From Bidens hawaiensis (lineage: Eukaryota > Streptophyta > Magnoliopsida > Asterales > Asteraceae), in contig JAIQDT010002995.1 in the NCBI GenBank assembly GCA_021521415.1, forward strand, positions 186,001 to 250,000: a stretch of DNA of 64,000 nt, written 5' to 3'. Position 1 is the stretch's first letter, and each line of letters starts with the position of its first letter. This document shows positions 1 to 64,000 of this stretch, piece by piece. Under the pieces are notes generated by a model. That model worked only from the letters and a program-made list of their open reading frames with translations, did not search any database and had not been told where the DNA came from. The position numbers and the translations under genes are program-made.

Positions 1-39
1 AGGAAATCAAGACAAAGGGAAAACATTGAGGAAGAACCC

Positions 40-975
40 TTGAGTATAAGAGAAACTGTTTTTGTTAAAGGGAAAGTGGAAAGAAGTGACATAAGGATAG
101 CTGAATTTGTTCCCTTCTCAATTGATTTTGACAGTTTAAAATCTAAGAAGACCATTGGAGTCAATGAGCCAAGACCAAGTGAAAGGTTCAAGAAACCAAA
201 AGAAAATGAAATATTCAAAGGAAAGGTTTGGTGCAAGAAGTGTGATGAGTATGGGCATCATACAGACTCATGTAACGAAAGACTCAAATTCAAGCCTTTT
301 CATGTCCCATATGAAACAAAGTATGGACAAGACTTTGTGGCTTACAAAATGAAGTATGAAAAATACTTGGGTATGGGAAAGGTTTGTGAAGAGGAAGTAC
401 TAGAAAATAAGAGCCAAGGGCATTCACTGAAAGCAAAGAAACATGTGAACAAACATGTTAACAAGGGTAAATCTACAGTGAAGCATGTAAAAACTGTTAA
501 GAAGGGCTCTCAACCCTTGAGAACAATCCCAAAAAGGGATACTCAATCTGTCAAATCTGATAGTTCTTAAGGATCATCAAGCAGTGAGAAAACAAGAAAA
601 GATGCATATCCTAGAAAGAAACCAACAAAACTCACTGGTGATGAGAAATTTCTGTTAAAGCATGGATTTGAACCATAAGGTTTTCTTTGGAAACCTAAAA
701 TAGAAACAAAGGTTGATCAAGTTCCTGATGTGAGAGATTATTGTGAAAAGAAGGATTATGTGATAAAGGAGTGTGACACTGACTCTACTGAGCATCAGAA
801 CTCAACCTCACTAGTTAAAACCCCAAGAGAGTGTGGTTATGAAACAGATAATTCAGATAATCTAGAAATCACTTATGAAGATCCTGAACCAACAACACTC
901 ACTTCCCAAGCTATGTCTGAAACTGAATTTGATGAGCTGCAAGTTGATAAGGCTTGCACTTCATCACTCAACTAA
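40..975 (+). pseudogene. gag C-terminal fragment of Sirevirus A
   Basis: One reading frame runs from the window start to a double stop (TAA TAA at 973-978), with internal TAA stops at 568-570 and 676-678. It contains a CCHC zinc knuckle (C-K-K-C-D-E-Y-G-H-H-T-D-S-C, about 229-275), the nucleic-acid-binding module of Gag nucleocapsid, followed by a Lys-rich stretch. It probably corresponds to the second knuckle of the B and C gags. The frame differs from pol (frame 1 versus frame 3). The last 200 bases are acidic and Thr/Ser-rich. The N-terminal half of gag is off the window. Confidence 0.75.
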
Positions 976-3900
976 TAAAATTTTCTTTGTATGTGAAGGA
1001 ACAGTCCACTCCTCTAAATGACATATGGTACATGGGTAGTGGATGTTCTAGGCACATGACTTGTGACAAGAGATCTCTTGTCAATTATGAAGAAAAGTAT
1101 GAAGGTCCAGTAGCTTTTGGGAGTGATGAGAATGGTGGAAAGATTGTTGGAAAAGGAATCTTAACAAATGGGAAAGTCTCATTTGATAATGTATTTCATG
1201 TTGAAGGTCTTCAGTACAATCTGCTGAGTATATCACAAATGTGTGATAAGGGATACAAAGTCAGTTTTAATGATTCACACTGTTTCATTCTAAAACATGA
1301 ATTTGTGATTCCACCTGAAATGATTATGATGATGGCACCAAGAAATGGTAACTTGTATGAATTGAATATGAAAGAAGCTATTTCAAGAGGAGGTGCATGT
1401 TTTGTTTCCAAAGCCACTGAAAATGAGTCAAAATTGTGGCATAGGAAACTGTGTCATGTGAACTTGAAGAACATGAATAGACTTGTTAAAGATGAGCATG
1501 TCATAGGCTTACCTACAAGAGAGTTCAAATTGAAAGATCATTGTAGTTCATGCCAAAAAGGAAAACAACACAAATCTACTCATAAGCCAAAACTCATCAA
1601 CTCAATTGATCAAGCACTTGAATTACTTCACATGGATCTCTTTGGTCCTATGAGTGTACCAAGTATAGGGAAGAAAAGATATTGTCTTGTGATCATTGAT
1701 GACTATTCAAGATACACTTGGGTTTATTTCTTAAGTACCAAGGATGAGACTGCAGAGTTGATTAAAGGTTGTGTAACAATGATTGAGAACAAGTTGAATA
1801 AGAAAGTCAAGATAATGAGAAGTGACAATGGTACTGAGTTCAAGAATGGAGTTATGCAAGAATTTTGTGCAGAGAAAGGAATACTACAACAGTTCTCAGC
1901 TCCTAGAACTCCTGAACAAAATGGTGTTGCAACAAGAAGAAATAGAACCTTGATTGAAGCTGCAAGAACCATGTTAGCTTATGCAAATTTACCTGTCACT
2001 TTTTGGGCTAAAGCCATAAATACAGCCTGCTATGTTCAAAACAGAGTACCTGTCAACAAAAGGCATAAGAAAACTCCATATGAAATATTTCACAACAGAA
2101 AGCCTTACATTAAGTTTTTCATGCCCTTTGGATGCAAATGTTTTCTTCTGAACACAAGGAACTATTTGAACAAGTTTCAAACAAAATCCCTAGACTGTTT
2201 CTTTGTTGGATATTCTACACACTCAAAAGATTACAAAGTATATGTGAAAGACCATTTGAGTGTTATAGAATCATCTGACATCATCTTTAATGAGAATCAA
2301 TTCAATACAGTTGATGGTGCAGCATGGTTGTTTGATCATGAAAAGTTAATAAGGTATTTCAAGATTTATCCTGAAGACTTTGATGAATCTTTCTACAAGA
2401 CCAGTGAAATTGAAGAGAAAAAGAAGAAATCATTGGACTTGGAAGAATTATGGAAAAAGGTTGCTAGAAAAGAAAAGGGGGATACTTTTGTGAAGAATTC
2501 CTCATGTGATATTAGTGAACCTGATCAAGAAAATAATCACAATTTTGAACATGATCATACTGAGAACAATCAAGACAATCAAGATGTACAGAATGATCAA
2601 GTTCAGAATAAGGGTGACACAAGCAACCAAGCAAGTGGAGAAGAAGCTGCATCTACCGCAAGATTTCAAGATCTATTTCAAAGATTGAACTTAGAAAACA
2701 ATGGTGCATCTACTTCAGGCCAACATAATGATGAAGCACCAGAATTTCATGATGCAGAAACTGATTTGATCATTGAAGAACCAGATCTCAATGAAACAAA
2801 TCTTGACACAAATTTGTCTACAGATATGATTGTACAAATTCCTTATGTGGAAAAGAATCATCCTTCTGAAAACATCATTGGAGATTTGCATGAAAGAATT
2901 ACAAGAAGTCATTATGAAATTGCAAACATCTGTCTTTACTCTTGCTTCCTATCTCAAATAGAGCCTAAGAATATTGCTCAAGCACTAAAAGACAATAGTT
3001 GGGTAGAAGCAATGCAAGAGGAATTGGCACAATTTAGAGACCTACATGTGTGGGATCTTGTTGAAAGGCCAATTGACAGATATGCAATATGAACCAAATG
3101 GGTTTTTAGAAACAAAAGAGATGAGAGGGGTTTAGTGATTAAGAATAAAGCTAGACTTGTAGCACTGGGATGTCTTCAAGAAGAAGGAATATACTTTGAG
3201 GAAGTCTTTACACCTGTTGCAAGACTTGAAGCTATTAGGATTTTTCTTGCATATGCTGCCTCAAAGAACATTAAAGTGTTCCAGCTGGATGTTAAGTCTG
3301 CATTTCTAAATGGAAAGATTGATGAAGAGGTGTATGTAGCTCAACCTCCAGGTTTTGAGGATCCAATGTATCCAAATAGGGTGTATAAGCTAAACAAAGC
3401 TCTTTATGGATTGCATCAGGCTCCTAGAGCATGGTATGATGAGCTGTCAAATCATCTTCTTGAAAATGGTTTTACCAGAGGGGCCATTGACAAGATACTC
3501 TTCTACAAAAGAAAGGGATCAGACTTACTACTGTTACAAGTATATGTTGATGATATCATCTTTGGTTCAACCAATGAACATATGTGTTTGGAGTTTGAAG
3601 AGGTGATGAAATCCAAATACAGCATGAGCTCTATGGGAGAAATGAACTTCTTTCTAGGATTGCAAGTTCAATAGAAAGCTGAAGGGATTTTCATTCACCA
3701 AAATAAATATGTACAAGACATCTTGAACAAGTTCAACTGTCATGAATACAAAACTGCTTCAACTCCAATGGACACCAAAGAAAAGATTATTGCAGATGAA
3801 AAGAGGGAGCCTGTAGATGAACATGAATATAGAGCCAAAATTGGATCCCTGATGTATCTGAATGCAACAAGACCATATATCATGTTTGTTGTATGTTTGT

Positions 3901-4487
3901 GTGCAAGATTCTAATCAAGTCCAAAAGTCTCCCACATGAATGTTGTTAAAAGAATATTCAGATACTTGAAGGGAAGACCAGACTTAGAAATTTGGTATCC
4001 AAAGAACCAAGCTTTTGATCTGATTGCATATACAGACAGTGACTATGATGGCTGTAACATGAGCAGAAAGTCAACCTCAGGAGGATGTCAGTTTTTGGGT
4101 GAAAGGATAGTGTCATGGCAATTCAAGAAGCAGACTACAGTATCAATATCCACTGCAGAAGCTGAATATGTTGCTGCATCTGCCTGCTGTGCACAAGTTC
4201 TATGGATTCAAAATCAGATGTTGTACTATGGTTTGAATTTTCTGAACACCCCTATTCTTATTGACAATACTGCTGCATACTTTACTGTTAAAAATCTTGT
4301 TCAACATTCTAAAACTAAGCACATTGAAATAAGACATCACTTCATCAGAGATTGCAGTGAAAAAGGTTTGATTAAAATGCAAAGAGTTGTTACAAGTGAC
4401 AATTTGGCTGACCTATTCACCAAACCACTTGATAGAACCAGGTTCAACTTTCTTTTGAAAGCCCTGGGAATGATGAAATCTGATTAA
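954..4487 (+). pseudogene. pol of Sirevirus A (protease-integrase-RT-RNase H)
   Basis: All parts lie in one frame, broken by stops at 3090-3092 (TGA), 3672-3674 (TAG) and 3912-3914 (TAA). The protease motif reads G-S-G-C-S at 1035, so the catalytic Asp of D-S-G is lost. The integrase has its HHCC finger (H-x3-H...C-x2-C, ~1440-1560), H-M-D-L-F-G-P and S-D-N-G-T-E-F, but the conserved Glu of N-G-V-A-E-R is Thr (N-G-V-A-T-R). The RT keeps Y-V-D-D (about 3544) and RNase H keeps its T-D-S-D and A-E-A-E-Y blocks. The likely real start of pol sequence is near 996 (V-K-E-Q), the position of the splice acceptor in B and C; here it reads GAAG instead of GCAG. Confidence 0.9.
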
Positions 4488-5125
4488 GGATGTGTGCTTG
4501 ATTGTGTACCTCAATGTGCTAATTGATTACTTTATTTAGAGGTTTCACAAAGTGAATGTTATGTGAATATGCTTGAGTATGATTCTGATTATGCTACTGA
4601 ATGTGTTAACTGTTATGTGCCTTAACTGATCAAGTGTGCAAAGTTTTAATATAACTGTTTGGTTGATATGTTTGCATGTTTATCAGTTGATGTGCATTTG
4701 TGATGTTAGGATAAATGTTCTTGATATGATCTACTTGTTTGAACAAGCTTTTCTGACATCATTGCTTAATTGCTTGAATATGTGCTTATCTGATCTTCTG
4801 ATGTTATTAAGATAGGTTAGAATTTGATTGTTAGTACTGTCTACTTGTCTTGATGATATCATGTTTGATTAAGATTTGATTATGTGCTGCAACTGTTTAT
4901 GTCAAAATATGTTTTATGTCAAAATTAAGTGGTAAAAATGAAATTTTCTAATGAATTTTGCATAAATACTTTATTTTGATCAAAACATGAGCAAGTTGTT
5001 AATGGTGTAGAGATATGATAAGATTATTCAGTTCAAACTTTAAAGAAGCTTAAAAGGAAGGATATTTTTTTAAAGGACTCAAGTAGTTATTTTTGCTGAA
5101 AATTATGTCATCTGCCCAGTTGGAA

Positions 5126-5188
5126 GGACATGCACTTGTGTATGTTTGGTCCTAGAATCTCTACAGATTCAAAGGATAGCCATTGACC
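5126..5188 (+). ncRNA. double-hairpin RNA motif, copy 1 (element A)
   Basis: GGAC and GTCC can form an outer stem around a short inner stem with a CTTG loop. A second hairpin follows (GAATCT-ctac-AGATTC), then GGATAGCCATTGACC. The same layout occurs twice in B and twice in C with different stem bases that still pair. The class and function are unknown; this is a candidate structured RNA, not a known family. Confidence 0.5.
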
Positions 5189-5271
5189 TGAAAACTGAAT
5201 GCATTTGGGGCAATTATGACTTGTTTCTTATTCCTTCACTTAATACTATGTCAATAGCTCTGACTTTGAAT

Positions 5272-5337
5272 GGACATATATTCACAGTATGTTTGGTCAT
5301 GCTGACCACTACTGGTCAAACAGGATAGCCATTTACC
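5272..5337 (+). ncRNA. double-hairpin RNA motif, copy 2 (element A)
   Basis: This is the degenerate second copy: GGACATA...TATGTTTGGTC, then a TGACC...GGTCA hairpin, then GGATAGCCATTTACC. It is weaker than copy 1 because the inner stem has a large loop. The order and spacing match the second copies of B and C. Confidence 0.4.
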
Positions 5338-5952
5338 AGCCAATAAAGAGATATTGGGGTGATTGAATATTAAACTGTTTTTATTTGGGAAATGATAGTA
5401 CATTGACTGCTTAGCCAATCATATGGATTTATTAGGCTAAAAAAGACCTTAGTATAGTCATTAACATGTATGGTTGCTTTCCCATGATGATGTAAAATCT
5501 AAGGTGATATAAACATAATGAATATGCTAATCTTTATGTGGAGATACATAGTTGTCTTTGCATGTCTCAGTATAAATCTCTCCAAATGATAGACAGAAAA
5601 GTGATTACCCAGTCATACACAAGCCTGTTGTTATTTGGTCAACAAAAAATGAAACATATTTGAATATGACAAAGAACATGTGTTAGAAAATTTGAGAAAA
5701 TATCAAAAACAAGGGGAAGAATGAATAAATCAACCAAAAGTTGATAAGTGTTTTAAATATTTTATCAAACAAGAGGGTTACAACTAAGAACTACAAAGAT
5801 ATTGACATAATCTGTCTCATCTTGAATGAAAGGATTGTTAAGTAACAGTAAGTCTAACGTTCAACCTCTATATATGTTTGAAAATCAAAAATACAAAAAG
5901 AACCAATAAGTTCTGTCATACAAAAAAAACAAGTTTTTGACCAAATACAGGA

Positions 5953-6019
5953 GGTTGGAGTCAAATTGGGGTGATCTGGGGAAAGCCAAATAAGCTTTGA
6001 GAATAGATATGAGGCATCA
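5953..6019 (+). other. conserved non-coding block of Sirevirus UTR (element A)
   Basis: The block has a core of GTCAAATTGGGGTGATCTGG, then GGAAAGCCAAATAAGCTTTG and a GAATAGAT..GAGGCATCAT end. It is conserved at 24089-24156 (B) and 54541-54609 (C), and a similar stretch occurs in the unrelated element L at 13492-13552. The strong conservation against a decayed background suggests a cis-acting role, which is not known. Confidence 0.5.
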
Positions 6020-6362
6020 TAGCACAGTGTTGACCATTAATGCATTATGCTTCTAAATGAACCTTAATCATATCACCAAAGAAATGAAATTCATGCTAAG
6101 TTTATACCTGCTGTTAATCTATCTATGTTGTCATAATAATGCTGAGAATGAAGTATTGAGAAAGCTACTTAGTCAATATGATCCCTTTCTTGAGATCTTT
6201 TCAGTTAAAGAAAGAAACTGTTTTGAAGAGAAACACAACTGAAATTTGATCTCTAAATGCACCATTTGCTCTTAAACTATGGTCTTTAATGAAAGATATA
6301 AATTTGACAAGTGGTTTAAGTCAAAAAGTGTTGCATTTTGCCTTTAATTGGCTGAATATGTA

Positions 6363-7565
6363 AGTTCGGGTAAGGTTTGATGTTTTATAACCTTTCCAGG
6401 CACAAAACAGTTGAATATGTTTGAATATGTTATTTCGGGTAAGGTTTAATGATTTATGACCTTTCCGGGCAAGCTTAGTCATTTTTTGACTAAGTCTATG
6501 ATTTTTGGGCATGCTTTGAAGTGTTTTACACTTTCCGGGTAGAGTACACTGTTGTACTATTTTCCCGAGCAAGCTTGAAGTCTTGAGATGATTATGTGAT
6601 ATAGCTAGCTTTTAACAAGAAATTCTCGTTCCGGGCAAGCTTTGCATTCTTTTATACTGATTGTTATTCCAAGAAAACTTTGTGAACTTAAGTTAGTACA
6701 CCGAGTAAGCTTTGTGATTTGTGTGAATATGTTGTTAGGAAAGATTTGTTAACCTTTCCGGGCACACTTAGATATTGTTATTTAAGTTTGTCATTTTCGG
6801 GTATGGTTTGATCTGTTAAAATCCCTTGGGTAAGGGCATACCTGATGATTGAATATGTGTTTCCTAGTAATCTTATTGCTAACTTTGGTGTTTCGGGCAA
6901 GCTATTTTATGTGTTTTTAATCTCATTTATATAGCATGCTCTGTAATATTTGTTTATGATTTCCTTGAAATTACAAGTGTTTTCGGGTAAACTTTGTTTT
7001 CCGGGCACACTTTATATTCCGGGTACACTCTTGTTCCCTCGATATACTTGGTAATTCCAAAACAAGAATTTCCGAGTACACTGTATGCTAAGAGTCCTTT
7101 TCCGGGCACACTTGGTACTCTAGGAAGTTTATTAGGGTATACTTTGCATAAGAAGGTTGTTCGGGCACACTATACATCCAAAAGGTTGCTCGGGCACACT
7201 GTATTTCCAAGTATGCTTGATTGAATATGTTCTTCAGTATGATAAATTGATTATGATTCTTATTTCATTAGGGTTTATGCTAGACTAAGTCATTTAATTT
7301 GAATTCAAGAAATTTATATGGGGATCTTAATTGATTCCTAGTAAGAATGATTATTTGATATTTCATACTTGATTATTTGCCTTGTGATTAATTTCTCAAG
7401 AAATCTGGTATTTTGGGTAAGCTTTCTTCATAGTGTCTTGATTTTAAATTACTTAGCTTGACCAAGCAAATTTGGATATGTTTTATTTTTCGGGTAAGCT
7501 TTGTAAGTGGAAGTATACCGAGTAGACTTTGGATATATTAAACTTTCCGAGTAAGGTTTTATTAA
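6363..7565 (+). repeat. dispersed motif array TTTCCGGGYAAGCTTTG-like (element A)
   Basis: I count roughly 28 degenerate copies of a 12-17 base motif of the form TTCCGGGYAMRCTTTG or TTCGGGTAAGGTTTGATG, irregularly spaced (20-200 bases) and all in the same orientation. Examples are near 6366, 6432, 6463, 6629, 6756, 6889, 6979, 6999, 7098, 7158, 7188, 7487 and 7543. The array ends about 110 bases before the TATA box of the presumed ORF3 promoter, the position held by GGCGAAGTT palindromes in B and C. Confidence 0.7.
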
Positions 7566-7672
7566 CTTAAAAGATAGATATTGTTTTTGATATATCAAGT
7601 GGATAATGTTACTGTGTGACAGCTAATAATTCACAAAATGACAAAAAGCATTTAAAACCCACTTTCAAAAGG

Positions 7673-7680
7673 TATATAAG
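7673..7680 (+). promoter_or_regulatory. TATA box of presumed internal ORF3 promoter (element A)
   Basis: TATATAAG is followed by a pyrimidine-rich leader (the ttccccctctctccttccac region at ~7710) of the kind seen at plant transcription starts, then a donor-like site at 7826. It lies about 380 bases upstream of the ORF3 ATG. B and C have TATA boxes in the equivalent place. Confidence 0.5.
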
Positions 7681-7825
7681 AGGGAGTTAGGCAAAATTTT
7701 CAACATTACTTTTCCCCCTCTCTCCTTCCACTGCAACTCCTTACTCCCAAAGAAACCTAACTGACTTATCGCAACCAAACCTTAATCCAAACCCTAACTT
7801 GAATCAGCCCTCTAATTCCGACTCG

Positions 7826-8052
7826 GTAAGCAACATTAATGTGTTTTCCGACCACGATTAGACTATAATGGGCTTTGATTTTGTATCTGTTTACTAATAC
7901 TTATTTATGTGTTTAGGTTATAAACTTGTCGAAGAACAGGTTATTGATGATTTTTCTCTCTCTTTCTTCTTCATCTTTATACCTTGAAATTACTTAAAGT
8001 ACTGAACTTTATGACTAATTTCACTTTGAATATGTTTGATTGTGATGTTCAG
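7826..8052 (+). other. candidate 5'UTR intron of ORF3 (element A)
   Basis: The donor is CTCG/GTAAGC at 7826, the acceptor GTTCAG/ATATGG at 8052, and the interior is T-rich. The ATG of ORF3 follows two bases after the acceptor, as in B and C. The length is 227 bases. No transcript evidence is available here. Confidence 0.5.
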
Positions 8053-8054
8053 AT

Positions 8055-8909
8055 ATGGCAGAAGAACAACCCAAATACTTCTTTGAAAAGAAACATAATA
8101 TGTGTGCACTTCTGCAAGTCACACCTGACAATGAGCCGGTGGCACCAATGATTACATGGATGGCTCGATCAAATGTCAGTTTTGCCTTTACTGAAAGTCC
8201 TGTCATCTACAGAAATCACTCACTTGATTTCTGGAGATCTGCAACACTTGTGGATGACATAAATGGCCGACGAATTGAAGCCTCTGTTGCTGGCCATGAG
8301 ATACATGTGACTGAACAAATGATCAGAAGATGTTTGCAGTTGCGTGATGATGACCATAACCATATAGACTTCAATACAGCACACTTGATGAGAATATTTG
8401 AAGAGACGATGGGTTATCAGGGAACTGTACATGATGGGCAGTTTCAAAAGGGGATGTTTCCTATGATGTATAGATTCCTCATTCATCATGTGAGACAGGG
8501 GTTTGCACCAAGAAAAGGATCATGGACTTTGATGAGTCATGATTTGGCAAATGCTACTGTTGGGATTATGTTTGATCTACCATTCAATTTTTCAAAAATG
8601 ATATTTGAAGGATTAGTATCAAACTTGAAGAAGGCAGAGAAGGACAGATTCTTACAATATCCAAGGTTCCTGCAGATAATCTTTAACAGAGAATTAGAAG
8701 ATCTACCCACTATGGGAATTACACACCTACTGCAGAACCCTGACACTTAAAAGAGAATTAAGAATCCAGATGTTGCCAATAGATTCAATTCTGAAGCTCC
8801 TTTGAGATCCTGTCATGGTTGTTAAACCATGACTTGGAGGTGATGCCAGTGCCTGAGTTAAGCTCAGAGGAGGAAGGAGTTGATGATGTTGAGAGTGATG
8901 ACGGAGACT
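8055..8909 (+). pseudogene. ORF3 (env-like position) of Sirevirus A, truncated
   Basis: Open for 231 codons from the ATG at 8055 to a TAA at 8748-8750. Recognisable ORF3 coding (an acidic S-S-E-E-E-G-V-D-D segment) continues in another frame to 8909, where element L interrupts. It is homologous to the N-terminal domain of B and C ORF3: the shared signatures are F-W...V-D-D.., W/Y-R-F-L-I-H, F-S-K/Q-M and Y-P-R-F-L-Q-I/M-I. No signal peptide or membrane segment is visible, so envelope function is not supported. The start is chosen by homology and by the acceptor-like CAG just upstream. Confidence 0.75.
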
Positions 8910-10625
8910 CTAAATATATATGTTTCCCGTGTATATTTTAATTAATATTTTAATATTTTTTGTTCGTTTTTAGTTGAGATTTGTATACTACTAACGTTTT
9001 TATGTTTCGTAGGTTCCGGGGTTTGATCGTGATGAAAAAGGGCGAAAAACGAGCTAAAACGAGCCGAAACGGGGATCCGGAACGCATCAGGAAGGAACCA
9101 GACAGATAACCGGTCAGACCGGGCCGGTCTGACCGGCCCCCATGGAGGAGCACGCCGCGTCGCGCGAAGGTAGAAGACCAAAAGCCCTTGGCGCGGCGCC
9201 TAGGCACAGCTGGGCTGGATTATTTTCGTTTTTGCTTCTTGTCGGGCCTTGTTTTGGGTATTTAAACACCTTTAACTTAATCCTGACATAACCTTAAGCC
9301 ACCAGCCGAATTAGAGAGTCTTTGGAGCCATCTTACGAGTCTCGTGGTGGTGATTTTGAAGGCAAGAGAACATCCGGTGAAGAGCTAGACGTTTAAGATC
9401 GAAGAGTACGGGTTTTATCGCCTTTAATCTTTCGTTCTTTATTATTTCACCATGTTTTCAGTTTTGATTGTTTCATTTGATTTAGACTATATGATGCTAG
9501 GCTAAATTCCATAGACTGCCTAGGTCGTGATGAACCTTAGTTCGGTTTGCTTTTATTTGGATTTTCGCTTCGTTATGAATTTTATGTTCTAAGTAAACGG
9601 TTGAGTTTGATTTAATTAATGCGTATGATTGCTTGGTTTTGTCTACTTGAATTAATTGTTTCACATTGCCCTTGTTGATTGTTTCATAGGATAGGGTTTT
9701 GTTAGGTCATTTACTATGTGTTCTTGACTAGTTTGTGATTAATATTTATTAAAATCATAGAAACAATAAAATCAAGTAAATAGATAAAAGTGAAATGCCA
9801 GCCTAGAAAGTTGTAAGGTGATAGGTTGTTGATAGATCTTTGCTTGTCGGGATTGCTAGATTTAGTTCTTCGTAAGGAGTCCGTCTATGTTTGATTGTCA
9901 GCTTAGTCTATTAAATTAATTAAGTCTGTTTTGCTATCTTTTGAATTCCGCGCTGTAAGGTAGTTTTTCGTCATAAAAGATACTTAGACATAAGCGATTA
10001 AATAACCGTAAGGAAGTTTAATATAAAATTGGTGAGTCTTAAAACTTGTTAGAAATCCTTAGGCGTCTTCTTGAAGTTCAAGGGTCCTGTCCGGGTTTTC
10101 TATCAAGGGTCGATTTTATGATCCCGGTTCCATAACTTGTGTTTTTCCATTTAACTAATAAGCGCAACTTTGGGGATTCCGGCCTGGGTAGTTATTTTCA
10201 TCATTTGAATTAATCCAAGTTTTCTAAATGTTTATTAGTTAAAATTAATTAGGTTTAAGTTTTATTAATTAATTAATAAGTAATGATTATGTATTATTAT
10301 TATTATAATAATTAGGGTTTGTTTTATTATTATATTAATTAGTTTATTAATAGTTAATTATTATTAGAGTTTTAATTAATTAGTTTTAAAATCCTCCTCA
10401 AATATTATTAATAAATAGTCGGGTCTTGTAGTTGAGTCTAATTTGCTAGTTTCGTAATCTTAAGAGTCTCGTGGGTTCGATATCCGGACTTACTTAGTTG
10501 TACTAGAGTCGACCGGTTCACTTGCCGGTTAGTAGTTTAAGTTAAGTTTAAGGGTCTAGAGTATTACTTAGTGTCTAGATTAGCATAATTTAGTTAATAA
10601 TTATTTGACTACTTTTAGCACATCA
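8910..10625 (+). repeat. 5' LTR of element L
   Basis: The first ~1319 bases match 13783-15098. The end is placed at ...CACATCA (10625), seven bases upstream of the PBS. It begins with CTAAATATATATG rather than the expected TGATATAATG, so about 10 bp are missing. AT-rich with a GC-rich patch near 9110-9200; the ORFs on the minus strand there are shadows. Confidence 0.88.
9110..9266 (+). promoter_or_regulatory. LTR promoter of L: GC palindrome plus TATA-like box
   Basis: A 27-base near-perfect palindrome at 9110-9136 has CCGGTCAGACC and GGTCTGACCGG as its arms. TATTTAAA lies at 9259-9266. The 3' LTR has the same pair at 13983-14009 (one arm base changed) and 14132-14139. A palindrome upstream of the TATA recurs in the other families of this window. 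Confidence 0.5.
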
Positions 10626-10631
10626 GGTTTT

Positions 10632-10649
10632 TGGCGCCGTTGCCGGGGA
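10632..10649 (+). other. primer-binding site, tRNA-Asp type (element L)
   Basis: TGGCGCCGTTGCCGGGGA is complementary to the 3' end of plant tRNA-Asp, the usual primer of Athila-type Gypsy elements. It starts seven bases after the LTR end. Confidence 0.9.
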
Positions 10650-10998
10650 CTCTTGTCGATTGCGATATTAGCTTTGATTGGACTTACTTGCTATATACGT
10701 GCTATTGTGTTTTTTTGTTTTTTTTTTGTTTTTTGCTTTTGAGTTTTTTTTTTTTTTTGGTTTGAGTTAATTCGATTTTTACGTGTTTATTGTTTTTTTT
10801 TTAGTTGAAAGAGTCTAAGTAGTTTTTTTAATTATTTTTTTATAGTTTGTTTTGAGTCGTAGGAGTTAGGTTAATATAGTTTAATTTTATTTGATTTTAT
10901 TTTTTTAAATTAGTATAGTTTCTTTAATATATTGTTTATTATTAGTATTTGGTGCTCGTGATCCTTTTCTGTTTAAGCTTATCTTTGCAGTGATTGTC
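10650..10998 (+). other. T-rich leader of element L
   Basis: Untranslated leader with long T runs (10709-10760, 10790-10802). It ends in a pyrimidine-rich TCTTTGCAG (10990), eight bases before the ORF's ATG, which could be a splice acceptor. I saw no convincing partner donor. Confidence 0.5.
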
Positions 10999-11859
10999 AT
11001 GGATTGTTACTACAGGACCAGAGTTGAAGAAAACAGCTATCAGCCTAAATTCTGCGTTGTGTATGATAGGATGGGGAATATTATCAGTTGTAATGACCCA
11101 TCTGGCGCAATGATGGATCACATACCACATCCAGAAGAGATATTATACGATGTTTTACGTGTCATCCATAGCATTAATCCAAAAGCACCACTTTCAGATA
11201 TCATGGATGATTTCCGGTCAGGTTTAAAGTATCAAATACAATTTAACGAGCCGACGATCGAGTTTGAGGATGTTGGGTTGCAGGATAAGATAGAGGATGA
11301 CGTGAATTTGGGAGATTCACTCGAGTTGATGTTTGGTATTGAGGATATGGTTAAGGTTGATAATGAGCTTAACGAGGAAGATGAATTCCTGAATCTGGAG
11401 TTAGATGGATTGTCGGATTATGACGGGGGAGACACATTGGACGTTAATGAAGATGTTGCATTTTTCGAGGCCCTACTTGTAGATGAGGATGTGGTGTTAG
11501 AGGAAGAACACTATTGCCGGCCCGTGGAATGTGTTTTAAATGCTTATCGGGAATTAAATCCACGGGAGAAGGTCGAGGATGATAGTTTACCTGAAAACCG
11601 AAGTTGCGTTTACTTTAGAAGATGGTCTACGGAAGTGAAAAAGCCATTAAAAGTCAAACAAGACCAGTCTTCTCGATACTTAAAACACATTCGGCTCTTG
11701 CCAGGTAAGTTTAAATATAGGTGGTCTGACCCATTGCTGATTTTTAATTCTAATTTAATATTTTGTGGTTCCATCATTGATATATTATTGTTTGATAAAT
11801 TCCGGGTGGAACTAAACGGGTTAGATAGGGTCCAGATCAAGGAGAACCCTCATGATTAA
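10999..11859 (+). CDS. uncharacterised 286-aa protein of element L
   Basis: This intact ORF starts at ATG 10999 (M-D-C-Y-Y-R-T-R) and ends at 11859; an in-frame GTG three codons upstream is less likely. I do not recognise the family. The N-terminal third is mixed (Y-D-R-M-G-N, H-P-E-E-I-L-Y). The middle (about residues 95-170) is strongly acidic and low in basic residues. The C-terminal quarter is basic, then hydrophobic (I-I-D-I-L-L-F). There is no zinc knuckle, protease, RT or integrase motif. It is the only ORF between PBS and PPT, so it may be an accessory protein of the element or a captured sequence. Being open in an element with diverged LTRs is notable. No function is claimed. Confidence 0.6.
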   Translation: MDCYYRTRVEENSYQPKFCVVYDRMGNIISCNDPSGAMMDHIPHPEEILYDVLRVIHSINPKAPLSDIMDDFRSGLKYQIQFNEPTIEFEDVGLQDKIEDDVNLGDSLELMFGIEDMVKVDNELNEEDEFLNLELDGLSDYDGGDTLDVNEDVAFFEALLVDEDVVLEEEHYCRPVECVLNAYRELNPREKVEDDSLPENRSCVYFRRWSTEVKKPLKVKQDQSSRYLKHIRLLPGKFKYRWSDPLLIFNSNLIFCGSIIDILLFDKFRVELNGLDRVQIKENPHD

Positions 11860-13772
11860 GTTCAAGTGTGGGGAGGTTTCGCAGAGTTTGTATAATTCAT
11901 CAAGTCACTAACATAGTTTTTGTAGTTTGTCTTTGTTTTTGTGTTTTTAAGTTTTGCTAGTTTGAAGATTGAGTGAGCTAGAGAAACGATCCCCAAGGAA
12001 GAGTATATTGCAAAAGATAAGTGTGGGGATGATGGAGCAGTGGAGCCGTATACTTCATGTTTATTTATTTTCTCCTGATTATTATATTTTATATATTCAT
12101 TAGTGAAACACTTTAATTGCATAATATCTATCATTATGATAAGATACATTTTAGATATGTTTGTTTTGTTTTGTCGCTTACGTTCGTGTGTGGGATAAGG
12201 AGGTACTGTTTGCTGAGCACGTTCGTAGTTGGAGGGCATTCATGGAAGAAGACTTTGACATCATGTTTCATTCGCATATTACCAGCTAAGTCTTTTCCAT
12301 TATCTAGCTTGTTAATTTTTTAATTTTGTTTTTTATTTTAATTTTTAGTTTTCTAGTTATTTTGTAGTCCAACTTTATTTTTTATTTTATTTTAGTCGTC
12401 CTTATCCTTGCATTGAGAACAATTCAAATTTTAAGTGTGGGGATAGGATATTTGAGTCGTAGTTTAATTTTGCTTTAAATTAATAATAATAAAAAAATTG
12501 AGAAAAAATAAAAAAAAATTGAAAAATGTTTTAAAAAAATGTCCCTTGAATCTAGTTTTTTTGCGTTAAAGTGGGAGATGCTGATATTTATCGGAAATTG
12601 GTTTTTCAAACTACTAATAATATGAGAGAAAAAAAAAAGAAAACGCACTTAACTTGGGATGTGTCGGTAGGCTCAGCCTCGAATATGAAAGGGCAATTTG
12701 ATAAAATGGGTCGGAAATCTCTTGTGGGTAAAGTGTTTTGTCCGTAGAAAATAAGTAATGAAAGGTCAGCCATACTCAAGCCTCAATTCTTGGTATGAAA
12801 AAGTGAAAATATCATAAAGTTTGAGAAGTTTAAAAAATTGAATACGTTATCATATGATGCTTGGGTAGGTTTACCGTCAGAGTATGCCATGTAACCTGTG
12901 ATATAAATCTTAAACTGCTAGCTTTAGTGTTTTACACATCATTGGCGTATGGTTTTATAACCTTAAATCTTGTATTGATGGGATGCCCCGGGTCCGGAGA
13001 CCATGGGTCTGTATGCCGATTATTCATCTGGGTATTCACAATTCCAAATGGGGTTGTGAATATTTAAAATAAAGCTAAAAAAAGAGCAAACCTGCAGTTT
13101 TCTGCCACTTAAGTCTTTAAACATGATCACAAAAAGTACAAAGGTACAAATTCATTACAGACTTGATCATTCACGCTGTTAGCCATGTGGGGTCCCCTTG
13201 CTCGCGTCTCATTAACATTAAGAAACGAACCACAAGGGACACGCCACATGTAAGCCCTACAGATGAAATTTTGCATAATCACCTATGGTGATGGTTTGGT
13301 GTATTGCTTGATAACAGGGGTATGTCATGTTGTGGGGAACACTAGCTATAAATTAATTGTACCTTAATCATATCTAATGGCTGCTTGGTAGACTTTGATG
13401 CTTAAGCTTAGGCGGATAAACAATACCCTTGATTGTCTTAACTATTCATGAAAAAAAAAATAGAGCAACAAAAAGTTTTAAATCTGCTAATTTTGAGGTT
13501 TAAGTCAAGTTGGGGTGGTCTGGTATGGTAAAAGCTGAAAATAAGCGGGTCTTAATTATGTAAACCACTGAGTAAAAAAATTGTCGATAATATTGTCCCG
13601 GTAAAGATTAAGGCATGGGTTTAAGTGGACAAGAATATCGGTGATCGCGGTTTTTGCATTTTTCTGAGCTTTAAAATTAACCTATATGTTTGTTATACTG
13701 TAATTTTCTGATTCTGATCCAACTGCATCAAACTTTTTCAGGGACGAAAAAAAGAATAAGTGTGGGGATATT
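11860..13772 (+). other. non-coding tail of element L with four PPT-like motifs
   Basis: 1.9 kb with no credible gene. AAGTGTGGGGA occurs four times: 11864-11874, 12019-12029, 12433-12443 and 13758-13768. Only the last abuts an LTR and is the likely working PPT. The third is preceded by a CATTGAGAACAATTC context like that of Athila H at 34790 and 36225. A block at 13492-13552 resembles the conserved Sirevirus UTR block. Confidence 0.7.
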
Positions 13773-15098
13773 TGATATAATGCTAAATATATATGTTTCC
13801 CGTGTATATTTTAATTAATATTTTAATAGTTTTTGTTCGTTTTTAGTTGAGATTTGTATACTGCTAACGTTTTTATGTTTCGTAGGTTCCGAGGTTTGAT
13901 CGTGAAGAAAAAGGGCGAAAAACGAGCTAAAACGAGCCGAAACGGAGATACGGAACGCATCAGGAAGGAACCGGACAGAGAACCGGTCAGACCGGGCCGG
14001 TATGACCGGGCCCCATGGAGGAGCACGCCGCGCCGCGCGAAGGCAGAAGGCCAAAAGCCCTTGGCGCTTCGCCTAGGCACAGCTGGGCTAGATTATTTTC
14101 GTTTTTGCTTCTTATCGGGCCTTGTTTTGGGTATTTAAACACCTTTAACTTAATCCTGACATAACCTTAAGCCACCAGCCGAATTAAAGAGTCTTTGGAG
14201 CCATCTTACGAGTCTCGTGGTGATTTTGAAGGCAAGAGAACATCCGGTGAAGAGCTAGACGTTTAAGATCGAAGAATACGGGTTTTGTCGCCTTTAATCT
14301 TTCGTTCTTTATTATTTCACCATGTTTTCAGTTTTGATTGTTTCGTTTGATTTAGACTATATGATGCTCGGCTAAATTCCATAGACTGCCTAGGTCGTGA
14401 TGAACCTTAGTTCGGTTTGATTTTATTTGGATTTTCGCTTCGTTATGAATTTTATGTTCTAAGTAAACGGTTGAGTTTGATTTAATTAATGCGTATGATT
14501 GCTTGGTTTTGTCTACTTGAATTTATTGTTCCACATTGTACTTGTTGATTGTTTCATAGGATAGGGTTTTGTTAGGTCATTTACTATGTGTTCTTGACTA
14601 GTTTGTGATTAATATTTATTAAAATCATAGAAACAATAAAATCAAGTAAATAGATGAAAGTGAAATGCCAGCCTAGAAAGTTGTAAGGTGATAGGTTGTT
14701 GATAGATCTTTGCTTGTCGAGATTGCTAGATTTAGTTCTTCGTAAGGAGTCCGTCTATGTTTGATTGTCAGCTTAGTCTATTAAATTAATTGAGTCTGCT
14801 TTGCTATCTTTTGAATTCCGCGCTGTAAGGTAGTTTTTCGTCATAAAAGATACTTAGACATAAGCGATTAAATAACCGTAAGGAAGTTTAATATAAAACT
14901 GGTGAGTCTTAAAACTTGTTAGAAATCCATAGGCGTCTTCTTGAAGTTCAAGGGTCCTGTCCGGGTTTTCTATCAAGGGTCGATTTTATGATCCCGGTTC
15001 CATAACTTGTGTTTTTCCATTTAACTAATAAGCGCAACTTTGGGGATTCCGGCCTGGGTAGTTATTTTCATCATTTGAATTAATCCAAGTTTTCTAAA
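13773..15098 (+). repeat. 3' LTR of element L, truncated
   Basis: It starts TGATATAATGCTAAATATA right after AGTGTGGGGATATT. It matches the 5' LTR up to TTTCTAAA (10228 in the 5' copy, 15098 here), and the remaining ~397 bases are missing. The ORF at 13854-14138 is a shadow. Confidence 0.88.
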
Positions 15099-16359
15099 AC
15101 GCAGAAAATACTGACCCCAACAGGCACCGTACAACCTAAGGAACCAGTCCGAACTTATGTTCCAACTATTCCATACCCTGGACGGCTGAAACAGGAGAGA
15201 TTGGAAGCTCAGTATGGGAAATTTTTAGAACTCTTCAAACAACTCCACATCAACATCCCTCTAATCGAAGCCATTGATCAAATGCCGAAATATGCAAAGT
15301 TTTTAAAGAAGTACTGAAAAACAAAAGGAAGCTGGAGGAACTCTCGCATGTCACTCTGAGTGAAGAATGTTCAGCAGTCCTCCAAAGCAAGCTGCCAACA
15401 AAAATGACCGATCCCGGGAGCTTTACTATCCCTTGTCTCATAGGATATTTGTCTGTTAGCAATGCGCTAGCTGACCTAGGAGTTAGTATTAATTTATTGC
15501 CTTATGCGGTCTTTGCAAAACTAGGGATAGGAGAACCTAAGCCCACCCGCATGAGCAATCACTTTTGACATAGGAAAATCTATGCAATATCCGCAACATC
15601 ATGATGACACATTATATTGTGTCGACAAAACAGATTAAATCGTGAGTTGCTATATGCGAGATTCCTCTATCAATAAACCGCTAGAATCACAAGTCTTAGA
15701 CAAAACACTCAACATACCCATTTTAGAAAACGAAAATATCAATGATGACTTTCAAGAAGCATCAAAAGTAGTATATGAAATCACCGAATGTAATGAAAAA
15801 TCAGAACCATTAATCGAAGAACCACCAGTCTTAGAGTTAAAAGAACTACAAAGCCATCTCGAATACACCTTTCTAGAAAAAGACTCTCAACTTCCAGTAA
15901 TTATTTCATCTCTCCTTTCTAAAGGAGAGAAAGACGAACTTCTTCAGGTTCTCAAAAACCATAAGAAGGCCATCGCATGGAAGATCATGGATATCAAGGG
16001 CATTAGTCCCTCCTTTTGTACTCACAAAATTCTCATGGAGGAAGAATACAAACCAGTGGTCCAACATCAAAGACGTCTCACCCCAACATGCAAGATGTGG
16101 TGAAGAAAGAAGTAATCAAACTCCTTGATGCAAGATTAATCTACCCAATTTCAGATTCACCTTGGGTTAGTCCCGTTTAAGTAGTACCCAAGAAGGGAGG
16201 AATGACGGTCGTATTGAAGGAAAAGGATGAGCTAAACCAATGAGAACCATCACAGGCTGGCGAGTTTGCATTGACTACCGGAAACTTAATGACGCCACAA
16301 GAAAAGATCATTTTCCACTTCCTTTCATCGATCAAATTCTTGAACGATTATCTGGAGAA
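15099..16359 (+). pseudogene. Athila H pol, first part (protease and start of RT)
   Basis: It begins mid-polyprotein. The protease region is recognisable (D-P-G-S-F-T-I-P-C near 15410, then A-D-L-G-V-S-I-N-L-L-P near 15471, the D-x-G aspartic site). The RT N-terminus follows (K-D-E-L-L-Q-V-L-K-N-H-K-K-A-I near 15930; P-K-K-G-G and [11 protein letters not shown] near 16190-16290). Frameshifts near 15318 and 16085 and stops after 15555 and at ~16180 break it. The 16374-16574 ORF is LTR, not protein. The reading frame resumes at 28660 after element B. Confidence 0.85.
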
Positions 16360-16364
16360 ATGTT

Positions 16365-16768
16365 TGTTGGTGCATGATGTCAGTAGTTCAGTGTCGAGTG
16401 ACTGTAATCGTGTTAGTTAGATTTGTTTTTGTATGTAGCGAAGTTGCTAACAAGTTCGCTGATATGGGCGAACTTGTTAGACAAGCGAAGTTAGAGACAA
16501 CTTCGCCTGAACATGCCAGGCGAAGTTGTCGTGATTATATAAACTTAGGTTACGGCTTAAGTTTATATCATTAATTCAGTATTCGAGTTTTCGTGTATTC
16601 GAGTCAGAGAGAGTCTGTATTAGTGATCATAGTATCACGTGTTAACGGTTGAAATACAACGTGTGTTTGATTATCGTATCGTGTTTTCTATACTCGTAAC
16701 GTCTTACGTAGGGATTCCGCACCTACGTAGAACGCGATATCTCGTGTAGATCCGGCTGGGAACCTACA
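16365..16768 (+). repeat. 5' LTR of Sirevirus B
   Basis: Runs TGTTGGTGCATG...GGGAACCTACA, 404 bp, identical in length to the 3' LTR. It contains palindromic GCGAAGTT/AACTTCGC units (about 16438-16530) directly upstream of TATATAAA at 16536-16543, the likely promoter. Confidence 0.96.
16536..16543 (+). promoter_or_regulatory. LTR TATA box of Sirevirus B
   Basis: TATATAAA sits 8 bases after a CAGGCGAAGTTGTC palindrome arm. Its copy in the 3' LTR is at 28427-28434. The palindrome-TATA arrangement matches the internal promoter at 24535-24615. Confidence 0.65.
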
Positions 16769-16770
16769 AT

Positions 16771-16782
16771 TGGTATCAGAGC
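16771..16782 (+). other. primer-binding site, initiator tRNA-Met (element B)
   Basis: TGGTATCAGAGC, two bases after the LTR, is the usual Copia PBS. The same sequence follows the LTRs of C and, on the minus strand, D. Confidence 0.95.
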
Positions 16783-16967
16783 GTTTGCTCGATTGTGTGG
16801 TTCGGGATTATCACGCGGGTATAGAAATCGTTCCGTTCGACTATTCACGGGACGAGTTTTCTGAGTTTTTGTGTCCTACTCACCCCCTACCTTCAAAAAC
16901 AACCCATAACACCTTCACACACCTCGAAAAACCTAGAAATCTAATCTGCAGAAAGTTCGTGTTCATC

Positions 16968-17223
16968 AGGCGAAGTTGCCGTCACTGTAAGTAGGGTTTC
17001 GGCGAAGATATAAGGTTAAGCGAAGTTATCCACAACTTCGCCTACCTCTTCAAGTTCGCTTACCTCAAGCGAAGTTACCCACAACTTCGCCTACCTCCCA
17101 AGTTCGCTCAGCTTAAGCGAAGTTATTCTCAAGTTCGCCAATCCAGCGAATTTAAGAAAGTGAGCGAAGTTACAAATTCACGCGAAGTTAAGCTTTAAGC
17201 GAAGTTATCCACAACTTCGCCTA
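16968..17223 (+). repeat. GCGAAGTT palindrome array in the leader of B
   Basis: About a dozen half-sites of AAGCGAAGTTATCC or CAACTTCGCCTA lie in both orientations between PBS and gag. Pairs such as AAGCGAAGTTATCC-ACAACTTCGCC would form hairpins in RNA. A similar array occupies the C leader (47426-47640). A GTAAGT at 16987 resembles a donor but is not conserved in C (GGAAGT). Confidence 0.8.
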
Positions 17224-17280
17224 CAGAGCTGTTTGAAAATTAAATTTTTGATTTTCGGATTTCTTTGAGTTTTGCGAAAG

Positions 17281-19887
17281 ATGTCTTCGATAAACATTAC
17301 CGAACTGGTAAAGATGGAAGTAGAAGCGGGTTCGGCTACAAAGGCGCCCAAGATGCTTAAGAAAACTGATTATGTGGCGTGGAAAGATCGTTTTGAACAA
17401 TATATCAAGTATCAAGATGCCAAGATGTGGGTGTGCATACAAGATGGTTACATTCCACCTACTGCTGAGTATGAAGGTCGTGATCAGATCAAGAAATACA
17501 AAGAGATGGAAGAAGAGGAGAAGAAAATGTATGAGGCCGAAAGCAAAGCTCATGCAGCAATTACAATGGCTCTTCCACAAGAGATTCTGCACACCTTCCG
17601 AAAGTATAAAACTGCTAGAGAGCTTTGGGAAGCACTCGAGAACCGGTTTGAGGGCAATGTGGGAATTCGTGCCTCGAAAATTAAACTTCTAAAAACCCAA
17701 TTCTCGGTCTTCAAGTATCTGAAGAATGAGTCACTTGATGATATCATTACTAGATATTATCATCTGATGACTGAACTCAACAACTATTCAATTGTTTACA
17801 AGGAAGATGAGATAGTTGAAAAGCTTCTTGATGCTCTCCCACCGAAATGGGAGATGTATACTGTGTTGATGAGAGAAGACAAGGACTTTGCTGACTATGA
17901 CCTGGAGACAGCAGTTAACAAGCTAAGAACGTTTGAACTGAACATGGTACGAAAGGAGACACCTACCGATCAGGTTCAAGATCCGGGTATGTATGGGGCA
18001 AAGGTTAACTCGGGATCAAGTTCGAAAACTGAATCATCTGCTTATTACTCTAAGGGAGAGTCAGGCGCTAACTCAACACACGAAGGACATGTTTCTCTCA
18101 ACATGAACGATGATGTGTGCTTTGTAGCTGGAGGATCTAATGCTTCTCAACCTCAAGCGACCAAGAGTAGTTATTCCCCGAGTGTGTCAAACAACAACTA
18201 CTCGAAGATGCCCATGAGTGTTAAATCTGCTGAACAGCAGTTTGCTCTCTATGCATCTTTTATTGCTTCGTATGAGAACTATATTCAGGGTAAGATTGTT
18301 GATCCTGCAATTTTAGATGAAGACTATGATCAGATCGATGCTGATGATCTGGAGGAGATGGATCAGCAATGGCAGATGGCTATGATCGTGAGAAGAGTTA
18401 AGAGGTTCATGAAGAAGACTGGAAGGAAGTTTGTCGGAGAGAGGCCAGGTTTTGATAAGTCGAAGGTTCGCTGTTACAACTGTCAGCAGAATGGCCACTT
18501 TGCAAAAGAGTGCAAAAATGAACGTGTAGAACGCAGTCAAAACAGATCTACACAGCAGAGTGGTAGTGGTAATGACTATAGAGCCATGATTTCCAGACAG
18601 AACGAGGAGTACAACTGGAATCTGCATGTCAAAGAAGTATTTGAACAGGCCAACTTGGCAAAAATCGAAACCGCAGAAAGTGAGAAGAGAACTGGTGAAA
18701 ATGAAGCGTACATGGCAGATGTGGCAGACCAGCTCTCCGAGGTAAGTACCGAACTCCCTTGTACTAAGTGTGAACATCTGTCTGAACAACTGACAACTTT
18801 AACTGATCAGTTTGTTAGTTTGGATGCGCAATTTAAAACTTTAAAAGAAAATCATCATTTCACTAAAGCTAGAGAAAATAGTTACAAAGTAAAAATTAAA
18901 GCTAGTGAAAAAGATATTAAAAGTCTTAAAGCAAAACTTGCTGAAAAAATTCAAATGATTGATCTTAGCTATGAAGTACTAGAAGAGAAAACCAAACTAA
19001 TAGATGAAAGGGATAAACAGATAGCTGATCACCAGGTAAAAGTGGTGGAGCTTAACAGGAAACTTGAGAAATTTAGAAATTCCACTGCTATACTTGATCA
19101 CCTCGTTAGTGATCAAGGTTCCCCAGTTAAAAGGGGAGGAATTGGTTATCATGAAGTTCCACCACCTTTCAATCATAATTACACTTATGACCCTAGTAAT
19201 CAGAAATCTGTCGATGTTGACTATGGTCAGACAGTTCCAGTTAAAGTAACGATTAAAGAACCAGTAGTTAGTAAGCCTGTCGCAAGTGTTAAGATTTCTG
19301 CTCTGAGTCCTGTCTCATCTAACTCAGACAAGTCTTCTGAGTCGAGTGAGACAAAACAAGAGGAAGTGTTACCAAATAGTGGAGAGAAAAATAAAACACC
19401 TGGAAAGAAGTCTCCACTAAACCCGTATGTCCCACCATTTGTGAGACAAGCGAGCAGTAATACAGCCTCAACATCTAAGACAACTTTTGATAAGAAAGTT
19501 GAACACCGGAATTGTTTTAGATGTAATCAATTAGGACACCTTGTTGCTGATTGCCCTCTGAAGCAGAAATTCAGAGGTGTGAGGCCTTCAAAATCTGAGA
19601 AAAGAGCTAACGGTAATCGATTTAATGGTAAAAATGAAAACCCATCAAAATTCAGAAATTGGTCTAATCCAGGTTTTCAAAGAAATAGATCTCAGTTTTT
19701 CACTGCAAACAACCAAACCATAAGTAATAATTCATTTAATTCAAGACGGTTTGAGTGGCCTCATAGACAATCCACAAGATGGTATCCTGTTAGGACTCAC
19801 AGAAATTATAATGATACTAACTTTGGACAGCCAAGGTACGGGATGTATCGACCCAAGACCAATCGGTCTTGGGTCCCCAGATTTTAA
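17281..19887 (+). CDS. gag: Gag polyprotein, long form (element B)
   Basis: 868 aa from ATG 17281 (M-S-S-I-N-I); the frame is open three codons earlier from a TTG, which is not needed. Residues ~50-210 form the Copia Gag/UBN2-type capsid region (A-L-E-N-R-F-E-G, L-L-D-A-L-P-P-K-W). A first CCHC knuckle is at ~398-411 (C-Y-N-C-Q-Q-N-G-H-F-A-K-E-C). A heptad-rich coiled coil spans ~495-600, and a second CCHC at ~745-758 (C-F-R-C-N-Q-L-G-H-L-V-A-D-C). Gag packages RNA and forms virus-like particles in the cytoplasm. It is unusually long for Copia, as known for Sireviruses. The stop (19885-19887) is in frame with pol. A consensus splice donor lies after codon 487. Confidence 0.93.
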   Translation: MSSINITELVKMEVEAGSATKAPKMLKKTDYVAWKDRFEQYIKYQDAKMWVCIQDGYIPPTAEYEGRDQIKKYKEMEEEEKKMYEAESKAHAAITMALPQEILHTFRKYKTARELWEALENRFEGNVGIRASKIKLLKTQFSVFKYLKNESLDDIITRYYHLMTELNNYSIVYKEDEIVEKLLDALPPKWEMYTVLMREDKDFADYDLETAVNKLRTFELNMVRKETPTDQVQDPGMYGAKVNSGSSSKTESSAYYSKGESGANSTHEGHVSLNMNDDVCFVAGGSNASQPQATKSSYSPSVSNNNYSKMPMSVKSAEQQFALYASFIASYENYIQGKIVDPAILDEDYDQIDADDLEEMDQQWQMAMIVRRVKRFMKKTGRKFVGERPGFDKSKVRCYNCQQNGHFAKECKNERVERSQNRSTQQSGSGNDYRAMISRQNEEYNWNLHVKEVFEQANLAKIETAESEKRTGENEAYMADVADQLSEVSTELPCTKCEHLSEQLTTLTDQFVSLDAQFKTLKENHHFTKARENSYKVKIKASEKDIKSLKAKLAEKIQMIDLSYEVLEEKTKLIDERDKQIADHQVKVVELNRKLEKFRNSTAILDHLVSDQGSPVKRGGIGYHEVPPPFNHNYTYDPSNQKSVDVDYGQTVPVKVTIKEPVVSKPVASVKISALSPVSSNSDKSSESSETKQEEVLPNSGEKNKTPGKKSPLNPYVPPFVRQASSNTASTSKTTFDKKVEHRNCFRCNQLGHLVADCPLKQKFRGVRPSKSEKRANGNRFNGKNENPSKFRNWSNPGFQRNRSQFFTANNQTISNNSFNSRRFEWPHRQSTRWYPVRTHRNYNDTNFGQPRYGMYRPKTNRSWVPRF

Positions 19888-19908
19888 TCATCTGATTTAA
19901 TCGTGCAG
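18742..19908 (+). other. candidate intron joining gag to pol in frame (element B)
   Basis: The donor GAG/GTAAGT falls exactly between codons 487 and 488. The acceptor CGTGCAG/GAACAG is at 19908, with a CTGAT branch-like site about 20 bases before it. Both ends are phase 0. Removal takes out 1167 bases (389 codons, including the coiled coil, second zinc knuckle and gag TAA) and joins the upstream Gag to pol without a frameshift. Parts of the interior are AT-rich (12, 15 and 16 G+C in 60-base lines at 18841, 18901 and 19681, against 34 in the line at 19921). C has the same two sites. Inference; no RNA data. Confidence 0.55.
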
Positions 19909-22900
19909 GAACAGTTGAACAGGGCTGCCAACAATCAATGGGTTGTGGATAGCGGCTGTTCCCGGCACATGACGGGTAACAAGAAATTGTTACACGACTT
20001 GAAACCTGTTCAAGGAGGAAGAGTGAGTTTCGCAGGAGAGAGCGGTGGGAGGATTACAGGAATAGGGACGGTGTCGAATGGAAAGATGACTTTGGAGAAA
20101 GTGAACTTTGTTGAAGAACTGAAGCACAATCTGCTGAGTGTTTCGCAGATCTGTGACAAGGATTACACCGTGCATTTTACCAATAATGAGGCGATTGTGT
20201 TGCATCCTGGTTTTAAGATACCCGAGGAATGGATTCTTATGAAGGCTCCAAGAGTGAATAGTACGTATATCATGGATATGAGGTCGACTGAGATGGCCAC
20301 AGAAGAATCGTGTCTTCTGTCAAAAGCAACTGAATCGGAGTCAGAGTTGTGGCATAGGAGAATGGGGCATATTCATCTTCGGAAAATGAACTACCTTGTC
20401 AAAAATGGGCTTGTGCTGGGTCTTCCCTTGAAGAATTTCAACTTTGAAGAAAAATGCTTATCATGCAAAAAGGGAAAGCAACACAAGAAATCCCATCTCA
20501 CCAAGAAGGTCAATTCAATTGTCAGTACCCTAGAATTACTTCACATGGATCTCTTCGGTCCCGTGAATGTAAAAAGTCTAGGAGGAACAACTTACTGCTA
20601 GGTGATCACTGATGATTTCTCTCGATATTCCTGGGTATATTTCCTGAAGTCAAAGGATGAAACAGTGCAGATGGTAAAGAATTTGATTACCAAGGTTGAG
20701 AATATCATGGGGAATCGGGTTAAATTCATCAGGAGTGACAATGGAACTGAGTTCAAGAACTATGAGATGGAGATCTTCTGCTTACAGAAGGGGATAGAAC
20801 ACCAATACAGCGCACCGTATACTCCGCAATAAAATGGAGTGGCTGAGAGGAAGAACATAACCTTAATTGAAGGAGCCAGAACCATGCTGGCTGATTCAAA
20901 ACTTCCCGTGATGTTCTGGCCTGAAGCTGTTGCAACAGCCTGTTATATCCTTAATAGAGTGTTAACTGTTAAAAGATTAAATAAAACCTGTTATGAACTT
21001 ATGCATGGGAGAAAGCCCAACTTGAGTGGTCTTGAACCATTCGGGTCCCCGTGTTCGATATTAAAGACCAATTCTAAATTTGGTGAAGTAGCCGACGAAG
21101 GAATCTTAGTCGGATACGTTGTTGGGACTCCCAACAGACGGGTCTTTAATACATCGACCAGCAAGGTTGAGGTGGTCTGTAACACTGATATCGCAAGTTA
21201 CAAATCACCAAAACCAAGCACGGGACCCGCTGGGGTTTTCGACTATGATAGACTTTTTAAATCTTTTAACATGCCTTATTTGGATTTTGCAGAAGTTGAG
21301 GAAAGAATTGCTACGAAGATGATATGCGATGAGGAAGACACTTTGGTGCAACGACCACAGTATGATGAATGTCAGCCTTCCTCGTCAAATGCTGTCAATA
21401 CCCCTGCTGCCTCTACTGAAGAGGAATTCATCAATCCATTTCACTCTCAACATCAATCACCCATTGATGAGCTATCTTCGAACTTGGAAGATAATATGAA
21501 TGTCAGTTCGGTTCCGACTACGAGAATTCACAAAGATCATCCTTTGGAGAACGTGATAGGTGATCTGTCTGCCGGTGTACAAACAAGAAAAAGCTTGAAT
21601 GAGCACACCTGTGTTTACACAAGCATTAAAGACACGGGCATTATCAACGAATGCTTGTACACCTGCTTCATCAGCCAGATTGAACCAAAGAACTATCAAA
21701 TGGCTCTTAAGGACAGCTCGTGGGTCGAAGCCATGCAAGAAGAGTTAGCTCAGTTTAAGAAAATGGAAGTATGGAATCTGGTTGAAAAACCGAAGAATGT
21801 GCATGCGATAGGCACGAAATGGGTCTTCAAATGTAAGAGAGATGAGAAAGGGATTGTTATCAGGAACAAGGCGAGGCTGGTTGTTAAAGGCTTTAATCAG
21901 CAAGAGGGGATTGATTACAATGAGGTGTTTGCTCCTATGGCAAGATTGGAAGCCATTCGTTTGTTTTTGGCATTTGCTGCTCAGAAGGAGATGAAGGTCT
22001 TTCAGTTGGATGTGAAGAGTGCGTTCCTAAACGGTAAAGTCGATGAGGTTGTGTACGTTGAGCAACCTCCGGGTTTTCCGGACCCTGACTTTCCTGATCA
22101 CGTGTACAAGCTAAGTAAAGCGCTGTATGGACTACATCAGGCACCTCGTGCCTGGTATTCAACCTTATCAGATTACTTGCTTGAGAATGAGTTTGAAAGA
22201 GGTAAAATTGATAGCACATTGTTCTTCAAGAGAAAGGGTAGCGACTTTCTGCTGGTGCAAGTCTACGTGGACGACATTATTTTTGCTGCATCAAGAGTCT
22301 CCATGTGTCAGGAGTTTGAGGCCGTCATGAAGAAGAGATTTGAAATGAGTGCTATGGGTGAACTAACTTTCTTTTTAGGATTGCAGGTTGATCAGAAGAA
22401 AGACGGGATGTTCATTCATCAGACGAAGTATGTCCATGATGTTCTTAAACGCTTCAAGATGGAGGACAGCACTCCATATGATACTCCAGTCTGCGTCAAT
22501 CACAAATTGGGTGCTGATTCAGACAACGATGCAGACGTGGACCCAAGCCAATATCGGGCAATTATAGGTTCTTTAATGTACTTAACTGCTTCTAGGCCTG
22601 ATATAATGTTTGCTGTTTGTCTTTGTGCACGCTTTCAGGCAAACCCAAAAGAATCTCATTTGAAGGGTGCAAAGAGGATACTGCGGTATCTCAAAGGCAA
22701 GCCGAAGCTGGGGTTGTGGTACTCGAAAGGAGGAGACTTGGAGCTAGTCGCTTACACAGATTCTGATTATGGAGGGTGCAATCAGAGTCGGAAGTCTACA
22801 ACTGGTGGATGTCAGTTTCTTGGTGGCAGACTAGTGTCCTGGCAATGCAAGAAGCAGACCTCAGTCGCAATTTCAACCTGTGAAGCAGAATACATGGCAG

Positions 22901-23211
22901 CATCCAACTGCTGCTCCCAGGTTCTTTGGATTCAACAACAGTTGCGCGATTATGGTCTGAATTTCTCACTTACTCCTATTTGCATTGATAACTCTGCTGC
23001 TATCTCAGTAACTAACAATCCCGTAAAGCACAGTAAAACTAAACATATTGACATACGTCATCATTTTATACGGGATTGTGCTGAGAAGAAACTGATTGTG
23101 CTCGAGAAGGTTGACACGTTAGATAATTTCGCTGACTTGTTCACGAAAGCGTTTGACAAAACTAGATTTCAAAACCTTGTTGAGCTGAATGGGATGATCA
23201 ATCCCGAGTAA
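19903..23211 (+). pseudogene. pol: pol of Sirevirus B with two stops in integrase
   Basis: Same frame as gag, no initiating ATG before protease. Protease D-S-G-C-S-R-H-M-T-G (~19950). HHCC finger and integrase core (H-M-D-L-F-G-P ~20545, S-D-N-G-T-E-F ~20737, N-G-V-A-E-R ~20835). RT with Y-V-D-D-I-I-F (~22265), and RNase H with T-D-S-D-Y and E-A-E-Y (~22750-22900). A TAG at 20599-20601 replaces a Leu codon of C, and a TAA at 20830-20832 replaces the Gln before N-G-V-A-E-R. Both stops fall in the integrase core, so this copy cannot make full pol. RT and RNase H are otherwise open for 790 codons. Confidence 0.94.
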
Positions 23212-23295
23212 CAATGTCGTGTGTTTTTGATTAAAAAAAAAAAAAAAAAAAAACGTCACTATCGCTTAGAATTATGTCGGTTGCCTCAGTTTGAA

Positions 23296-23360
23296 GGACA
23301 TGTCTTCGGATATGTTTGGTCCTCATTTCTACTTGTAGAATATGAGGATAGCCATTAACC
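23296..23360 (+). ncRNA. double-hairpin RNA motif, copy 1 (element B)
   Basis: The outer stem is GGAC/GTCC and the inner stem ATGTC/GATAT closed by a TTCG tetraloop, with a bulge on the 3' side. The second hairpin has stems CTCAT/ATGAG and TTCTAC/GTAGAA. GGATAGCCATTAACC follows. Compared with C, one inner pair changes from G-U to A-U, preserving pairing. Confidence 0.55.
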
Positions 23361-23441
23361 AGATGACAGAAAGTAACCGGGGCGGTTTATGATGTGTTTT
23401 TATTCTTTCGCTGAAAATTAATCGATCATACTTAGTTAGAA

Positions 23442-23504
23442 GGACACATACTTGTATGTGGTCGGTCCAGCTGATCCTTTGGATCTTCGGGATAGCCGTT
23501 CACC
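23442..23504 (+). ncRNA. double-hairpin RNA motif, copy 2 (element B)
   Basis: The outer stem is GGAC/GTCC, the inner ACATA/TATGT with a CTTG loop, then hairpin GATCC-ttt-GGATC and GGATAGCCGTTCACC. It lies 146 bases after copy 1 with the same order of parts. Confidence 0.55.
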
Positions 23505-24088
23505 TGAAGACTGTGATTTGGTCGGGGCGATTGAAGTTAAATTTTTCTTTTCGGGAGATGAAATTATTTTTCATGTCTACTACTTCGTAAGAAGTACCTT
23601 TACTATGTTTAATAGAAAATTGATCTAACCTTGGAAAGTGATAGATATACTGATTCTGTGTGCTTAACTAGTGAAGTTATTAGGCCTAAAAGACTTTAGA
23701 ACAGTCATTGTATGTCATGGTAGCTTTTTATGGTGCGTAAAAGTAGAAGTGATACTAACTAAATCTACTCGATTTTTTGTGGAAACTCCTTAAGAGTTGT
23801 GCATGTCTTCATAAATATCTTTCCGAATGATAGGCAGAAAAGCGATTACCCAGTCATACACGAGCCCGTGAGTGTTCTGATTCCCGTGAAGATAGCGTGT
23901 CAAGACACTGCAGTGATCCAGATTCGGGACTTGCAGTTGTTTTCTACTTGAAGTTTGTGTATATACATATTAAAAAAAAAATATTTCTAGAGTTCATAAT
24001 GTTAATGATTCTCAATCAAGACACAAGAAGGTGAATAGGAAGCAGAGACTAAGATCGAAGAGTAATTGTTACTTAATCAGACACTACG

Positions 24089-24156
24089 GGTCGAAGTCAA
24101 TTCGGGGTGACTTGGGGAAAGCCAAATACGCTTTGAGAATAGATAGGAGGCATCAT
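24089..24156 (+). other. conserved non-coding block of Sirevirus UTR (element B)
   Basis: Nearly identical to 54541-54609 in C and clearly related to 5953-6019 in A (core GTCAATTCGGGGTGACTTGG, then AAAGCCAAATACGCTTTGAG). Role unknown. Confidence 0.6.
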
Positions 24157-24534
24157 AATCTCTGAGTTGTTGCCCACTTAAATTTTGAGCTTAATTGAAC
24201 CTAACTCGTATCACATAAACGATGAAAACCATTTTAAGTATATTACCTGCTTACAACCTGTTTCTTTATGTCATAATACAGCTGAACACGGATCTGTGTG
24301 ACAGTCACGAAATTAGTATGATTCCTGTTCGGATCTTTTCTAACACATGGTAGTCCCTGTCGAGACTGAAATTTGATCCCGTGTACTTTAATTTTTCAAA
24401 TTTTTGTTACTTTTGTATTTGTTTGATTTTATACCTGGTTACTTGGTCTTGATCGTAGCATTTAACACTTTAAAGGATGTTTTTAAAACTTTATAGAAAA
24501 TTGTTAAAAGTGTAGGGGTTTGTTTTGTAAATAC

Positions 24535-24615
24535 AGGCGAACTTGATCATAACTTCGCCTGGAATAGGCGAAGTTATCGATAACTTCGCCTGTACTAACT
24601 TTGACCCTATATAAA
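24535..24615 (+). promoter_or_regulatory. presumed internal ORF3 promoter (element B)
   Basis: Two GGCGAA palindromes (24535-24560 and ~24566-24592, each about 26 bases) are followed by CTATATAAA (24607-24615). This repeats the palindrome-TATA arrangement of the LTR. C has the same module at 54967-55060. About 135 bases downstream is a donor-like AAAG/GTGTGT. Confidence 0.55.
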
Positions 24616-24749
24616 GGAATTTAAAGGTCAAACAGTTTCATTATTTCAAACTTCAGCGAACTTATACTCCGACACTTTAGCGAAGTTATCGATCAGTTTG
24701 TATCCATCTTCTGTGCCTTAACCTTACTTCGATTCAAATCAAATTAAAG

Positions 24750-25290
24750 GTGTGTAGGGTTCGATTATCATATTATCATTGTCTATTGAGGTTAATCATC
24801 GGTCGTTTCGACTCGATTATCGACCTCGTCTTTCGAAACCTTAAACACCCGATTTCAAACTTGTTTTTACGTGATAGTAAACTACTTGAACGTCTAAAAC
24901 TTCATAAAATCATGTATTTCGGAGTCCTCGATCTCCGAAATCATCATCTACACGTCGTTCGTAAATCCTAACTGTTGCCGATTCGAATTCGGCGAAGTTA
25001 CAGTTTAGGCGAAGTTATCCGTAACTTCGCCTGAGGTTTAACTTCGCCTGATTATTGATTTTGAAACAGTTTATGAGGCGATGTTGTGATTAGGCGAAGT
25101 TATCCGTAACTTCGCCTGGACCATTTTACTTAACTATTATCAGACGAATTTCAAGTTGACGCGAAGTTGTTTCCCAACTTCGCCTCACCTTTAACTTCGC
25201 CTATACAGAATTGATCACAACTTCGCTCATGGTAACAGGCGAACTTGTGATTCGCTTTGACGTTTATCTAACTTAACCTGTTTGTTGCAG
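24750..25290 (+). other. candidate 5'UTR intron of ORF3 (element B)
   Basis: Donor ATTAAAG/GTGTGT, acceptor TGTTTGTTGCAG/ATATGG; the ORF3 ATG follows two bases later. The 541 bases hold many GGCGAAGTT palindrome units (24992-25246). The counterpart in C is 55199-55782. Confidence 0.5.
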
Positions 25291-25292
25291 AT

Positions 25293-28184
25293 ATGGCTGC
25301 TGTTGCTGGAGCAGGTGGTGCAGGCGGTGATGACGGAGGTGATAACCAGAGGCAGTTCTTCTCGGGTCACAACATGTATATCACACTAGACCCGGAGGCG
25401 AGCGGAGTTGATGATTTCCGCGAAATCATCACATTTCTGTTACGCTCGAGGATATTCCACGCCATTACAACAACTCTGCCGATATCCTTACCCAACATTG
25501 AGGATTTCTGGCAGACCGTGGAATACGACTGTAGAGTCGAACCCCCGGTGATGCGCGCAACAGTAAACAATCAGATTGTTCAGTTCTCTTCTGAACATAT
25601 CCGGACGGCTCTGCGGTTTGGAAATGAAACAAGGGAGGACCCGACAGAGTTTGTAGCTCCTTTCCGTGATGGAGCGTTTTTGAGGATGGGTTATTCTGGT
25701 CCCTTGGGGGATTCGCAGAGAAGGAAGGGATTTCTGCTTGACCAGTGGCGCTTTCTCATACATGTCATGATCGTTTGCATGTCAGGGAGAAAGGCGGGCA
25801 CTGATGGCATGGGCGCGATCATGCAGTCAGCGATGACTGCTCTGACATACAACAAGCGATTCAGCTTTAGTCAGATGGTCTTTTATAAGATTGATCGTCA
25901 ACGAAGAGCGATGGCGCGTGACCGATTCATCATGTATCCAAGATTCCTACAAATGATCTTGAATCATGTTGCTCCAACGCTTCCTCAGCGTCGTCCGATC
26001 CGATATGTCGAAAGTGTGAATAAACGGATCTTCGCCCAATGTAGATCCTCCAGTGCGAGGAGCAAACCTGAGCTCCGTCCTCGACATACTCCACTTTTTG
26101 GGTACTTAATCAACCCAAGGTATGTACCTGCTCAAGGGGACGAGTTTAGGGACCCGACACCACAACAGGCAGGAGCACCTCAAGCTATACCTGCTGCTCC
26201 TGTTGTGTCCCCGGAGGAGAACGTGGACCTTGATGCAGAATTTGGTGGTCAAGGCTTCTTTGATATGGATCGGGTGGATCCAGAGGAGATTGTACAGGTT
26301 CCGGTTGAACGTGCTTCGACTGTGAATGTTACTAGGACAGCTGCTACGGTGGCTGGTTCTGATTCTGATGATGAAGTGGCAGAGGCGAGAAAGATTAAGG
26401 TAACTCGAGAAAGAATACATGGGAAAAGAAAGAGAACAGATGATGCTAGCGAGTCAGATTATGAGGAAGAGGTACAACAGTTGATACGGAGGTCAAGAAG
26501 GGAACGGGTAGGTGCAGGATCGGGAGCGGGTGAGAGCTCTAGGGTGGTACGTTTCACTCCACCAGCACTATCCGGTATGACAATGGTTCCCTCAACGCTA
26601 CAGGTTACAAGGCCAAGCGCTACGGGTGTTCCCGTGGTGGCTACCTCATCTACATTCGGCCTCCCACCCTCTACTTTCCAACTTTCGACTCCTGAGATCG
26701 TTTCATTGCCGCCTCCGACCGTTACTCCATCGGAGGTCATGGCACAATTTATAGAGTCGACTGTTGTGGCCACTGCAGGGTTATCGGTGACGATACCACC
26801 TGCGGTTACGTCTATTTCTACTTCTGAAGTCCCGGTGACATCGGAAATCCCTCCTCAGTATACTCAAGATTTATCACATATGAGGTTCGATTTCGATGCA
26901 ACCCTATCAGACTCAGAACGAATAGCAGCACTTGAACGGGTCGTGGCAGAGCAGTCAAGGGTGAATCTTATCCAGACCCAGGCTATTCAACGCCTAGTTG
27001 CAGAGAATCAGATGCAGTCGTCCCTGCTGGTAGAACATGGAAAGATCATAGATGCTCTGAAGGAGTTCTTGGCATCTCAGGGGGAGACGAGCTGTAAAGG
27101 CGATGAGTTGAGGACCAAGAGAAGAAATGATAGAGATGATGATCCCAATGCGTCGAAAGATGCAGGTGGTGAGCTACCAAGAACTGATCAAGCTCTTGGA
27201 ACTTCCACAACTCAGGGGGAGTCGACAACTGCAGCTGGTGGTGATGATGTGGTGGTGGTGGACGTAGAGGAGATGGATGATGGTGTGGTTGGTGATGATG
27301 ATGTATTACCGAGGGATGTGATTGAGAAGATTGGAGAAGAGATTGTGATTGATAATGAGATAGAAGAGGGAGAGATAGTAGAGGAGAAGGTGGAGCATGA
27401 GATACCGCAAGTCGAGAACGTAGATATGAGTCAACAGATTGGGAATGATGAGTCTGAATGGGAAGAGCAGCCTAGATGGAAGGAAGGCTATGCTCAGTGG
27501 TTCGTCAAAACGAAGAAACCGGCGGTCCCTACAATGTTTAAGAAGAGTTACAACATTAAAGGCTATGCTGAAGCGAAGAAAGGGATTATTTGTTGGATAT
27601 ATAATGAGCAGTTGAGGCTCTTCGTGATTAAAAGGTATAACGGCGTTCAGTACTTTAAAAGGATGTTAAGATCGTTGAATACACTGCCAGAATGTGAGGT
27701 GAAAGACTTAGCCAAATTGGGGTTGATAAACCGAAGTGACGATAATATGGCTAGAGTTATTGGGAAAATTGTGTGGAAAGAGAGTGTAAAAGAGAAGAAA
27801 TTTGAGCTGTTGAAACCACAAAAGGGAAAACTTGTTGAAGACAAGGATAGAGGTTTAAGAGCTGATGGAAAACCTTGGATGATTATGAAGTATAAACCAA
27901 TCCGGTGTTTGAAAGAAGTACCGATGAAATTAATGCCCAAGGATGTGCTTAAAGACCTAAAGTGGTGGTATGTAGATTGTGAGACGGCTGAGGCAGTGAT
28001 GGAAGACGAGGATGAACAAGAGGTGCTAAGAGTTTACGATCCGATGCACTTGGTAAACTTATCGCAAGCTGATTTGCAGGTGTTGAATGACAAGAAGATA
28101 TTTTATATTCCTGCTTGGAAAGACGAAGCGAGAAAATATCAAAGAGTTATCTCGGTTTGTGTTCGAGAAGGAGTGCATGCTTGA
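25293..28184 (+). CDS. Sirevirus ORF3 protein (env-like position), intact in B
   Basis: 963 aa from ATG 25293. Residues ~20-260 form a conserved domain shared with A and C (F-W-Q-T-V-E-Y, W-R-F-L-I-H, F-S-Q-M-V-F-Y, Y-P-R-F-L-Q-M-I). A Pro/Ser/Thr-rich segment spans ~300-530 with basic patches. A coiled coil is at ~539-600, and a strongly acidic stretch at ~640-720. A conserved C-terminal domain (~722-963; L-R-S-L-N-T-L-P-E-C, W-W-Y-V-D-C) completes it. There is no signal peptide, membrane helix or Cys-rich ectodomain, so an envelope role is not supported. The stop lies 71 bases before the 3' LTR. Function unknown. Confidence 0.9.
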   Translation: MAAVAGAGGAGGDDGGDNQRQFFSGHNMYITLDPEASGVDDFREIITFLLRSRIFHAITTTLPISLPNIEDFWQTVEYDCRVEPPVMRATVNNQIVQFSSEHIRTALRFGNETREDPTEFVAPFRDGAFLRMGYSGPLGDSQRRKGFLLDQWRFLIHVMIVCMSGRKAGTDGMGAIMQSAMTALTYNKRFSFSQMVFYKIDRQRRAMARDRFIMYPRFLQMILNHVAPTLPQRRPIRYVESVNKRIFAQCRSSSARSKPELRPRHTPLFGYLINPRYVPAQGDEFRDPTPQQAGAPQAIPAAPVVSPEENVDLDAEFGGQGFFDMDRVDPEEIVQVPVERASTVNVTRTAATVAGSDSDDEVAEARKIKVTRERIHGKRKRTDDASESDYEEEVQQLIRRSRRERVGAGSGAGESSRVVRFTPPALSGMTMVPSTLQVTRPSATGVPVVATSSTFGLPPSTFQLSTPEIVSLPPPTVTPSEVMAQFIESTVVATAGLSVTIPPAVTSISTSEVPVTSEIPPQYTQDLSHMRFDFDATLSDSERIAALERVVAEQSRVNLIQTQAIQRLVAENQMQSSLLVEHGKIIDALKEFLASQGETSCKGDELRTKRRNDRDDDPNASKDAGGELPRTDQALGTSTTQGESTTAAGGDDVVVVDVEEMDDGVVGDDDVLPRDVIEKIGEEIVIDNEIEEGEIVEEKVEHEIPQVENVDMSQQIGNDESEWEEQPRWKEGYAQWFVKTKKPAVPTMFKKSYNIKGYAEAKKGIICWIYNEQLRLFVIKRYNGVQYFKRMLRSLNTLPECEVKDLAKLGLINRSDDNMARVIGKIVWKESVKEKKFELLKPQKGKLVEDKDRGLRADGKPWMIMKYKPIRCLKEVPMKLMPKDVLKDLKWWYVDCETAEAVMEDEDEQEVLRVYDPMHLVNLSQADLQVLNDKKIFYIPAWKDEARKYQRVISVCVREGVHA

Positions 28185-28244
28185 AGATAGAAGATTGAAG
28201 ATTACAAGACACGTGTTTGAAGCTAAAGAGATGAAGCTACTGCC

Positions 28245-28253
28245 AAGGGGGAG
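28245..28253 (+). other. polypurine tract of element B
   Basis: AAGGGGGAG two bases before the 3' LTR; identical in C (58654-58662). It primes plus-strand DNA synthesis in LTR elements. Confidence 0.85.
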
Positions 28254-28255
28254 TC

Positions 28256-28659
28256 TGTTGGTGCATGATGTCAGTAGTTCAGTGTCGAGTGACTGTAATC
28301 GTGTTAGTTAGATTTGTTTTTGTATGTAGCGAAGTTGCTAACAAGTTCGCTGATATGGGCGAACTTGTTAGACAAGCGAAGTTAGTGACAACTTCGCCTG
28401 AACATGCCAGGCGAAGTTGTCGTGATTATATAAACTTAGGTTACGGCTTAAGTTTATATCATTAATTCAGTATTCGAGTTTTCGTGTATTCGAGTCAGAG
28501 AGAGTCTGTATTAGTGATCATAGTATCACGTGTTAACGGTTGAAATACAACGTGTGTTTGATTATCGTATCGTGTTTTCTATACTCGTAACGTCTTACGT
28601 AGGGATTCCGCACCTACGTAGAACGCGATATCTCGTGTAGATCCGGCTGGGAACCTACA
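28256..28659 (+). repeat. 3' LTR of Sirevirus B
   Basis: 404 bp with about one difference from the 5' LTR, followed by TSD ATGTT (28660-28664). TATA at 28427-28434. ORF 28265-28465 here is an LTR shadow. Confidence 0.96.
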
Positions 28660-31008
28660 ATGTTCTACTGTTTTCTTGACGGATTTTCCAGATATTTCCA
28701 AATTCCCATTGCTCTTGAAGATCAGGAGAAAACCACTTTTACATGTCCATACGGAACATTCGCCTACCGAAGAATGCCATTTGGATTATGTAATGCTCCA
28801 GCCACCTTCCAGCGATGCATGGTGGCTATCTTTCACGAAATGATCGAACACTCTATGGAAGTATTCATGGACGACTTCTCAGTCTTTGGAGACTCCTTCG
28901 ATCATTGTTTAAAAAACCTCGACAAAATGTTAGCCAGGTGTGAGGAAGTAAATCTAGTGCTCAACTGGGAAAAATGTCACTTTATGGTTAAAGAAGACAT
29001 CGTTCTTGGCCACAAGATTTCTCAAAAGGGATTAGAGGTCGATAAAGCAAAAATAGAAACTATCTCTAAACTTCTGCACCCAACCTCAGTAAAAGCTATT
29101 AGAAGTTTTCTAGGTCACGCAGGATTACACCGACGTTTCATAAAAGATTTTTCCAAAATTTCTAAGCCTATGACCAAACTTCTGAAGAAAGACGCACCCT
29201 TTGTCTTCTCTAAAGAATGTGTTGAATCTTTCAACATATTGAAAGGCTAACTTGTCAACGCATCAATCATGACTACACCCGACTGGACCCTTCCATTCGA
29301 AATCATGTGCGATGCAAGTGACTTTGCAGTTGGAGCCGTACTCGGACAACGCAAGGAAAAACATTTTCACCCAATTTACTATGCCAGTAAAACTCTTAAT
29401 GATGCACAAGAGAATTACACCACAACATAAAAAGAGTTACTAGCAGTAGTTTTTGCCTTTGAAAAATTTAGATCATACCTCGTTCTATAAAAAACCATAG
29501 TTTACACCGACCATGCCAAAATACGTTACCTCTTCAATAAGCAAGATGCCAAACCCAGACTTATCCGATGGATCCTGCTACTCCAAGAATTCGACGTAGA
29601 AGTCAAAGACAAAAAAGGAGCAGAAATCGTAGCCGCAGACCACCTCTCACGCTTAGAATTCCCAACGTCAGAAGAACTTCACAAGAAAATTATCAATGAT
29701 AATTTCCCACATTAAATTCTCATGCGCATCCAAGCGGTCATAGTGGAGAAAGATGAAAGTCCTTGGTATGCCGACTTCGCAAACTATTTAGCTTGTAGAA
29801 TCCTAAGAAAAGGACTTTCTCATCAACAACGGAAGAAATTCTTCTCCGACCTTAAGTTCTACTTCTGGGAAGATCCGTACTTTTTTAGGATAGGCGCCGA
29901 TCAAGTTATTCGTAGGTGTGTAGCAGGAAAGGAAGCCTTAGATATTCTCAAACACTGCCATGAAGGACCAACTAGTGGAAACCACGGTACCGCCACTACG
30001 GCCAGAAAAGTATTTGATGCAGGATTTTTCCAGGCCCACCATATACAAAGATACACATGCTTTGATCCAAGCATGCGATGCTTGTCAGAGAGCCGGAAAC
30101 ATCTCATCCAAAAATGAGATGGCTCAGAAAGGCATTCAAATTTGTGAAGTATTTGATGTATGGGGAATAGATTTCATGAGCCCATATCCTAACTCATTCG
30201 GAAATAAATACATCCTTGTAGCAGTCGACTACGTATCTAAATGGGTAGAGGCACAAGCTCTCCCCATTAACGATGCTCGAGTAGTTGTACGATTTCTGAA
30301 AAATTTATTTTCATGATTCGGCACTCCAAAAGCCCTAATCAGTGACAGAGGTGCTCACTTCTGTAAGGCTTTAATGGACAAAGTCCTAGCACGATATGGA
30401 GTTCACCACCGACTGGCAACACCATATCACCCTCATACTAGTGGGCAAGTAGAGGTCTCGAATCGAGGAATTAAAAGGATTTTAGAAAGACCCATAGGGA
30501 TGAATCGCAAAAATTGGGCAGAAAAGTTAGATGACGCTTTGTTGGCCCTTAGGACAGCCTACAAAACCCCCATATGAACGACACCCTTCAAACTAGTTTA
30601 TAGGAAAGCATGTCATCTATCAGTAGAATTAAAACACAAAGCCTACTAGGCTCTCAGAGCAGTGAACTTCGATCTAGTGTCCGCCGGCATGAACCGGGAA
30701 GATCAAATTCCTGGTCTTACAAAGAAAATACTAAACGCTTTCACGATGCCCATTTAAAAGGAAACAAGAAACTCCAAGTTGGCGATCGTGTACTGTTATA
30801 CAACACACGTTTACGTCTTTTCCCATGAAAATTGAAATGACGATGGGCAGGTCCATACATAGTTGAATCAGTCTTTGACTATGGGACAGCAGAGATCTCA
30901 AATTCAAACGGCCAAAAGTTTAAAGTAAATGGACATCGATTAAAACCATATATCGATGGACCATTTGAAGAAATTTCGGAGGTAGTAACCCTCCAACTCC
31001 ATGAATAG
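28660..31008 (+). pseudogene. Athila H pol, second part (RT, RNase H, integrase)
   Basis: Continues the RT exactly at the TSD: F-Y-C-F-L-D-G-F, T-C-P-Y-G-T-F-A-Y-R, F-M-D-D-F-S-V (catalytic Asp pair, ~28865). RNase H follows (M-C-D-A-S-D-F ~29305). The integrase zinc finger and core follow (D-V-W-G-I-D-F ~30157, S-D-R-G-A-H-F ~30342, H-T-S-G-Q-V-E-V ~30435). Stops at 29248-29250, 29428-29430, 29488-29490 and 29713-29715, a frameshift near 30030, then stops at 30314-30316, 30575-30577 and ~30826. The end is at TAG 31006-31008 after V-N-G-H-R-L-K-P-Y. Dead copy. Confidence 0.9.
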
Positions 31009-31252
31009 GAAATTAAGGAAACAAGGTCTGGCCAAGACCTTCACAAACTAGGCCTTGTAAATATTTAGTAAAAAAAAATTAAACCAAAAACACGGGGGCG
31101 TGCTTAAGGAAGAACGGTGTCGTGCCAAAAATTGCGGGCCGGAATCTTCGCTGCAAAAATCTCAGTCAGACTGGTTTGTAATAGAATTGTCAGAGTAAAA
31201 AAACGGGTCGTGCTTACAAAAGCATGGGGTCGTGCTTAGGTATCTGGTTGGT

Positions 31253-31260
31253 TATAAAAG
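31253..31260 (+). promoter_or_regulatory. TATA box after a doubled palindrome (Athila H unit 1)
   Basis: TATAAAAG about 15 bases after a GCATGGGGTCGTGC palindrome and 66 bases before the ATG at 31326. Promoter activity is inferred. Confidence 0.5.
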
Positions 31261-31325
31261 GCACCTCTTGCCAATGCATTCCTTGCACCAACCAAAACCA
31301 AAACACTCCTATCTGAAAGTTCAAC

Positions 31326-31613
31326 ATGCCTACTGAAATGAGTGAAGCAATTCCAGTTCCTCGACAACCGAGAAAAGATGCTCGCCATGTTTCCAAAGCC
31401 GAGCTTCTCTTGAAACTTCAAGAACTCGTTAAGGAACTCACAGAAATGAATCTCCTTGCTGAGATGCGTCTCGTCCAACTCACTGAATCAGTGGAAAACA
31501 TGAAAATGGAACTTCGAAACGTCAATGAACAACTCCAGTTTCAAGTTCTCGGTTTCACGTACTTTCCGCCACCAGGGCCATTCGAAGGAGGAGAACCTTT
31601 CGGGGAAATCTAG
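31326..31613 (+). CDS. small coiled-coil protein, Athila H unit 1
   Basis: 95 aa from ATG 31326. Residues ~28-70 form a strong heptad pattern (L-L-L-K-L-Q-E-L-V-K-E-L; Leu at regular a/d positions). The tail is Pro/Gly-rich (F-P-P-P-G-P-F-E-G-G). No known domain. It sits behind its own TATA-palindrome module. It is open in an element whose pol is badly broken, but at 95 codons this could be chance. A broken relative follows at 32090. Confidence 0.45.
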   Translation: MPTEMSEAIPVPRQPRKDARHVSKAELLLKLQELVKELTEMNLLAEMRLVQLTESVENMKMELRNVNEQLQFQVLGFTYFPPPGPFEGGEPFGEI

Positions 31614-32032
31614 GAAACTTAATTTTCTGTTTTTGTGTGTAAACAAGTGCATTACGCACAATGTGCTAGGAAATTTGGGCTTAACCCGAATATTTACTTA
31701 TTTTTAGGAATACCGGGCTTATCCCGTATTTGTTTTAAGACCTTTTAATTTTAATGAAAAGTAATTTTTAGGATGACCAAATTTCTAAAATATCATGCTA
31801 AACATCATTCTAAAAATTTCGGCTCTCGCGTTTGACCGAAAAATAAAAGAAAAACCTTAGTGACTAAAAGCACGGGCCGTGCTTCAAGAGGCACGAGGTC
31901 GTGGCCACCCTAGAATCTTTAGCATGATACGCGCTGACTCCGTACAATTCTCTGACTTAGAAACATTTATTCCCCTAGCAGCACAGGGCCGTGCTACCAA
32001 AAGCACGGGCCCGTGTTTGACTTTCCAGTCTC
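31614..32032 (+). other. non-coding spacer with two palindrome doublets
   Basis: The UTR of unit 1 leads into the upstream region of unit 2. Doublets at about 31870 and 31980. ORF 31879-32073 spans these palindromes and is not credible. Confidence 0.5.
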
Positions 32033-32040
32033 TATATAAT
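32033..32040 (+). promoter_or_regulatory. TATA box after a doubled palindrome (Athila H unit 2)
   Basis: TATATAAT lies about 20 bases after the doublet at 31980-32018 and 50 bases before an ATG at 32090. Confidence 0.5.
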
Positions 32041-32089
32041 GCATGCAAACACTCACTATTCCATTCACACTAAACACAACATTACTGAA

Positions 32090-32254
32090 ATGGAAAGCAA
32101 GAAAGTTGAATGGAGGCCAGTGAGGAAAGGCAAGCAACATGATTCTTTCTCAACCGGGAAATCGTAAAGCTCGACAAAAAGCTTTCCGAGCTCTTGGAAG
32201 TAAAACGAGCACCACCACACATTCAAGACTTGTTCGGGAATGGTGGTCGTTGAA
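32090..32254 (+). pseudogene. broken small coiled-coil ORF, Athila H unit 2
   Basis: ATG 32090 gives 25 codons to TAA 32165-32167. Shifting one base restores a Leu/Lys-rich helix (K-L-D-K-K-L-S-E-L-L) ending F-G-N-G-G-R near 32254. Layout and composition resemble the 31326 ORF, suggesting a duplicated transcription unit that decayed. Confidence 0.4.
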
Positions 32255-32676
32255 GTCCTGACTTTGTTTTATGATGAAGTTGCTCCCGCTAGTGTTATGT
32301 GTTAAGATCTAGGATTGTTGTTGTACTTTTCATTTCTACTATATTTAATTATGTCTTTATGTTTTATGTTTTAATAAAATTTAGGACTTTTAATGACTAT
32401 CTTAAACTAACCCGCAAAGAAAATCAATTAAAAACGAACCAGCTCGACAAATAAACAAAATAAAAAGAGAAGTTGTCTGCATTATGCAGCACGGTACAGT
32501 GCTTCCAAAAGCGCGGCGCCGTGCTTTTATGTCCAATGTAGTTACGGATTTTTAATTAATAAAATTACTTTTCCAACCACACAACCCTAAAACCAACTTC
32601 GTTTCTGAACAACAAACCGCCGACCAACCTCCAATTTCACTAATTTCTTCATCAAATCTTCAATTTCGAACCAAAG
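32255..32676 (+). other. AT-rich spacer and leader before Athila ORF3
   Basis: No ORF. A palindrome doublet at ~32490-32525 is followed by A/C-rich leader-like sequence (accacacaaccctaaaacc region) up to the donor at 32677. No clear TATA was found. Confidence 0.45.
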
Positions 32677-33153
32677 GTATGTTAATTTAACGATTATATT
32701 GTTCAAATTCATCTTTCTAGGTTTAGTTTAACCCTAAAATCTCTCAAATTGATAAAATCGGGTCTAAACCCGAAAACGATATGGGTTATTCTATTTTTTT
32801 ATGATGAATGTTTTGTTGAATAGTTGATTGTGAAAGTTTAATTGAAAGGAACCATTCGGGTTTTGGATCTTGAGATGAATATCCAACAAACTAATAAACC
32901 AATTGTTATAATCGTTTATAAATGAAGGATAGAATCTGAATTAAGTAGAAATTAAGATTAAAAACACGAACCGTGCTTTGAACAACACGAATCGTGGTCA
33001 CCTTTCGGTCAACAAAAAGTCCAATTTTGTTGGAACTGACAAACAGCAACAGCACGGTACCGTGCTTTTGAAAGCACGCCGCCGTGCTTTGCTCTCTGTT
33101 CCAGCATAATGATATTTTTTGTTGAATTTTGCTAATTTGGGTACAAATTGCAG
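32677..33153 (+). other. candidate leader intron before Athila ORF3
   Basis: Donor CCAAAG/GTATGT (32677), acceptor ACAAATTGCAG (33153) directly before ATG 33154. The 477 bases are T-rich with a palindrome doublet inside (33050). The layout parallels the ORF3 introns of the Sireviruses. Confidence 0.5.
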
Positions 33154-34395
33154 ATGGCCGAGTATGAGGACGATGTTCATGCATTTCTAGTCTTTCCCGG
33201 ACGCAGTGCAAGGAACAGACAGGCTAATGCCAGACTAGCCTACCTGAACCGACGGTTTCCAGAACCAAACTTCTAAGCCTGCAGAAACACATTCCGCCAA
33301 GTCAATCAATGGGACCGGTACAAGACATTTGTGAAAGGGCCATGGAAAAGGGTTTTTGGTCAAACGGGAGAGGCAATAACAGAACTGACAAAGGAGTTCT
33401 TAGCTTATTTCAACATAAAGAAGAAGAAATTGGACATGTGGGATGAAGATGCAATCGAATTTAGATGTGGGGGTGAATGGCACACAACTTCTGTCACCCA
33501 ACTGGGAATTATCTGGGAATCAACACAACCGCGGAAACTGACTCAGAAGTTTGGTTTAAACAACATTTTCAGATGAAGATGCTGATGATGAAGCTGAAGC
33601 AGGGAACACAAGGTTAGAAGCAAGGTAACAACTGAGTTATGGTGCTGAAGAATACAATGCAAGCGTTTCAAATAGCACAGCACTACGTGACCCGCTCATG
33701 AGATACATTCACCGTCTGCTCAGTCACACTGCCACGGCTCAAGGTCAAAGTTTAACTTGAGAGATCTTTGGGCATTGTACTGCATGAAGAATGACGAACC
33801 ATGCAACATCACATTATTATTCTGCAAGCTTTTCATGACAAATGCAACTGCCAAAGGAAACACCCTGATTTTTGGTGGCCCTTGGATCTATAACCTTTAT
33901 GGGGCCTATGATGTGGACAGAGAAGGGACCCGAAGCCCATATCCGATAGTTTTCAGCCTTGATTATTGCCAAAGCATGCAGATGGTTCAGCGAATCGGTC
34001 AGAACCCGGATGTGTGGAGGTTATGTGATAAATATAACCAGGTTTGGGATCCCGAATACCCTGCAGAGATTATGCTTCAGGATGTGCCCGAGAGACGAGG
34101 ATCACCGCCTAAACAATACCCACACCGCACCTACCATCAGCGAGGAGGCCCATCTTCATCAGGGGTCGGCCCCAGCTCGTCATACGACAGCCGATACTCT
34201 TTCGAGGGTCTATGTGGACTCATTGATCAATTCTCAGCTAACACTACCGCCTCATTTGACAGGATCATAGTTCATATCGCAGCCTCGGACGCACAGAGGG
34301 CAGCGGAGTATGAGGAGACGATGAGAGAGATTGATCGATTGGGTTATCGCATGGATAGGCAGTGGGGACCATTTGACCCTGACACGGGTAACTGA
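33154..34395 (+). pseudogene. Athila H third ORF (env-position), broken
   Basis: ATG 33154 (M-A-E-Y-E-D-D). Stops at 33274-33276 and 33574-33576; after a degraded gap it resumes around 33757 (D-L-W-A-L-Y-C-M) and ends at 34395. It includes A-I-E-F-R-C-G-G-E-W-H-T-T-S-V-T-Q-L-G, a pattern seen in plant-transposon ORFs of Athila type, and a C-terminal Ser/Gly-rich linker plus helix. No membrane segment is visible. I infer kinship with Athila ORF proteins; the function is unknown. Confidence 0.6.
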
Positions 34396-36264
34396 TGTGT
34401 GGCGGCACTGGAAGGTCGAGCACCGGCAGGGGTTGGTAGTACCTTTATGACATTATTATTATGTGTATTTTAAACAATTTACTTTCTTTCGTACGTGTTT
34501 ATTTGTTTGTTTGGTTGGACACTTTTATGGCAGTGGGTGCCAAAATATCATTAGTAGGTATGTATTTAGCCCGATAGGGCAAGGTATGGATGATTCCACA
34601 CCCAATTTTCAGCAAATTATGCTTGATTGTTTGTGGTTGTTTGAAGTTTTATATTCTACAGGTACAAAACAGGAAAACGGACAATAAACAGGGGAACCTC
34701 TGTCGAAATTTCGTTAGCCCGTATGGAAGTACCTCTCCATTTTAACCCACCATACTTAATTAGAATTTTTATCTTTCAATGAATCTTTGCACATTGAGGA
34801 CAATGCGAGATTCAAGTGTGGGAAGGGGAATTACTTGACCAATTGTTTACTTGACCAATTGTTTGCTCAAATAATTATAAAAATTCTCTAATCAACAAAT
34901 ATTTTTGCAGCAAACAAAGATTATTTTTTAAAACCTAAAGAGAAATCCAGGAAAAGTTTTTTGCAAATAACCGATTACTAGTCTATTATAACCAAAGAAA
35001 AGTGAAAAGGTAAAAAGAATTTTTGTAATATTCAGAAGAAATTTATGCAAAATATGGCGTTTATACCCAATTCCTCTGTTACTCTGAGATAAAACCTCAT
35101 GCCATATATATTTTTGTGGAAGCTTTGAGTGAGTCATATGTTTCGTGTGATTTAGAACTTGTCGCAAATATTCATTTCAAGACCACATGAAGCATTGTAT
35201 AAAGAAGAAGGTAATGATATCATCATTCACCAAATTACAAAACCCAAAAACCTTAACCAAAACCCTACCACTTTATCCATCTCACCGGTAAAATACAACA
35301 CTGGTCTTTTACCGGCAGACCTTAAAGAACTGGAAATGCATTCTTTCGATTTCAATTTCCTTTGCTGCATACATTTCGCAAAACTTAGGTTGCCTCCAGA
35401 ACTTAGGGAGAGAATCTTCTCTTCAGCAATGAGGTGAGGAAAAAGTGGCGCCAAGACGAACAAAGGCCACCATATTGTGGAATTTCAAAAAACGCAATGA
35501 AAAGAAGAGAAAAAGGATACGAGCGACGCTTAGGTTGCGAAAATTGGTCCCACGAAGGAAGATGTAGAAAAAGTCAAACTCAGTCTCAGCATGAATATAC
35601 CGAACTAATGAGGGTGGGGGCTATTAGGCTAAAAGCCGAACGATCCACTAGAGTTGGAAGTTATGTTCAGAACAGGATTGAGGAAGAACTGATCCACATC
35701 CTCGACAAAACTGGTATTGACGATCTGACCTTAAAATAGTCACTAGGTCTCTAATAAAAAAAATCGGGAGAAAAAGCTAACCATTGAAGACATCTCAAGA
35801 TTCTCGACAATCAGCAAAAGTTGTACTTACCATCCTCACCTTCATTAACCTAGATCCTTAAACCGCCACAAAATACCAAAATCCCGACTCACACAAGACA
35901 AACCCATATTACCTTCTGATCTATGCAACCCTTCACAAAAGTGGAGATTTGAACTTGTTACAAGCTTATTTAACACAAGTTGCATATTGACTAAGAGTGT
36001 TCACATACATACATCACAAGTATGATCAGATATAAAACCGAGTGTGAGTGAACATTGTGAGAACGTGACATTTTGCATAAATAGAAGCTCATAAAAAAAA
36101 TTTCCTTTTTATTTATCACTAAATATACGAATTAAGGTTGGTTATTTTGTTTCCATTTTCTTGGAACTCATTTAAGGGATGGCTATAATCCGAGTTTGCT
36201 GTTTTTAGAGAGTAATTATAAATAGATTGCTTGAGGACAAGCAATGTTCAAGTGTGGGGATGTT
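34396..36264 (+). other. Athila H 3' untranslated region
   Basis: Contains a first PPT-like context (GAGGACAATGCGAG..TTCAAGTGTGGG, ~34796-34822) and a second adjoining the LTR (GAGGACAAGCAATG..TTCAAGTGTGGGG, ~36232-36260). Overlapping ORFs 35159-35437 and 35434-35739 give Lys/Arg-rich peptides I do not recognise; they may be remnants or chance. Confidence 0.55.
36249..36264 (+). other. polypurine tract of Athila H
   Basis: CAAGTGTGGGGATGTT directly before the 3' LTR. It matches the PPT of element L (AAGTGTGGGGATATT), linking L to Athila-type replication. Confidence 0.75.
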
Positions 36265-37934
36265 TGATGTACATAAAATTATACATCTATCAAATAACAT
36301 AGCACATAAGACTACTTATCATAATAAAATGAAATTTCAGGTGAAACCAAGCCCCAAACAAAAAAAACAAGCGAAAAGACGAAGAAAAACGGAAGAAAAA
36401 ACAAGAAACACACCCCCCATGCCTCAAGAAACACGCCCCCGTGCTTCTGAACACAAGAAATGACCAAAATCTACAAGAAAAGACAAAAACTATGAACAAA
36501 AGCACGAGGTCGTGCCCTTGACCACGGGGCCGTGGTCGTTTACAAGAAAAGACAAAATGAATTTGGCACATGTCATAAAAATGCACGGGGGCGTGCCTAC
36601 GTAAGCGCGATGCCGTGCCTCTCACTCCAGATTGCCTATAAATAGTGGCTCATGTTGCACTCATTTGGTGTGCCTTGAAGAGAGTTCTATCCGGTTTTCA
36701 CTTATAAAAACACACACTATCACTTACATTGAAGATCTAGTGAAGAGTTTGAAGGCTTGGAGGTCATCATCATTAACCATCATCATCAACCATCATCATC
36801 ATCATTAATAAGGAAGATTCATCCACATTTGGTTAGATTGTTCTAGTTTAATCATATGTTTGTTAACATCATCCATCCTAATGTTAATCACCATGCTCAT
36901 TATGAGCTAAACTCCATTTATCATCTAATATCTATGAAGAAGCTTTGTTTTACTTGATAATTATATAAAATTGTGGTTTAGTCTAGTAAAGTACATGGTT
37001 ATCTTATAATTATCTTTTGATGAGAAATGTTTCACCGTCTTAAATCAACAATTCAAAGTTGGTGATTGTCAATTCTATTGACAATCATTCATGATCGATT
37101 CATGTTCTTAAAAAATAGAAATACTTTGATAAATTATCGAAACATGGATCCTTATATTGTATTTAGAAATGATGAGATATAAGTTATGATCTATTTCACT
37201 AAGTCTTGGTAATCCGAAAATGGCATTGCTTAGGATATCATGCTAGTTAAAGAAATCATATGTTAACGGAATGTGTAATTATAACCTACTTAAATCAACC
37301 TAGGGGAGGTTGTGTGACTAAACTACAACCACCCGAAGTTGTTAGAATTGGTATTTGAGAAATCGAAGTCAATCATAATCTTTCTACTTTACGAAACTAC
37401 TTGCCAACTTAAATTGACATTCTCGAGGTAGAATGACATTAGGAAAGGGTGGACTTTAAAATGCACATGTTACTCTTTTTATGTCAAAGATGCTCACTTA
37501 AGGCTTAAGGAGCTATCTATCATATATTATTACGACAAGTTTACCACATGTTTACATATTAATTATCAAGGATAAAATGGAGTGGATTCTTGATCTTAGA
37601 TGGTAACCTTCATATAATTGAACTACTTGTTTAGAATTTCTCGTCTTGGTCACCTATATATTATATATAAGTATATATATTTTATAAAAAGTTCAAAAAT
37701 TAACCCCAAAATGATTAAAACCTCCGATTAAAGTAAAACAACGATTTATTATTAGAAACATTTGTGTCCACGGATCGATACTTGGTTCTTACCAATACTA
37801 TTCTACATATACGATAGGTACACTTGCCTATTTTGTGTGTGTTTAGTCTTTGTAGAAATCACTTTTATAAATTTAAAACACGATCTTGTCCTAAAACAAA
37901 TCATCCCATCTATCATATTTATACAAGCTACGCA
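36265..37934 (+). repeat. 3' LTR of Athila H
   Basis: Starts TGATGTACATAAAATTATAC. The right end is put at ...GCTACGCA (37934), just before chromovirus coding sequence; no second LTR is available to confirm it. Contains three palindrome doublets (36407-36612), a TATA box and a CATCAT microsatellite (36767-36805). Confidence 0.7.
36583..36644 (+). promoter_or_regulatory. LTR promoter of Athila H: doubled palindrome and TATA
   Basis: GCACGGGGGCGTGC, a short spacer, GCGCGATGCCGTGC, then CACTCCAG and TATAAATA at 36637-36644. This is the same module as at 31204-31260 and 31980-32040 in the 3' region. Confidence 0.6.
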
Positions 37935-37948
37935 GAACGCATCATATT

Positions 37949-38447
37949 TCCCGATGATGTCACCAGTCTTCCACCCGTTCGACCGATTGAATTTTGAATC
38001 GATCTTGTGCCCGGAACAATGCCCATGGCCAAGGCTCCTTATCATTTAGCCCCGTTGGAAATGCAAGAATTGTCGAACCAAATCGAAGAACTTTCCGATA
38101 AAGGTTTCATTCGTCCTAGCTCTTCTCCTTGGGGCGCTCCCGTTCTCTTCGTGAAAAAGAAGGATGGTTCGTTTCTAATGTGCATCAATTATCGAGAGCT
38201 TAACAAACTCACTATTAAAAATCAATATCCTTTGCCACGAATCGACGATATTTTCGACCAACTTCAAGGCGCAACTTGTTTCTCAAAAATCGATCTTTGA
38301 TCGGGTTAACATCAATTGGGTGTTCGCGAAGAAGACATTCCGAAAACCGATTTTCTTACTCGATATGGACATTTCGAATTTTTGGTCATGCCCTTCGGGT
38401 TAACCAATGCAACCGCGGTATTTATGGATTTCATGAACCGCGTTTGC
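37949..38447 (+). pseudogene. chromovirus G pol, RT N-terminal part
   Basis: F-P-D-D-V-T-S-L-P-P-V-R-P (37949), then [19 protein letters not shown] and [16 protein letters not shown]. In-frame TGA near 37999 and at 38298-38300 stand where Arg codons are usual (CGA to TGA), plus a TAA for Tyr shortly after. Ends at N-R-V-C where element D entered. Confidence 0.88.
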
Positions 38448-38943
38448 TGTAGGTCCCCCCGGGGGCGTCGCCGATCGATACGAGATCCGCACGAGGTCTA
38501 GGAGTGCGGAATCCTCCTAGACTCGTTAATGGTGTACAAGATGAAGAACACAAACACGTACACGAACAAATACACGAACAAATAAACAAATCTGCAGATT
38601 CTTTATAATAATAATTAAAACACGTTACATACCGTAACCAAACAGAAAACACGACTGACCCGAGGTGAGCTCTACCTCGGGTCGTCTCACACGACTCTCC
38701 TTGTCTCTTACTCTCTCTAAACAAACAAACTACTCAAGACACACACTAATTTCTGGATTCTTAACCTAAACAAGACACACGCATATATATATAAACTTCA
38801 GTAGGCGTCAGTAGGCGAAGTTGTGATAACTTCGCCTAAGGTGAAGTTGTTCTAACTTCGCCTAAGGCGAAGTTGTTCTAACTTCACCTATGGCGTCTCC
38901 GCTGGTCTGAATTGCATAGCGACGGTCACAAAATGCACCAACA
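38448..38943 (-). repeat. 3' LTR of element D
   Basis: 496 bp. On the minus strand it starts TGTTGGTGCATTTTG and ends GGGACCTACA. Carries three palindrome units (38813-38889) upstream of a TATA-like run (about 38783-38795). Confidence 0.92.
38813..38889 (-). repeat. GGCGAAGTT palindrome array, 3 units (D 3' LTR)
   Basis: Three ~26-base palindromes of form GGCGAAGTTGNNNTAACTTCGCC in 77 bases. The partner LTR has five units in 130 bases; this accounts for the whole 53-bp length difference between the LTRs. Confidence 0.85.
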
Positions 38944-39003
38944 GTCTCCCCTTTGACCGTTGCTCTCAATTCTAACAAACACGAAAGATCATCTGTTACA
39001 AAA

Positions 39004-39028
39004 CATGCACCAACAGACTCCCTCTTAA
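39004..39028 (-). other. second LTR-start/PPT-like junction inside element D
   Basis: Minus strand: AAGAGGGAGTC then TGTTGGTGCATG, a copy of the PPT-LTR junction about 70 bases upstream of the real one (AAGGGGAGAC/TGTTGG at 38943/38944). Multiple PPTs are a known Sirevirus trait. Confidence 0.6.
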
Positions 39029-39841
39029 CTGATGATCTTCTGTTTGCTCTTCAACCAGCCGTGTCTGAAACTGTCATGTAGCTTCACAAATCTACCAATC
39101 ACCCAGCGTCTTCCATATCAGATCTCCCCTTCAGTGTAAGCTTCTCCGACTATAACGATTGAGGTCTTTGAAATGCATGCATCCTCGTGCCAATAGATCA
39201 TCTCAACCAATCACGTGAGTCCATCTGACTTCACCAACACGTGAAGTTGGGCTTCCTCCACAACTTCACCAACTCGTCGGCATACGATAAGGTTTAATCT
39301 TCAACTACTCAACATCAAGTGATCAATTTCATCACAAAAACCACCTTGACAGAATCTAACAAATGACCATTAATTAATCCGAAGCATCTTCAATCACCAG
39401 GGATAACGATCAAGAACATAAACACTTTAGTTCCCGATTAAATCCAACTTGTTCCAGAATTTTCACTCTAATAAATAAGCATCACGTTTCAGGATCCAAT
39501 TCTCGAACGCCTTGAAAATAACATAAATAATATGCTCTGACCGCAATCCAGTAATGACAAAAACCTTCAGTTCAATTTGACTTTCTTCAGTTGGTCAACC
39601 TCGAACAACAACAATTTCATTGCCCACAAACACCCAAATATGTGTCAATATCCAGTTTCAATCAATATCCCATTCTCAAACTCAACTCCATATCCAGAGT
39701 TGACACGTATTTGTTCACACGTAAAACCAAGAGATAACAAGTTTCACTCGTTGACGGAACAATGTCTTCGGTCTCACAATAATCGTGTACACCTGGCCAT
39801 ACAGACGAAAACTCCAAATACTCGTTTTTTTTTTTTTTTTT
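39029..39841. other. internal non-coding region of element D
   Basis: About 0.8 kb without ORF, palindromes or recognisable gag/pol similarity. A T-run at 39827-39847 (A-run on the element strand) separates it from the palindrome-rich leader. Its origin is unknown. Confidence 0.5.
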
Positions 39842-39849
39842 TTTTTTAA

Positions 39850-40010
39850 CTTCGCCGAGAAGTCAACTTCGCCTAAAGTCAACTTCGCCTGTTCATAACT
39901 TCGCCTGGCTATAACTTCGCCTGTCCATAACTTCGCCAGACCTTATATCTTCGCTGAAACCCTACGAACAGTGACGGGAACTTCGCCTGATGAACAATAA
40001 CTTCGCCTGC
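39850..40010 (-). repeat. GGCGAAGTT array in the leader of D
   Basis: About nine AACTTCGCC half-sites (plus-strand view), e.g. 39850, 39866, 39881, 39897, 39912 and 39928, mostly in one orientation. Equivalent to the leader arrays of B and C. Confidence 0.7.
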
Positions 40011-40091
40011 GGCGCTGTTCGGCCAGAAACGCACAGAAACGTGCCAGAAACACCAAAACGCAGATCTCGAACCATAGCATAAGAGCCTAAC

Positions 40092-40103
40092 GCTCTGATA
40101 CCA
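40092..40103 (-). other. primer-binding site of element D
   Basis: GCTCTGATACCA on the plus strand is the complement of TGGTATCAGAGC, two bases inside the 5' LTR. Confidence 0.92.
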
Positions 40104-40105
40104 CA

Positions 40106-40654
40106 TGTAGGTCCCCCCGGGGGCGTCACCGATCGATACGAGATCTGCACGAGGTCTAGGAGTGCGGAATCCTCCTAGACTTGTTAATGGTGTACAAGAT
40201 GAAGAACACAAACACGTACACGAACAAATACCCGAACAAATAAACAAATCTGCAGATTCTTTATAATAATAATTAAAACACGTTACATACTGTAACCAAA
40301 CAGAAAACACGACTGACCCGAGGTGAGCTCTACCTCGGGTCGTCTCACACGACTCTCCTTGTCTCTTACTCTCTCTAAACAAACAAACTACTCAAGACAC
40401 ACACTAATTTCTGGATTCTTAACCTAAACAAGACACACGCATATATATATAAACTTCAGTAGGCGTCAGTAGGCGAAGTTGTTCATAACTTCGCCTATGG
40501 CGAAGTTGTGATAACTTCGCCAAAGGTGAAGTTGTCCTAACTTCGCCGTTGGCGAAGTTGTTCTAACTTCGCCTAAGGCGAAGTTGTTCTAACTTCACCT
40601 ATGGCGTCTCCGCTGGTCTGAAATGCATAGCGACGGTCACAAAATGCACCAACA
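40106..40654 (-). repeat. 5' LTR of element D
   Basis: 549 bp, very similar to the 3' LTR except for two extra palindrome units (40471-40600 holds five). Followed by TSD TTTGC. Confidence 0.93.
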
Positions 40655-42572
40655 TTTGCAAACCATTTCTTGATAAATTCGTTAATGTCTTTATTGATAG
40701 AATTCTCATCTTTTCCAAGACCAAAGCCGAACATGAGCATCATTTGCGTTTCATTCTCGAGCTCCTTAGAAACGAACGACTCTACGCCAAATTATCCAAA
40801 TGCGAATTTTTGCTCGAGGAAGTTCAACTTTTGGGACATATCGTAAACAACAAAGGTATTCATGTTGATCCCGCTAAAATTGAGGCCGTTAAGGATTGGA
40901 AAACTCCAACGACTCCCACGAAAATTCGATCCTTCCTCGGTTTGGCCGGATATTATCGGCGTTTCATTCGAAACTTTTCCAAAATCTCTTTGCCTCTTAC
41001 CTCACTCACTCATAAAGGAAAACCATTTGATTGGGGTTCAAAATAAGAAGAAGTCTTTCATACTCTCAAGGACATGCTTTGCAATGCTCCCGTTCTAACC
41101 CTTCCCAATGGAAACGACGATTTTGTTGTATTTTACGATGCTTCTCATCAAGGTCTTGGTTGTGTTCTCATGCAACGAGGTCAAGTCATCGCTTACGCAT
41201 CAAGGCAACTTATGGTCAACGAGAAGAATTATACACTCATGATCTCGAACTTGGTGCCGTCGTTTTCGCTCTCAAAATCTGGAGACATCACCTTTACGGT
41301 ACAAAATGTGTTGTGTTTACCGATTGTAAAAGCCTTCAACGTATTTTTGACCAAAAATATCTCAACATGAGACAACCACGATGGGCCGAATTACTTAGTG
41401 ATTATGATTGCGAGATTCGCTACCATCCCGGTAAAGCGAATGTTGTCGCCGACGCCCTAAGTCGAAAGGTTAATGTTAAATATGTTCTACTTTTAAGCGT
41501 TGTTGTTCAAACCGATCTTCAAATTTGTATCTTCCAAGCTCAGCGTACCTCCATTGAAGAAGGTAACATGTATGACGAAATGTCTTGTGGAGCCGAACTT
41601 CAACTCGAAACCAATCCGATGGTCTTTTGTATTTTCTAAATCGTTTGTGGGTTCCCGATCGCGATGACCTTCGTACTTGTATACTCAACGAAGCTCACAA
41701 TTTGCGGTATTCCGTTCATCCCGGTGCGGATAAGATGTATTTCGATCTTCGTGCTACCTTTTGGTGGCCGGGTATGAAAAAGAACATAGCGTTTTATGTA
41801 TCTAAATGTCTTACTTTCTCAAAAGTCAAAGCCGAACATCAAAGACCTTTTGGTCTACTCGAGCAACCACTGATTCCTGTTTGGAAATGGGAAGACATTG
41901 CTATGGACTTTATCACTAAACTAACCAACACCCAAAAAGGAAAAGATAGTATTTGGGTGATCATCGACTGTTTAACCAAGTTTGCTCATTTCATTCCGAT
42001 CTGCAAAAAGTATTCTGTCGAGCAGCTTGCTCAATTCTATATGCGGGAAATTAGGTGCCGACACGGTTTACCATTGTCTATCATCTCCGATTCCGATGCT
42101 AGTTTTACCTCTAATTTTTTGCGATCACTTCAAAAACCCTTGGGAACACGTCTCGATCTTAGCACTGTTTATCATCCTCAAACGGACGGTCAATCCGAAC
42201 GTACGATTCAAACACTCGAGGATATGCTACGAGCGTGTGTTCTTGATTTCGGTGGGAATTGGGATTCTCACATCCCTTTCATTGAGTTCTCGTGTAACAA
42301 TAGTTATCATTCTAGCATCGAGATGGCTTCTTTTGAAGCTCTTTACGGTCGTAAATGTCATTCCCCGATTAGTTGGAATGAAATTGGTGAAGCTCAAATC
42401 ACGGGACCTGAAATGGTCCAAATCCGTAAGAACCTCCAAGCCGCTAGAAGTCGAAAAAAGAGTTACGCCAACAAACAGCGAAAAGCGATCGAATTTAATG
42501 TTGACGATCTTGTCTTCTAAAAGTATCTCCTTGGAAGGGGGTAGTCCGTTTCAGAAAGAAGAGTAAGCTAGC
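40655..42572 (+). pseudogene. chromovirus G pol: RT end, RNase H, integrase
   Basis: Resumes K-P-F-L-D-K-F. The catalytic F-I-D-D reads F-I-D-R (AGA at 40699-40701), so the RT is dead. A-G-Y-Y-R-R-F-I and the RNase H blocks (Y-D-A-S, T-D-C-K-S-L) are present, with a stop at 41044-41046 and frameshifts near 41230 and 41590. Integrase: H-P-G-A-D-K-M-Y zinc-finger part, D-S-D-A-S-F core, [10 protein letters not shown] (41585-42520 largely open). Broken at R-K-K-S-K-L-A by element E. Confidence 0.9.
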
Positions 42573-43014
42573 TGTTAAGCCCCGTTACCGGTGCCTCACA
42601 TTGGACGTTGGATTTACTCATAAACACAGTTCTAAATATCAGAGTTAATAAAAACATTCGCGGAATATTAAAACTTCAACCAGAATATAATACATAGCTT
42701 CCAAATATTATCATAAAACATTGTTTTTATAATAACATAACACTTCCTTGAGATGCCAGTTCTTCAATTTCATGCCATGTGTTCCCCTCAAGCGAGTTGT
42801 CTCATTCTACTAACATGCGTGCATACTAAAAGTCAGCTACGCTGAGTGAGTTCTAGTTAATCAGGTAACATACAATACGTCCATACATATTCATATATAT
42901 GCACCCGAAAGTACACATACTTTCATAGTTCCTTACCTTCCTTCGTACGTTCATACTATCATACCTTCCTTCTTTCCTTTCATACATACACATATACATA
43001 TACCTCATCCTAAA

Positions 43015-43174
43015 ACATTCGCAGATATTATTAGGGTCTGTTCCCTGCATTCGGGGATATTATTAGGGTCTGTTCCCTATGTTCGCAGATATTATTAGGG
43101 TCCGTACCCTACATTCGCGGATATTATTAGGGTCCGTTCCCTTCATTCGCGGATATTATTAAGGTCCGTTCCCT
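43015..43174 (-). repeat. 32-bp minisatellite in solo LTR E, five copies
   Basis: Five tandem copies of a unit with core GATATTATTAGGGTCNGTTCC. Solo LTR F has a related array in the same relative place (44171-44424). Confidence 0.85.
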
Positions 43175-43591
43175 TTCTAATCATACCTTCCATACATTTC
43201 TATACATTATTAATTATAACTTCTATAGAACATACAACATTTGTATATCATACATATTTATATCAATCATATCTTCAAACTATCCGTTGACGGTACATGC
43301 TATATCCGAAGATTGTTCATGCATTATCAAGAATTCATTCATACATAAATCATATAAGACATACACTTACCATTTAAGGTAAGTGTATTAACTAATCACA
43401 TCGAGTATGCACACAGCCCCGAAAACATAACAAGGAAGTAGGGTTAGAAACTCACCTGAATGCGGTTACGTTCATCATTAATAGTTATTCTCTTCTTGAG
43501 CTGTGCACGGCTAACTGTATAATATTTACATGTATCAATTAACTATTACTACTCATATCGTATTCCTATCTTTATATAACCCATAACAAAT

Positions 43592-43672
43592 GGGGGTCCG
43601 GGGGCAGCGCCCCTGGCAGCGGGGTTCTAGGGGCGGCAGCCTTTAGCGGGGTCCAAGGGGCAGAGCCCCTGG
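43592..43672 (-). repeat. GC-rich patch of solo LTR E
   Basis: Dense GGGGTCCGGGGGCAGCGCC and GGCAGAGCCCCTGG units; related patch in F at 44844-44930. The minus-strand ORF 43572-43784 is a composition artefact. Confidence 0.7.
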
Positions 43673-44170
43673 CTGGGGTTAAGCTGACCAGGTCAGCTTG
43701 GAAAAATTTTATTTTCATTAACTGTCTTAACCAAGTGTAAGGCCCCGTTACCGGTAGCCCTACTTTCGTGTTGGATTTACTCATAAACGCAGTTCTAAAT
43801 ATCAGAGTTAATTAAAACAGTCTCGGAATATAAAAGCTTTCATAAACATTTCATAACAAAAACACATCTTGTCTTAAAACAACATCTTGTCTTTCAAAAT
43901 AAACAAAACATTAGACTTAAACGTCTTGAGTCTTCCGATGCCAGCCTCTTATTCAGTGCCACGTGTCTCCTCAAGCGAGCTGCCTCATCCTACTCACCTG
44001 CGTGCATACTAAAAGTCAGCTACGCTGAGTGAGTTAATCATACATTATACAATACACACAAACTTATACTCTTTCATTCATACTTCATACTTTCATACTT
44101 TCTTACTTTCATACTTTCGTTTGTATTAACTTGCTTTCATATCTTACGTTATAAAGAGCATTACGCCCTA

Positions 44171-44424
44171 CATTCCTCGAGTATTATTAGGGCTCGGTAC
44201 CCTCCTTCCTCGAGTATTATTAGGGCTCGGTACCCTCCTTCCTCGAGTATTATTAGGGCACGGTACCCTCTTTCCTCGAGTATTATTAGGGCTCGGTACC
44301 CTCTTTCCTCGAATATTAGTAGGGTTCGGTTCCCTAGTTCTCGAATATTAGTAGGGTTCGATTCCCTCTTCGTTACCATACAACCATACATCATACCTCG
44401 AGTATTATTAGGGCCCGGTACCCT
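44171..44424 (-). repeat. 33-bp minisatellite in solo LTR F
   Basis: About seven copies of a unit with core CTCGAGTATTATTAGGGCTC and GGTACCCT; six contiguous, one after a short gap (44396-44424). Confidence 0.85.
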
Positions 44425-44937
44425 CTTCGTAACCATACAACCATACAACCATCCTTTCCTTTTTTTATTAACTTTATCACATTCATACACATAAGCATAC
44501 ATATCATACTTACCTTATACATAGCGTTACAACCTGACAGTACGTGCAATATCTGAAGATCGTTCACGTACTAACAAGCAATCATTCATACCTTTCACAT
44601 CATTCATATAAGGCATACACTTATCACTTAGGATAAGTGTATTAACAAACATATAGAGTATGCACACAGCCCCGAAAACATAACACAGAAGTGGGGCTAG
44701 AAACTCACCTGAATCCTGCTACGCTCTCCGTTAATCGTTATTCCCTTCTTGAGCTGTGCACGGCTAACTGTATAATATTTACATGTATCAATTAACTACT
44801 ACTACTCATGTTGTATTTCTATCTTTATATAACCCACACCGAACGGGGGTCCGGGGGCAGCGCCCCTGGCAGCGGGGTCTAGGGGCGGCAGCCCCTAGCA
44901 GGGTCCAAGGGGCAGAGCCCCTGGCTGGGGTCGAGCT

Positions 44938-45255
44938 AAACCTTAGGCGAACTTGACTTTAGGCGAAGTTAAACCTTAGGCGAACTTAGCTTTAGGCGAA
45001 GTTAAACCTTAGGCCAACTTAGCTTTAGGCGAAGTTAAACCTTAAGCGAACTTAGCTTTAGGCGAAGTTAAACCTTAAGCGAACTTAGCTTTAGGCGAAG
45101 TTAAACCTTAAGCGAACTTAGCTTTAGGCGAAGTTAAACCTTAAGCGAACTTAACTCAGGCGAAGTTAATTAGTTAGGAGAACTTGCTTGCAAGCGAAGT
45201 TAAGCTTGCAGGCGAAGTTAAGCTTTGCAGGCGAAGTTATGGATTTGCAGGCAAA
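44938..45255 (-). repeat. 33-bp tandem array of GCGAACTT/GCGAAGTT in F
   Basis: Seven units of 33 bases, each with one GCGAACTT and one GGCGAAGTT (44938-~45168), then shorter degenerate units. The half-site motif is the same as in Sirevirus B, C and D although F belongs to another family. Confidence 0.85.
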
Positions 45256-45637
45256 GTTGCCCAGTTCAGCTACGGGTTTGGTTTTTATCAAGAATTTTGG
45301 CGATTTTAATACCCTTGTTATGGTTCGACATCACCCACTACGTTCCCTAACCGTTTTTGGTCGTATATATATCCCGTATATACTATAAAGCTTGGACCTT
45401 TAAGTAAAAACGTTCAATACTACGTAAACTTTAAAGGTCAAGAACATACCTTTAGCGCTCGTTCGATCTTGGTTAGCTTGTTTATGCACTCTAGATCTCG
45501 TGTAATAAGATCTAATACCAACTAACGTTTACTCTCTCTCGGATCTTGCTCGTTTATGGTGTGTGTGTGTGTTTGGAGTGTGTAGAGATTAAGATGAAAT
45601 GAAATGAGGTTTAGGGTTTTATGGTGGTTTTAGGGGA

Positions 45638-45676
45638 TATTTATATCCCTTAAAGCCCATGGACCTAAGGCCCATT
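45638..45676 (-). promoter_or_regulatory. promoter of LTR F: TATA and TGGGCC/TGGGCT boxes
   Basis: On the minus strand TGGGCC and TGGGCT boxes (within 45651-45676), then TATAAATA (45638-45645). E has the same pair at 59453-59491. TGGGCY boxes match plant site II elements bound by TCP factors (established); their role here is inferred. Confidence 0.55.
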
Positions 45677-45841
45677 CTCATTTAACCCATCTTAATTAAT
45701 CTAAGTCCATGATCTTTTCCATATTAGACGTTAGTTAATATTATTAAACGCACGACAATTTAACGCAACTTTCTTTACTTATTATTAGAATATTTAGGAT
45801 GTTACACCAAGTTTCCATTAGAATTTTAAATTATTTTCTAA

Positions 45842-46195
45842 TTCGTTAACCCATTCTCTATAACAAATTAAGCCTAATTCGTTAACTAATTCGTTACTCT
45901 GGTTCGTTACATTAACATGGTCTGATTTGTATCCTAGTTCGTCATCTTGTCATCATCTGATTCGTCATTCTGATTCGCTATCTGAACATGCCTTGTTTCG
46001 TTATTGTAGTTCGTTATTTGAACATCATCTGATTCGTTACCTTGAATCGCCTGATTCGCTAGCTGATTCATTATCTGAATCTAACGAATGGATAAATAAC
46101 GAATCAAGTGTTTATTCGTTATCGAGTCACACGAATTAAGGGCTCATTCGTCATGAACGCGTAACGAATTACTATCCATAACGAACTATTAACTG
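45842..46195 (-). repeat. TTCGTTA/TAACGAA motif array in E
   Basis: Fifteen or more degenerate ATTCGTTA and TAACGAAT half-sites in 350 bases, in both orientations; the ORF 45927-46139 is its translation. It occupies the part of LTR E where F has the GCGAACTT array. Confidence 0.7.
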
Positions 46196-46636
46196 TTCTT
46201 ATCCAGACTTTGACTCAAGGTCAAAGTCAAAATTGTCAAGAACACGAAATGGTCAACTGTTACCAAATCTGCAATTAAACCTTCATTTCTTAACCAAATA
46301 ACACAATTTTTGTATCAATGGATTCGGAATTACAGCGCCTACAAACCCTAACCATTCAATCATCCAAATTTTCGTGTTTATAGGGTGAGATTTAGTCATA
46401 TATATACGGGTTCTATTAGGTTAACAATTAACCCATCAAATGTTAATCAATTTCCATAAGTTGATATATATACGGTTAATATAGGTCAACCTCCATATTT
46501 GAACATAAAGTTAATCAATTAACCCAGCTTGAACATAAGTTAATCAATGCCAAGAACACCTTCAAGTTATATAAAGGATTTTAAGTTAATATATAAACAA
46601 ATCAACTTCGTTTAAGTTATATAAAGGATTTTAAGT
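46196..46636. other. remainder of E upstream of C, with local duplications
   Basis: No gene. A 34-base stretch at 46423-46456 (ATTAACCCATCAAATG...) recurs right after element C (59127-59161). A 24-base TATATAAAGGATTTTAAG-type repeat occurs at ~46564 and ~46611 and resembles the TATA region of the Sirevirus C internal promoter (55051). Confidence 0.6.
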
Positions 46637-46764
46637 TGTCGAGTCTGTAATGTAATTATGTTTAAGTTTATGTTTATGTAAGTAAGCGAAGTTGTCAACA
46701 AGTTCGCTTAGGCGAACTTGTTGAACAAGCGAAGTTGTCAGTAATGTAATTATGTTTAAATTTA
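46637..46764 (+). repeat. partial, rearranged C-type LTR fragment before C
   Basis: 46637-46738 repeats an internal part of the C LTR (GAGTCTGTAATGTAATTATG to the GAACAAGCGAAGTTGTC end), and 46739-46764 repeats a still shorter piece. The full LTR then starts at 46765. This points to rearrangement at the left border of C. Confidence 0.75.
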
Positions 46765-47226
46765 TGTTGGTACATAAATGTCAGTAGTTCATAGTCTAGC
46801 GTTTGTAATCGAGTCTGTAATGTAATTATGTTTAAGTTTATGTTTATGTAAGTAAGCGAAGTTGTCAACAAGTTCGCTTAGGCGAACTTGTTGAACAAGC
46901 AAAGTTGTTGACAAGTTCGCCTAGGCGAACTTGTTCAACGAGCGAAGTTATAGACAACTTCGCCTGAGGCGAAGTTGTCGTGTATTTAAGTAACCTACGG
47001 GTTTACGGTTTAGGTGTTAGTGTTTTGGTTAATCACGTGTAATTCAGCAAGTCGATAGACGAGAGATAGAGTCTGTAATAGACGTGTTTCAAGTTATATT
47101 ACATAACGTGTTCGTTTGTATCGCGTGTGATTGTTATTCGTATTCTACGCTCGTAACTACCTACGCAGGGATTCCGCACCTACGTAGATAGCGATATCCC
47201 GTGTAAGATCCGTCCGGGAACCTACA
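46765..47226 (+). repeat. 5' LTR of Sirevirus C
   Basis: TGTTGGTACATAAATG...GGGAACCTACA, 462 bp, with three palindromic pairs (46855-46976) before ATTTAAG (~46984), which takes the place of a TATA box. Confidence 0.94.
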
Positions 47227-47228
47227 AT

Positions 47229-47240
47229 TGGTATCAGAGC
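47229..47240 (+). other. primer-binding site, initiator tRNA-Met (element C)
   Basis: TGGTATCAGAGC two bases after the LTR end. Confidence 0.95.
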
Positions 47241-47425
47241 TTTGGCTCGATTGTGTGGTTCGGGATTTCACGCGGGTGTAGAAAACGTCTCGTTTGACCT
47301 ATTCGCGGGACGCGTTTTTGTTGATATTGTGTTATACTCACCTTATACAGTCATATTCAAGCCGTTACACCGACCGGAAACTGCTAAATCGTCGAAAACA
47401 GATCTGAATATTTTCAGTGTTCTTC

Positions 47426-47640
47426 GGGCGAAGTTGTTGTTCTTCAGGCGAAGTTGCCGACACTGGAAGTAGGGTTTCGCCTACCTCATAAGTTCGCCTA
47501 AGCGAAGTTATCCTCAACTTCGCTTACCTCCTAAGTTCGCTTACCTTAAGCGAAGTTATTCTCAACTTCGCCAAGTCACGCGAATTTAAGGATTTTCCAG
47601 CGAAGTTAACACTTAAGCGAAGTTATCCCTAACTTCGCCT
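47426..47640 (+). repeat. GCGAAGTT palindrome array in the leader of C
   Basis: About eleven half-sites in both orientations between PBS and gag, like B's leader. The spot matching B's GTAAGT reads GGAAGT. Confidence 0.78.
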
Positions 47641-47697
47641 ATAGTACTGTTTGGAAGAATTTTTGTTTTTTTTCGGGTTTTTCTTGTTTTCGAGAAG

Positions 47698-50370
47698 ATG
47701 TCGCCGATTAACATCTCAGAGTTAGTCAAAATGGAAGTTGAAGCGGGGTCGGCTACTAAGGCCCCAAGGTTGATGAAAGGAACCGACTTTGTAGCGTGGA
47801 AAGATAGGTTCATTCAGTATATTAAATACCATGATGCAAAGATGTGGGTGTGCATCCAGGATGGATATATTCCACCGACAATGGAATACGAAGGTCGGGA
47901 TGTGATAAAGAAGTACAGCAAGATGGAGGAAGAAGAGAAGAAGATGTATGAGGCCGAGAGCAAGGCCCATGCCGCAATTACTATGGCTCTTCCTCAAGAG
48001 ATTCTCCATACATTCCGGAAGTACACTTCTGCACGAGAGCTTTGGGATGCTCTTGAGAATAGATTCGAAGGGAACGTGGGTATTCGTGCCTCGAAGATTA
48101 AGCTGTTAAAGACCCAGTTCTCTGTCTTCAAGTATTTGAAGAACGAATCGCTCGATGATATTATCACCCGATATTATCATCTCATGACCGAGCTGAACAA
48201 CTATTCTATTGCTTACAGAGAGGAGGAAATAGTTGAGAAGCTTCTCGATGCTCTCCCACCGAAGTGGGAAATGTACACTGTTCTAATGAGGGAAGACAAA
48301 GACTTTCCTAATTATGACTTGGAGACAGCAGTAAACAAGCTCAGAACCTTTGAGCTTAATATGGTTCGTAAAGAGACACCAACGGATCAGGTTCAAGACC
48401 CTGGTATGTATGGTGCCAAAGTTAACTCAGGCTCAAGTTCGAAGTCTGAATCTGCTGCTTACTACTCCAAAGGAGAGTCAGGTTCTAACTCTTCTCATGA
48501 AGGAAATGTGTCAGTAAACATGAACGGTGATGTTTGCTTTGTTGCTGGAGGATCAAGTGCTTCGAAACCTCAAGCATCCAAGAGTAGTTTCTCTCCCAGT
48601 GCTTCAAGCAATAACTACACTAAGATGCCAATGAGTGTCAAATCTGCTGAAGAGCAGTTTGCACTCTATGCATCTTTTATTGCTTCTTACGAGAACTACA
48701 TACAAGGGAAGATTGTGGACCCTGCTGCTTTGGAAGAAGACTATAACCAGATCGATCCTGATGATCTGGAGGAGATGGATCTGCAGTGGCAGATGGCGAT
48801 GATAGTCAGAAGAGTGAAGCGTTTCATGAAGAAGACTGGCAGAAAGTTCGTAGGTGGAAAGCCAGGATTTGATAAGTCAAGGGTGAGGTGTTACAATTGT
48901 CAACAAAATGGACACTTTGCAAAGGAGTGCACTAATGCACGTGTAGAACGTAGTCAGGGGAGGACTACACAGCAAAGTGGAAATAACAATGGGAATAATG
49001 CCATGATGTCTAATGCTGGTGAATACAACTGGAACATGTTCTCTGGAGAACTCTTTGAGCAGGCACACATGGCGAAGGTTGCAGCTGAAGAATGTATGAA
49101 AGCTGCTGAAAATGAAAAAGCTTTCATGGCTGATGACCGGAACTCCGAGGTATGTACTAAACCTATCTGTACTAAATGTGAGAACTTGTCTGAACAGCTT
49201 GCTACAATTACTGATCAGTATGTTAAGTTGGATGCCGAATTTAAAACCTTGAAAGAAGATCATCACTTCACAAAGACAAGAGAAAATAATTATAAAATAA
49301 AAATTAAAGCTTGTGAAAAAGACGTTAAAAGTTTAAAAACAAAATTAGCTGAGAAAATTCATGTGATCGATCTAAGCTACGAGGTTTTAGAAGAGAAAAC
49401 CAAGTTAATCGCTGAGAAAGAAAAACAGATTGCTGATCACCAGGTAAAAGTGGTGGAACTAAATAGGAAACTGGAGCAATTCCGGAATTCCTCTGCTATT
49501 CTTGATCACCTCGTTAGTGATCAAGGTTCCTCACCTAAGAGGGGAGGAATTGGTTACCATGAGGTTCCACCACCTTATAACCATAATTATACTTTCAATC
49601 CTAGTGTTCATGAATCTGTTAATTTTGTAGCTGATCAGACAGGTCCTGCTAAGGAAACTGGTAAAGTACCGGAAGTTAGTAAAGGCGAAACAAGTTCGCC
49701 TGTCTCAAAAGTTAAAATTTCTATTTCAAGTCCAGTCTCATCTGATTCGGATAAGTCATCCGAGTCGAGTAAGACAAAAGAGAAGGAAGTATTACCCAAT
49801 AGTGGAGAAAAAGTTAAGTCAACTAAAAGGAGTACTCCACTCAACCCATATGTCCCACCTTATGTGAGATGTACGGTTGGTAATACTGCCTCCACATCTA
49901 AAACATCTGCTGAAAAGAAAGCTGAACATAGGTGTTGTTTTAGATGTAATCAAACAGGGCACCTTGTTGCTGATTGCCCTCTGAAGCAGCGTTTCAGAGA
50001 GGTGAGGCCCTCGAAAACTGAGACTAAGGTTTCTGGTAATCGTTTAAATGTTAAAAATGAAAACCATTCAAATTTGAGAGATAATACAGGTTTTCAAAGA
50101 AACACATCTCGTTTTTACACTACTAATAACCAAACCAAATGCTATAATTCTTTTGATTCTCTTAATGTTCGTGGGTTTGGTTGGCCTCACTATCAGTCTC
50201 CAAGGAGGTATCCTGTTAGGACTCGTGGAAATTTTTCTAATGCTAACTTTGGTCAGCCAAGGTGTGTGAGTTCTGTTAAGAAGGTTAATCGACCCAAGAC
50301 CGTCTTGGGTCCCCAAATTTTAATAATCTCTTTTGTTTGTGCAGGAACAGTTGAACAGGGCTTCCAATAA
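47698..50370 (+). CDS. gag: Gag polyprotein (element C), C-terminus altered by a 5-nt loss
   Basis: 890 codons from ATG 47698 (M-S-P-I-N-I). Same architecture as B: capsid region, first CCHC (~397-410), coiled coil (~490-600), second CCHC (~742-755). Near 50300 five bases present in B (AATCG) are missing. The frame therefore passes the original TAA TAA (50330-50335) and ends 26 codons later, overlapping the pol frame. The ancestral stop was in frame with pol, as in B. If the mid-gag intron is real, this lesion lies inside it and does not affect a spliced Gag-Pol. Confidence 0.9.
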   Translation: MSPINISELVKMEVEAGSATKAPRLMKGTDFVAWKDRFIQYIKYHDAKMWVCIQDGYIPPTMEYEGRDVIKKYSKMEEEEKKMYEAESKAHAAITMALPQEILHTFRKYTSARELWDALENRFEGNVGIRASKIKLLKTQFSVFKYLKNESLDDIITRYYHLMTELNNYSIAYREEEIVEKLLDALPPKWEMYTVLMREDKDFPNYDLETAVNKLRTFELNMVRKETPTDQVQDPGMYGAKVNSGSSSKSESAAYYSKGESGSNSSHEGNVSVNMNGDVCFVAGGSSASKPQASKSSFSPSASSNNYTKMPMSVKSAEEQFALYASFIASYENYIQGKIVDPAALEEDYNQIDPDDLEEMDLQWQMAMIVRRVKRFMKKTGRKFVGGKPGFDKSRVRCYNCQQNGHFAKECTNARVERSQGRTTQQSGNNNGNNAMMSNAGEYNWNMFSGELFEQAHMAKVAAEECMKAAENEKAFMADDRNSEVCTKPICTKCENLSEQLATITDQYVKLDAEFKTLKEDHHFTKTRENNYKIKIKACEKDVKSLKTKLAEKIHVIDLSYEVLEEKTKLIAEKEKQIADHQVKVVELNRKLEQFRNSSAILDHLVSDQGSSPKRGGIGYHEVPPPYNHNYTFNPSVHESVNFVADQTGPAKETGKVPEVSKGETSSPVSKVKISISSPVSSDSDKSSESSKTKEKEVLPNSGEKVKSTKRSTPLNPYVPPYVRCTVGNTASTSKTSAEKKAEHRCCFRCNQTGHLVADCPLKQRFREVRPSKTETKVSGNRLNVKNENHSNLRDNTGFQRNTSRFYTTNNQTKCYNSFDSLNVRGFGWPHYQSPRRYPVRTRGNFSNANFGQPRCVSSVKKVNRPKTVLGPQILIISFVCAGTVEQGFQ
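49150..50344 (+). other. candidate intron joining gag to pol in frame (element C)
   Basis: Donor GAG/GTATGT directly after codon 484 (phase 0); acceptor TTTTGTTTGTGCAG/GAACAG with a good pyrimidine tract. It is 1195 bases, not a multiple of three, yet exon phases still match pol exactly because the 5-nt loss is inside it. Splicing would give one continuous Gag-Pol frame of about 1584 codons. Inference only. Confidence 0.58.
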
Positions 50371-53300
50371 TCTTTGGGTTGTGGACAGCGGCTGTTCCCG
50401 GCACATGACTGGTAACAAGGATTTGTTACAAGATTTAAAACCTGTTCAAGGAGCAAGAGTCAGTTTTGCCGGTGAGAGTGGAGGCAAAATAACAGGAAGG
50501 GGTACGGTAACTAACGGGAAGATGACGTTAGAAAATGTGAACTTTGTTGAAGAACTGAAGCACAATCTGCTGAGTGTGTCGCAGATTTGTGATAAAGATT
50601 ATACCGTACACTTCACGAAGACTGATGCGATTGTGTTGAAGCCTGGTTTTCAAATACCAGAGGAGTGGATAGTAATGAAGGCTCCACGTGATCGAAATAC
50701 GTATATGATGGATTTAAGTTCAACTGAAATGTCAACGGAAGAATCGTGTCTTTTGACGAAAGCAAGCGAAACGGAATCTGAACTGTGGCACAGGAGAATG
50801 GGGCACATTCATCTTCGGAAGATGAACCATATTTTCAGACATGGGCTTGTGTTGGGTGTTCCCTTAAAAAGTTTCAATTTTGAAGACAAATGTCTTGCGT
50901 GCAAAAAGGGAAAGCAGCACAAGAAGTCCCATCTCACCAAGAAAGTAAACTCAATTGCCAGTACACTAGAGCTGCTTCACATGGATCTCTTCGGTCCTGT
51001 GAATGTAAGAAGTCTAGGTGGTACAACTTATTGCTTGGTGATCACTGATGACTACTCACAATACTCGTGGGTATACTTCCTGAAATCAAAGGACGAAACG
51101 GCTCAAATGGTGAAGAATCTAATTACCAAAGTTGAGAACATTATGGATAAACGAGTGAAGTTCATCAGAAGTGACAATGGTTCCGAGTTTAAAAATTTTG
51201 AAATGGAGATCTTCTGTCTGTCAAGAGGGATTGAACACCAATTCAGCGCTCCGTATACTCCGCAACAGAATGGAGTGGCTGAAAGGAAGAATAGAACTTT
51301 AATTGAAGGAGCCAGAACTATGCTGGCTGATTCGAAGCTTCCGATGGTGTTCTGGGCTGAAGCTGTTTCTACAGCTTGCTATGTACTGAATAGAGTTTTA
51401 ACGGTAAAAAGACTTAATAAAACATGCTACGAGCTTATACATGGGAGAAAGCCCAATTTGTGTGGACTTGAAGCTTTCGGGTCCCCGTGTTCAATTTTAA
51501 AGGCACATTCAAAGTTTGGTGAAGCAGCCGATGAAGGAATCTTAGTCGGCTATGAAGTTGGGACTCCCAACAGGCGTGTCTTTAATACAACGAACGGCAA
51601 GGTTGAGGTGGTATGTAACACCGACATTACGAGTTACAGATCGCCAAGACCGAGCATCAGACCTCCTGGGATTTTCGACTATGATAGGCTCTTCAAGTCT
51701 TTTAACATACCTGATTTGTTTTGTACAGAAGAAGAAAAACGTGTTGCTACGAAGATGATTCTAGATGAGGAGGAAAATTTGGCACATAGACAGCTATTTG
51801 ATGATTGTCAACCTTCCTCATCAAATTCTATCGGTTCCCCTGCTGTCTCTCCTGAAGAAGAGTTTATCAATCCATTTCACTCTCAGCCAGAAACATCCAT
51901 TGATGAGTTCTCTTCTAATTTAGAAGATAATTTGCATGTCGGTGCTGTTCCGACCACGAGAATTCACAAAGAACACCCTTTGGAGAATGTTATAGGTGAT
52001 GTGTCCTCCGGTGTACAAACCAGAAGTAGCTTGAATGAGCACACCTGTGTTTATACAAGCATTAAGGAAACGGGAATAATGAACGAATGTTTGTACTCAT
52101 GCTTTATTAGCCAGATTGAACCGAAAAATTATCAAATGGCTCTTAAGGACAGCTCGTGGGTCAAGGCCATGCAAGAAGAGTTGGCTCAATTTAAGAAGAT
52201 GGAAGTTTGGACTTTGGTTGAAAAACCAAGGAATGTGCATGCGATAGGCACAAAATGGGTGTTTAAGTGCAAGAGAGATGAAAAGGGGATTATTATAAGA
52301 AACAAGGCGAGGCTGGTCGTTAAAGGTTTTAATCAGCAAGAGGGGATAGATTATAATGAAGTGTTCGCTCCGGTGGCCAGGTTGGAAGCGATAAGATTGT
52401 TTTTGGCGTTTGCTGCTTTTAAGAAGATGAAAGTGTTTCAGTTGGACGTGAAGAGTGCGTTCCTCAATGGGAAAGTTGATGAGGTTGTGTATGTTGAGCA
52501 ACCTCCGGGTTTTCCTGACCCAGACTTTCCTGATCACGTGTACAAGTTGAGCAAGGCGCTGTATGGATTACATCAGGCACCCCGTGCCTGGTATTCAACG
52601 TTATCGGACTACTTGCTAGAGAATGGTTTTGAAAGGGGTTTGATTGACAGCACACTGTTTGTGAAGAGAGATGGAAGTGACTTCCTGCTAGTTCAAGTCT
52701 ACGTGGATGACATCATATTTGCTGCATCAAGAGTCTCCATGTGTCAGGATTTTGAGGCCGTCATGAAGAAAAGATTTGAGATGAGTGCTATGGGTGAACT
52801 AACGTTCTTTTTAGGATTGCAGGTTGATCAAAAGAAGGATGGGATGTTCATTCATCAAACAAAATATGTTCATGATGTTCTCAAGCGCTTCAAGATGGAG
52901 GACTCTTCTCCATTTGACACTCCAATTTGCGTCAACCACAAGTTGGGAGCTGAAATAGACGGTGACGCAGATGTGGACCCAACTCAGTATCGGGCTATAA
53001 TAGGTTCTTTGATGTATTTGACTGCTTCTAGGCCTGATATAATGTTTGCTGTTTGTCTTTGGGCTCGTTTTCAGGCAAACCCAAAGGAATCTCACATGAA
53101 GGGTGTGAAGAGGATTTTGCGGTATCTCAAAGGCAAGCCGAAGCTAGGGTTGTGGTACCCGAAGGGAGGAGACGTGGAACTGGTTGCTTATACAGATTCT
53201 GATTATGGAGGGTGCAATCAGAGTCGGAAGTCGACAACAGGAGGATGTCAGTTTCTCGGTGGAAGATTAGTTTCCTGGCAGTGCAAGAAACAGACATCAG

Positions 53301-53647
53301 TCGCAATCTCTACGTGCGAAGCTGAATATATGGCAGCATCCAACTGCTGCTCTCAGGTTTTGTGGATTCAGCAACAATTGCGCGACTATGGTCTGAATTT
53401 CTTACTCACTCCTATTTTAATTGATAACACTGCTGCCATCTCAGTAATTAACAATCCCGTGAAACATAGTAAAACTAAACATATTAACATTCGTCATCAT
53501 TTCATACGGGATTGTGCTGAGAAGAAACTGATTAAGGTCGAAAAGGTCGATACGCTAGAAAATTTCGCTGATTTATTTACAAAAGCGTTTGATAAATCCA
53601 GATTTCAAAACCTAATTGAGCTGAACGGGATGATCAATCCCGAGTAA
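50333..53647 (+). CDS. pol: Pol polyprotein, uninterrupted (element C)
   Basis: 1104 codons open; there is no ATG near the start, and coding probably enters at 50345 by splicing (or as a gag fusion). Protease D-S-G-C-S-R-H-M-T-G (~50383), pre-integrase HHCC finger (H-R-R-M-G-H-I-H...C-L-A-C), integrase core H-M-D-L-F-G-P, S-D-N-G-S-E-F and N-G-V-A-E-R, RT with Y-V-D-D-I-I-F (~52700), RNase H T-D-S-D-Y and C-E-A-E-Y. All key residues I can check are present. The order integrase before RT marks Copia. It copies element RNA and inserts the DNA. The only pol in this window that could be functional. Confidence 0.95.
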   Translation: MFVQEQLNRASNNLWVVDSGCSRHMTGNKDLLQDLKPVQGARVSFAGESGGKITGRGTVTNGKMTLENVNFVEELKHNLLSVSQICDKDYTVHFTKTDAIVLKPGFQIPEEWIVMKAPRDRNTYMMDLSSTEMSTEESCLLTKASETESELWHRRMGHIHLRKMNHIFRHGLVLGVPLKSFNFEDKCLACKKGKQHKKSHLTKKVNSIASTLELLHMDLFGPVNVRSLGGTTYCLVITDDYSQYSWVYFLKSKDETAQMVKNLITKVENIMDKRVKFIRSDNGSEFKNFEMEIFCLSRGIEHQFSAPYTPQQNGVAERKNRTLIEGARTMLADSKLPMVFWAEAVSTACYVLNRVLTVKRLNKTCYELIHGRKPNLCGLEAFGSPCSILKAHSKFGEAADEGILVGYEVGTPNRRVFNTTNGKVEVVCNTDITSYRSPRPSIRPPGIFDYDRLFKSFNIPDLFCTEEEKRVATKMILDEEENLAHRQLFDDCQPSSSNSIGSPAVSPEEEFINPFHSQPETSIDEFSSNLEDNLHVGAVPTTRIHKEHPLENVIGDVSSGVQTRSSLNEHTCVYTSIKETGIMNECLYSCFISQIEPKNYQMALKDSSWVKAMQEELAQFKKMEVWTLVEKPRNVHAIGTKWVFKCKRDEKGIIIRNKARLVVKGFNQQEGIDYNEVFAPVARLEAIRLFLAFAAFKKMKVFQLDVKSAFLNGKVDEVVYVEQPPGFPDPDFPDHVYKLSKALYGLHQAPRAWYSTLSDYLLENGFERGLIDSTLFVKRDGSDFLLVQVYVDDIIFAASRVSMCQDFEAVMKKRFEMSAMGELTFFLGLQVDQKKDGMFIHQTKYVHDVLKRFKMEDSSPFDTPICVNHKLGAEIDGDADVDPTQYRAIIGSLMYLTASRPDIMFAVCLWARFQANPKESHMKGVKRILRYLKGKPKLGLWYPKGGDVELVAYTDSDYGGCNQSRKSTTGGCQFLGGRLVSWQCKKQTSVAISTCEAEYMAASNCCSQVLWIQQQLRDYGLNFLLTPILIDNTAAISVINNPVKHSKTKHINIRHHFIRDCAEKKLIKVEKVDTLENFADLFTKAFDKSRFQNLIELNGMINPE

Positions 53648-53721
53648 CCATTTTTTTTGTTTATTTGAAAAAAAAAAAAACGTCACTATTGCTTAAAATT
53701 AGTCGGTTACCTCAGTTTGAT

Positions 53722-53788
53722 GGACATATCCTCGGATATGTTTTGGTCCTCGTTTCTACTTGTAGAGAATGAGGGTCGCCATTAACCA
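53722..53788 (+). ncRNA. double-hairpin RNA motif, copy 1 (element C)
   Basis: GGAC/GTCC outer stem, inner stem ATATC/GATAT with CTCG loop, then a hairpin with TTCTAC-tt-GTAGAG arms and GGTCGCCATTAACC. Confidence 0.55.
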
Positions 53789-53867
53789 GATTACTGAAAG
53801 TGATCGGGGCAGTTATGATGTGTTTTCTTTCTGTCGCTGAAAATTAGTCGTTCATACTTAGTTCGAA

Positions 53868-53930
53868 GGACACATACTTGTATGTGGTCGGTCCAGTTGA
53901 TCCATTGGATCTTCAGGATTGCCGTTTACC
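53868..53930 (+). ncRNA. double-hairpin RNA motif, copy 2 (element C)
   Basis: First hairpin identical to B copy 2 (ACATA-cttg-TATGT inside GGAC/GTCC). Second hairpin GATCC-att-GGATC with only the loop changed. Confidence 0.55.
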
Positions 53931-54540
53931 TGAAGACTTTGACGTGATCGGGGCGATTGAAGTCAAAATTTTTTTGAGGGAAATGAAATTACTTTTCAAG
54001 TCTGTTACTTCGTAAGAGGTTCGTTAGCTATGTTAAACGGAAAATTGATCCAACCTTGGAAAATGATAGATATACTAACTTTGTGTGCTTAACTAGTGAA
54101 GTTATTAGGCTTAAAGGCTTTAGGACAATCATTGTATGTCATGGTAACTTTTTATGATGCGTAAAAGTAGATGTGATACAAATTAAATTTTACTTGATTT
54201 TATGTGGAAACTCCTTAAGAGTTTTGCGTGTCTTCATGTATATCTTTCCGAATGATAGGCAGAAAAGTGATTACCCAGTCATACACGAGCCCGTATGTGT
54301 TCTGATTCCCGTGAAGAAAGCGTTTCAAGACACTGCAGTGATCCAGATTCGGGACTTGCAGTTGTTTATTACTCTGAAGTCTATAAGTATGTTTGTTGAA
54401 AAAAAAAAAAAAAAAAAAATTTAGTCCTTATGAGTTATTGTAACATTCGAGAGTTCAAAATATCAAGACTTCTCAATCTTAGAGTAAGAAGAAGATCGGG
54501 AACCAGATGAAGAGTACTTACATGTTTAATCAGACACTAT

Positions 54541-54609
54541 GGGTCGAAGTCAATTCGGGGTGACTTGGGAAAAGCCAAATACGCTTTGAGGATAGATAGG
54601 AGGCATCAA
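54541..54609 (+). other. conserved non-coding block of Sirevirus UTR (element C)
   Basis: Almost identical to 24089-24156 in B; related to 5953-6019 in A. Confidence 0.6.
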
Positions 54610-54966
54610 TATTTCTGAGTTGTTGCCCACTTAAATTTTAAGGATTAATTGAACCTAACTCGTATCACAGAAACGATGAAAACCATTTTAAGATATACCT
54701 GCTTACAACCTGTCTTTATATGTCATAATACAGCTAAACACGGATCTATGTGACAGTCACGTAGTTAGTATGATTCCTGTTCGGATCTTTTCTAAAACGT
54801 AGCAGTCCCTATCGAGACTGAAATTTGATCCCTTATACTTTAAATTTATTACGTTTTTGTACTTAGATAGCTTTATGATTTTTTAACTGGTTACTTAGAA
54901 TTGATCATGTCATTTATTTCTTAAAGGACAACTGTTAAAATCTTAAGGGTTAAATTTTGAAATTTT

Positions 54967-55060
54967 AGGCGATGTTGTTGAACAGGCGAAGTTGTGAATA
55001 ACTTCGCCTAGGCGAAGTTATCCGTAACTTCTCCTGTATAACAGAACCTCTATATAAAGG
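54967..55060 (+). promoter_or_regulatory. presumed internal ORF3 promoter (element C)
   Basis: GGCGATG/GGCGAAG palindromes (54967-55033) followed by TATATAAAGG (55051-55060); same module as B 24535-24615. Confidence 0.55.
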
Positions 55061-55198
55061 ATTTTAAGGGTCAAAACTGTTCATCAGAAAATCCAGCGAA
55101 CTTATTTGAAATATCCGGCAAACATATATCTATTATCCGGCGAACTTGATTCGTTTCCGATTTCGATCCTTTTTCTCAGTTTCGTTCATAGATTCAAG

Positions 55199-55782
55199 GT
55201 GTGTGTTATTGATTAACCGTATATCCAAAGACAGTGATGCTTTTCATAGGTCGTTTTGAACGGTTTCGTGACCTCGGTCCGGTGACCTTTCAAAACCGAG
55301 ATTTACAAACTTGTATTACGGGTTCATGGACGATCTTTTCATCTAACCATCCGTAATATCATGTGTTAGAGTCTCCTGGATCGTCAAACTTTGCCGAATC
55401 ATCGGATTCCGGATGTTAGAATCCTAACAGTCGCTGATTCAGTTCAGGCGAAGTTAGGGTTTCGGCGAAGTTATCCGCAACTTCGCCTGACGATTAATTT
55501 CGCCTGAGGCGAAGTTATCCGCAACTTCGCCTGAGGCTTAATTTCGCCTAACCCTTATCTTCGCCTGAGGCGATGTTGTGAAGAGGCGAAGTTATCACTA
55601 ACTTCGCCCATACCATTTTACTTAAAATTAATTAGACGAACTTAAAGATGAAGCGAAGTTGTTCCCAACTTCGCCTCACCTTTAACTTCGCCTATACAGG
55701 TTTGACCACAACTTCGCTCCTGGTAATCAAGCGAACTTGTGTAACACTTTAACGTTTATCTAACTTGGTTCGTTTAGTGCAG
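55199..55782 (+). other. candidate 5'UTR intron of ORF3 (element C)
   Basis: Donor TTCAAG/GTGTGT, acceptor TTTAGTGCAG/ATATGG; 584 bases with palindrome units (55447-55739). The ATG follows at 55785. Confidence 0.5.
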
Positions 55783-55784
55783 AT

Positions 55785-58584
55785 ATGGCTACTGTTGGAG
55801 GTGCAGGAGGTGCAGGTGATGACGGTGATGATCACAGACAATTCTTCCCAGCTCATAACCAGTTCATAACACTTGACCCAGATGCAAAGGGCGTGGAGGA
55901 CTATAGGGAGATAATTACTTTTCTCCTGCGCTCACGGATATATCACGCAATAACAACTACCCTGCCTATTTCCCTACCGAATATTGAAGACTTTTGGCAG
56001 ACGGTAGAGTACGATTGCCGGGTTAAGCCCCCGGTTATGCGAGCCACCGTAAACGGTCAAGTTGTTCAGTTTTCTTCTGAACAAATACGGGTGGCGTTGC
56101 AGTTTGGTGAAGAGACGAGGGATGACCCAACGGAGTTTGTTGCGCCATTCCGTGATAGGGCGTTCCTCAGGATGGGGTATTCTGGTCTCTTAGGGGACAC
56201 TCAACGGAGGAAGGGATTCCTTTTAGATCAGTGGCGCTTCCTTATGCACGTCATGATCGTATGTATGTCAGGACGGAAGGCAGGCACTGATGGTATGGGT
56301 GCGACAATGCAGTCTGCTATGACTGCGTTGACATATAATAAAAGATATTCTTTCAGCCAGATGATCTTTTACGAGATCGATCGGCAACGAAGGGCTGTGG
56401 CGCGTGAGCGGTTTACAATGTATCCACGATTCCTACAGATGATTTTCAATCATGTGGCTCCGACGCTGCCTCAACGACGCCCTATTCGATACGTGGAAAG
56501 TGTGACAAAACGTATCTTTGCACAGTGTCGCACTTCCAGCGCACGAAGCAAGCCTGAGCTGCGTCCCAGGCATACTCCGCTCTTTGGGTACCTTATAAAC
56601 CCGGAGTATGTGCCTGCGGCAGGGGACGAGTTCAGAGACCCTAGACCACAACAGGCGGCAGCACCCCAGGCTGTATCAGCTGCGCCTGCTGTATCAGCTG
56701 CTGTGTCAGCTGCAGAGATTGACCTTGATGCCATGTTGGGAGGCCAAGGAATGTTTGATATGGACCGAGTTGATCCTCAAGAGAATATTCAAGTCTCGGG
56801 TCCACAGGCTGACTTTGATGATGTGATGGAAGAGGCTAGAAGGATGATGGTAACGCATGAGAGAACAGTTGGGAAACAAAAACGAATTGTTGATGACGAC
56901 GACGAGGAAGATGATGAAGAAGAAGCTGTGCAGCTGGTGAGAAAGCGTTCACGAAGGGAAAGGACAGGTATGGGTGTAGGAGCTGGAGAGACTTCACGGT
57001 TGGTACGTTTTGCTCCACCTGCCCTGTCTGGTATGTCCTTTGTTCCTACCTCTGTGCAGGTATCGAGTACAAGCGCTACGGTTGCTCCCGTAGTGGCTAC
57101 ATCGTCGGCTGACATTCCATCGATCACGGCCGTCCAGACGTCGACTCCAGCAATTGTGTCTCTACCACCTCAAACGCTTACTCCATCGGTGGTAGTAGCA
57201 CGATTTGTCGAGTCTACGGTCACCACTACTGCAGGGTTATCGGGTACGGTACCACCTGCGGTCACGCCCAGTTCAGACTCGGATCGAATAGCTTCACTAG
57301 AGCGGATTGTAGCTGAGCAGTCCAAGACTATTCAAAGCCTAGTGGAAGCAAATCAACTGCAGGCATCCCTCCTGGCTGAGCACGGGAAAGTTATAGATGC
57401 CTTGAAGGTGTTCTTGGCATCTCAGGGGGAGATGAGCTGTAGAGGAGATGAGCTGAGAACCAAAAGAAGAAATGATCAAGACGATGATCCCAATGCACCG
57501 GAAGGTGCAGATGTTGAGTTGCCAAGAACTACTATAGCTCTTGGGGCTTCCACAGCTGAGGGGGAGTCTGCAGCTGGTGATGATGTGGTTGCGGTTGGTG
57601 ATGATGTGGATGTGGTTGAAGATGTTGAGATTGTTGATGAAATGATTGATGCGCTGAAAGAGATAGACGATATGTTAGAGGATGATGAGTTGATAAATGA
57701 AGATGATGTTCTGCCAATCGATGAGATTGAAAAGATTGGTGCAGAAATTGTGGTTGAGAATGTGATAGAAGAAGGAGAGATTGTTGAAGAAAATGTAGAG
57801 CATGAGATCCCTGTGGTTGAACAGTCGACTATATGTGAAGATGCTGCGGTTGACAACACTGAGTGGGAAGATCAGCCAAACTGGAAGGAAGGCTGCGCTC
57901 GGTGGTTTGTAAAGACGAAGAAGCCAGCAGTACCGACGATGTTCAAAAAGTCGTATAATATGATATGCAGAATCAAAGAAGGGAATCATATGCTGGTTGT
58001 ACGATGAAGAGTTGAAACTATTTGTGATCAAACGTTACGACGGCATTCAGTACTTCAAGAAGATGTTAAGATCCCTGAATACCTTACCGGAGTGTGAGGT
58101 GAAAGACTTAGCAAGACTGGGGCTGATAAACAGAAGTGACGATAACATGGCGAGAGTAATTGGGAAAATTATTTGGAAGGAGGCCATTAAAGATAAAAAG
58201 TTTGAACTTCTGAAGCCTCAGAAAGGGAAATTAGTAGAAGACAAAGATAGAGGGATGAGGGCAGACGGCAAACCATGGATGGTTATGAAGTATAAACCAG
58301 TCCGTCATTTAAAAGAAGTGCCGATGAAGGTGATGCCCAAGAACGTCTTGAAAGACTTGAAGTGGTGGTACGTGGATTGTGAAACTGCTGAAGCGGTCAT
58401 GGAGGATGAAGATGAGCAAGAGATCATGAGAGTGTATGATCCTATGCACTTAGTCAATCTGTCTCAAGCTGACTTGCAGGTACTACATGCTAAGAAGATT
58501 TTCTACATTCCTGCTTGGAAAGAGGAAGCTAAGAAGTACCAGAAGTTGGTTTCTGTATGTGTTAGACAGGGAGTGCATGCTTGA
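55785..58584 (+). pseudogene. ORF3 of Sirevirus C, frameshifted
   Basis: Open from ATG 55785 to 58007 (740 codons). The homologous C-terminal domain continues in another frame (57997-58584, 195 codons), ending V-H-A as in B. Compared with B, a net 5-nt loss between about 57958 and 57975 causes the shift. N-domain, acidic stretch, coiled coil and C-domain are all recognisable. Without the lesion it would be about 930 residues. The copy as it stands would make a protein lacking the C-terminal domain. Confidence 0.88.
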
Positions 58585-58653
58585 AGAGATGAAGAGAGAA
58601 GACGAGAGATTACAAGACACAAGCTTTGAAGATCAAGATATGAAGCTACTGCC

Positions 58654-58662
58654 AAGGGGGAG
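58654..58662 (+). other. polypurine tract of element C
   Basis: AAGGGGGAG two bases before the 3' LTR; identical to B. Confidence 0.85.
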
Positions 58663-58664
58663 TC

Positions 58665-59126
58665 TGTTGGTACATAAATGTCAGTAGTTCATAGTCTAGC
58701 GTTTGTAATCGAGTCTGTAATGTAATTATGTTTAAGTTTATGTTTATGTAAGTAAGCGAAGTTGTCAACAAGTTCGCTTAGGCGAACTTGTTGAACAACC
58801 GAAGTTGTCGACAAGTTCGCCTAGGCGAACTTGTTCAACGAGCGAAGTTATAGACAACTTCGCCTGAGGCGAAGTTGTCGTGTATTTAAGTAACCTACGG
58901 GTTTACGGTTTAGGTGTTAGTGTTTTGGTTAATCACGTGTAATTCAGCAAGTCGATAGACGAGAGATAGAGTCTGTAATAGACGTGTTTCAAGTTATATT
59001 ACATAACGTGTTCGTTTGTATCGCGTGTGATTGTTATTCGTATTCTACGCTCGTAACTACCTACGCAGGGATTCCGCACCTACGTAGATAGCGATATCCC
59101 GTGTAAGATCCGTCCGGGAACCTACA
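58665..59126 (+). repeat. 3' LTR of Sirevirus C
   Basis: 462 bp. Differs from the 5' LTR at three places; two are CG here versus CA/TG in the 5' copy, as expected from methyl-cytosine deamination. Confidence 0.94.
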
Positions 59127-59452
59127 ATTAACCCATCAAATGTTAATCAATTTCCATAAGATTGTTGCTTTGGATTCGTTTATAACATACTAAAACAGAT
59201 CTATGATTTCCCAAACCAAAACGAACCTATATGAACGATTTCTAAATATAAACGTACCTTAAACGAGTCGTTCTACGAACACTAGCTAGTCTTGATGTTG
59301 TTTAGGTTTGTCACGACGATCTTGCACCAACAAGCTCGGGTTTTCAACCTCGGATCTAGGCTCGGGTTAAAGAATAGTGTTTGTGTGTGTTTTTTATGGT
59401 GTGGGCTATGGTGTAGAGATGGATAAAATGGAAAGGATTAGGGTTTAAGGGG
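59127..59452 (-). other. rest of solo LTR E after element C
   Basis: Non-coding. It starts with the 34-base stretch also found at 46423-46456 and leads into the E promoter. Confidence 0.7.
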
Positions 59453-59491
59453 TATTTATACTCCCGTAAGCCCATGGACCTAAGGCCCATT
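59453..59491 (-). promoter_or_regulatory. promoter of LTR E: TATA and TGGGCC/TGGGCT boxes
   Basis: TATAAATA on the minus strand (59453-59460) with the TGGGCC...TGGGCT pair at 59467-59491; conserved with F. Confidence 0.55.
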
Positions 59492-59618
59492 CCATTTCTT
59501 ATCTCATCTTCTAAAGTCCAAGCCCAACCGTGTACAGTTTATTATCTAAACTGATAAAGGACACAATATAAAATAAACGAAATTTATTTTATTATTATAA
59601 CCAAAATAGGATGTTACA

Positions 59619-59986
59619 CTAGCTCCTCGTTTCATTGGTCCTTTCAAAATTCTTGAACGTGTTGGTAAGGTAGCTTATCGACTCAAACTACCGGAAGAAC
59701 TTGCTGGTGTTCATCCGACGTTTCATGTTTCGAATCTTAAAAAGTTCTTAGCTGGCATTAATCTCCATATACCTCTCGATGAAGTACATGTCGATGAGTA
59801 GATGATCTTGGTTGAACAACCCATCGAGATCATGGATCGCAATGAAAAGAAAACCAAGCGTAGTCGTATCCGGTTAGTCAAAGTTCGATAGGAATCACGG
59901 CGTGGCACAGAATTCACTTGGGAACGAGAAGACACAATGAAAGATAAGTATCCAAACTTGTTTGCATCATCATATTCGTCTTAATT
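59619..59986 (+). pseudogene. chromovirus G integrase C-terminus and chromodomain
   Basis: [19 protein letters not shown], then a chromodomain-like segment (E-Q-P-I-E-I-M-D-R..., T-E-F-T-W-E-R-E-D, Y-P-N-L-F). Chromodomains target integration to marked chromatin. In-frame TAG near 59800, and a TAG replaces the expected Trp near 59889. Ends with the usual F-R-D-E-I-S just before the PPT. Confidence 0.88.
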
Positions 59987-60002
59987 TCGGGACGAAATTT
60001 CT

Positions 60003-60016
60003 TAAAGTAGGGGATA
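60003..60016 (+). other. polypurine tract of chromovirus G
   Basis: TAAAGTAGGGGATA immediately before the 3' LTR, typical of Tekay-type elements. Confidence 0.8.
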
Positions 60017-60017
60017 A

Positions 60018-61789
60018 TGTGACATTCATCAAATTCGGGTCTCGTTTGTATTCGTTTTGTAACCCTTTATTGTGTAAACCGACCCGTTTTATAAACAGAA
60101 ACTTTTGATATAATCAAAATGATGGATTTTATCTTACAATATTGTTTTACACTTGTTGGGTCTTGAAAACATCCATTCTGGTCCTTAAAACGCGTTAAAA
60201 TCACTTAAAACGAACTCCGGGGACCATTCTGTCATTTTTGAAAGTTGTAAAATATCACCAGCCACCATCCTCATCGCGCTACGCAATGGGGAGAGACCCC
60301 TTGGTCACGTATCTCGAGCCCTGGGTGACCAGACCTACATGTATTGTTTGTTTGTTGGTTCTTTTATCAAACAAATCCGAGTTTTAACCAATAAACCACT
60401 TGTTTAACCCATTTAATCACTTCCTATAAATGCCCAACCCATTCCCACATTAATCCCTGCTCATAAACCATTTCCTCACTCAAATTCAAAGATCACTCAA
60501 GGTTATTTTCATGTTTTTGTGAAAGTCAAACTGATGTAGTTTTTCATTTTTATTAGTTTATTTTAATCTTAACTAATACTTGAAGCATATGGCACAACAT
60601 ATATATAATATACACCCCTTGTTACCTTTGGTGGTTAGTTTTCCGGCCTCGGTCGGTTGAGTTGTCCTTGATATATATATATACATATATATATATATAA
60701 CTTGTTTATACATACTAACCATGAGTAACTTCTGCTCATTTTAGTTTATTTATCATATTTATGAAGTTCTATTGTTATGGTTTTGAAGAGAGTAGAATCG
60801 GTTTAACCGTAAATAGCTCTAAACCGTAAACCGAACTTTGTTTACTAGTTTTGTTAAATAATTGTTTAAACATTCTTTATGTTAGATTTAAGTTTCTAAA
60901 ATCATTATTATAAGTTCTATGGTTATGGGTTTGTAGATTCTAACCTCGGTCTTAACCCGAAACTAGATCCGAACCGAAAACCGAACTTTCATTTAAAGAC
61001 TTTATTGTTAACTTTTTGGTTGTAAAACTTAGGTTTCATCATTTATAAGTTATTATATAAATTCTTTGATACTTGGGCATGTGGAAATCATCTATGAACT
61101 TATTGTGAGATGGAAACCGAACCAAACCGAACTAAACCGATTTTCACTCGCTTAAGACACACAAGTGTGTTTTTAGCTATCAAGACTTGTATATTTATTT
61201 AAAAATACTTTACAAACCGATTTTAAATAATTTATTAAGTACTTGGATGTTGAATCCAACTTGATCTTATAACAAAGTTGGACTGACAAAACGAACACTC
61301 GCTTAGCGTACGTTGTTTTTTCTAAAACAATAGAACTACATACTTGGTTAAGTATTATTAGATTTTATTGAGTTATCTCGTAACATTTATTATTTCGGAA
61401 AGTTGACTTTGGGTTTGACCGATTATCAAGACCCGAACCAACAACCCGAACACTCGTTAAAACCCGTTTTAGTATCTATATTACAAAGGGACTTGCATTC
61501 TTGCATTTTTACCCACCTTATTACTTAACATAGGTTGAGTAAATATTAAGGTTAGATACTTTAACCCGGTTTCGAGCAAACTTACATTTTTAAAGGGTTA
61601 TTAATATAATTGAACAATATATCTATTTGTTATATTTTGTTATAATTATCTATGAATATTGTTATGTGACATTTTGATGTTGTGAAATTAAATGAGTTGT
61701 TAAATATTGTCGCTTTAAATAGTGTCATGCGCTTATGGGCAATCCGTCGCATCCCGGCATGTTCCGTCGCCTTTGGTCGGGGTGTGACA
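60018..61789 (+). repeat. 3' LTR of chromovirus G
   Basis: TGTGACATTCATC...GGGGTGTGACA, 1772 bp. TATAAAT at 60425-60431 is the likely promoter. The next five bases, CTAAT (61790-61794), should be the TSD; the left copy is lost. ORFs 61630-61951 are chance. Confidence 0.88.
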
Positions 61790-62488
61790 CTAATAAAAAG
61801 AAATAAACCTGTCAATGCCAAAATACAACAAATTTTCATATGTGTAACCAAAAAGACCGGCATGTTACTGTTGCGAACCAACACAAATTCGGTTCGTATT
61901 AGTGGTACCAACACAAATTCGGTTCGTACTTGCGGTATCAACACAAATTAGTAATCCAAAAAAATATTTTAAAGGCGACCTTGGTATCAAACATTGACAC
62001 GAGGATATAAACCATGCGACGATGAGATATATTTTATCACGAAAAAAATTTCAGGCATTGTAAAGACGAACTATAATAAATATTGAAGCAAAATTTAAAA
62101 AAATCGTTTAACCAAAATTACGATATGTAAATCAGACACTTGTCCACATTTAGTGTTTAAAAATATAGTTGGGTAAATATTTTAATTAGTTGAAAAAAAA
62201 TTTATAATAAAGGAAGTAAAGCCTATTATTTTTATTTTGAAATTATGGTTAGTGAATTAATGGTTATAATAATTTATAAAATATTAAATAAATGAATAGT
62301 AAAAGGAATGGTGACTTTGTGAGTAGGATGTAATCCTCTTTTTAATATATATATATTAATGTGTAACGAAATGCTCATAAAAATAAATAAAACAAAACTG
62401 TGTTTTTAGATATTTTTTAAAAAGTTAAATATTTTAAGTTATTATAATAAACAATAACCAATATATATATATATATGATCATGATCAT
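61790..62488. other. AT-rich flanking DNA outside the nest
   Basis: Old target sequence of G. Only a short tandem repeat and TA microsatellites (62346-62360, 62461-62476) are visible. Confidence 0.5.
61877..61950. repeat. 30-bp tandem repeat, 2.5 copies
   Basis: Unit starts ACCAACACAAATTCGGTTCG; copies at 61877, 61907 and partial 61937. Confidence 0.85.
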
Positions 62489-62955
62489 GTGAGAACCATT
62501 TTGAAATTGAGAACTTAGAGAACCATTTTAGACCAAAAGAAATTTCTTTAAAAAAATATAAAACAAAAAAACGCAAAAATAAAAAAGTAAAAGAACCAAA
62601 AAATATTATTTGTCATCCCGGGTTAATTAAAAAATTTTAAAAATATCGGTTTATCATAATTATACATATATGTTTAATACGTATTTTTTAATTTTATAAA
62701 AGTTATTATTTATACACATATAAACAATTAAGATAAATGATAATGTACACACGTGTACTTTATGTAAATCAAGATTAAAAAGACATACATATGTGTATAT
62801 TGTGTTTTTTTTATGAAACATGGATGAAAATTAAAAAAAAATGTTTTTTTAACATTTTTAAATTTTTGGTTTTATAACTTTTAAGGTTTTGTTTTTACGT
62901 CCTAAAATGGTTCTTAAAGTTCTCAATTTCAAAACGATCTCTTAGAATCCTCACC
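62489..62955. mobile_element. MITE-like element with ~45-bp inverted ends
   Basis: The left end holds TTTTGAAATTGAGAACTT and AGAACCATTTTAG; the reverse complement of the right end holds the same two blocks (about 62889-62955). AT-rich, no ORF, bordered by TA repeats. Superfamily not determined. Confidence 0.65.
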
Positions 62956-62967
62956 CTATATATATAT

Positions 62968-63159
62968 AGGGTGGGGTTACAATAAGAAGTGAAGTGTGTC
63001 TAATAAGTGTAGCAAGTAATATGGTGTGTTAGATATGTTGATCTGGCGGTGTATTTTCAAAAAGTGTTTAATGTGCGGTGTGTTTTATTAGACCTAATGG
63101 TGAAAACACACTTCCTACACTTCTTAGGAAAAATCTACTTCTTATTATAGCCTTGCTCT
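62968..63159. mobile_element. short MITE-like element in a TA repeat
   Basis: 192 bp with imperfect inverted ends (AGGGTGGGGTTACAATAAGA versus AGAGCAAGGCTATAATAAGA), flanked on both sides by TATATATATA. No ORF. Confidence 0.65.
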
Positions 63160-63174
63160 ATATATATATATATT

Positions 63175-63203
63175 CTAGCAGAGAGCCCGCGCTTTGCTGC
63201 GGG
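63175..63203 (-). other. possible Helitron-like 3' end (hairpin plus CTAG)
   Basis: On the minus strand a CCCGC...GCGGG hairpin is followed by CTCTCTG and CTAG, as at Helitron 3' ends. The base after CTAG is A, not the expected T, and no 5' end was identified. Confidence 0.3.
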
Positions 63204-63334
63204 TGTGAAATATGACCATAATACTGTTACTTATAGGAATTTATTGTGTTATAATATCCGTCAAGTTTATCGTATGACTTTGATCGCTTTGTTTAAGTCA
63301 AGATGTAACAAATCACGCACATCTCCTTAATGTT

Positions 63335-63829
63335 TGTGGTAATAACAAAGCAATGAATGGAATTGAAGGTAGCATTTAGTCCAACATTAAATATACAAGC
63401 GTCTCATGAGAGAGAAAGTGGGAGGTGAAAGGTTTCATATATGCATTATAATGTAATAATCGCCCGCGCGTTGCGGCAGGATACAATAGAAATTCGGTCG
63501 ATGCGTTTCTACATCGAAGAAAAACATTTTATATAAGAAATTGAACTAATGGAGGCAAATCCTAGAATCCGTAGATGTGATTTGGGAATTGAAGATGAGG
63601 TCTTAAAGTAGGCTTCAATTGAAACGGATCTGGGATTCAATAGCGGGTAGATGGAAAGGGTAAAGTATTCATCTGTTGCATTCAAATGAAAGATTCAATG
63701 ACTCAAGCAACGAATGTGGTAATGACAAAGCAATGAATGGAAATTGAAGGTAGCATTCAGTCCAACATTAAATATACAAGCTCTCATGAGAGAGAAAGTG
63801 GGAGGTGAAAGGTTGTCTATATGTATTAT
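63335..63829. repeat. pair of ~115-bp direct repeats
   Basis: 63335-63449 and 63715-63829 share a TGTGGTAA..ACAAAGCAATGAATGG start and a GAGAGAAAGTGGGAGGTGAA end. A GC-rich CCCGCGCGTTGCGG stretch (63462-63480) follows the first copy. The sequence from 63830 to 64000 shows no feature. Confidence 0.75.
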
Positions 63830-64000
63830 TGTTGGGTGCGGATTTTCATCCTCGGAATTGAGCCTAATTTAAGGATAACAACTTGAGCTGCTATTCTGAG
63901 GAAGGTACGTTGACTAATTCAATGGTCCTATATTATCTGATTGTTTTGCAGATAAGAGCATGTGTTAAATATGTTTATAAGAACGTGGATTGCAACGGAA

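Follow-up and report, generated by a model that had tools for sequence, protein, structure and literature searches.

Results

The window analysed here, a stretch of 64,000 nucleotides from the 3.47 Gb assembly of Bidens hawaiensis, contains two Copia elements, A (16365-28659) and B (46765-59126), and all of its features described below lie on the forward (+) strand. The LTRs of each element are nearly identical, at 99.5% in A (409 aligned bases) and 99.4% in B. Element A is delimited by a 5' LTR (16365-16768, TGTTGG...CCTACA) and a 3' LTR (28256-28659), the latter with the purine tract AAGGGGGAG directly upstream, and the target duplication ATGTT flanks the element on both sides. Its gag starts at ATG 17281 and has 868 codons, and that of B, from ATG 47698, has 890, with a CCHC motif near residue 400. 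The 5' part of gag in A, which we refer to as exon 1 (17281-18741, 487 codons, zero stops), encodes the capsid domain and the first CCHC zinc knuckle (Pfam PF14223 and PF00098), and exon 2 (19909-23211) encodes the protease, integrase and reverse transcriptase (RT) of pol, as judged from the Pfam matches of its pieces; this copy of pol carries in-frame stops at 20599 and 20830. The corresponding exon 1 of B (47698-49149, 484 codons) is open, and its exon 2 (50345-53647) is open up to the stop at 53645 and displays the protease-integrase-RT order of Copia, with Pfam matches to Pol_BBD, gag_pre-integrs, rve, SH3_retrovirus and RVT_2 in succession. A third element, C, is a decayed distant relative whose 3' part lies at the start of the window (999-1358), where pol begins after the acceptor-like GTGAAG (GTATGTGAAG)/GAACAG.

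Downstream of pol, both A and B possess an extra ORF (963 and 740 amino acids), as is found in many members of the Sirevirus lineage; these ORFs gave zero Pfam matches, and "env-like" would be a label from position only. An inverted repeat lies at the gag/pol boundary and pol is in another frame or a separate ORF, which are also features of Sireviruses. We regard A and B as Sirevirus-like Copia elements, an assignment made from their layout rather than by comparison with a named SIRE reference. Among the best 120 of 5343 hits obtained with the pol start of B, those proteins that carry a name come from plants of the daisy family. Rfam returned zero matches at gathering thresholds and two scans of viral contigs returned zero relatives.

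A first-pass annotation of this DNA had placed a candidate in-frame intron between the two exons, with a textbook donor exactly between two gag codons and an acceptor at the first codon of pol, both in phase 0, and the positions are borne out in both elements. The candidate intron of A (18742-19908, 1167 nt) starts at GAG/GTAAGT (18739-18747) and ends at GTGCAG/GAACAG (acceptor 19903-19908, exon 2 from 19909). That of B (49150-50344, 1195 nt, GTATGT...GTGCAG) starts at GAG/GTATGT (donor at 49150) and ends at GTGCAG/GAACAG, with exon 2 from 50345. All four sites are in phase 0 relative to the gag ATG (17281 or 47698) and to pol. Scored with a plant splice-site matrix not fitted to B. hawaiensis, the donor ranked first of 199 GT sites in the scored stretch of A and first of 210 in B, and the acceptor ranked 3/328 and 1/330 among the AG sites, respectively. 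The unspliced segment of A encodes the C-terminal part of Gag, in which a second CCHC knuckle lies at 19513-19554, and contains the gag stop TAA (19885-19887, 21 nt upstream of the acceptor), so its removal would, as had been annotated, delete the stop and the second knuckle; the first knuckle is in exon 1. The interior is also richer in AT than its surroundings, in agreement with the annotation, with a GC content of 0.369 against 0.426 and 0.426 in the flanks of A and of 0.377 against 0.440 and 0.421 in those of B.

Other sites were also considered. The donor ranked second (17987 in A, 48404 in B) does not lead into the frame of pol. The joints of protein models such as P0016 and P0060 suggest a miniature intron starting at the GT of the conserved W-V codons at the gag end; this was rejected, as its length in A would be 36 nt and as W is followed by ATT in L001, a distant relative described below. 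Acceptor-like AGs are also seen within RT, one at 22387 in A that outscores the proposed acceptor and one at 52823 in B that scores lower, both past protease and integrase.

The check proposed in the first-pass annotation, whether donor and acceptor are kept among family members, was carried out on two sets of copies from the same genome and gave a favourable outcome. Twenty near copies of A were read among 40 listed (6369 candidates at first look); GT is kept in 20/20 and AG in 19/20, and the intron length is a multiple of three, with gag and pol in one frame, in 19/20. However, the donor is equalled in conservation by 487 of 1381 nine-base windows among these copies, and near-copy conservation was therefore rejected as proof of splicing for its low power. 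A probe of the acceptor had 10,705 genomic matches at ≤1 mismatch (reversed control, 0), and from 100 of these that were listed, 14 copies were read across the whole segment, with L067 (104 bases) left out. Since these copies were chosen by their intact acceptor, they are a test of the donor only, and 13 of the 14 keep GT (11 GTAAGT and 2 GTATGT), the remaining one having ATAAGT. Their intron length modulo 3 is 0 in five, 2 in eight and 1 in one, and in seven, six with a remainder of 2 and one with 0, gag stays in an open frame almost as far as it usually extends.

The 14 copies together with A and B are 68.9-96.9% alike across the aligned stretch, and codon usage at the donor could be compared over these 16 sequences. 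All 16 have GAG as the last codon ahead of the cut, the sole all-GAG column among 18 conserved Glu columns, three others being all GAA. The second donor codon is GTA in 15/15 Val-encoding sequences, the sole all-GTA column among 15 conserved Val columns, four others being all GTG or all GTT, and the third is AGT in 13/13 sequences encoding Ser and TGT in the other three. Columns with one codon are common (48 of 167 conserved columns); the special feature is three such columns in a row that spell the donor, which is synonymously locked.

The same arrangement was found at greater distance. L001, the single relative from one scan of prokaryote contigs, is a 3498-bp plant-like contig within a Labilibacter assembly with 51% protein identity in pol; it has a donor GAG/GTATGT at 631 (rank 1/120) and an acceptor GTGCAG/GAG at 2061 (rank 2/171), both in phase 0, and its gag stop (2041-2043) lies 17 nt upstream of the acceptor. 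The donor of element C, CAG/GTACAT, lies upstream of the window (L007:9045) and ranks second, not first, of the 116 GT sites in that stretch; the donor and the acceptor-like site at window position 999 are both in phase 0. The introns of A, B, L001 and C are 1167, 1195, 1430 and 1954 nt long, with remainders modulo 3 of 0, 1, 2 and 1, and yet in all four (4/4) the GT-AG joint would yield a polyprotein in frame. Without splicing, pol shares the gag frame in A and is in the +1 frame in B, and among A, B, C, L001 and the 14 sampled copies the relation takes the values 0, +1 and +2. Because this relation varies, one frameshift or readthrough mechanism cannot serve all elements; in particular, in-frame readthrough, conceivable for A, was rejected as a general route since B, C, L001 and 9/14 sampled copies have other intron lengths modulo 3.

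We also looked for copies that lack the intron. With a 21-nt probe spanning the joint predicted between the two exons, nine matches were obtained in the genome at ≤1 mismatch (four exact; reversed control, 0), and in all nine copies (L047-L050 and L057-L061) gag exon 1 runs straight into pol exon 2, with zero match to the intron sequence in the stretches read. Within exon 1 of L047, the match to A is confined to the last 369 bases. LTRs were sought in three of the copies, L048, L049 and L050. The LTRs of L050 are 98.5% alike over 413 bases and the target duplication GTCGG is present on both sides, as in ordinary retrotransposition; L048 has a partial LTR pair (99.1%), and no LTR pair was seen in the stretches examined for L049. 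Such copies are rare, nine against the 10,705 matches of the acceptor probe. In a FastTree tree of exon pieces, in which the 20 near copies were represented by no more than about 233 bases, the nine copies occupy five places (L048, next to B; L047; L058 together with L049 and L059-L061; L050; and L057), four being the safer count as the placements of L050 and L057 inside the A group are weakly supported. The distribution over about five places suggests that spliced RNA was probably reverse-transcribed several times.

Two control joints, both starting from GT sites, were searched as well. The joint from the fourth-ranked GT, which has a 4-nt sequence in common with the acceptor, gave 0 matches at ≤1 mismatch, and that from the third-ranked GT to the same acceptor gave one match at ≤2 mismatches. 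This copy is B-type, lacks a segment that measures 83 bases in B, is out of frame with pol and may represent a rare wrong splice or a deletion. Because the three nucleotides AGG occur at either end of the main intron, the joint might in principle also arise by deletion, and for any single intron-free copy a deletion is possible; for nine copies from several lineages that share one GT-AG joint, however, the best reading is reverse transcription of spliced RNA.

In comparisons of A with B, dN/dS is 0.05 for exon 1, 0.27 for the interior and 0.10 for early exon 2. The interior of the intron is thus under purifying selection, and most likely the long Gag is made and selected, which implies that part of the RNA escapes splicing. 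The first Met of pol lies 3' of the DSG motif of protease in A as well as in B, so Pol needs an upstream start.

Protein models from other species were examined for traces of the donor. Among 126 sequences of the first knuckle (A, B and L001 included), 103 are without a protease motif soon after and form 39 clusters; with the 39 cluster representatives and B, 40 rows were entered, of which 14 were dropped for having no segment between the MA motif and C-x-x-C. Codons for Glu, Gln and Lys can end in AG and Val codons start with GT, as a donor requires, and Glu, Gln or Lys followed by Val was present in 25 of the 26 remaining rows, compared with 7.4 on average and at most 15 in 2000 shuffles. 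The 26 proteins are related and a few of the pairs lie off the exact homologous place, hence this count is supporting evidence only. Of 70 listed proteins with both knuckle and protease motif, nine join at the homologous site as judged by eye, namely P0017, P0050, P0064, P0066, P0068 and P0071 from Helianthus, P0199 and P0220 from Centaurea, and P0120 from ENA. The other 61 have different joints or none, and we did not accept these models as proof of splicing; they are gene predictions or ORFs.

Each of A, B, C and L001 has a hairpin 5' of the acceptor; the sequences differ, and the fold z-scores are −6.3, −2.1, −2.8 and −3.0, respectively. In A (19850-19875) it has 11 bp and a 4-nt loop, which fits the Sirevirus hairpin as given in an excerpt of PMC5009743, and in B (50291-50311) it has 9 bp and a 3-nt loop and is matched in folding by 6 of 200 shuffles.

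Discussion

We propose, with a probability of about 0.9, that these very abundant Sirevirus-like Copia elements make Gag-Pol by splicing a retained in-frame intron out of gag. The intron would start within gag, some 70-80 codons past the first zinc knuckle, and extend up to the first pol codon. Translation of unspliced RNA would give the long Gag, stopping before pol, and this RNA presumably also serves as the genome, whereas spliced RNA would drop the C-terminal region of Gag together with the gag stop and encode a polyprotein of Gag (capsid and first knuckle) and Pol, with a predicted length of 1,584 residues for element B. Splicing, instead of frameshift or readthrough, would then determine how much long Gag is made relative to Gag-Pol. 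We infer that the intron-free copies were made by splicing and that splicing is the main route to Pol. The first-pass annotation had put splicing in the place of frameshift or readthrough, and the nine intron-free copies with the exact joint and the varying gag/pol frame lend support to this substitution.

Several other explanations were weighed against splicing as the route to Pol. Pol could be made by recoding at the gag end, be it readthrough, +1 frameshift, bypass or internal entry, with help from the hairpin, the splice sites being incidental. The hairpin is indeed present in A, B, C and L001, it has been proposed as an aid to bypass (excerpt of PMC2829016), and a single gag/pol frame is seen in A and 19/20 of its near copies. 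No single event, however, could serve elements whose frames are related by 0, +1 and +2, and the locked donor codons and the intron-free copies would be left unexplained; we consider recoding very unlikely. It is unlikely as well that the sites are spliced but that the spliced RNA is a by-product, with most Pol coming from elsewhere: against the one other joint that was seen stand the conserved phase and donor codons and the lack of any in-frame Met that precedes the protease motif of pol.

The remaining explanations concern the intron-free copies themselves. If these were deletions at the short shared AGG rather than copies of spliced RNA, the AGG at both intron ends and the one copy with another AAG/G joint would be accounted for, but not the recurrence of the same GT-AG joint in nine copies at about five places of the tree, nor the zero count for a control joint with a longer shared sequence, nor the fact that L050 is an integrated element with an LTR pair and a target duplication. 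We regard deletion as highly improbable. The usual Copia layout is a Gag-Pol with one knuckle and no interior, and the ENA protein P0120 is a one-knuckle Gag-Pol of this kind, as would be expected if ancestral elements were without the interior and the coding segment had been inserted later. Yet A, B, L001 and C all carry the interior at one and the same position, and the intron-free copies are scattered among intron-bearing ones, so repeated insertions would all have had to strike an identical base, and we give this explanation the slightest of chances.

The proposed splicing to Gag-Pol has partial precedents. Foamy virus Pol is made from a spliced mRNA, and its expression likewise depends on splicing; foamy virus Pol, however, is made without Gag, whereas here Pol would stay fused to part of Gag. 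The closest precedent is Ogre, a Ty3/gypsy element of the Tat lineage with an intron between its two ORFs, gag-pro and rt-rh-int (excerpt of PMC6317226), in which splicing of an intron also serves the expression of a polyprotein. Ogre belongs to another superfamily, and in the elements described here integrase precedes RT, unlike the RT-RH-INT order of Ty3/gypsy. Among Copia elements, alternative splicing of the transcript sets the balance of Gag and Pol in BARE1, EVADE (EVD) and Drosophila copia (excerpts of PMC3735527, PMC8892269 and PMC12786077), but there splicing removes pol function and gives a Gag-only RNA, whereas here the unspliced RNA would give Gag and the spliced RNA Gag-Pol. The logic known from Copia elements, where splicing produces Gag, would thus be reversed. 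In sunflower, a nanopore study describes spliced isoforms with truncated Gag (excerpt of PMC7730604).

Expression of pol in one Sirevirus group was reportedly left open in the survey of Gao et al. 2003. A 2016 review still closes the subject of Sirevirus pol expression with many unsolved puzzles (PMC5009743). Sireviruses are described as having pol in the +1 frame or in a separate ORF and a hairpin at the gag end, and frameshift, internal entry or bypass have been proposed, with splicing unmentioned in the excerpts concerned (PMC5009743, PMC2829016), whereas splicing is proposed here. Among the matches listed from the open-licence literature, titles and the beginnings of abstracts do not describe splicing to Gag-Pol in Sireviruses. 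Splicing would add a third solution to the unsettled matter of how Sireviruses express pol and, if true, would explain the freely drifting gag/pol frames, the absence of the second-knuckle region of gag from the predicted Gag-Pol and the position of the acceptor exactly at the first pol codon.

We think it reasonably likely that splicing of a coding intron is the general route to Pol in daisy-family Sireviruses with separate ORFs, and possibly in those of other plants; the hairpin and the gag stop would then be part of a splicing control region, with the stop codon at the branch point, rather than a translational signal. That the hairpin tunes splicing is a guess. Gag-stop contexts such as TTTTAAT and AACTAAAC resemble branch points, and from this resemblance it is possible that the gag stop sits in a putative branch-point context.

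A genome-wide search of the Bidens hawaiensis assembly (G000) with a probe for the acceptor, allowing up to one mismatch, returned 10,705 matches, and the retrotransposon family behind them is very large. Three of the nine copies in which gag exon 1 reads straight into pol exon 2 (L059, L060 and L061) are 95-97.5% alike and may descend from a single intron-free source, in which case an element of the spliced type would have been copied again. The B-type copy L077 (G000:C3532:50258-50581) is without the stretch from a second GT (AAG|GTGTGT in B) to the usual acceptor, GTGCAG|GAACAG; its joint is out of frame and is possibly the product of a wrong splice.

Comparison of the two Sirevirus-like Copia elements of the window, A and B, gave a synonymous divergence of 1.9 for exon 1 but a far lower one, 0.41-0.64 in 60-codon windows, for the later part of the intron (19102-19842 in A), a pattern that suggests extra nucleotide constraint or recombination.

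The pol of element B is an open frame, whereas that of element A contains two in-frame stops, at 20599 and 20830, so that this copy is broken, despite an LTR pair that is 99.5% alike. Long ORFs lie 3' of pol at 25293-28184 and 55785-58007; they are env-like by position only, and neither had a match in Pfam. The 5' leaders (16970-17230 and 47420-47650) carry, as judged by eye, numerous short inverted repeats (GCGAAGTT / AACTTCGC).

A plant-like Sirevirus piece is also carried by a contig of a bacterial assembly, Labilibacter sediminis (L001, NZ_VCHY01000052.1), and copia pol matches, some of them weak, occur in four other contigs of that assembly.
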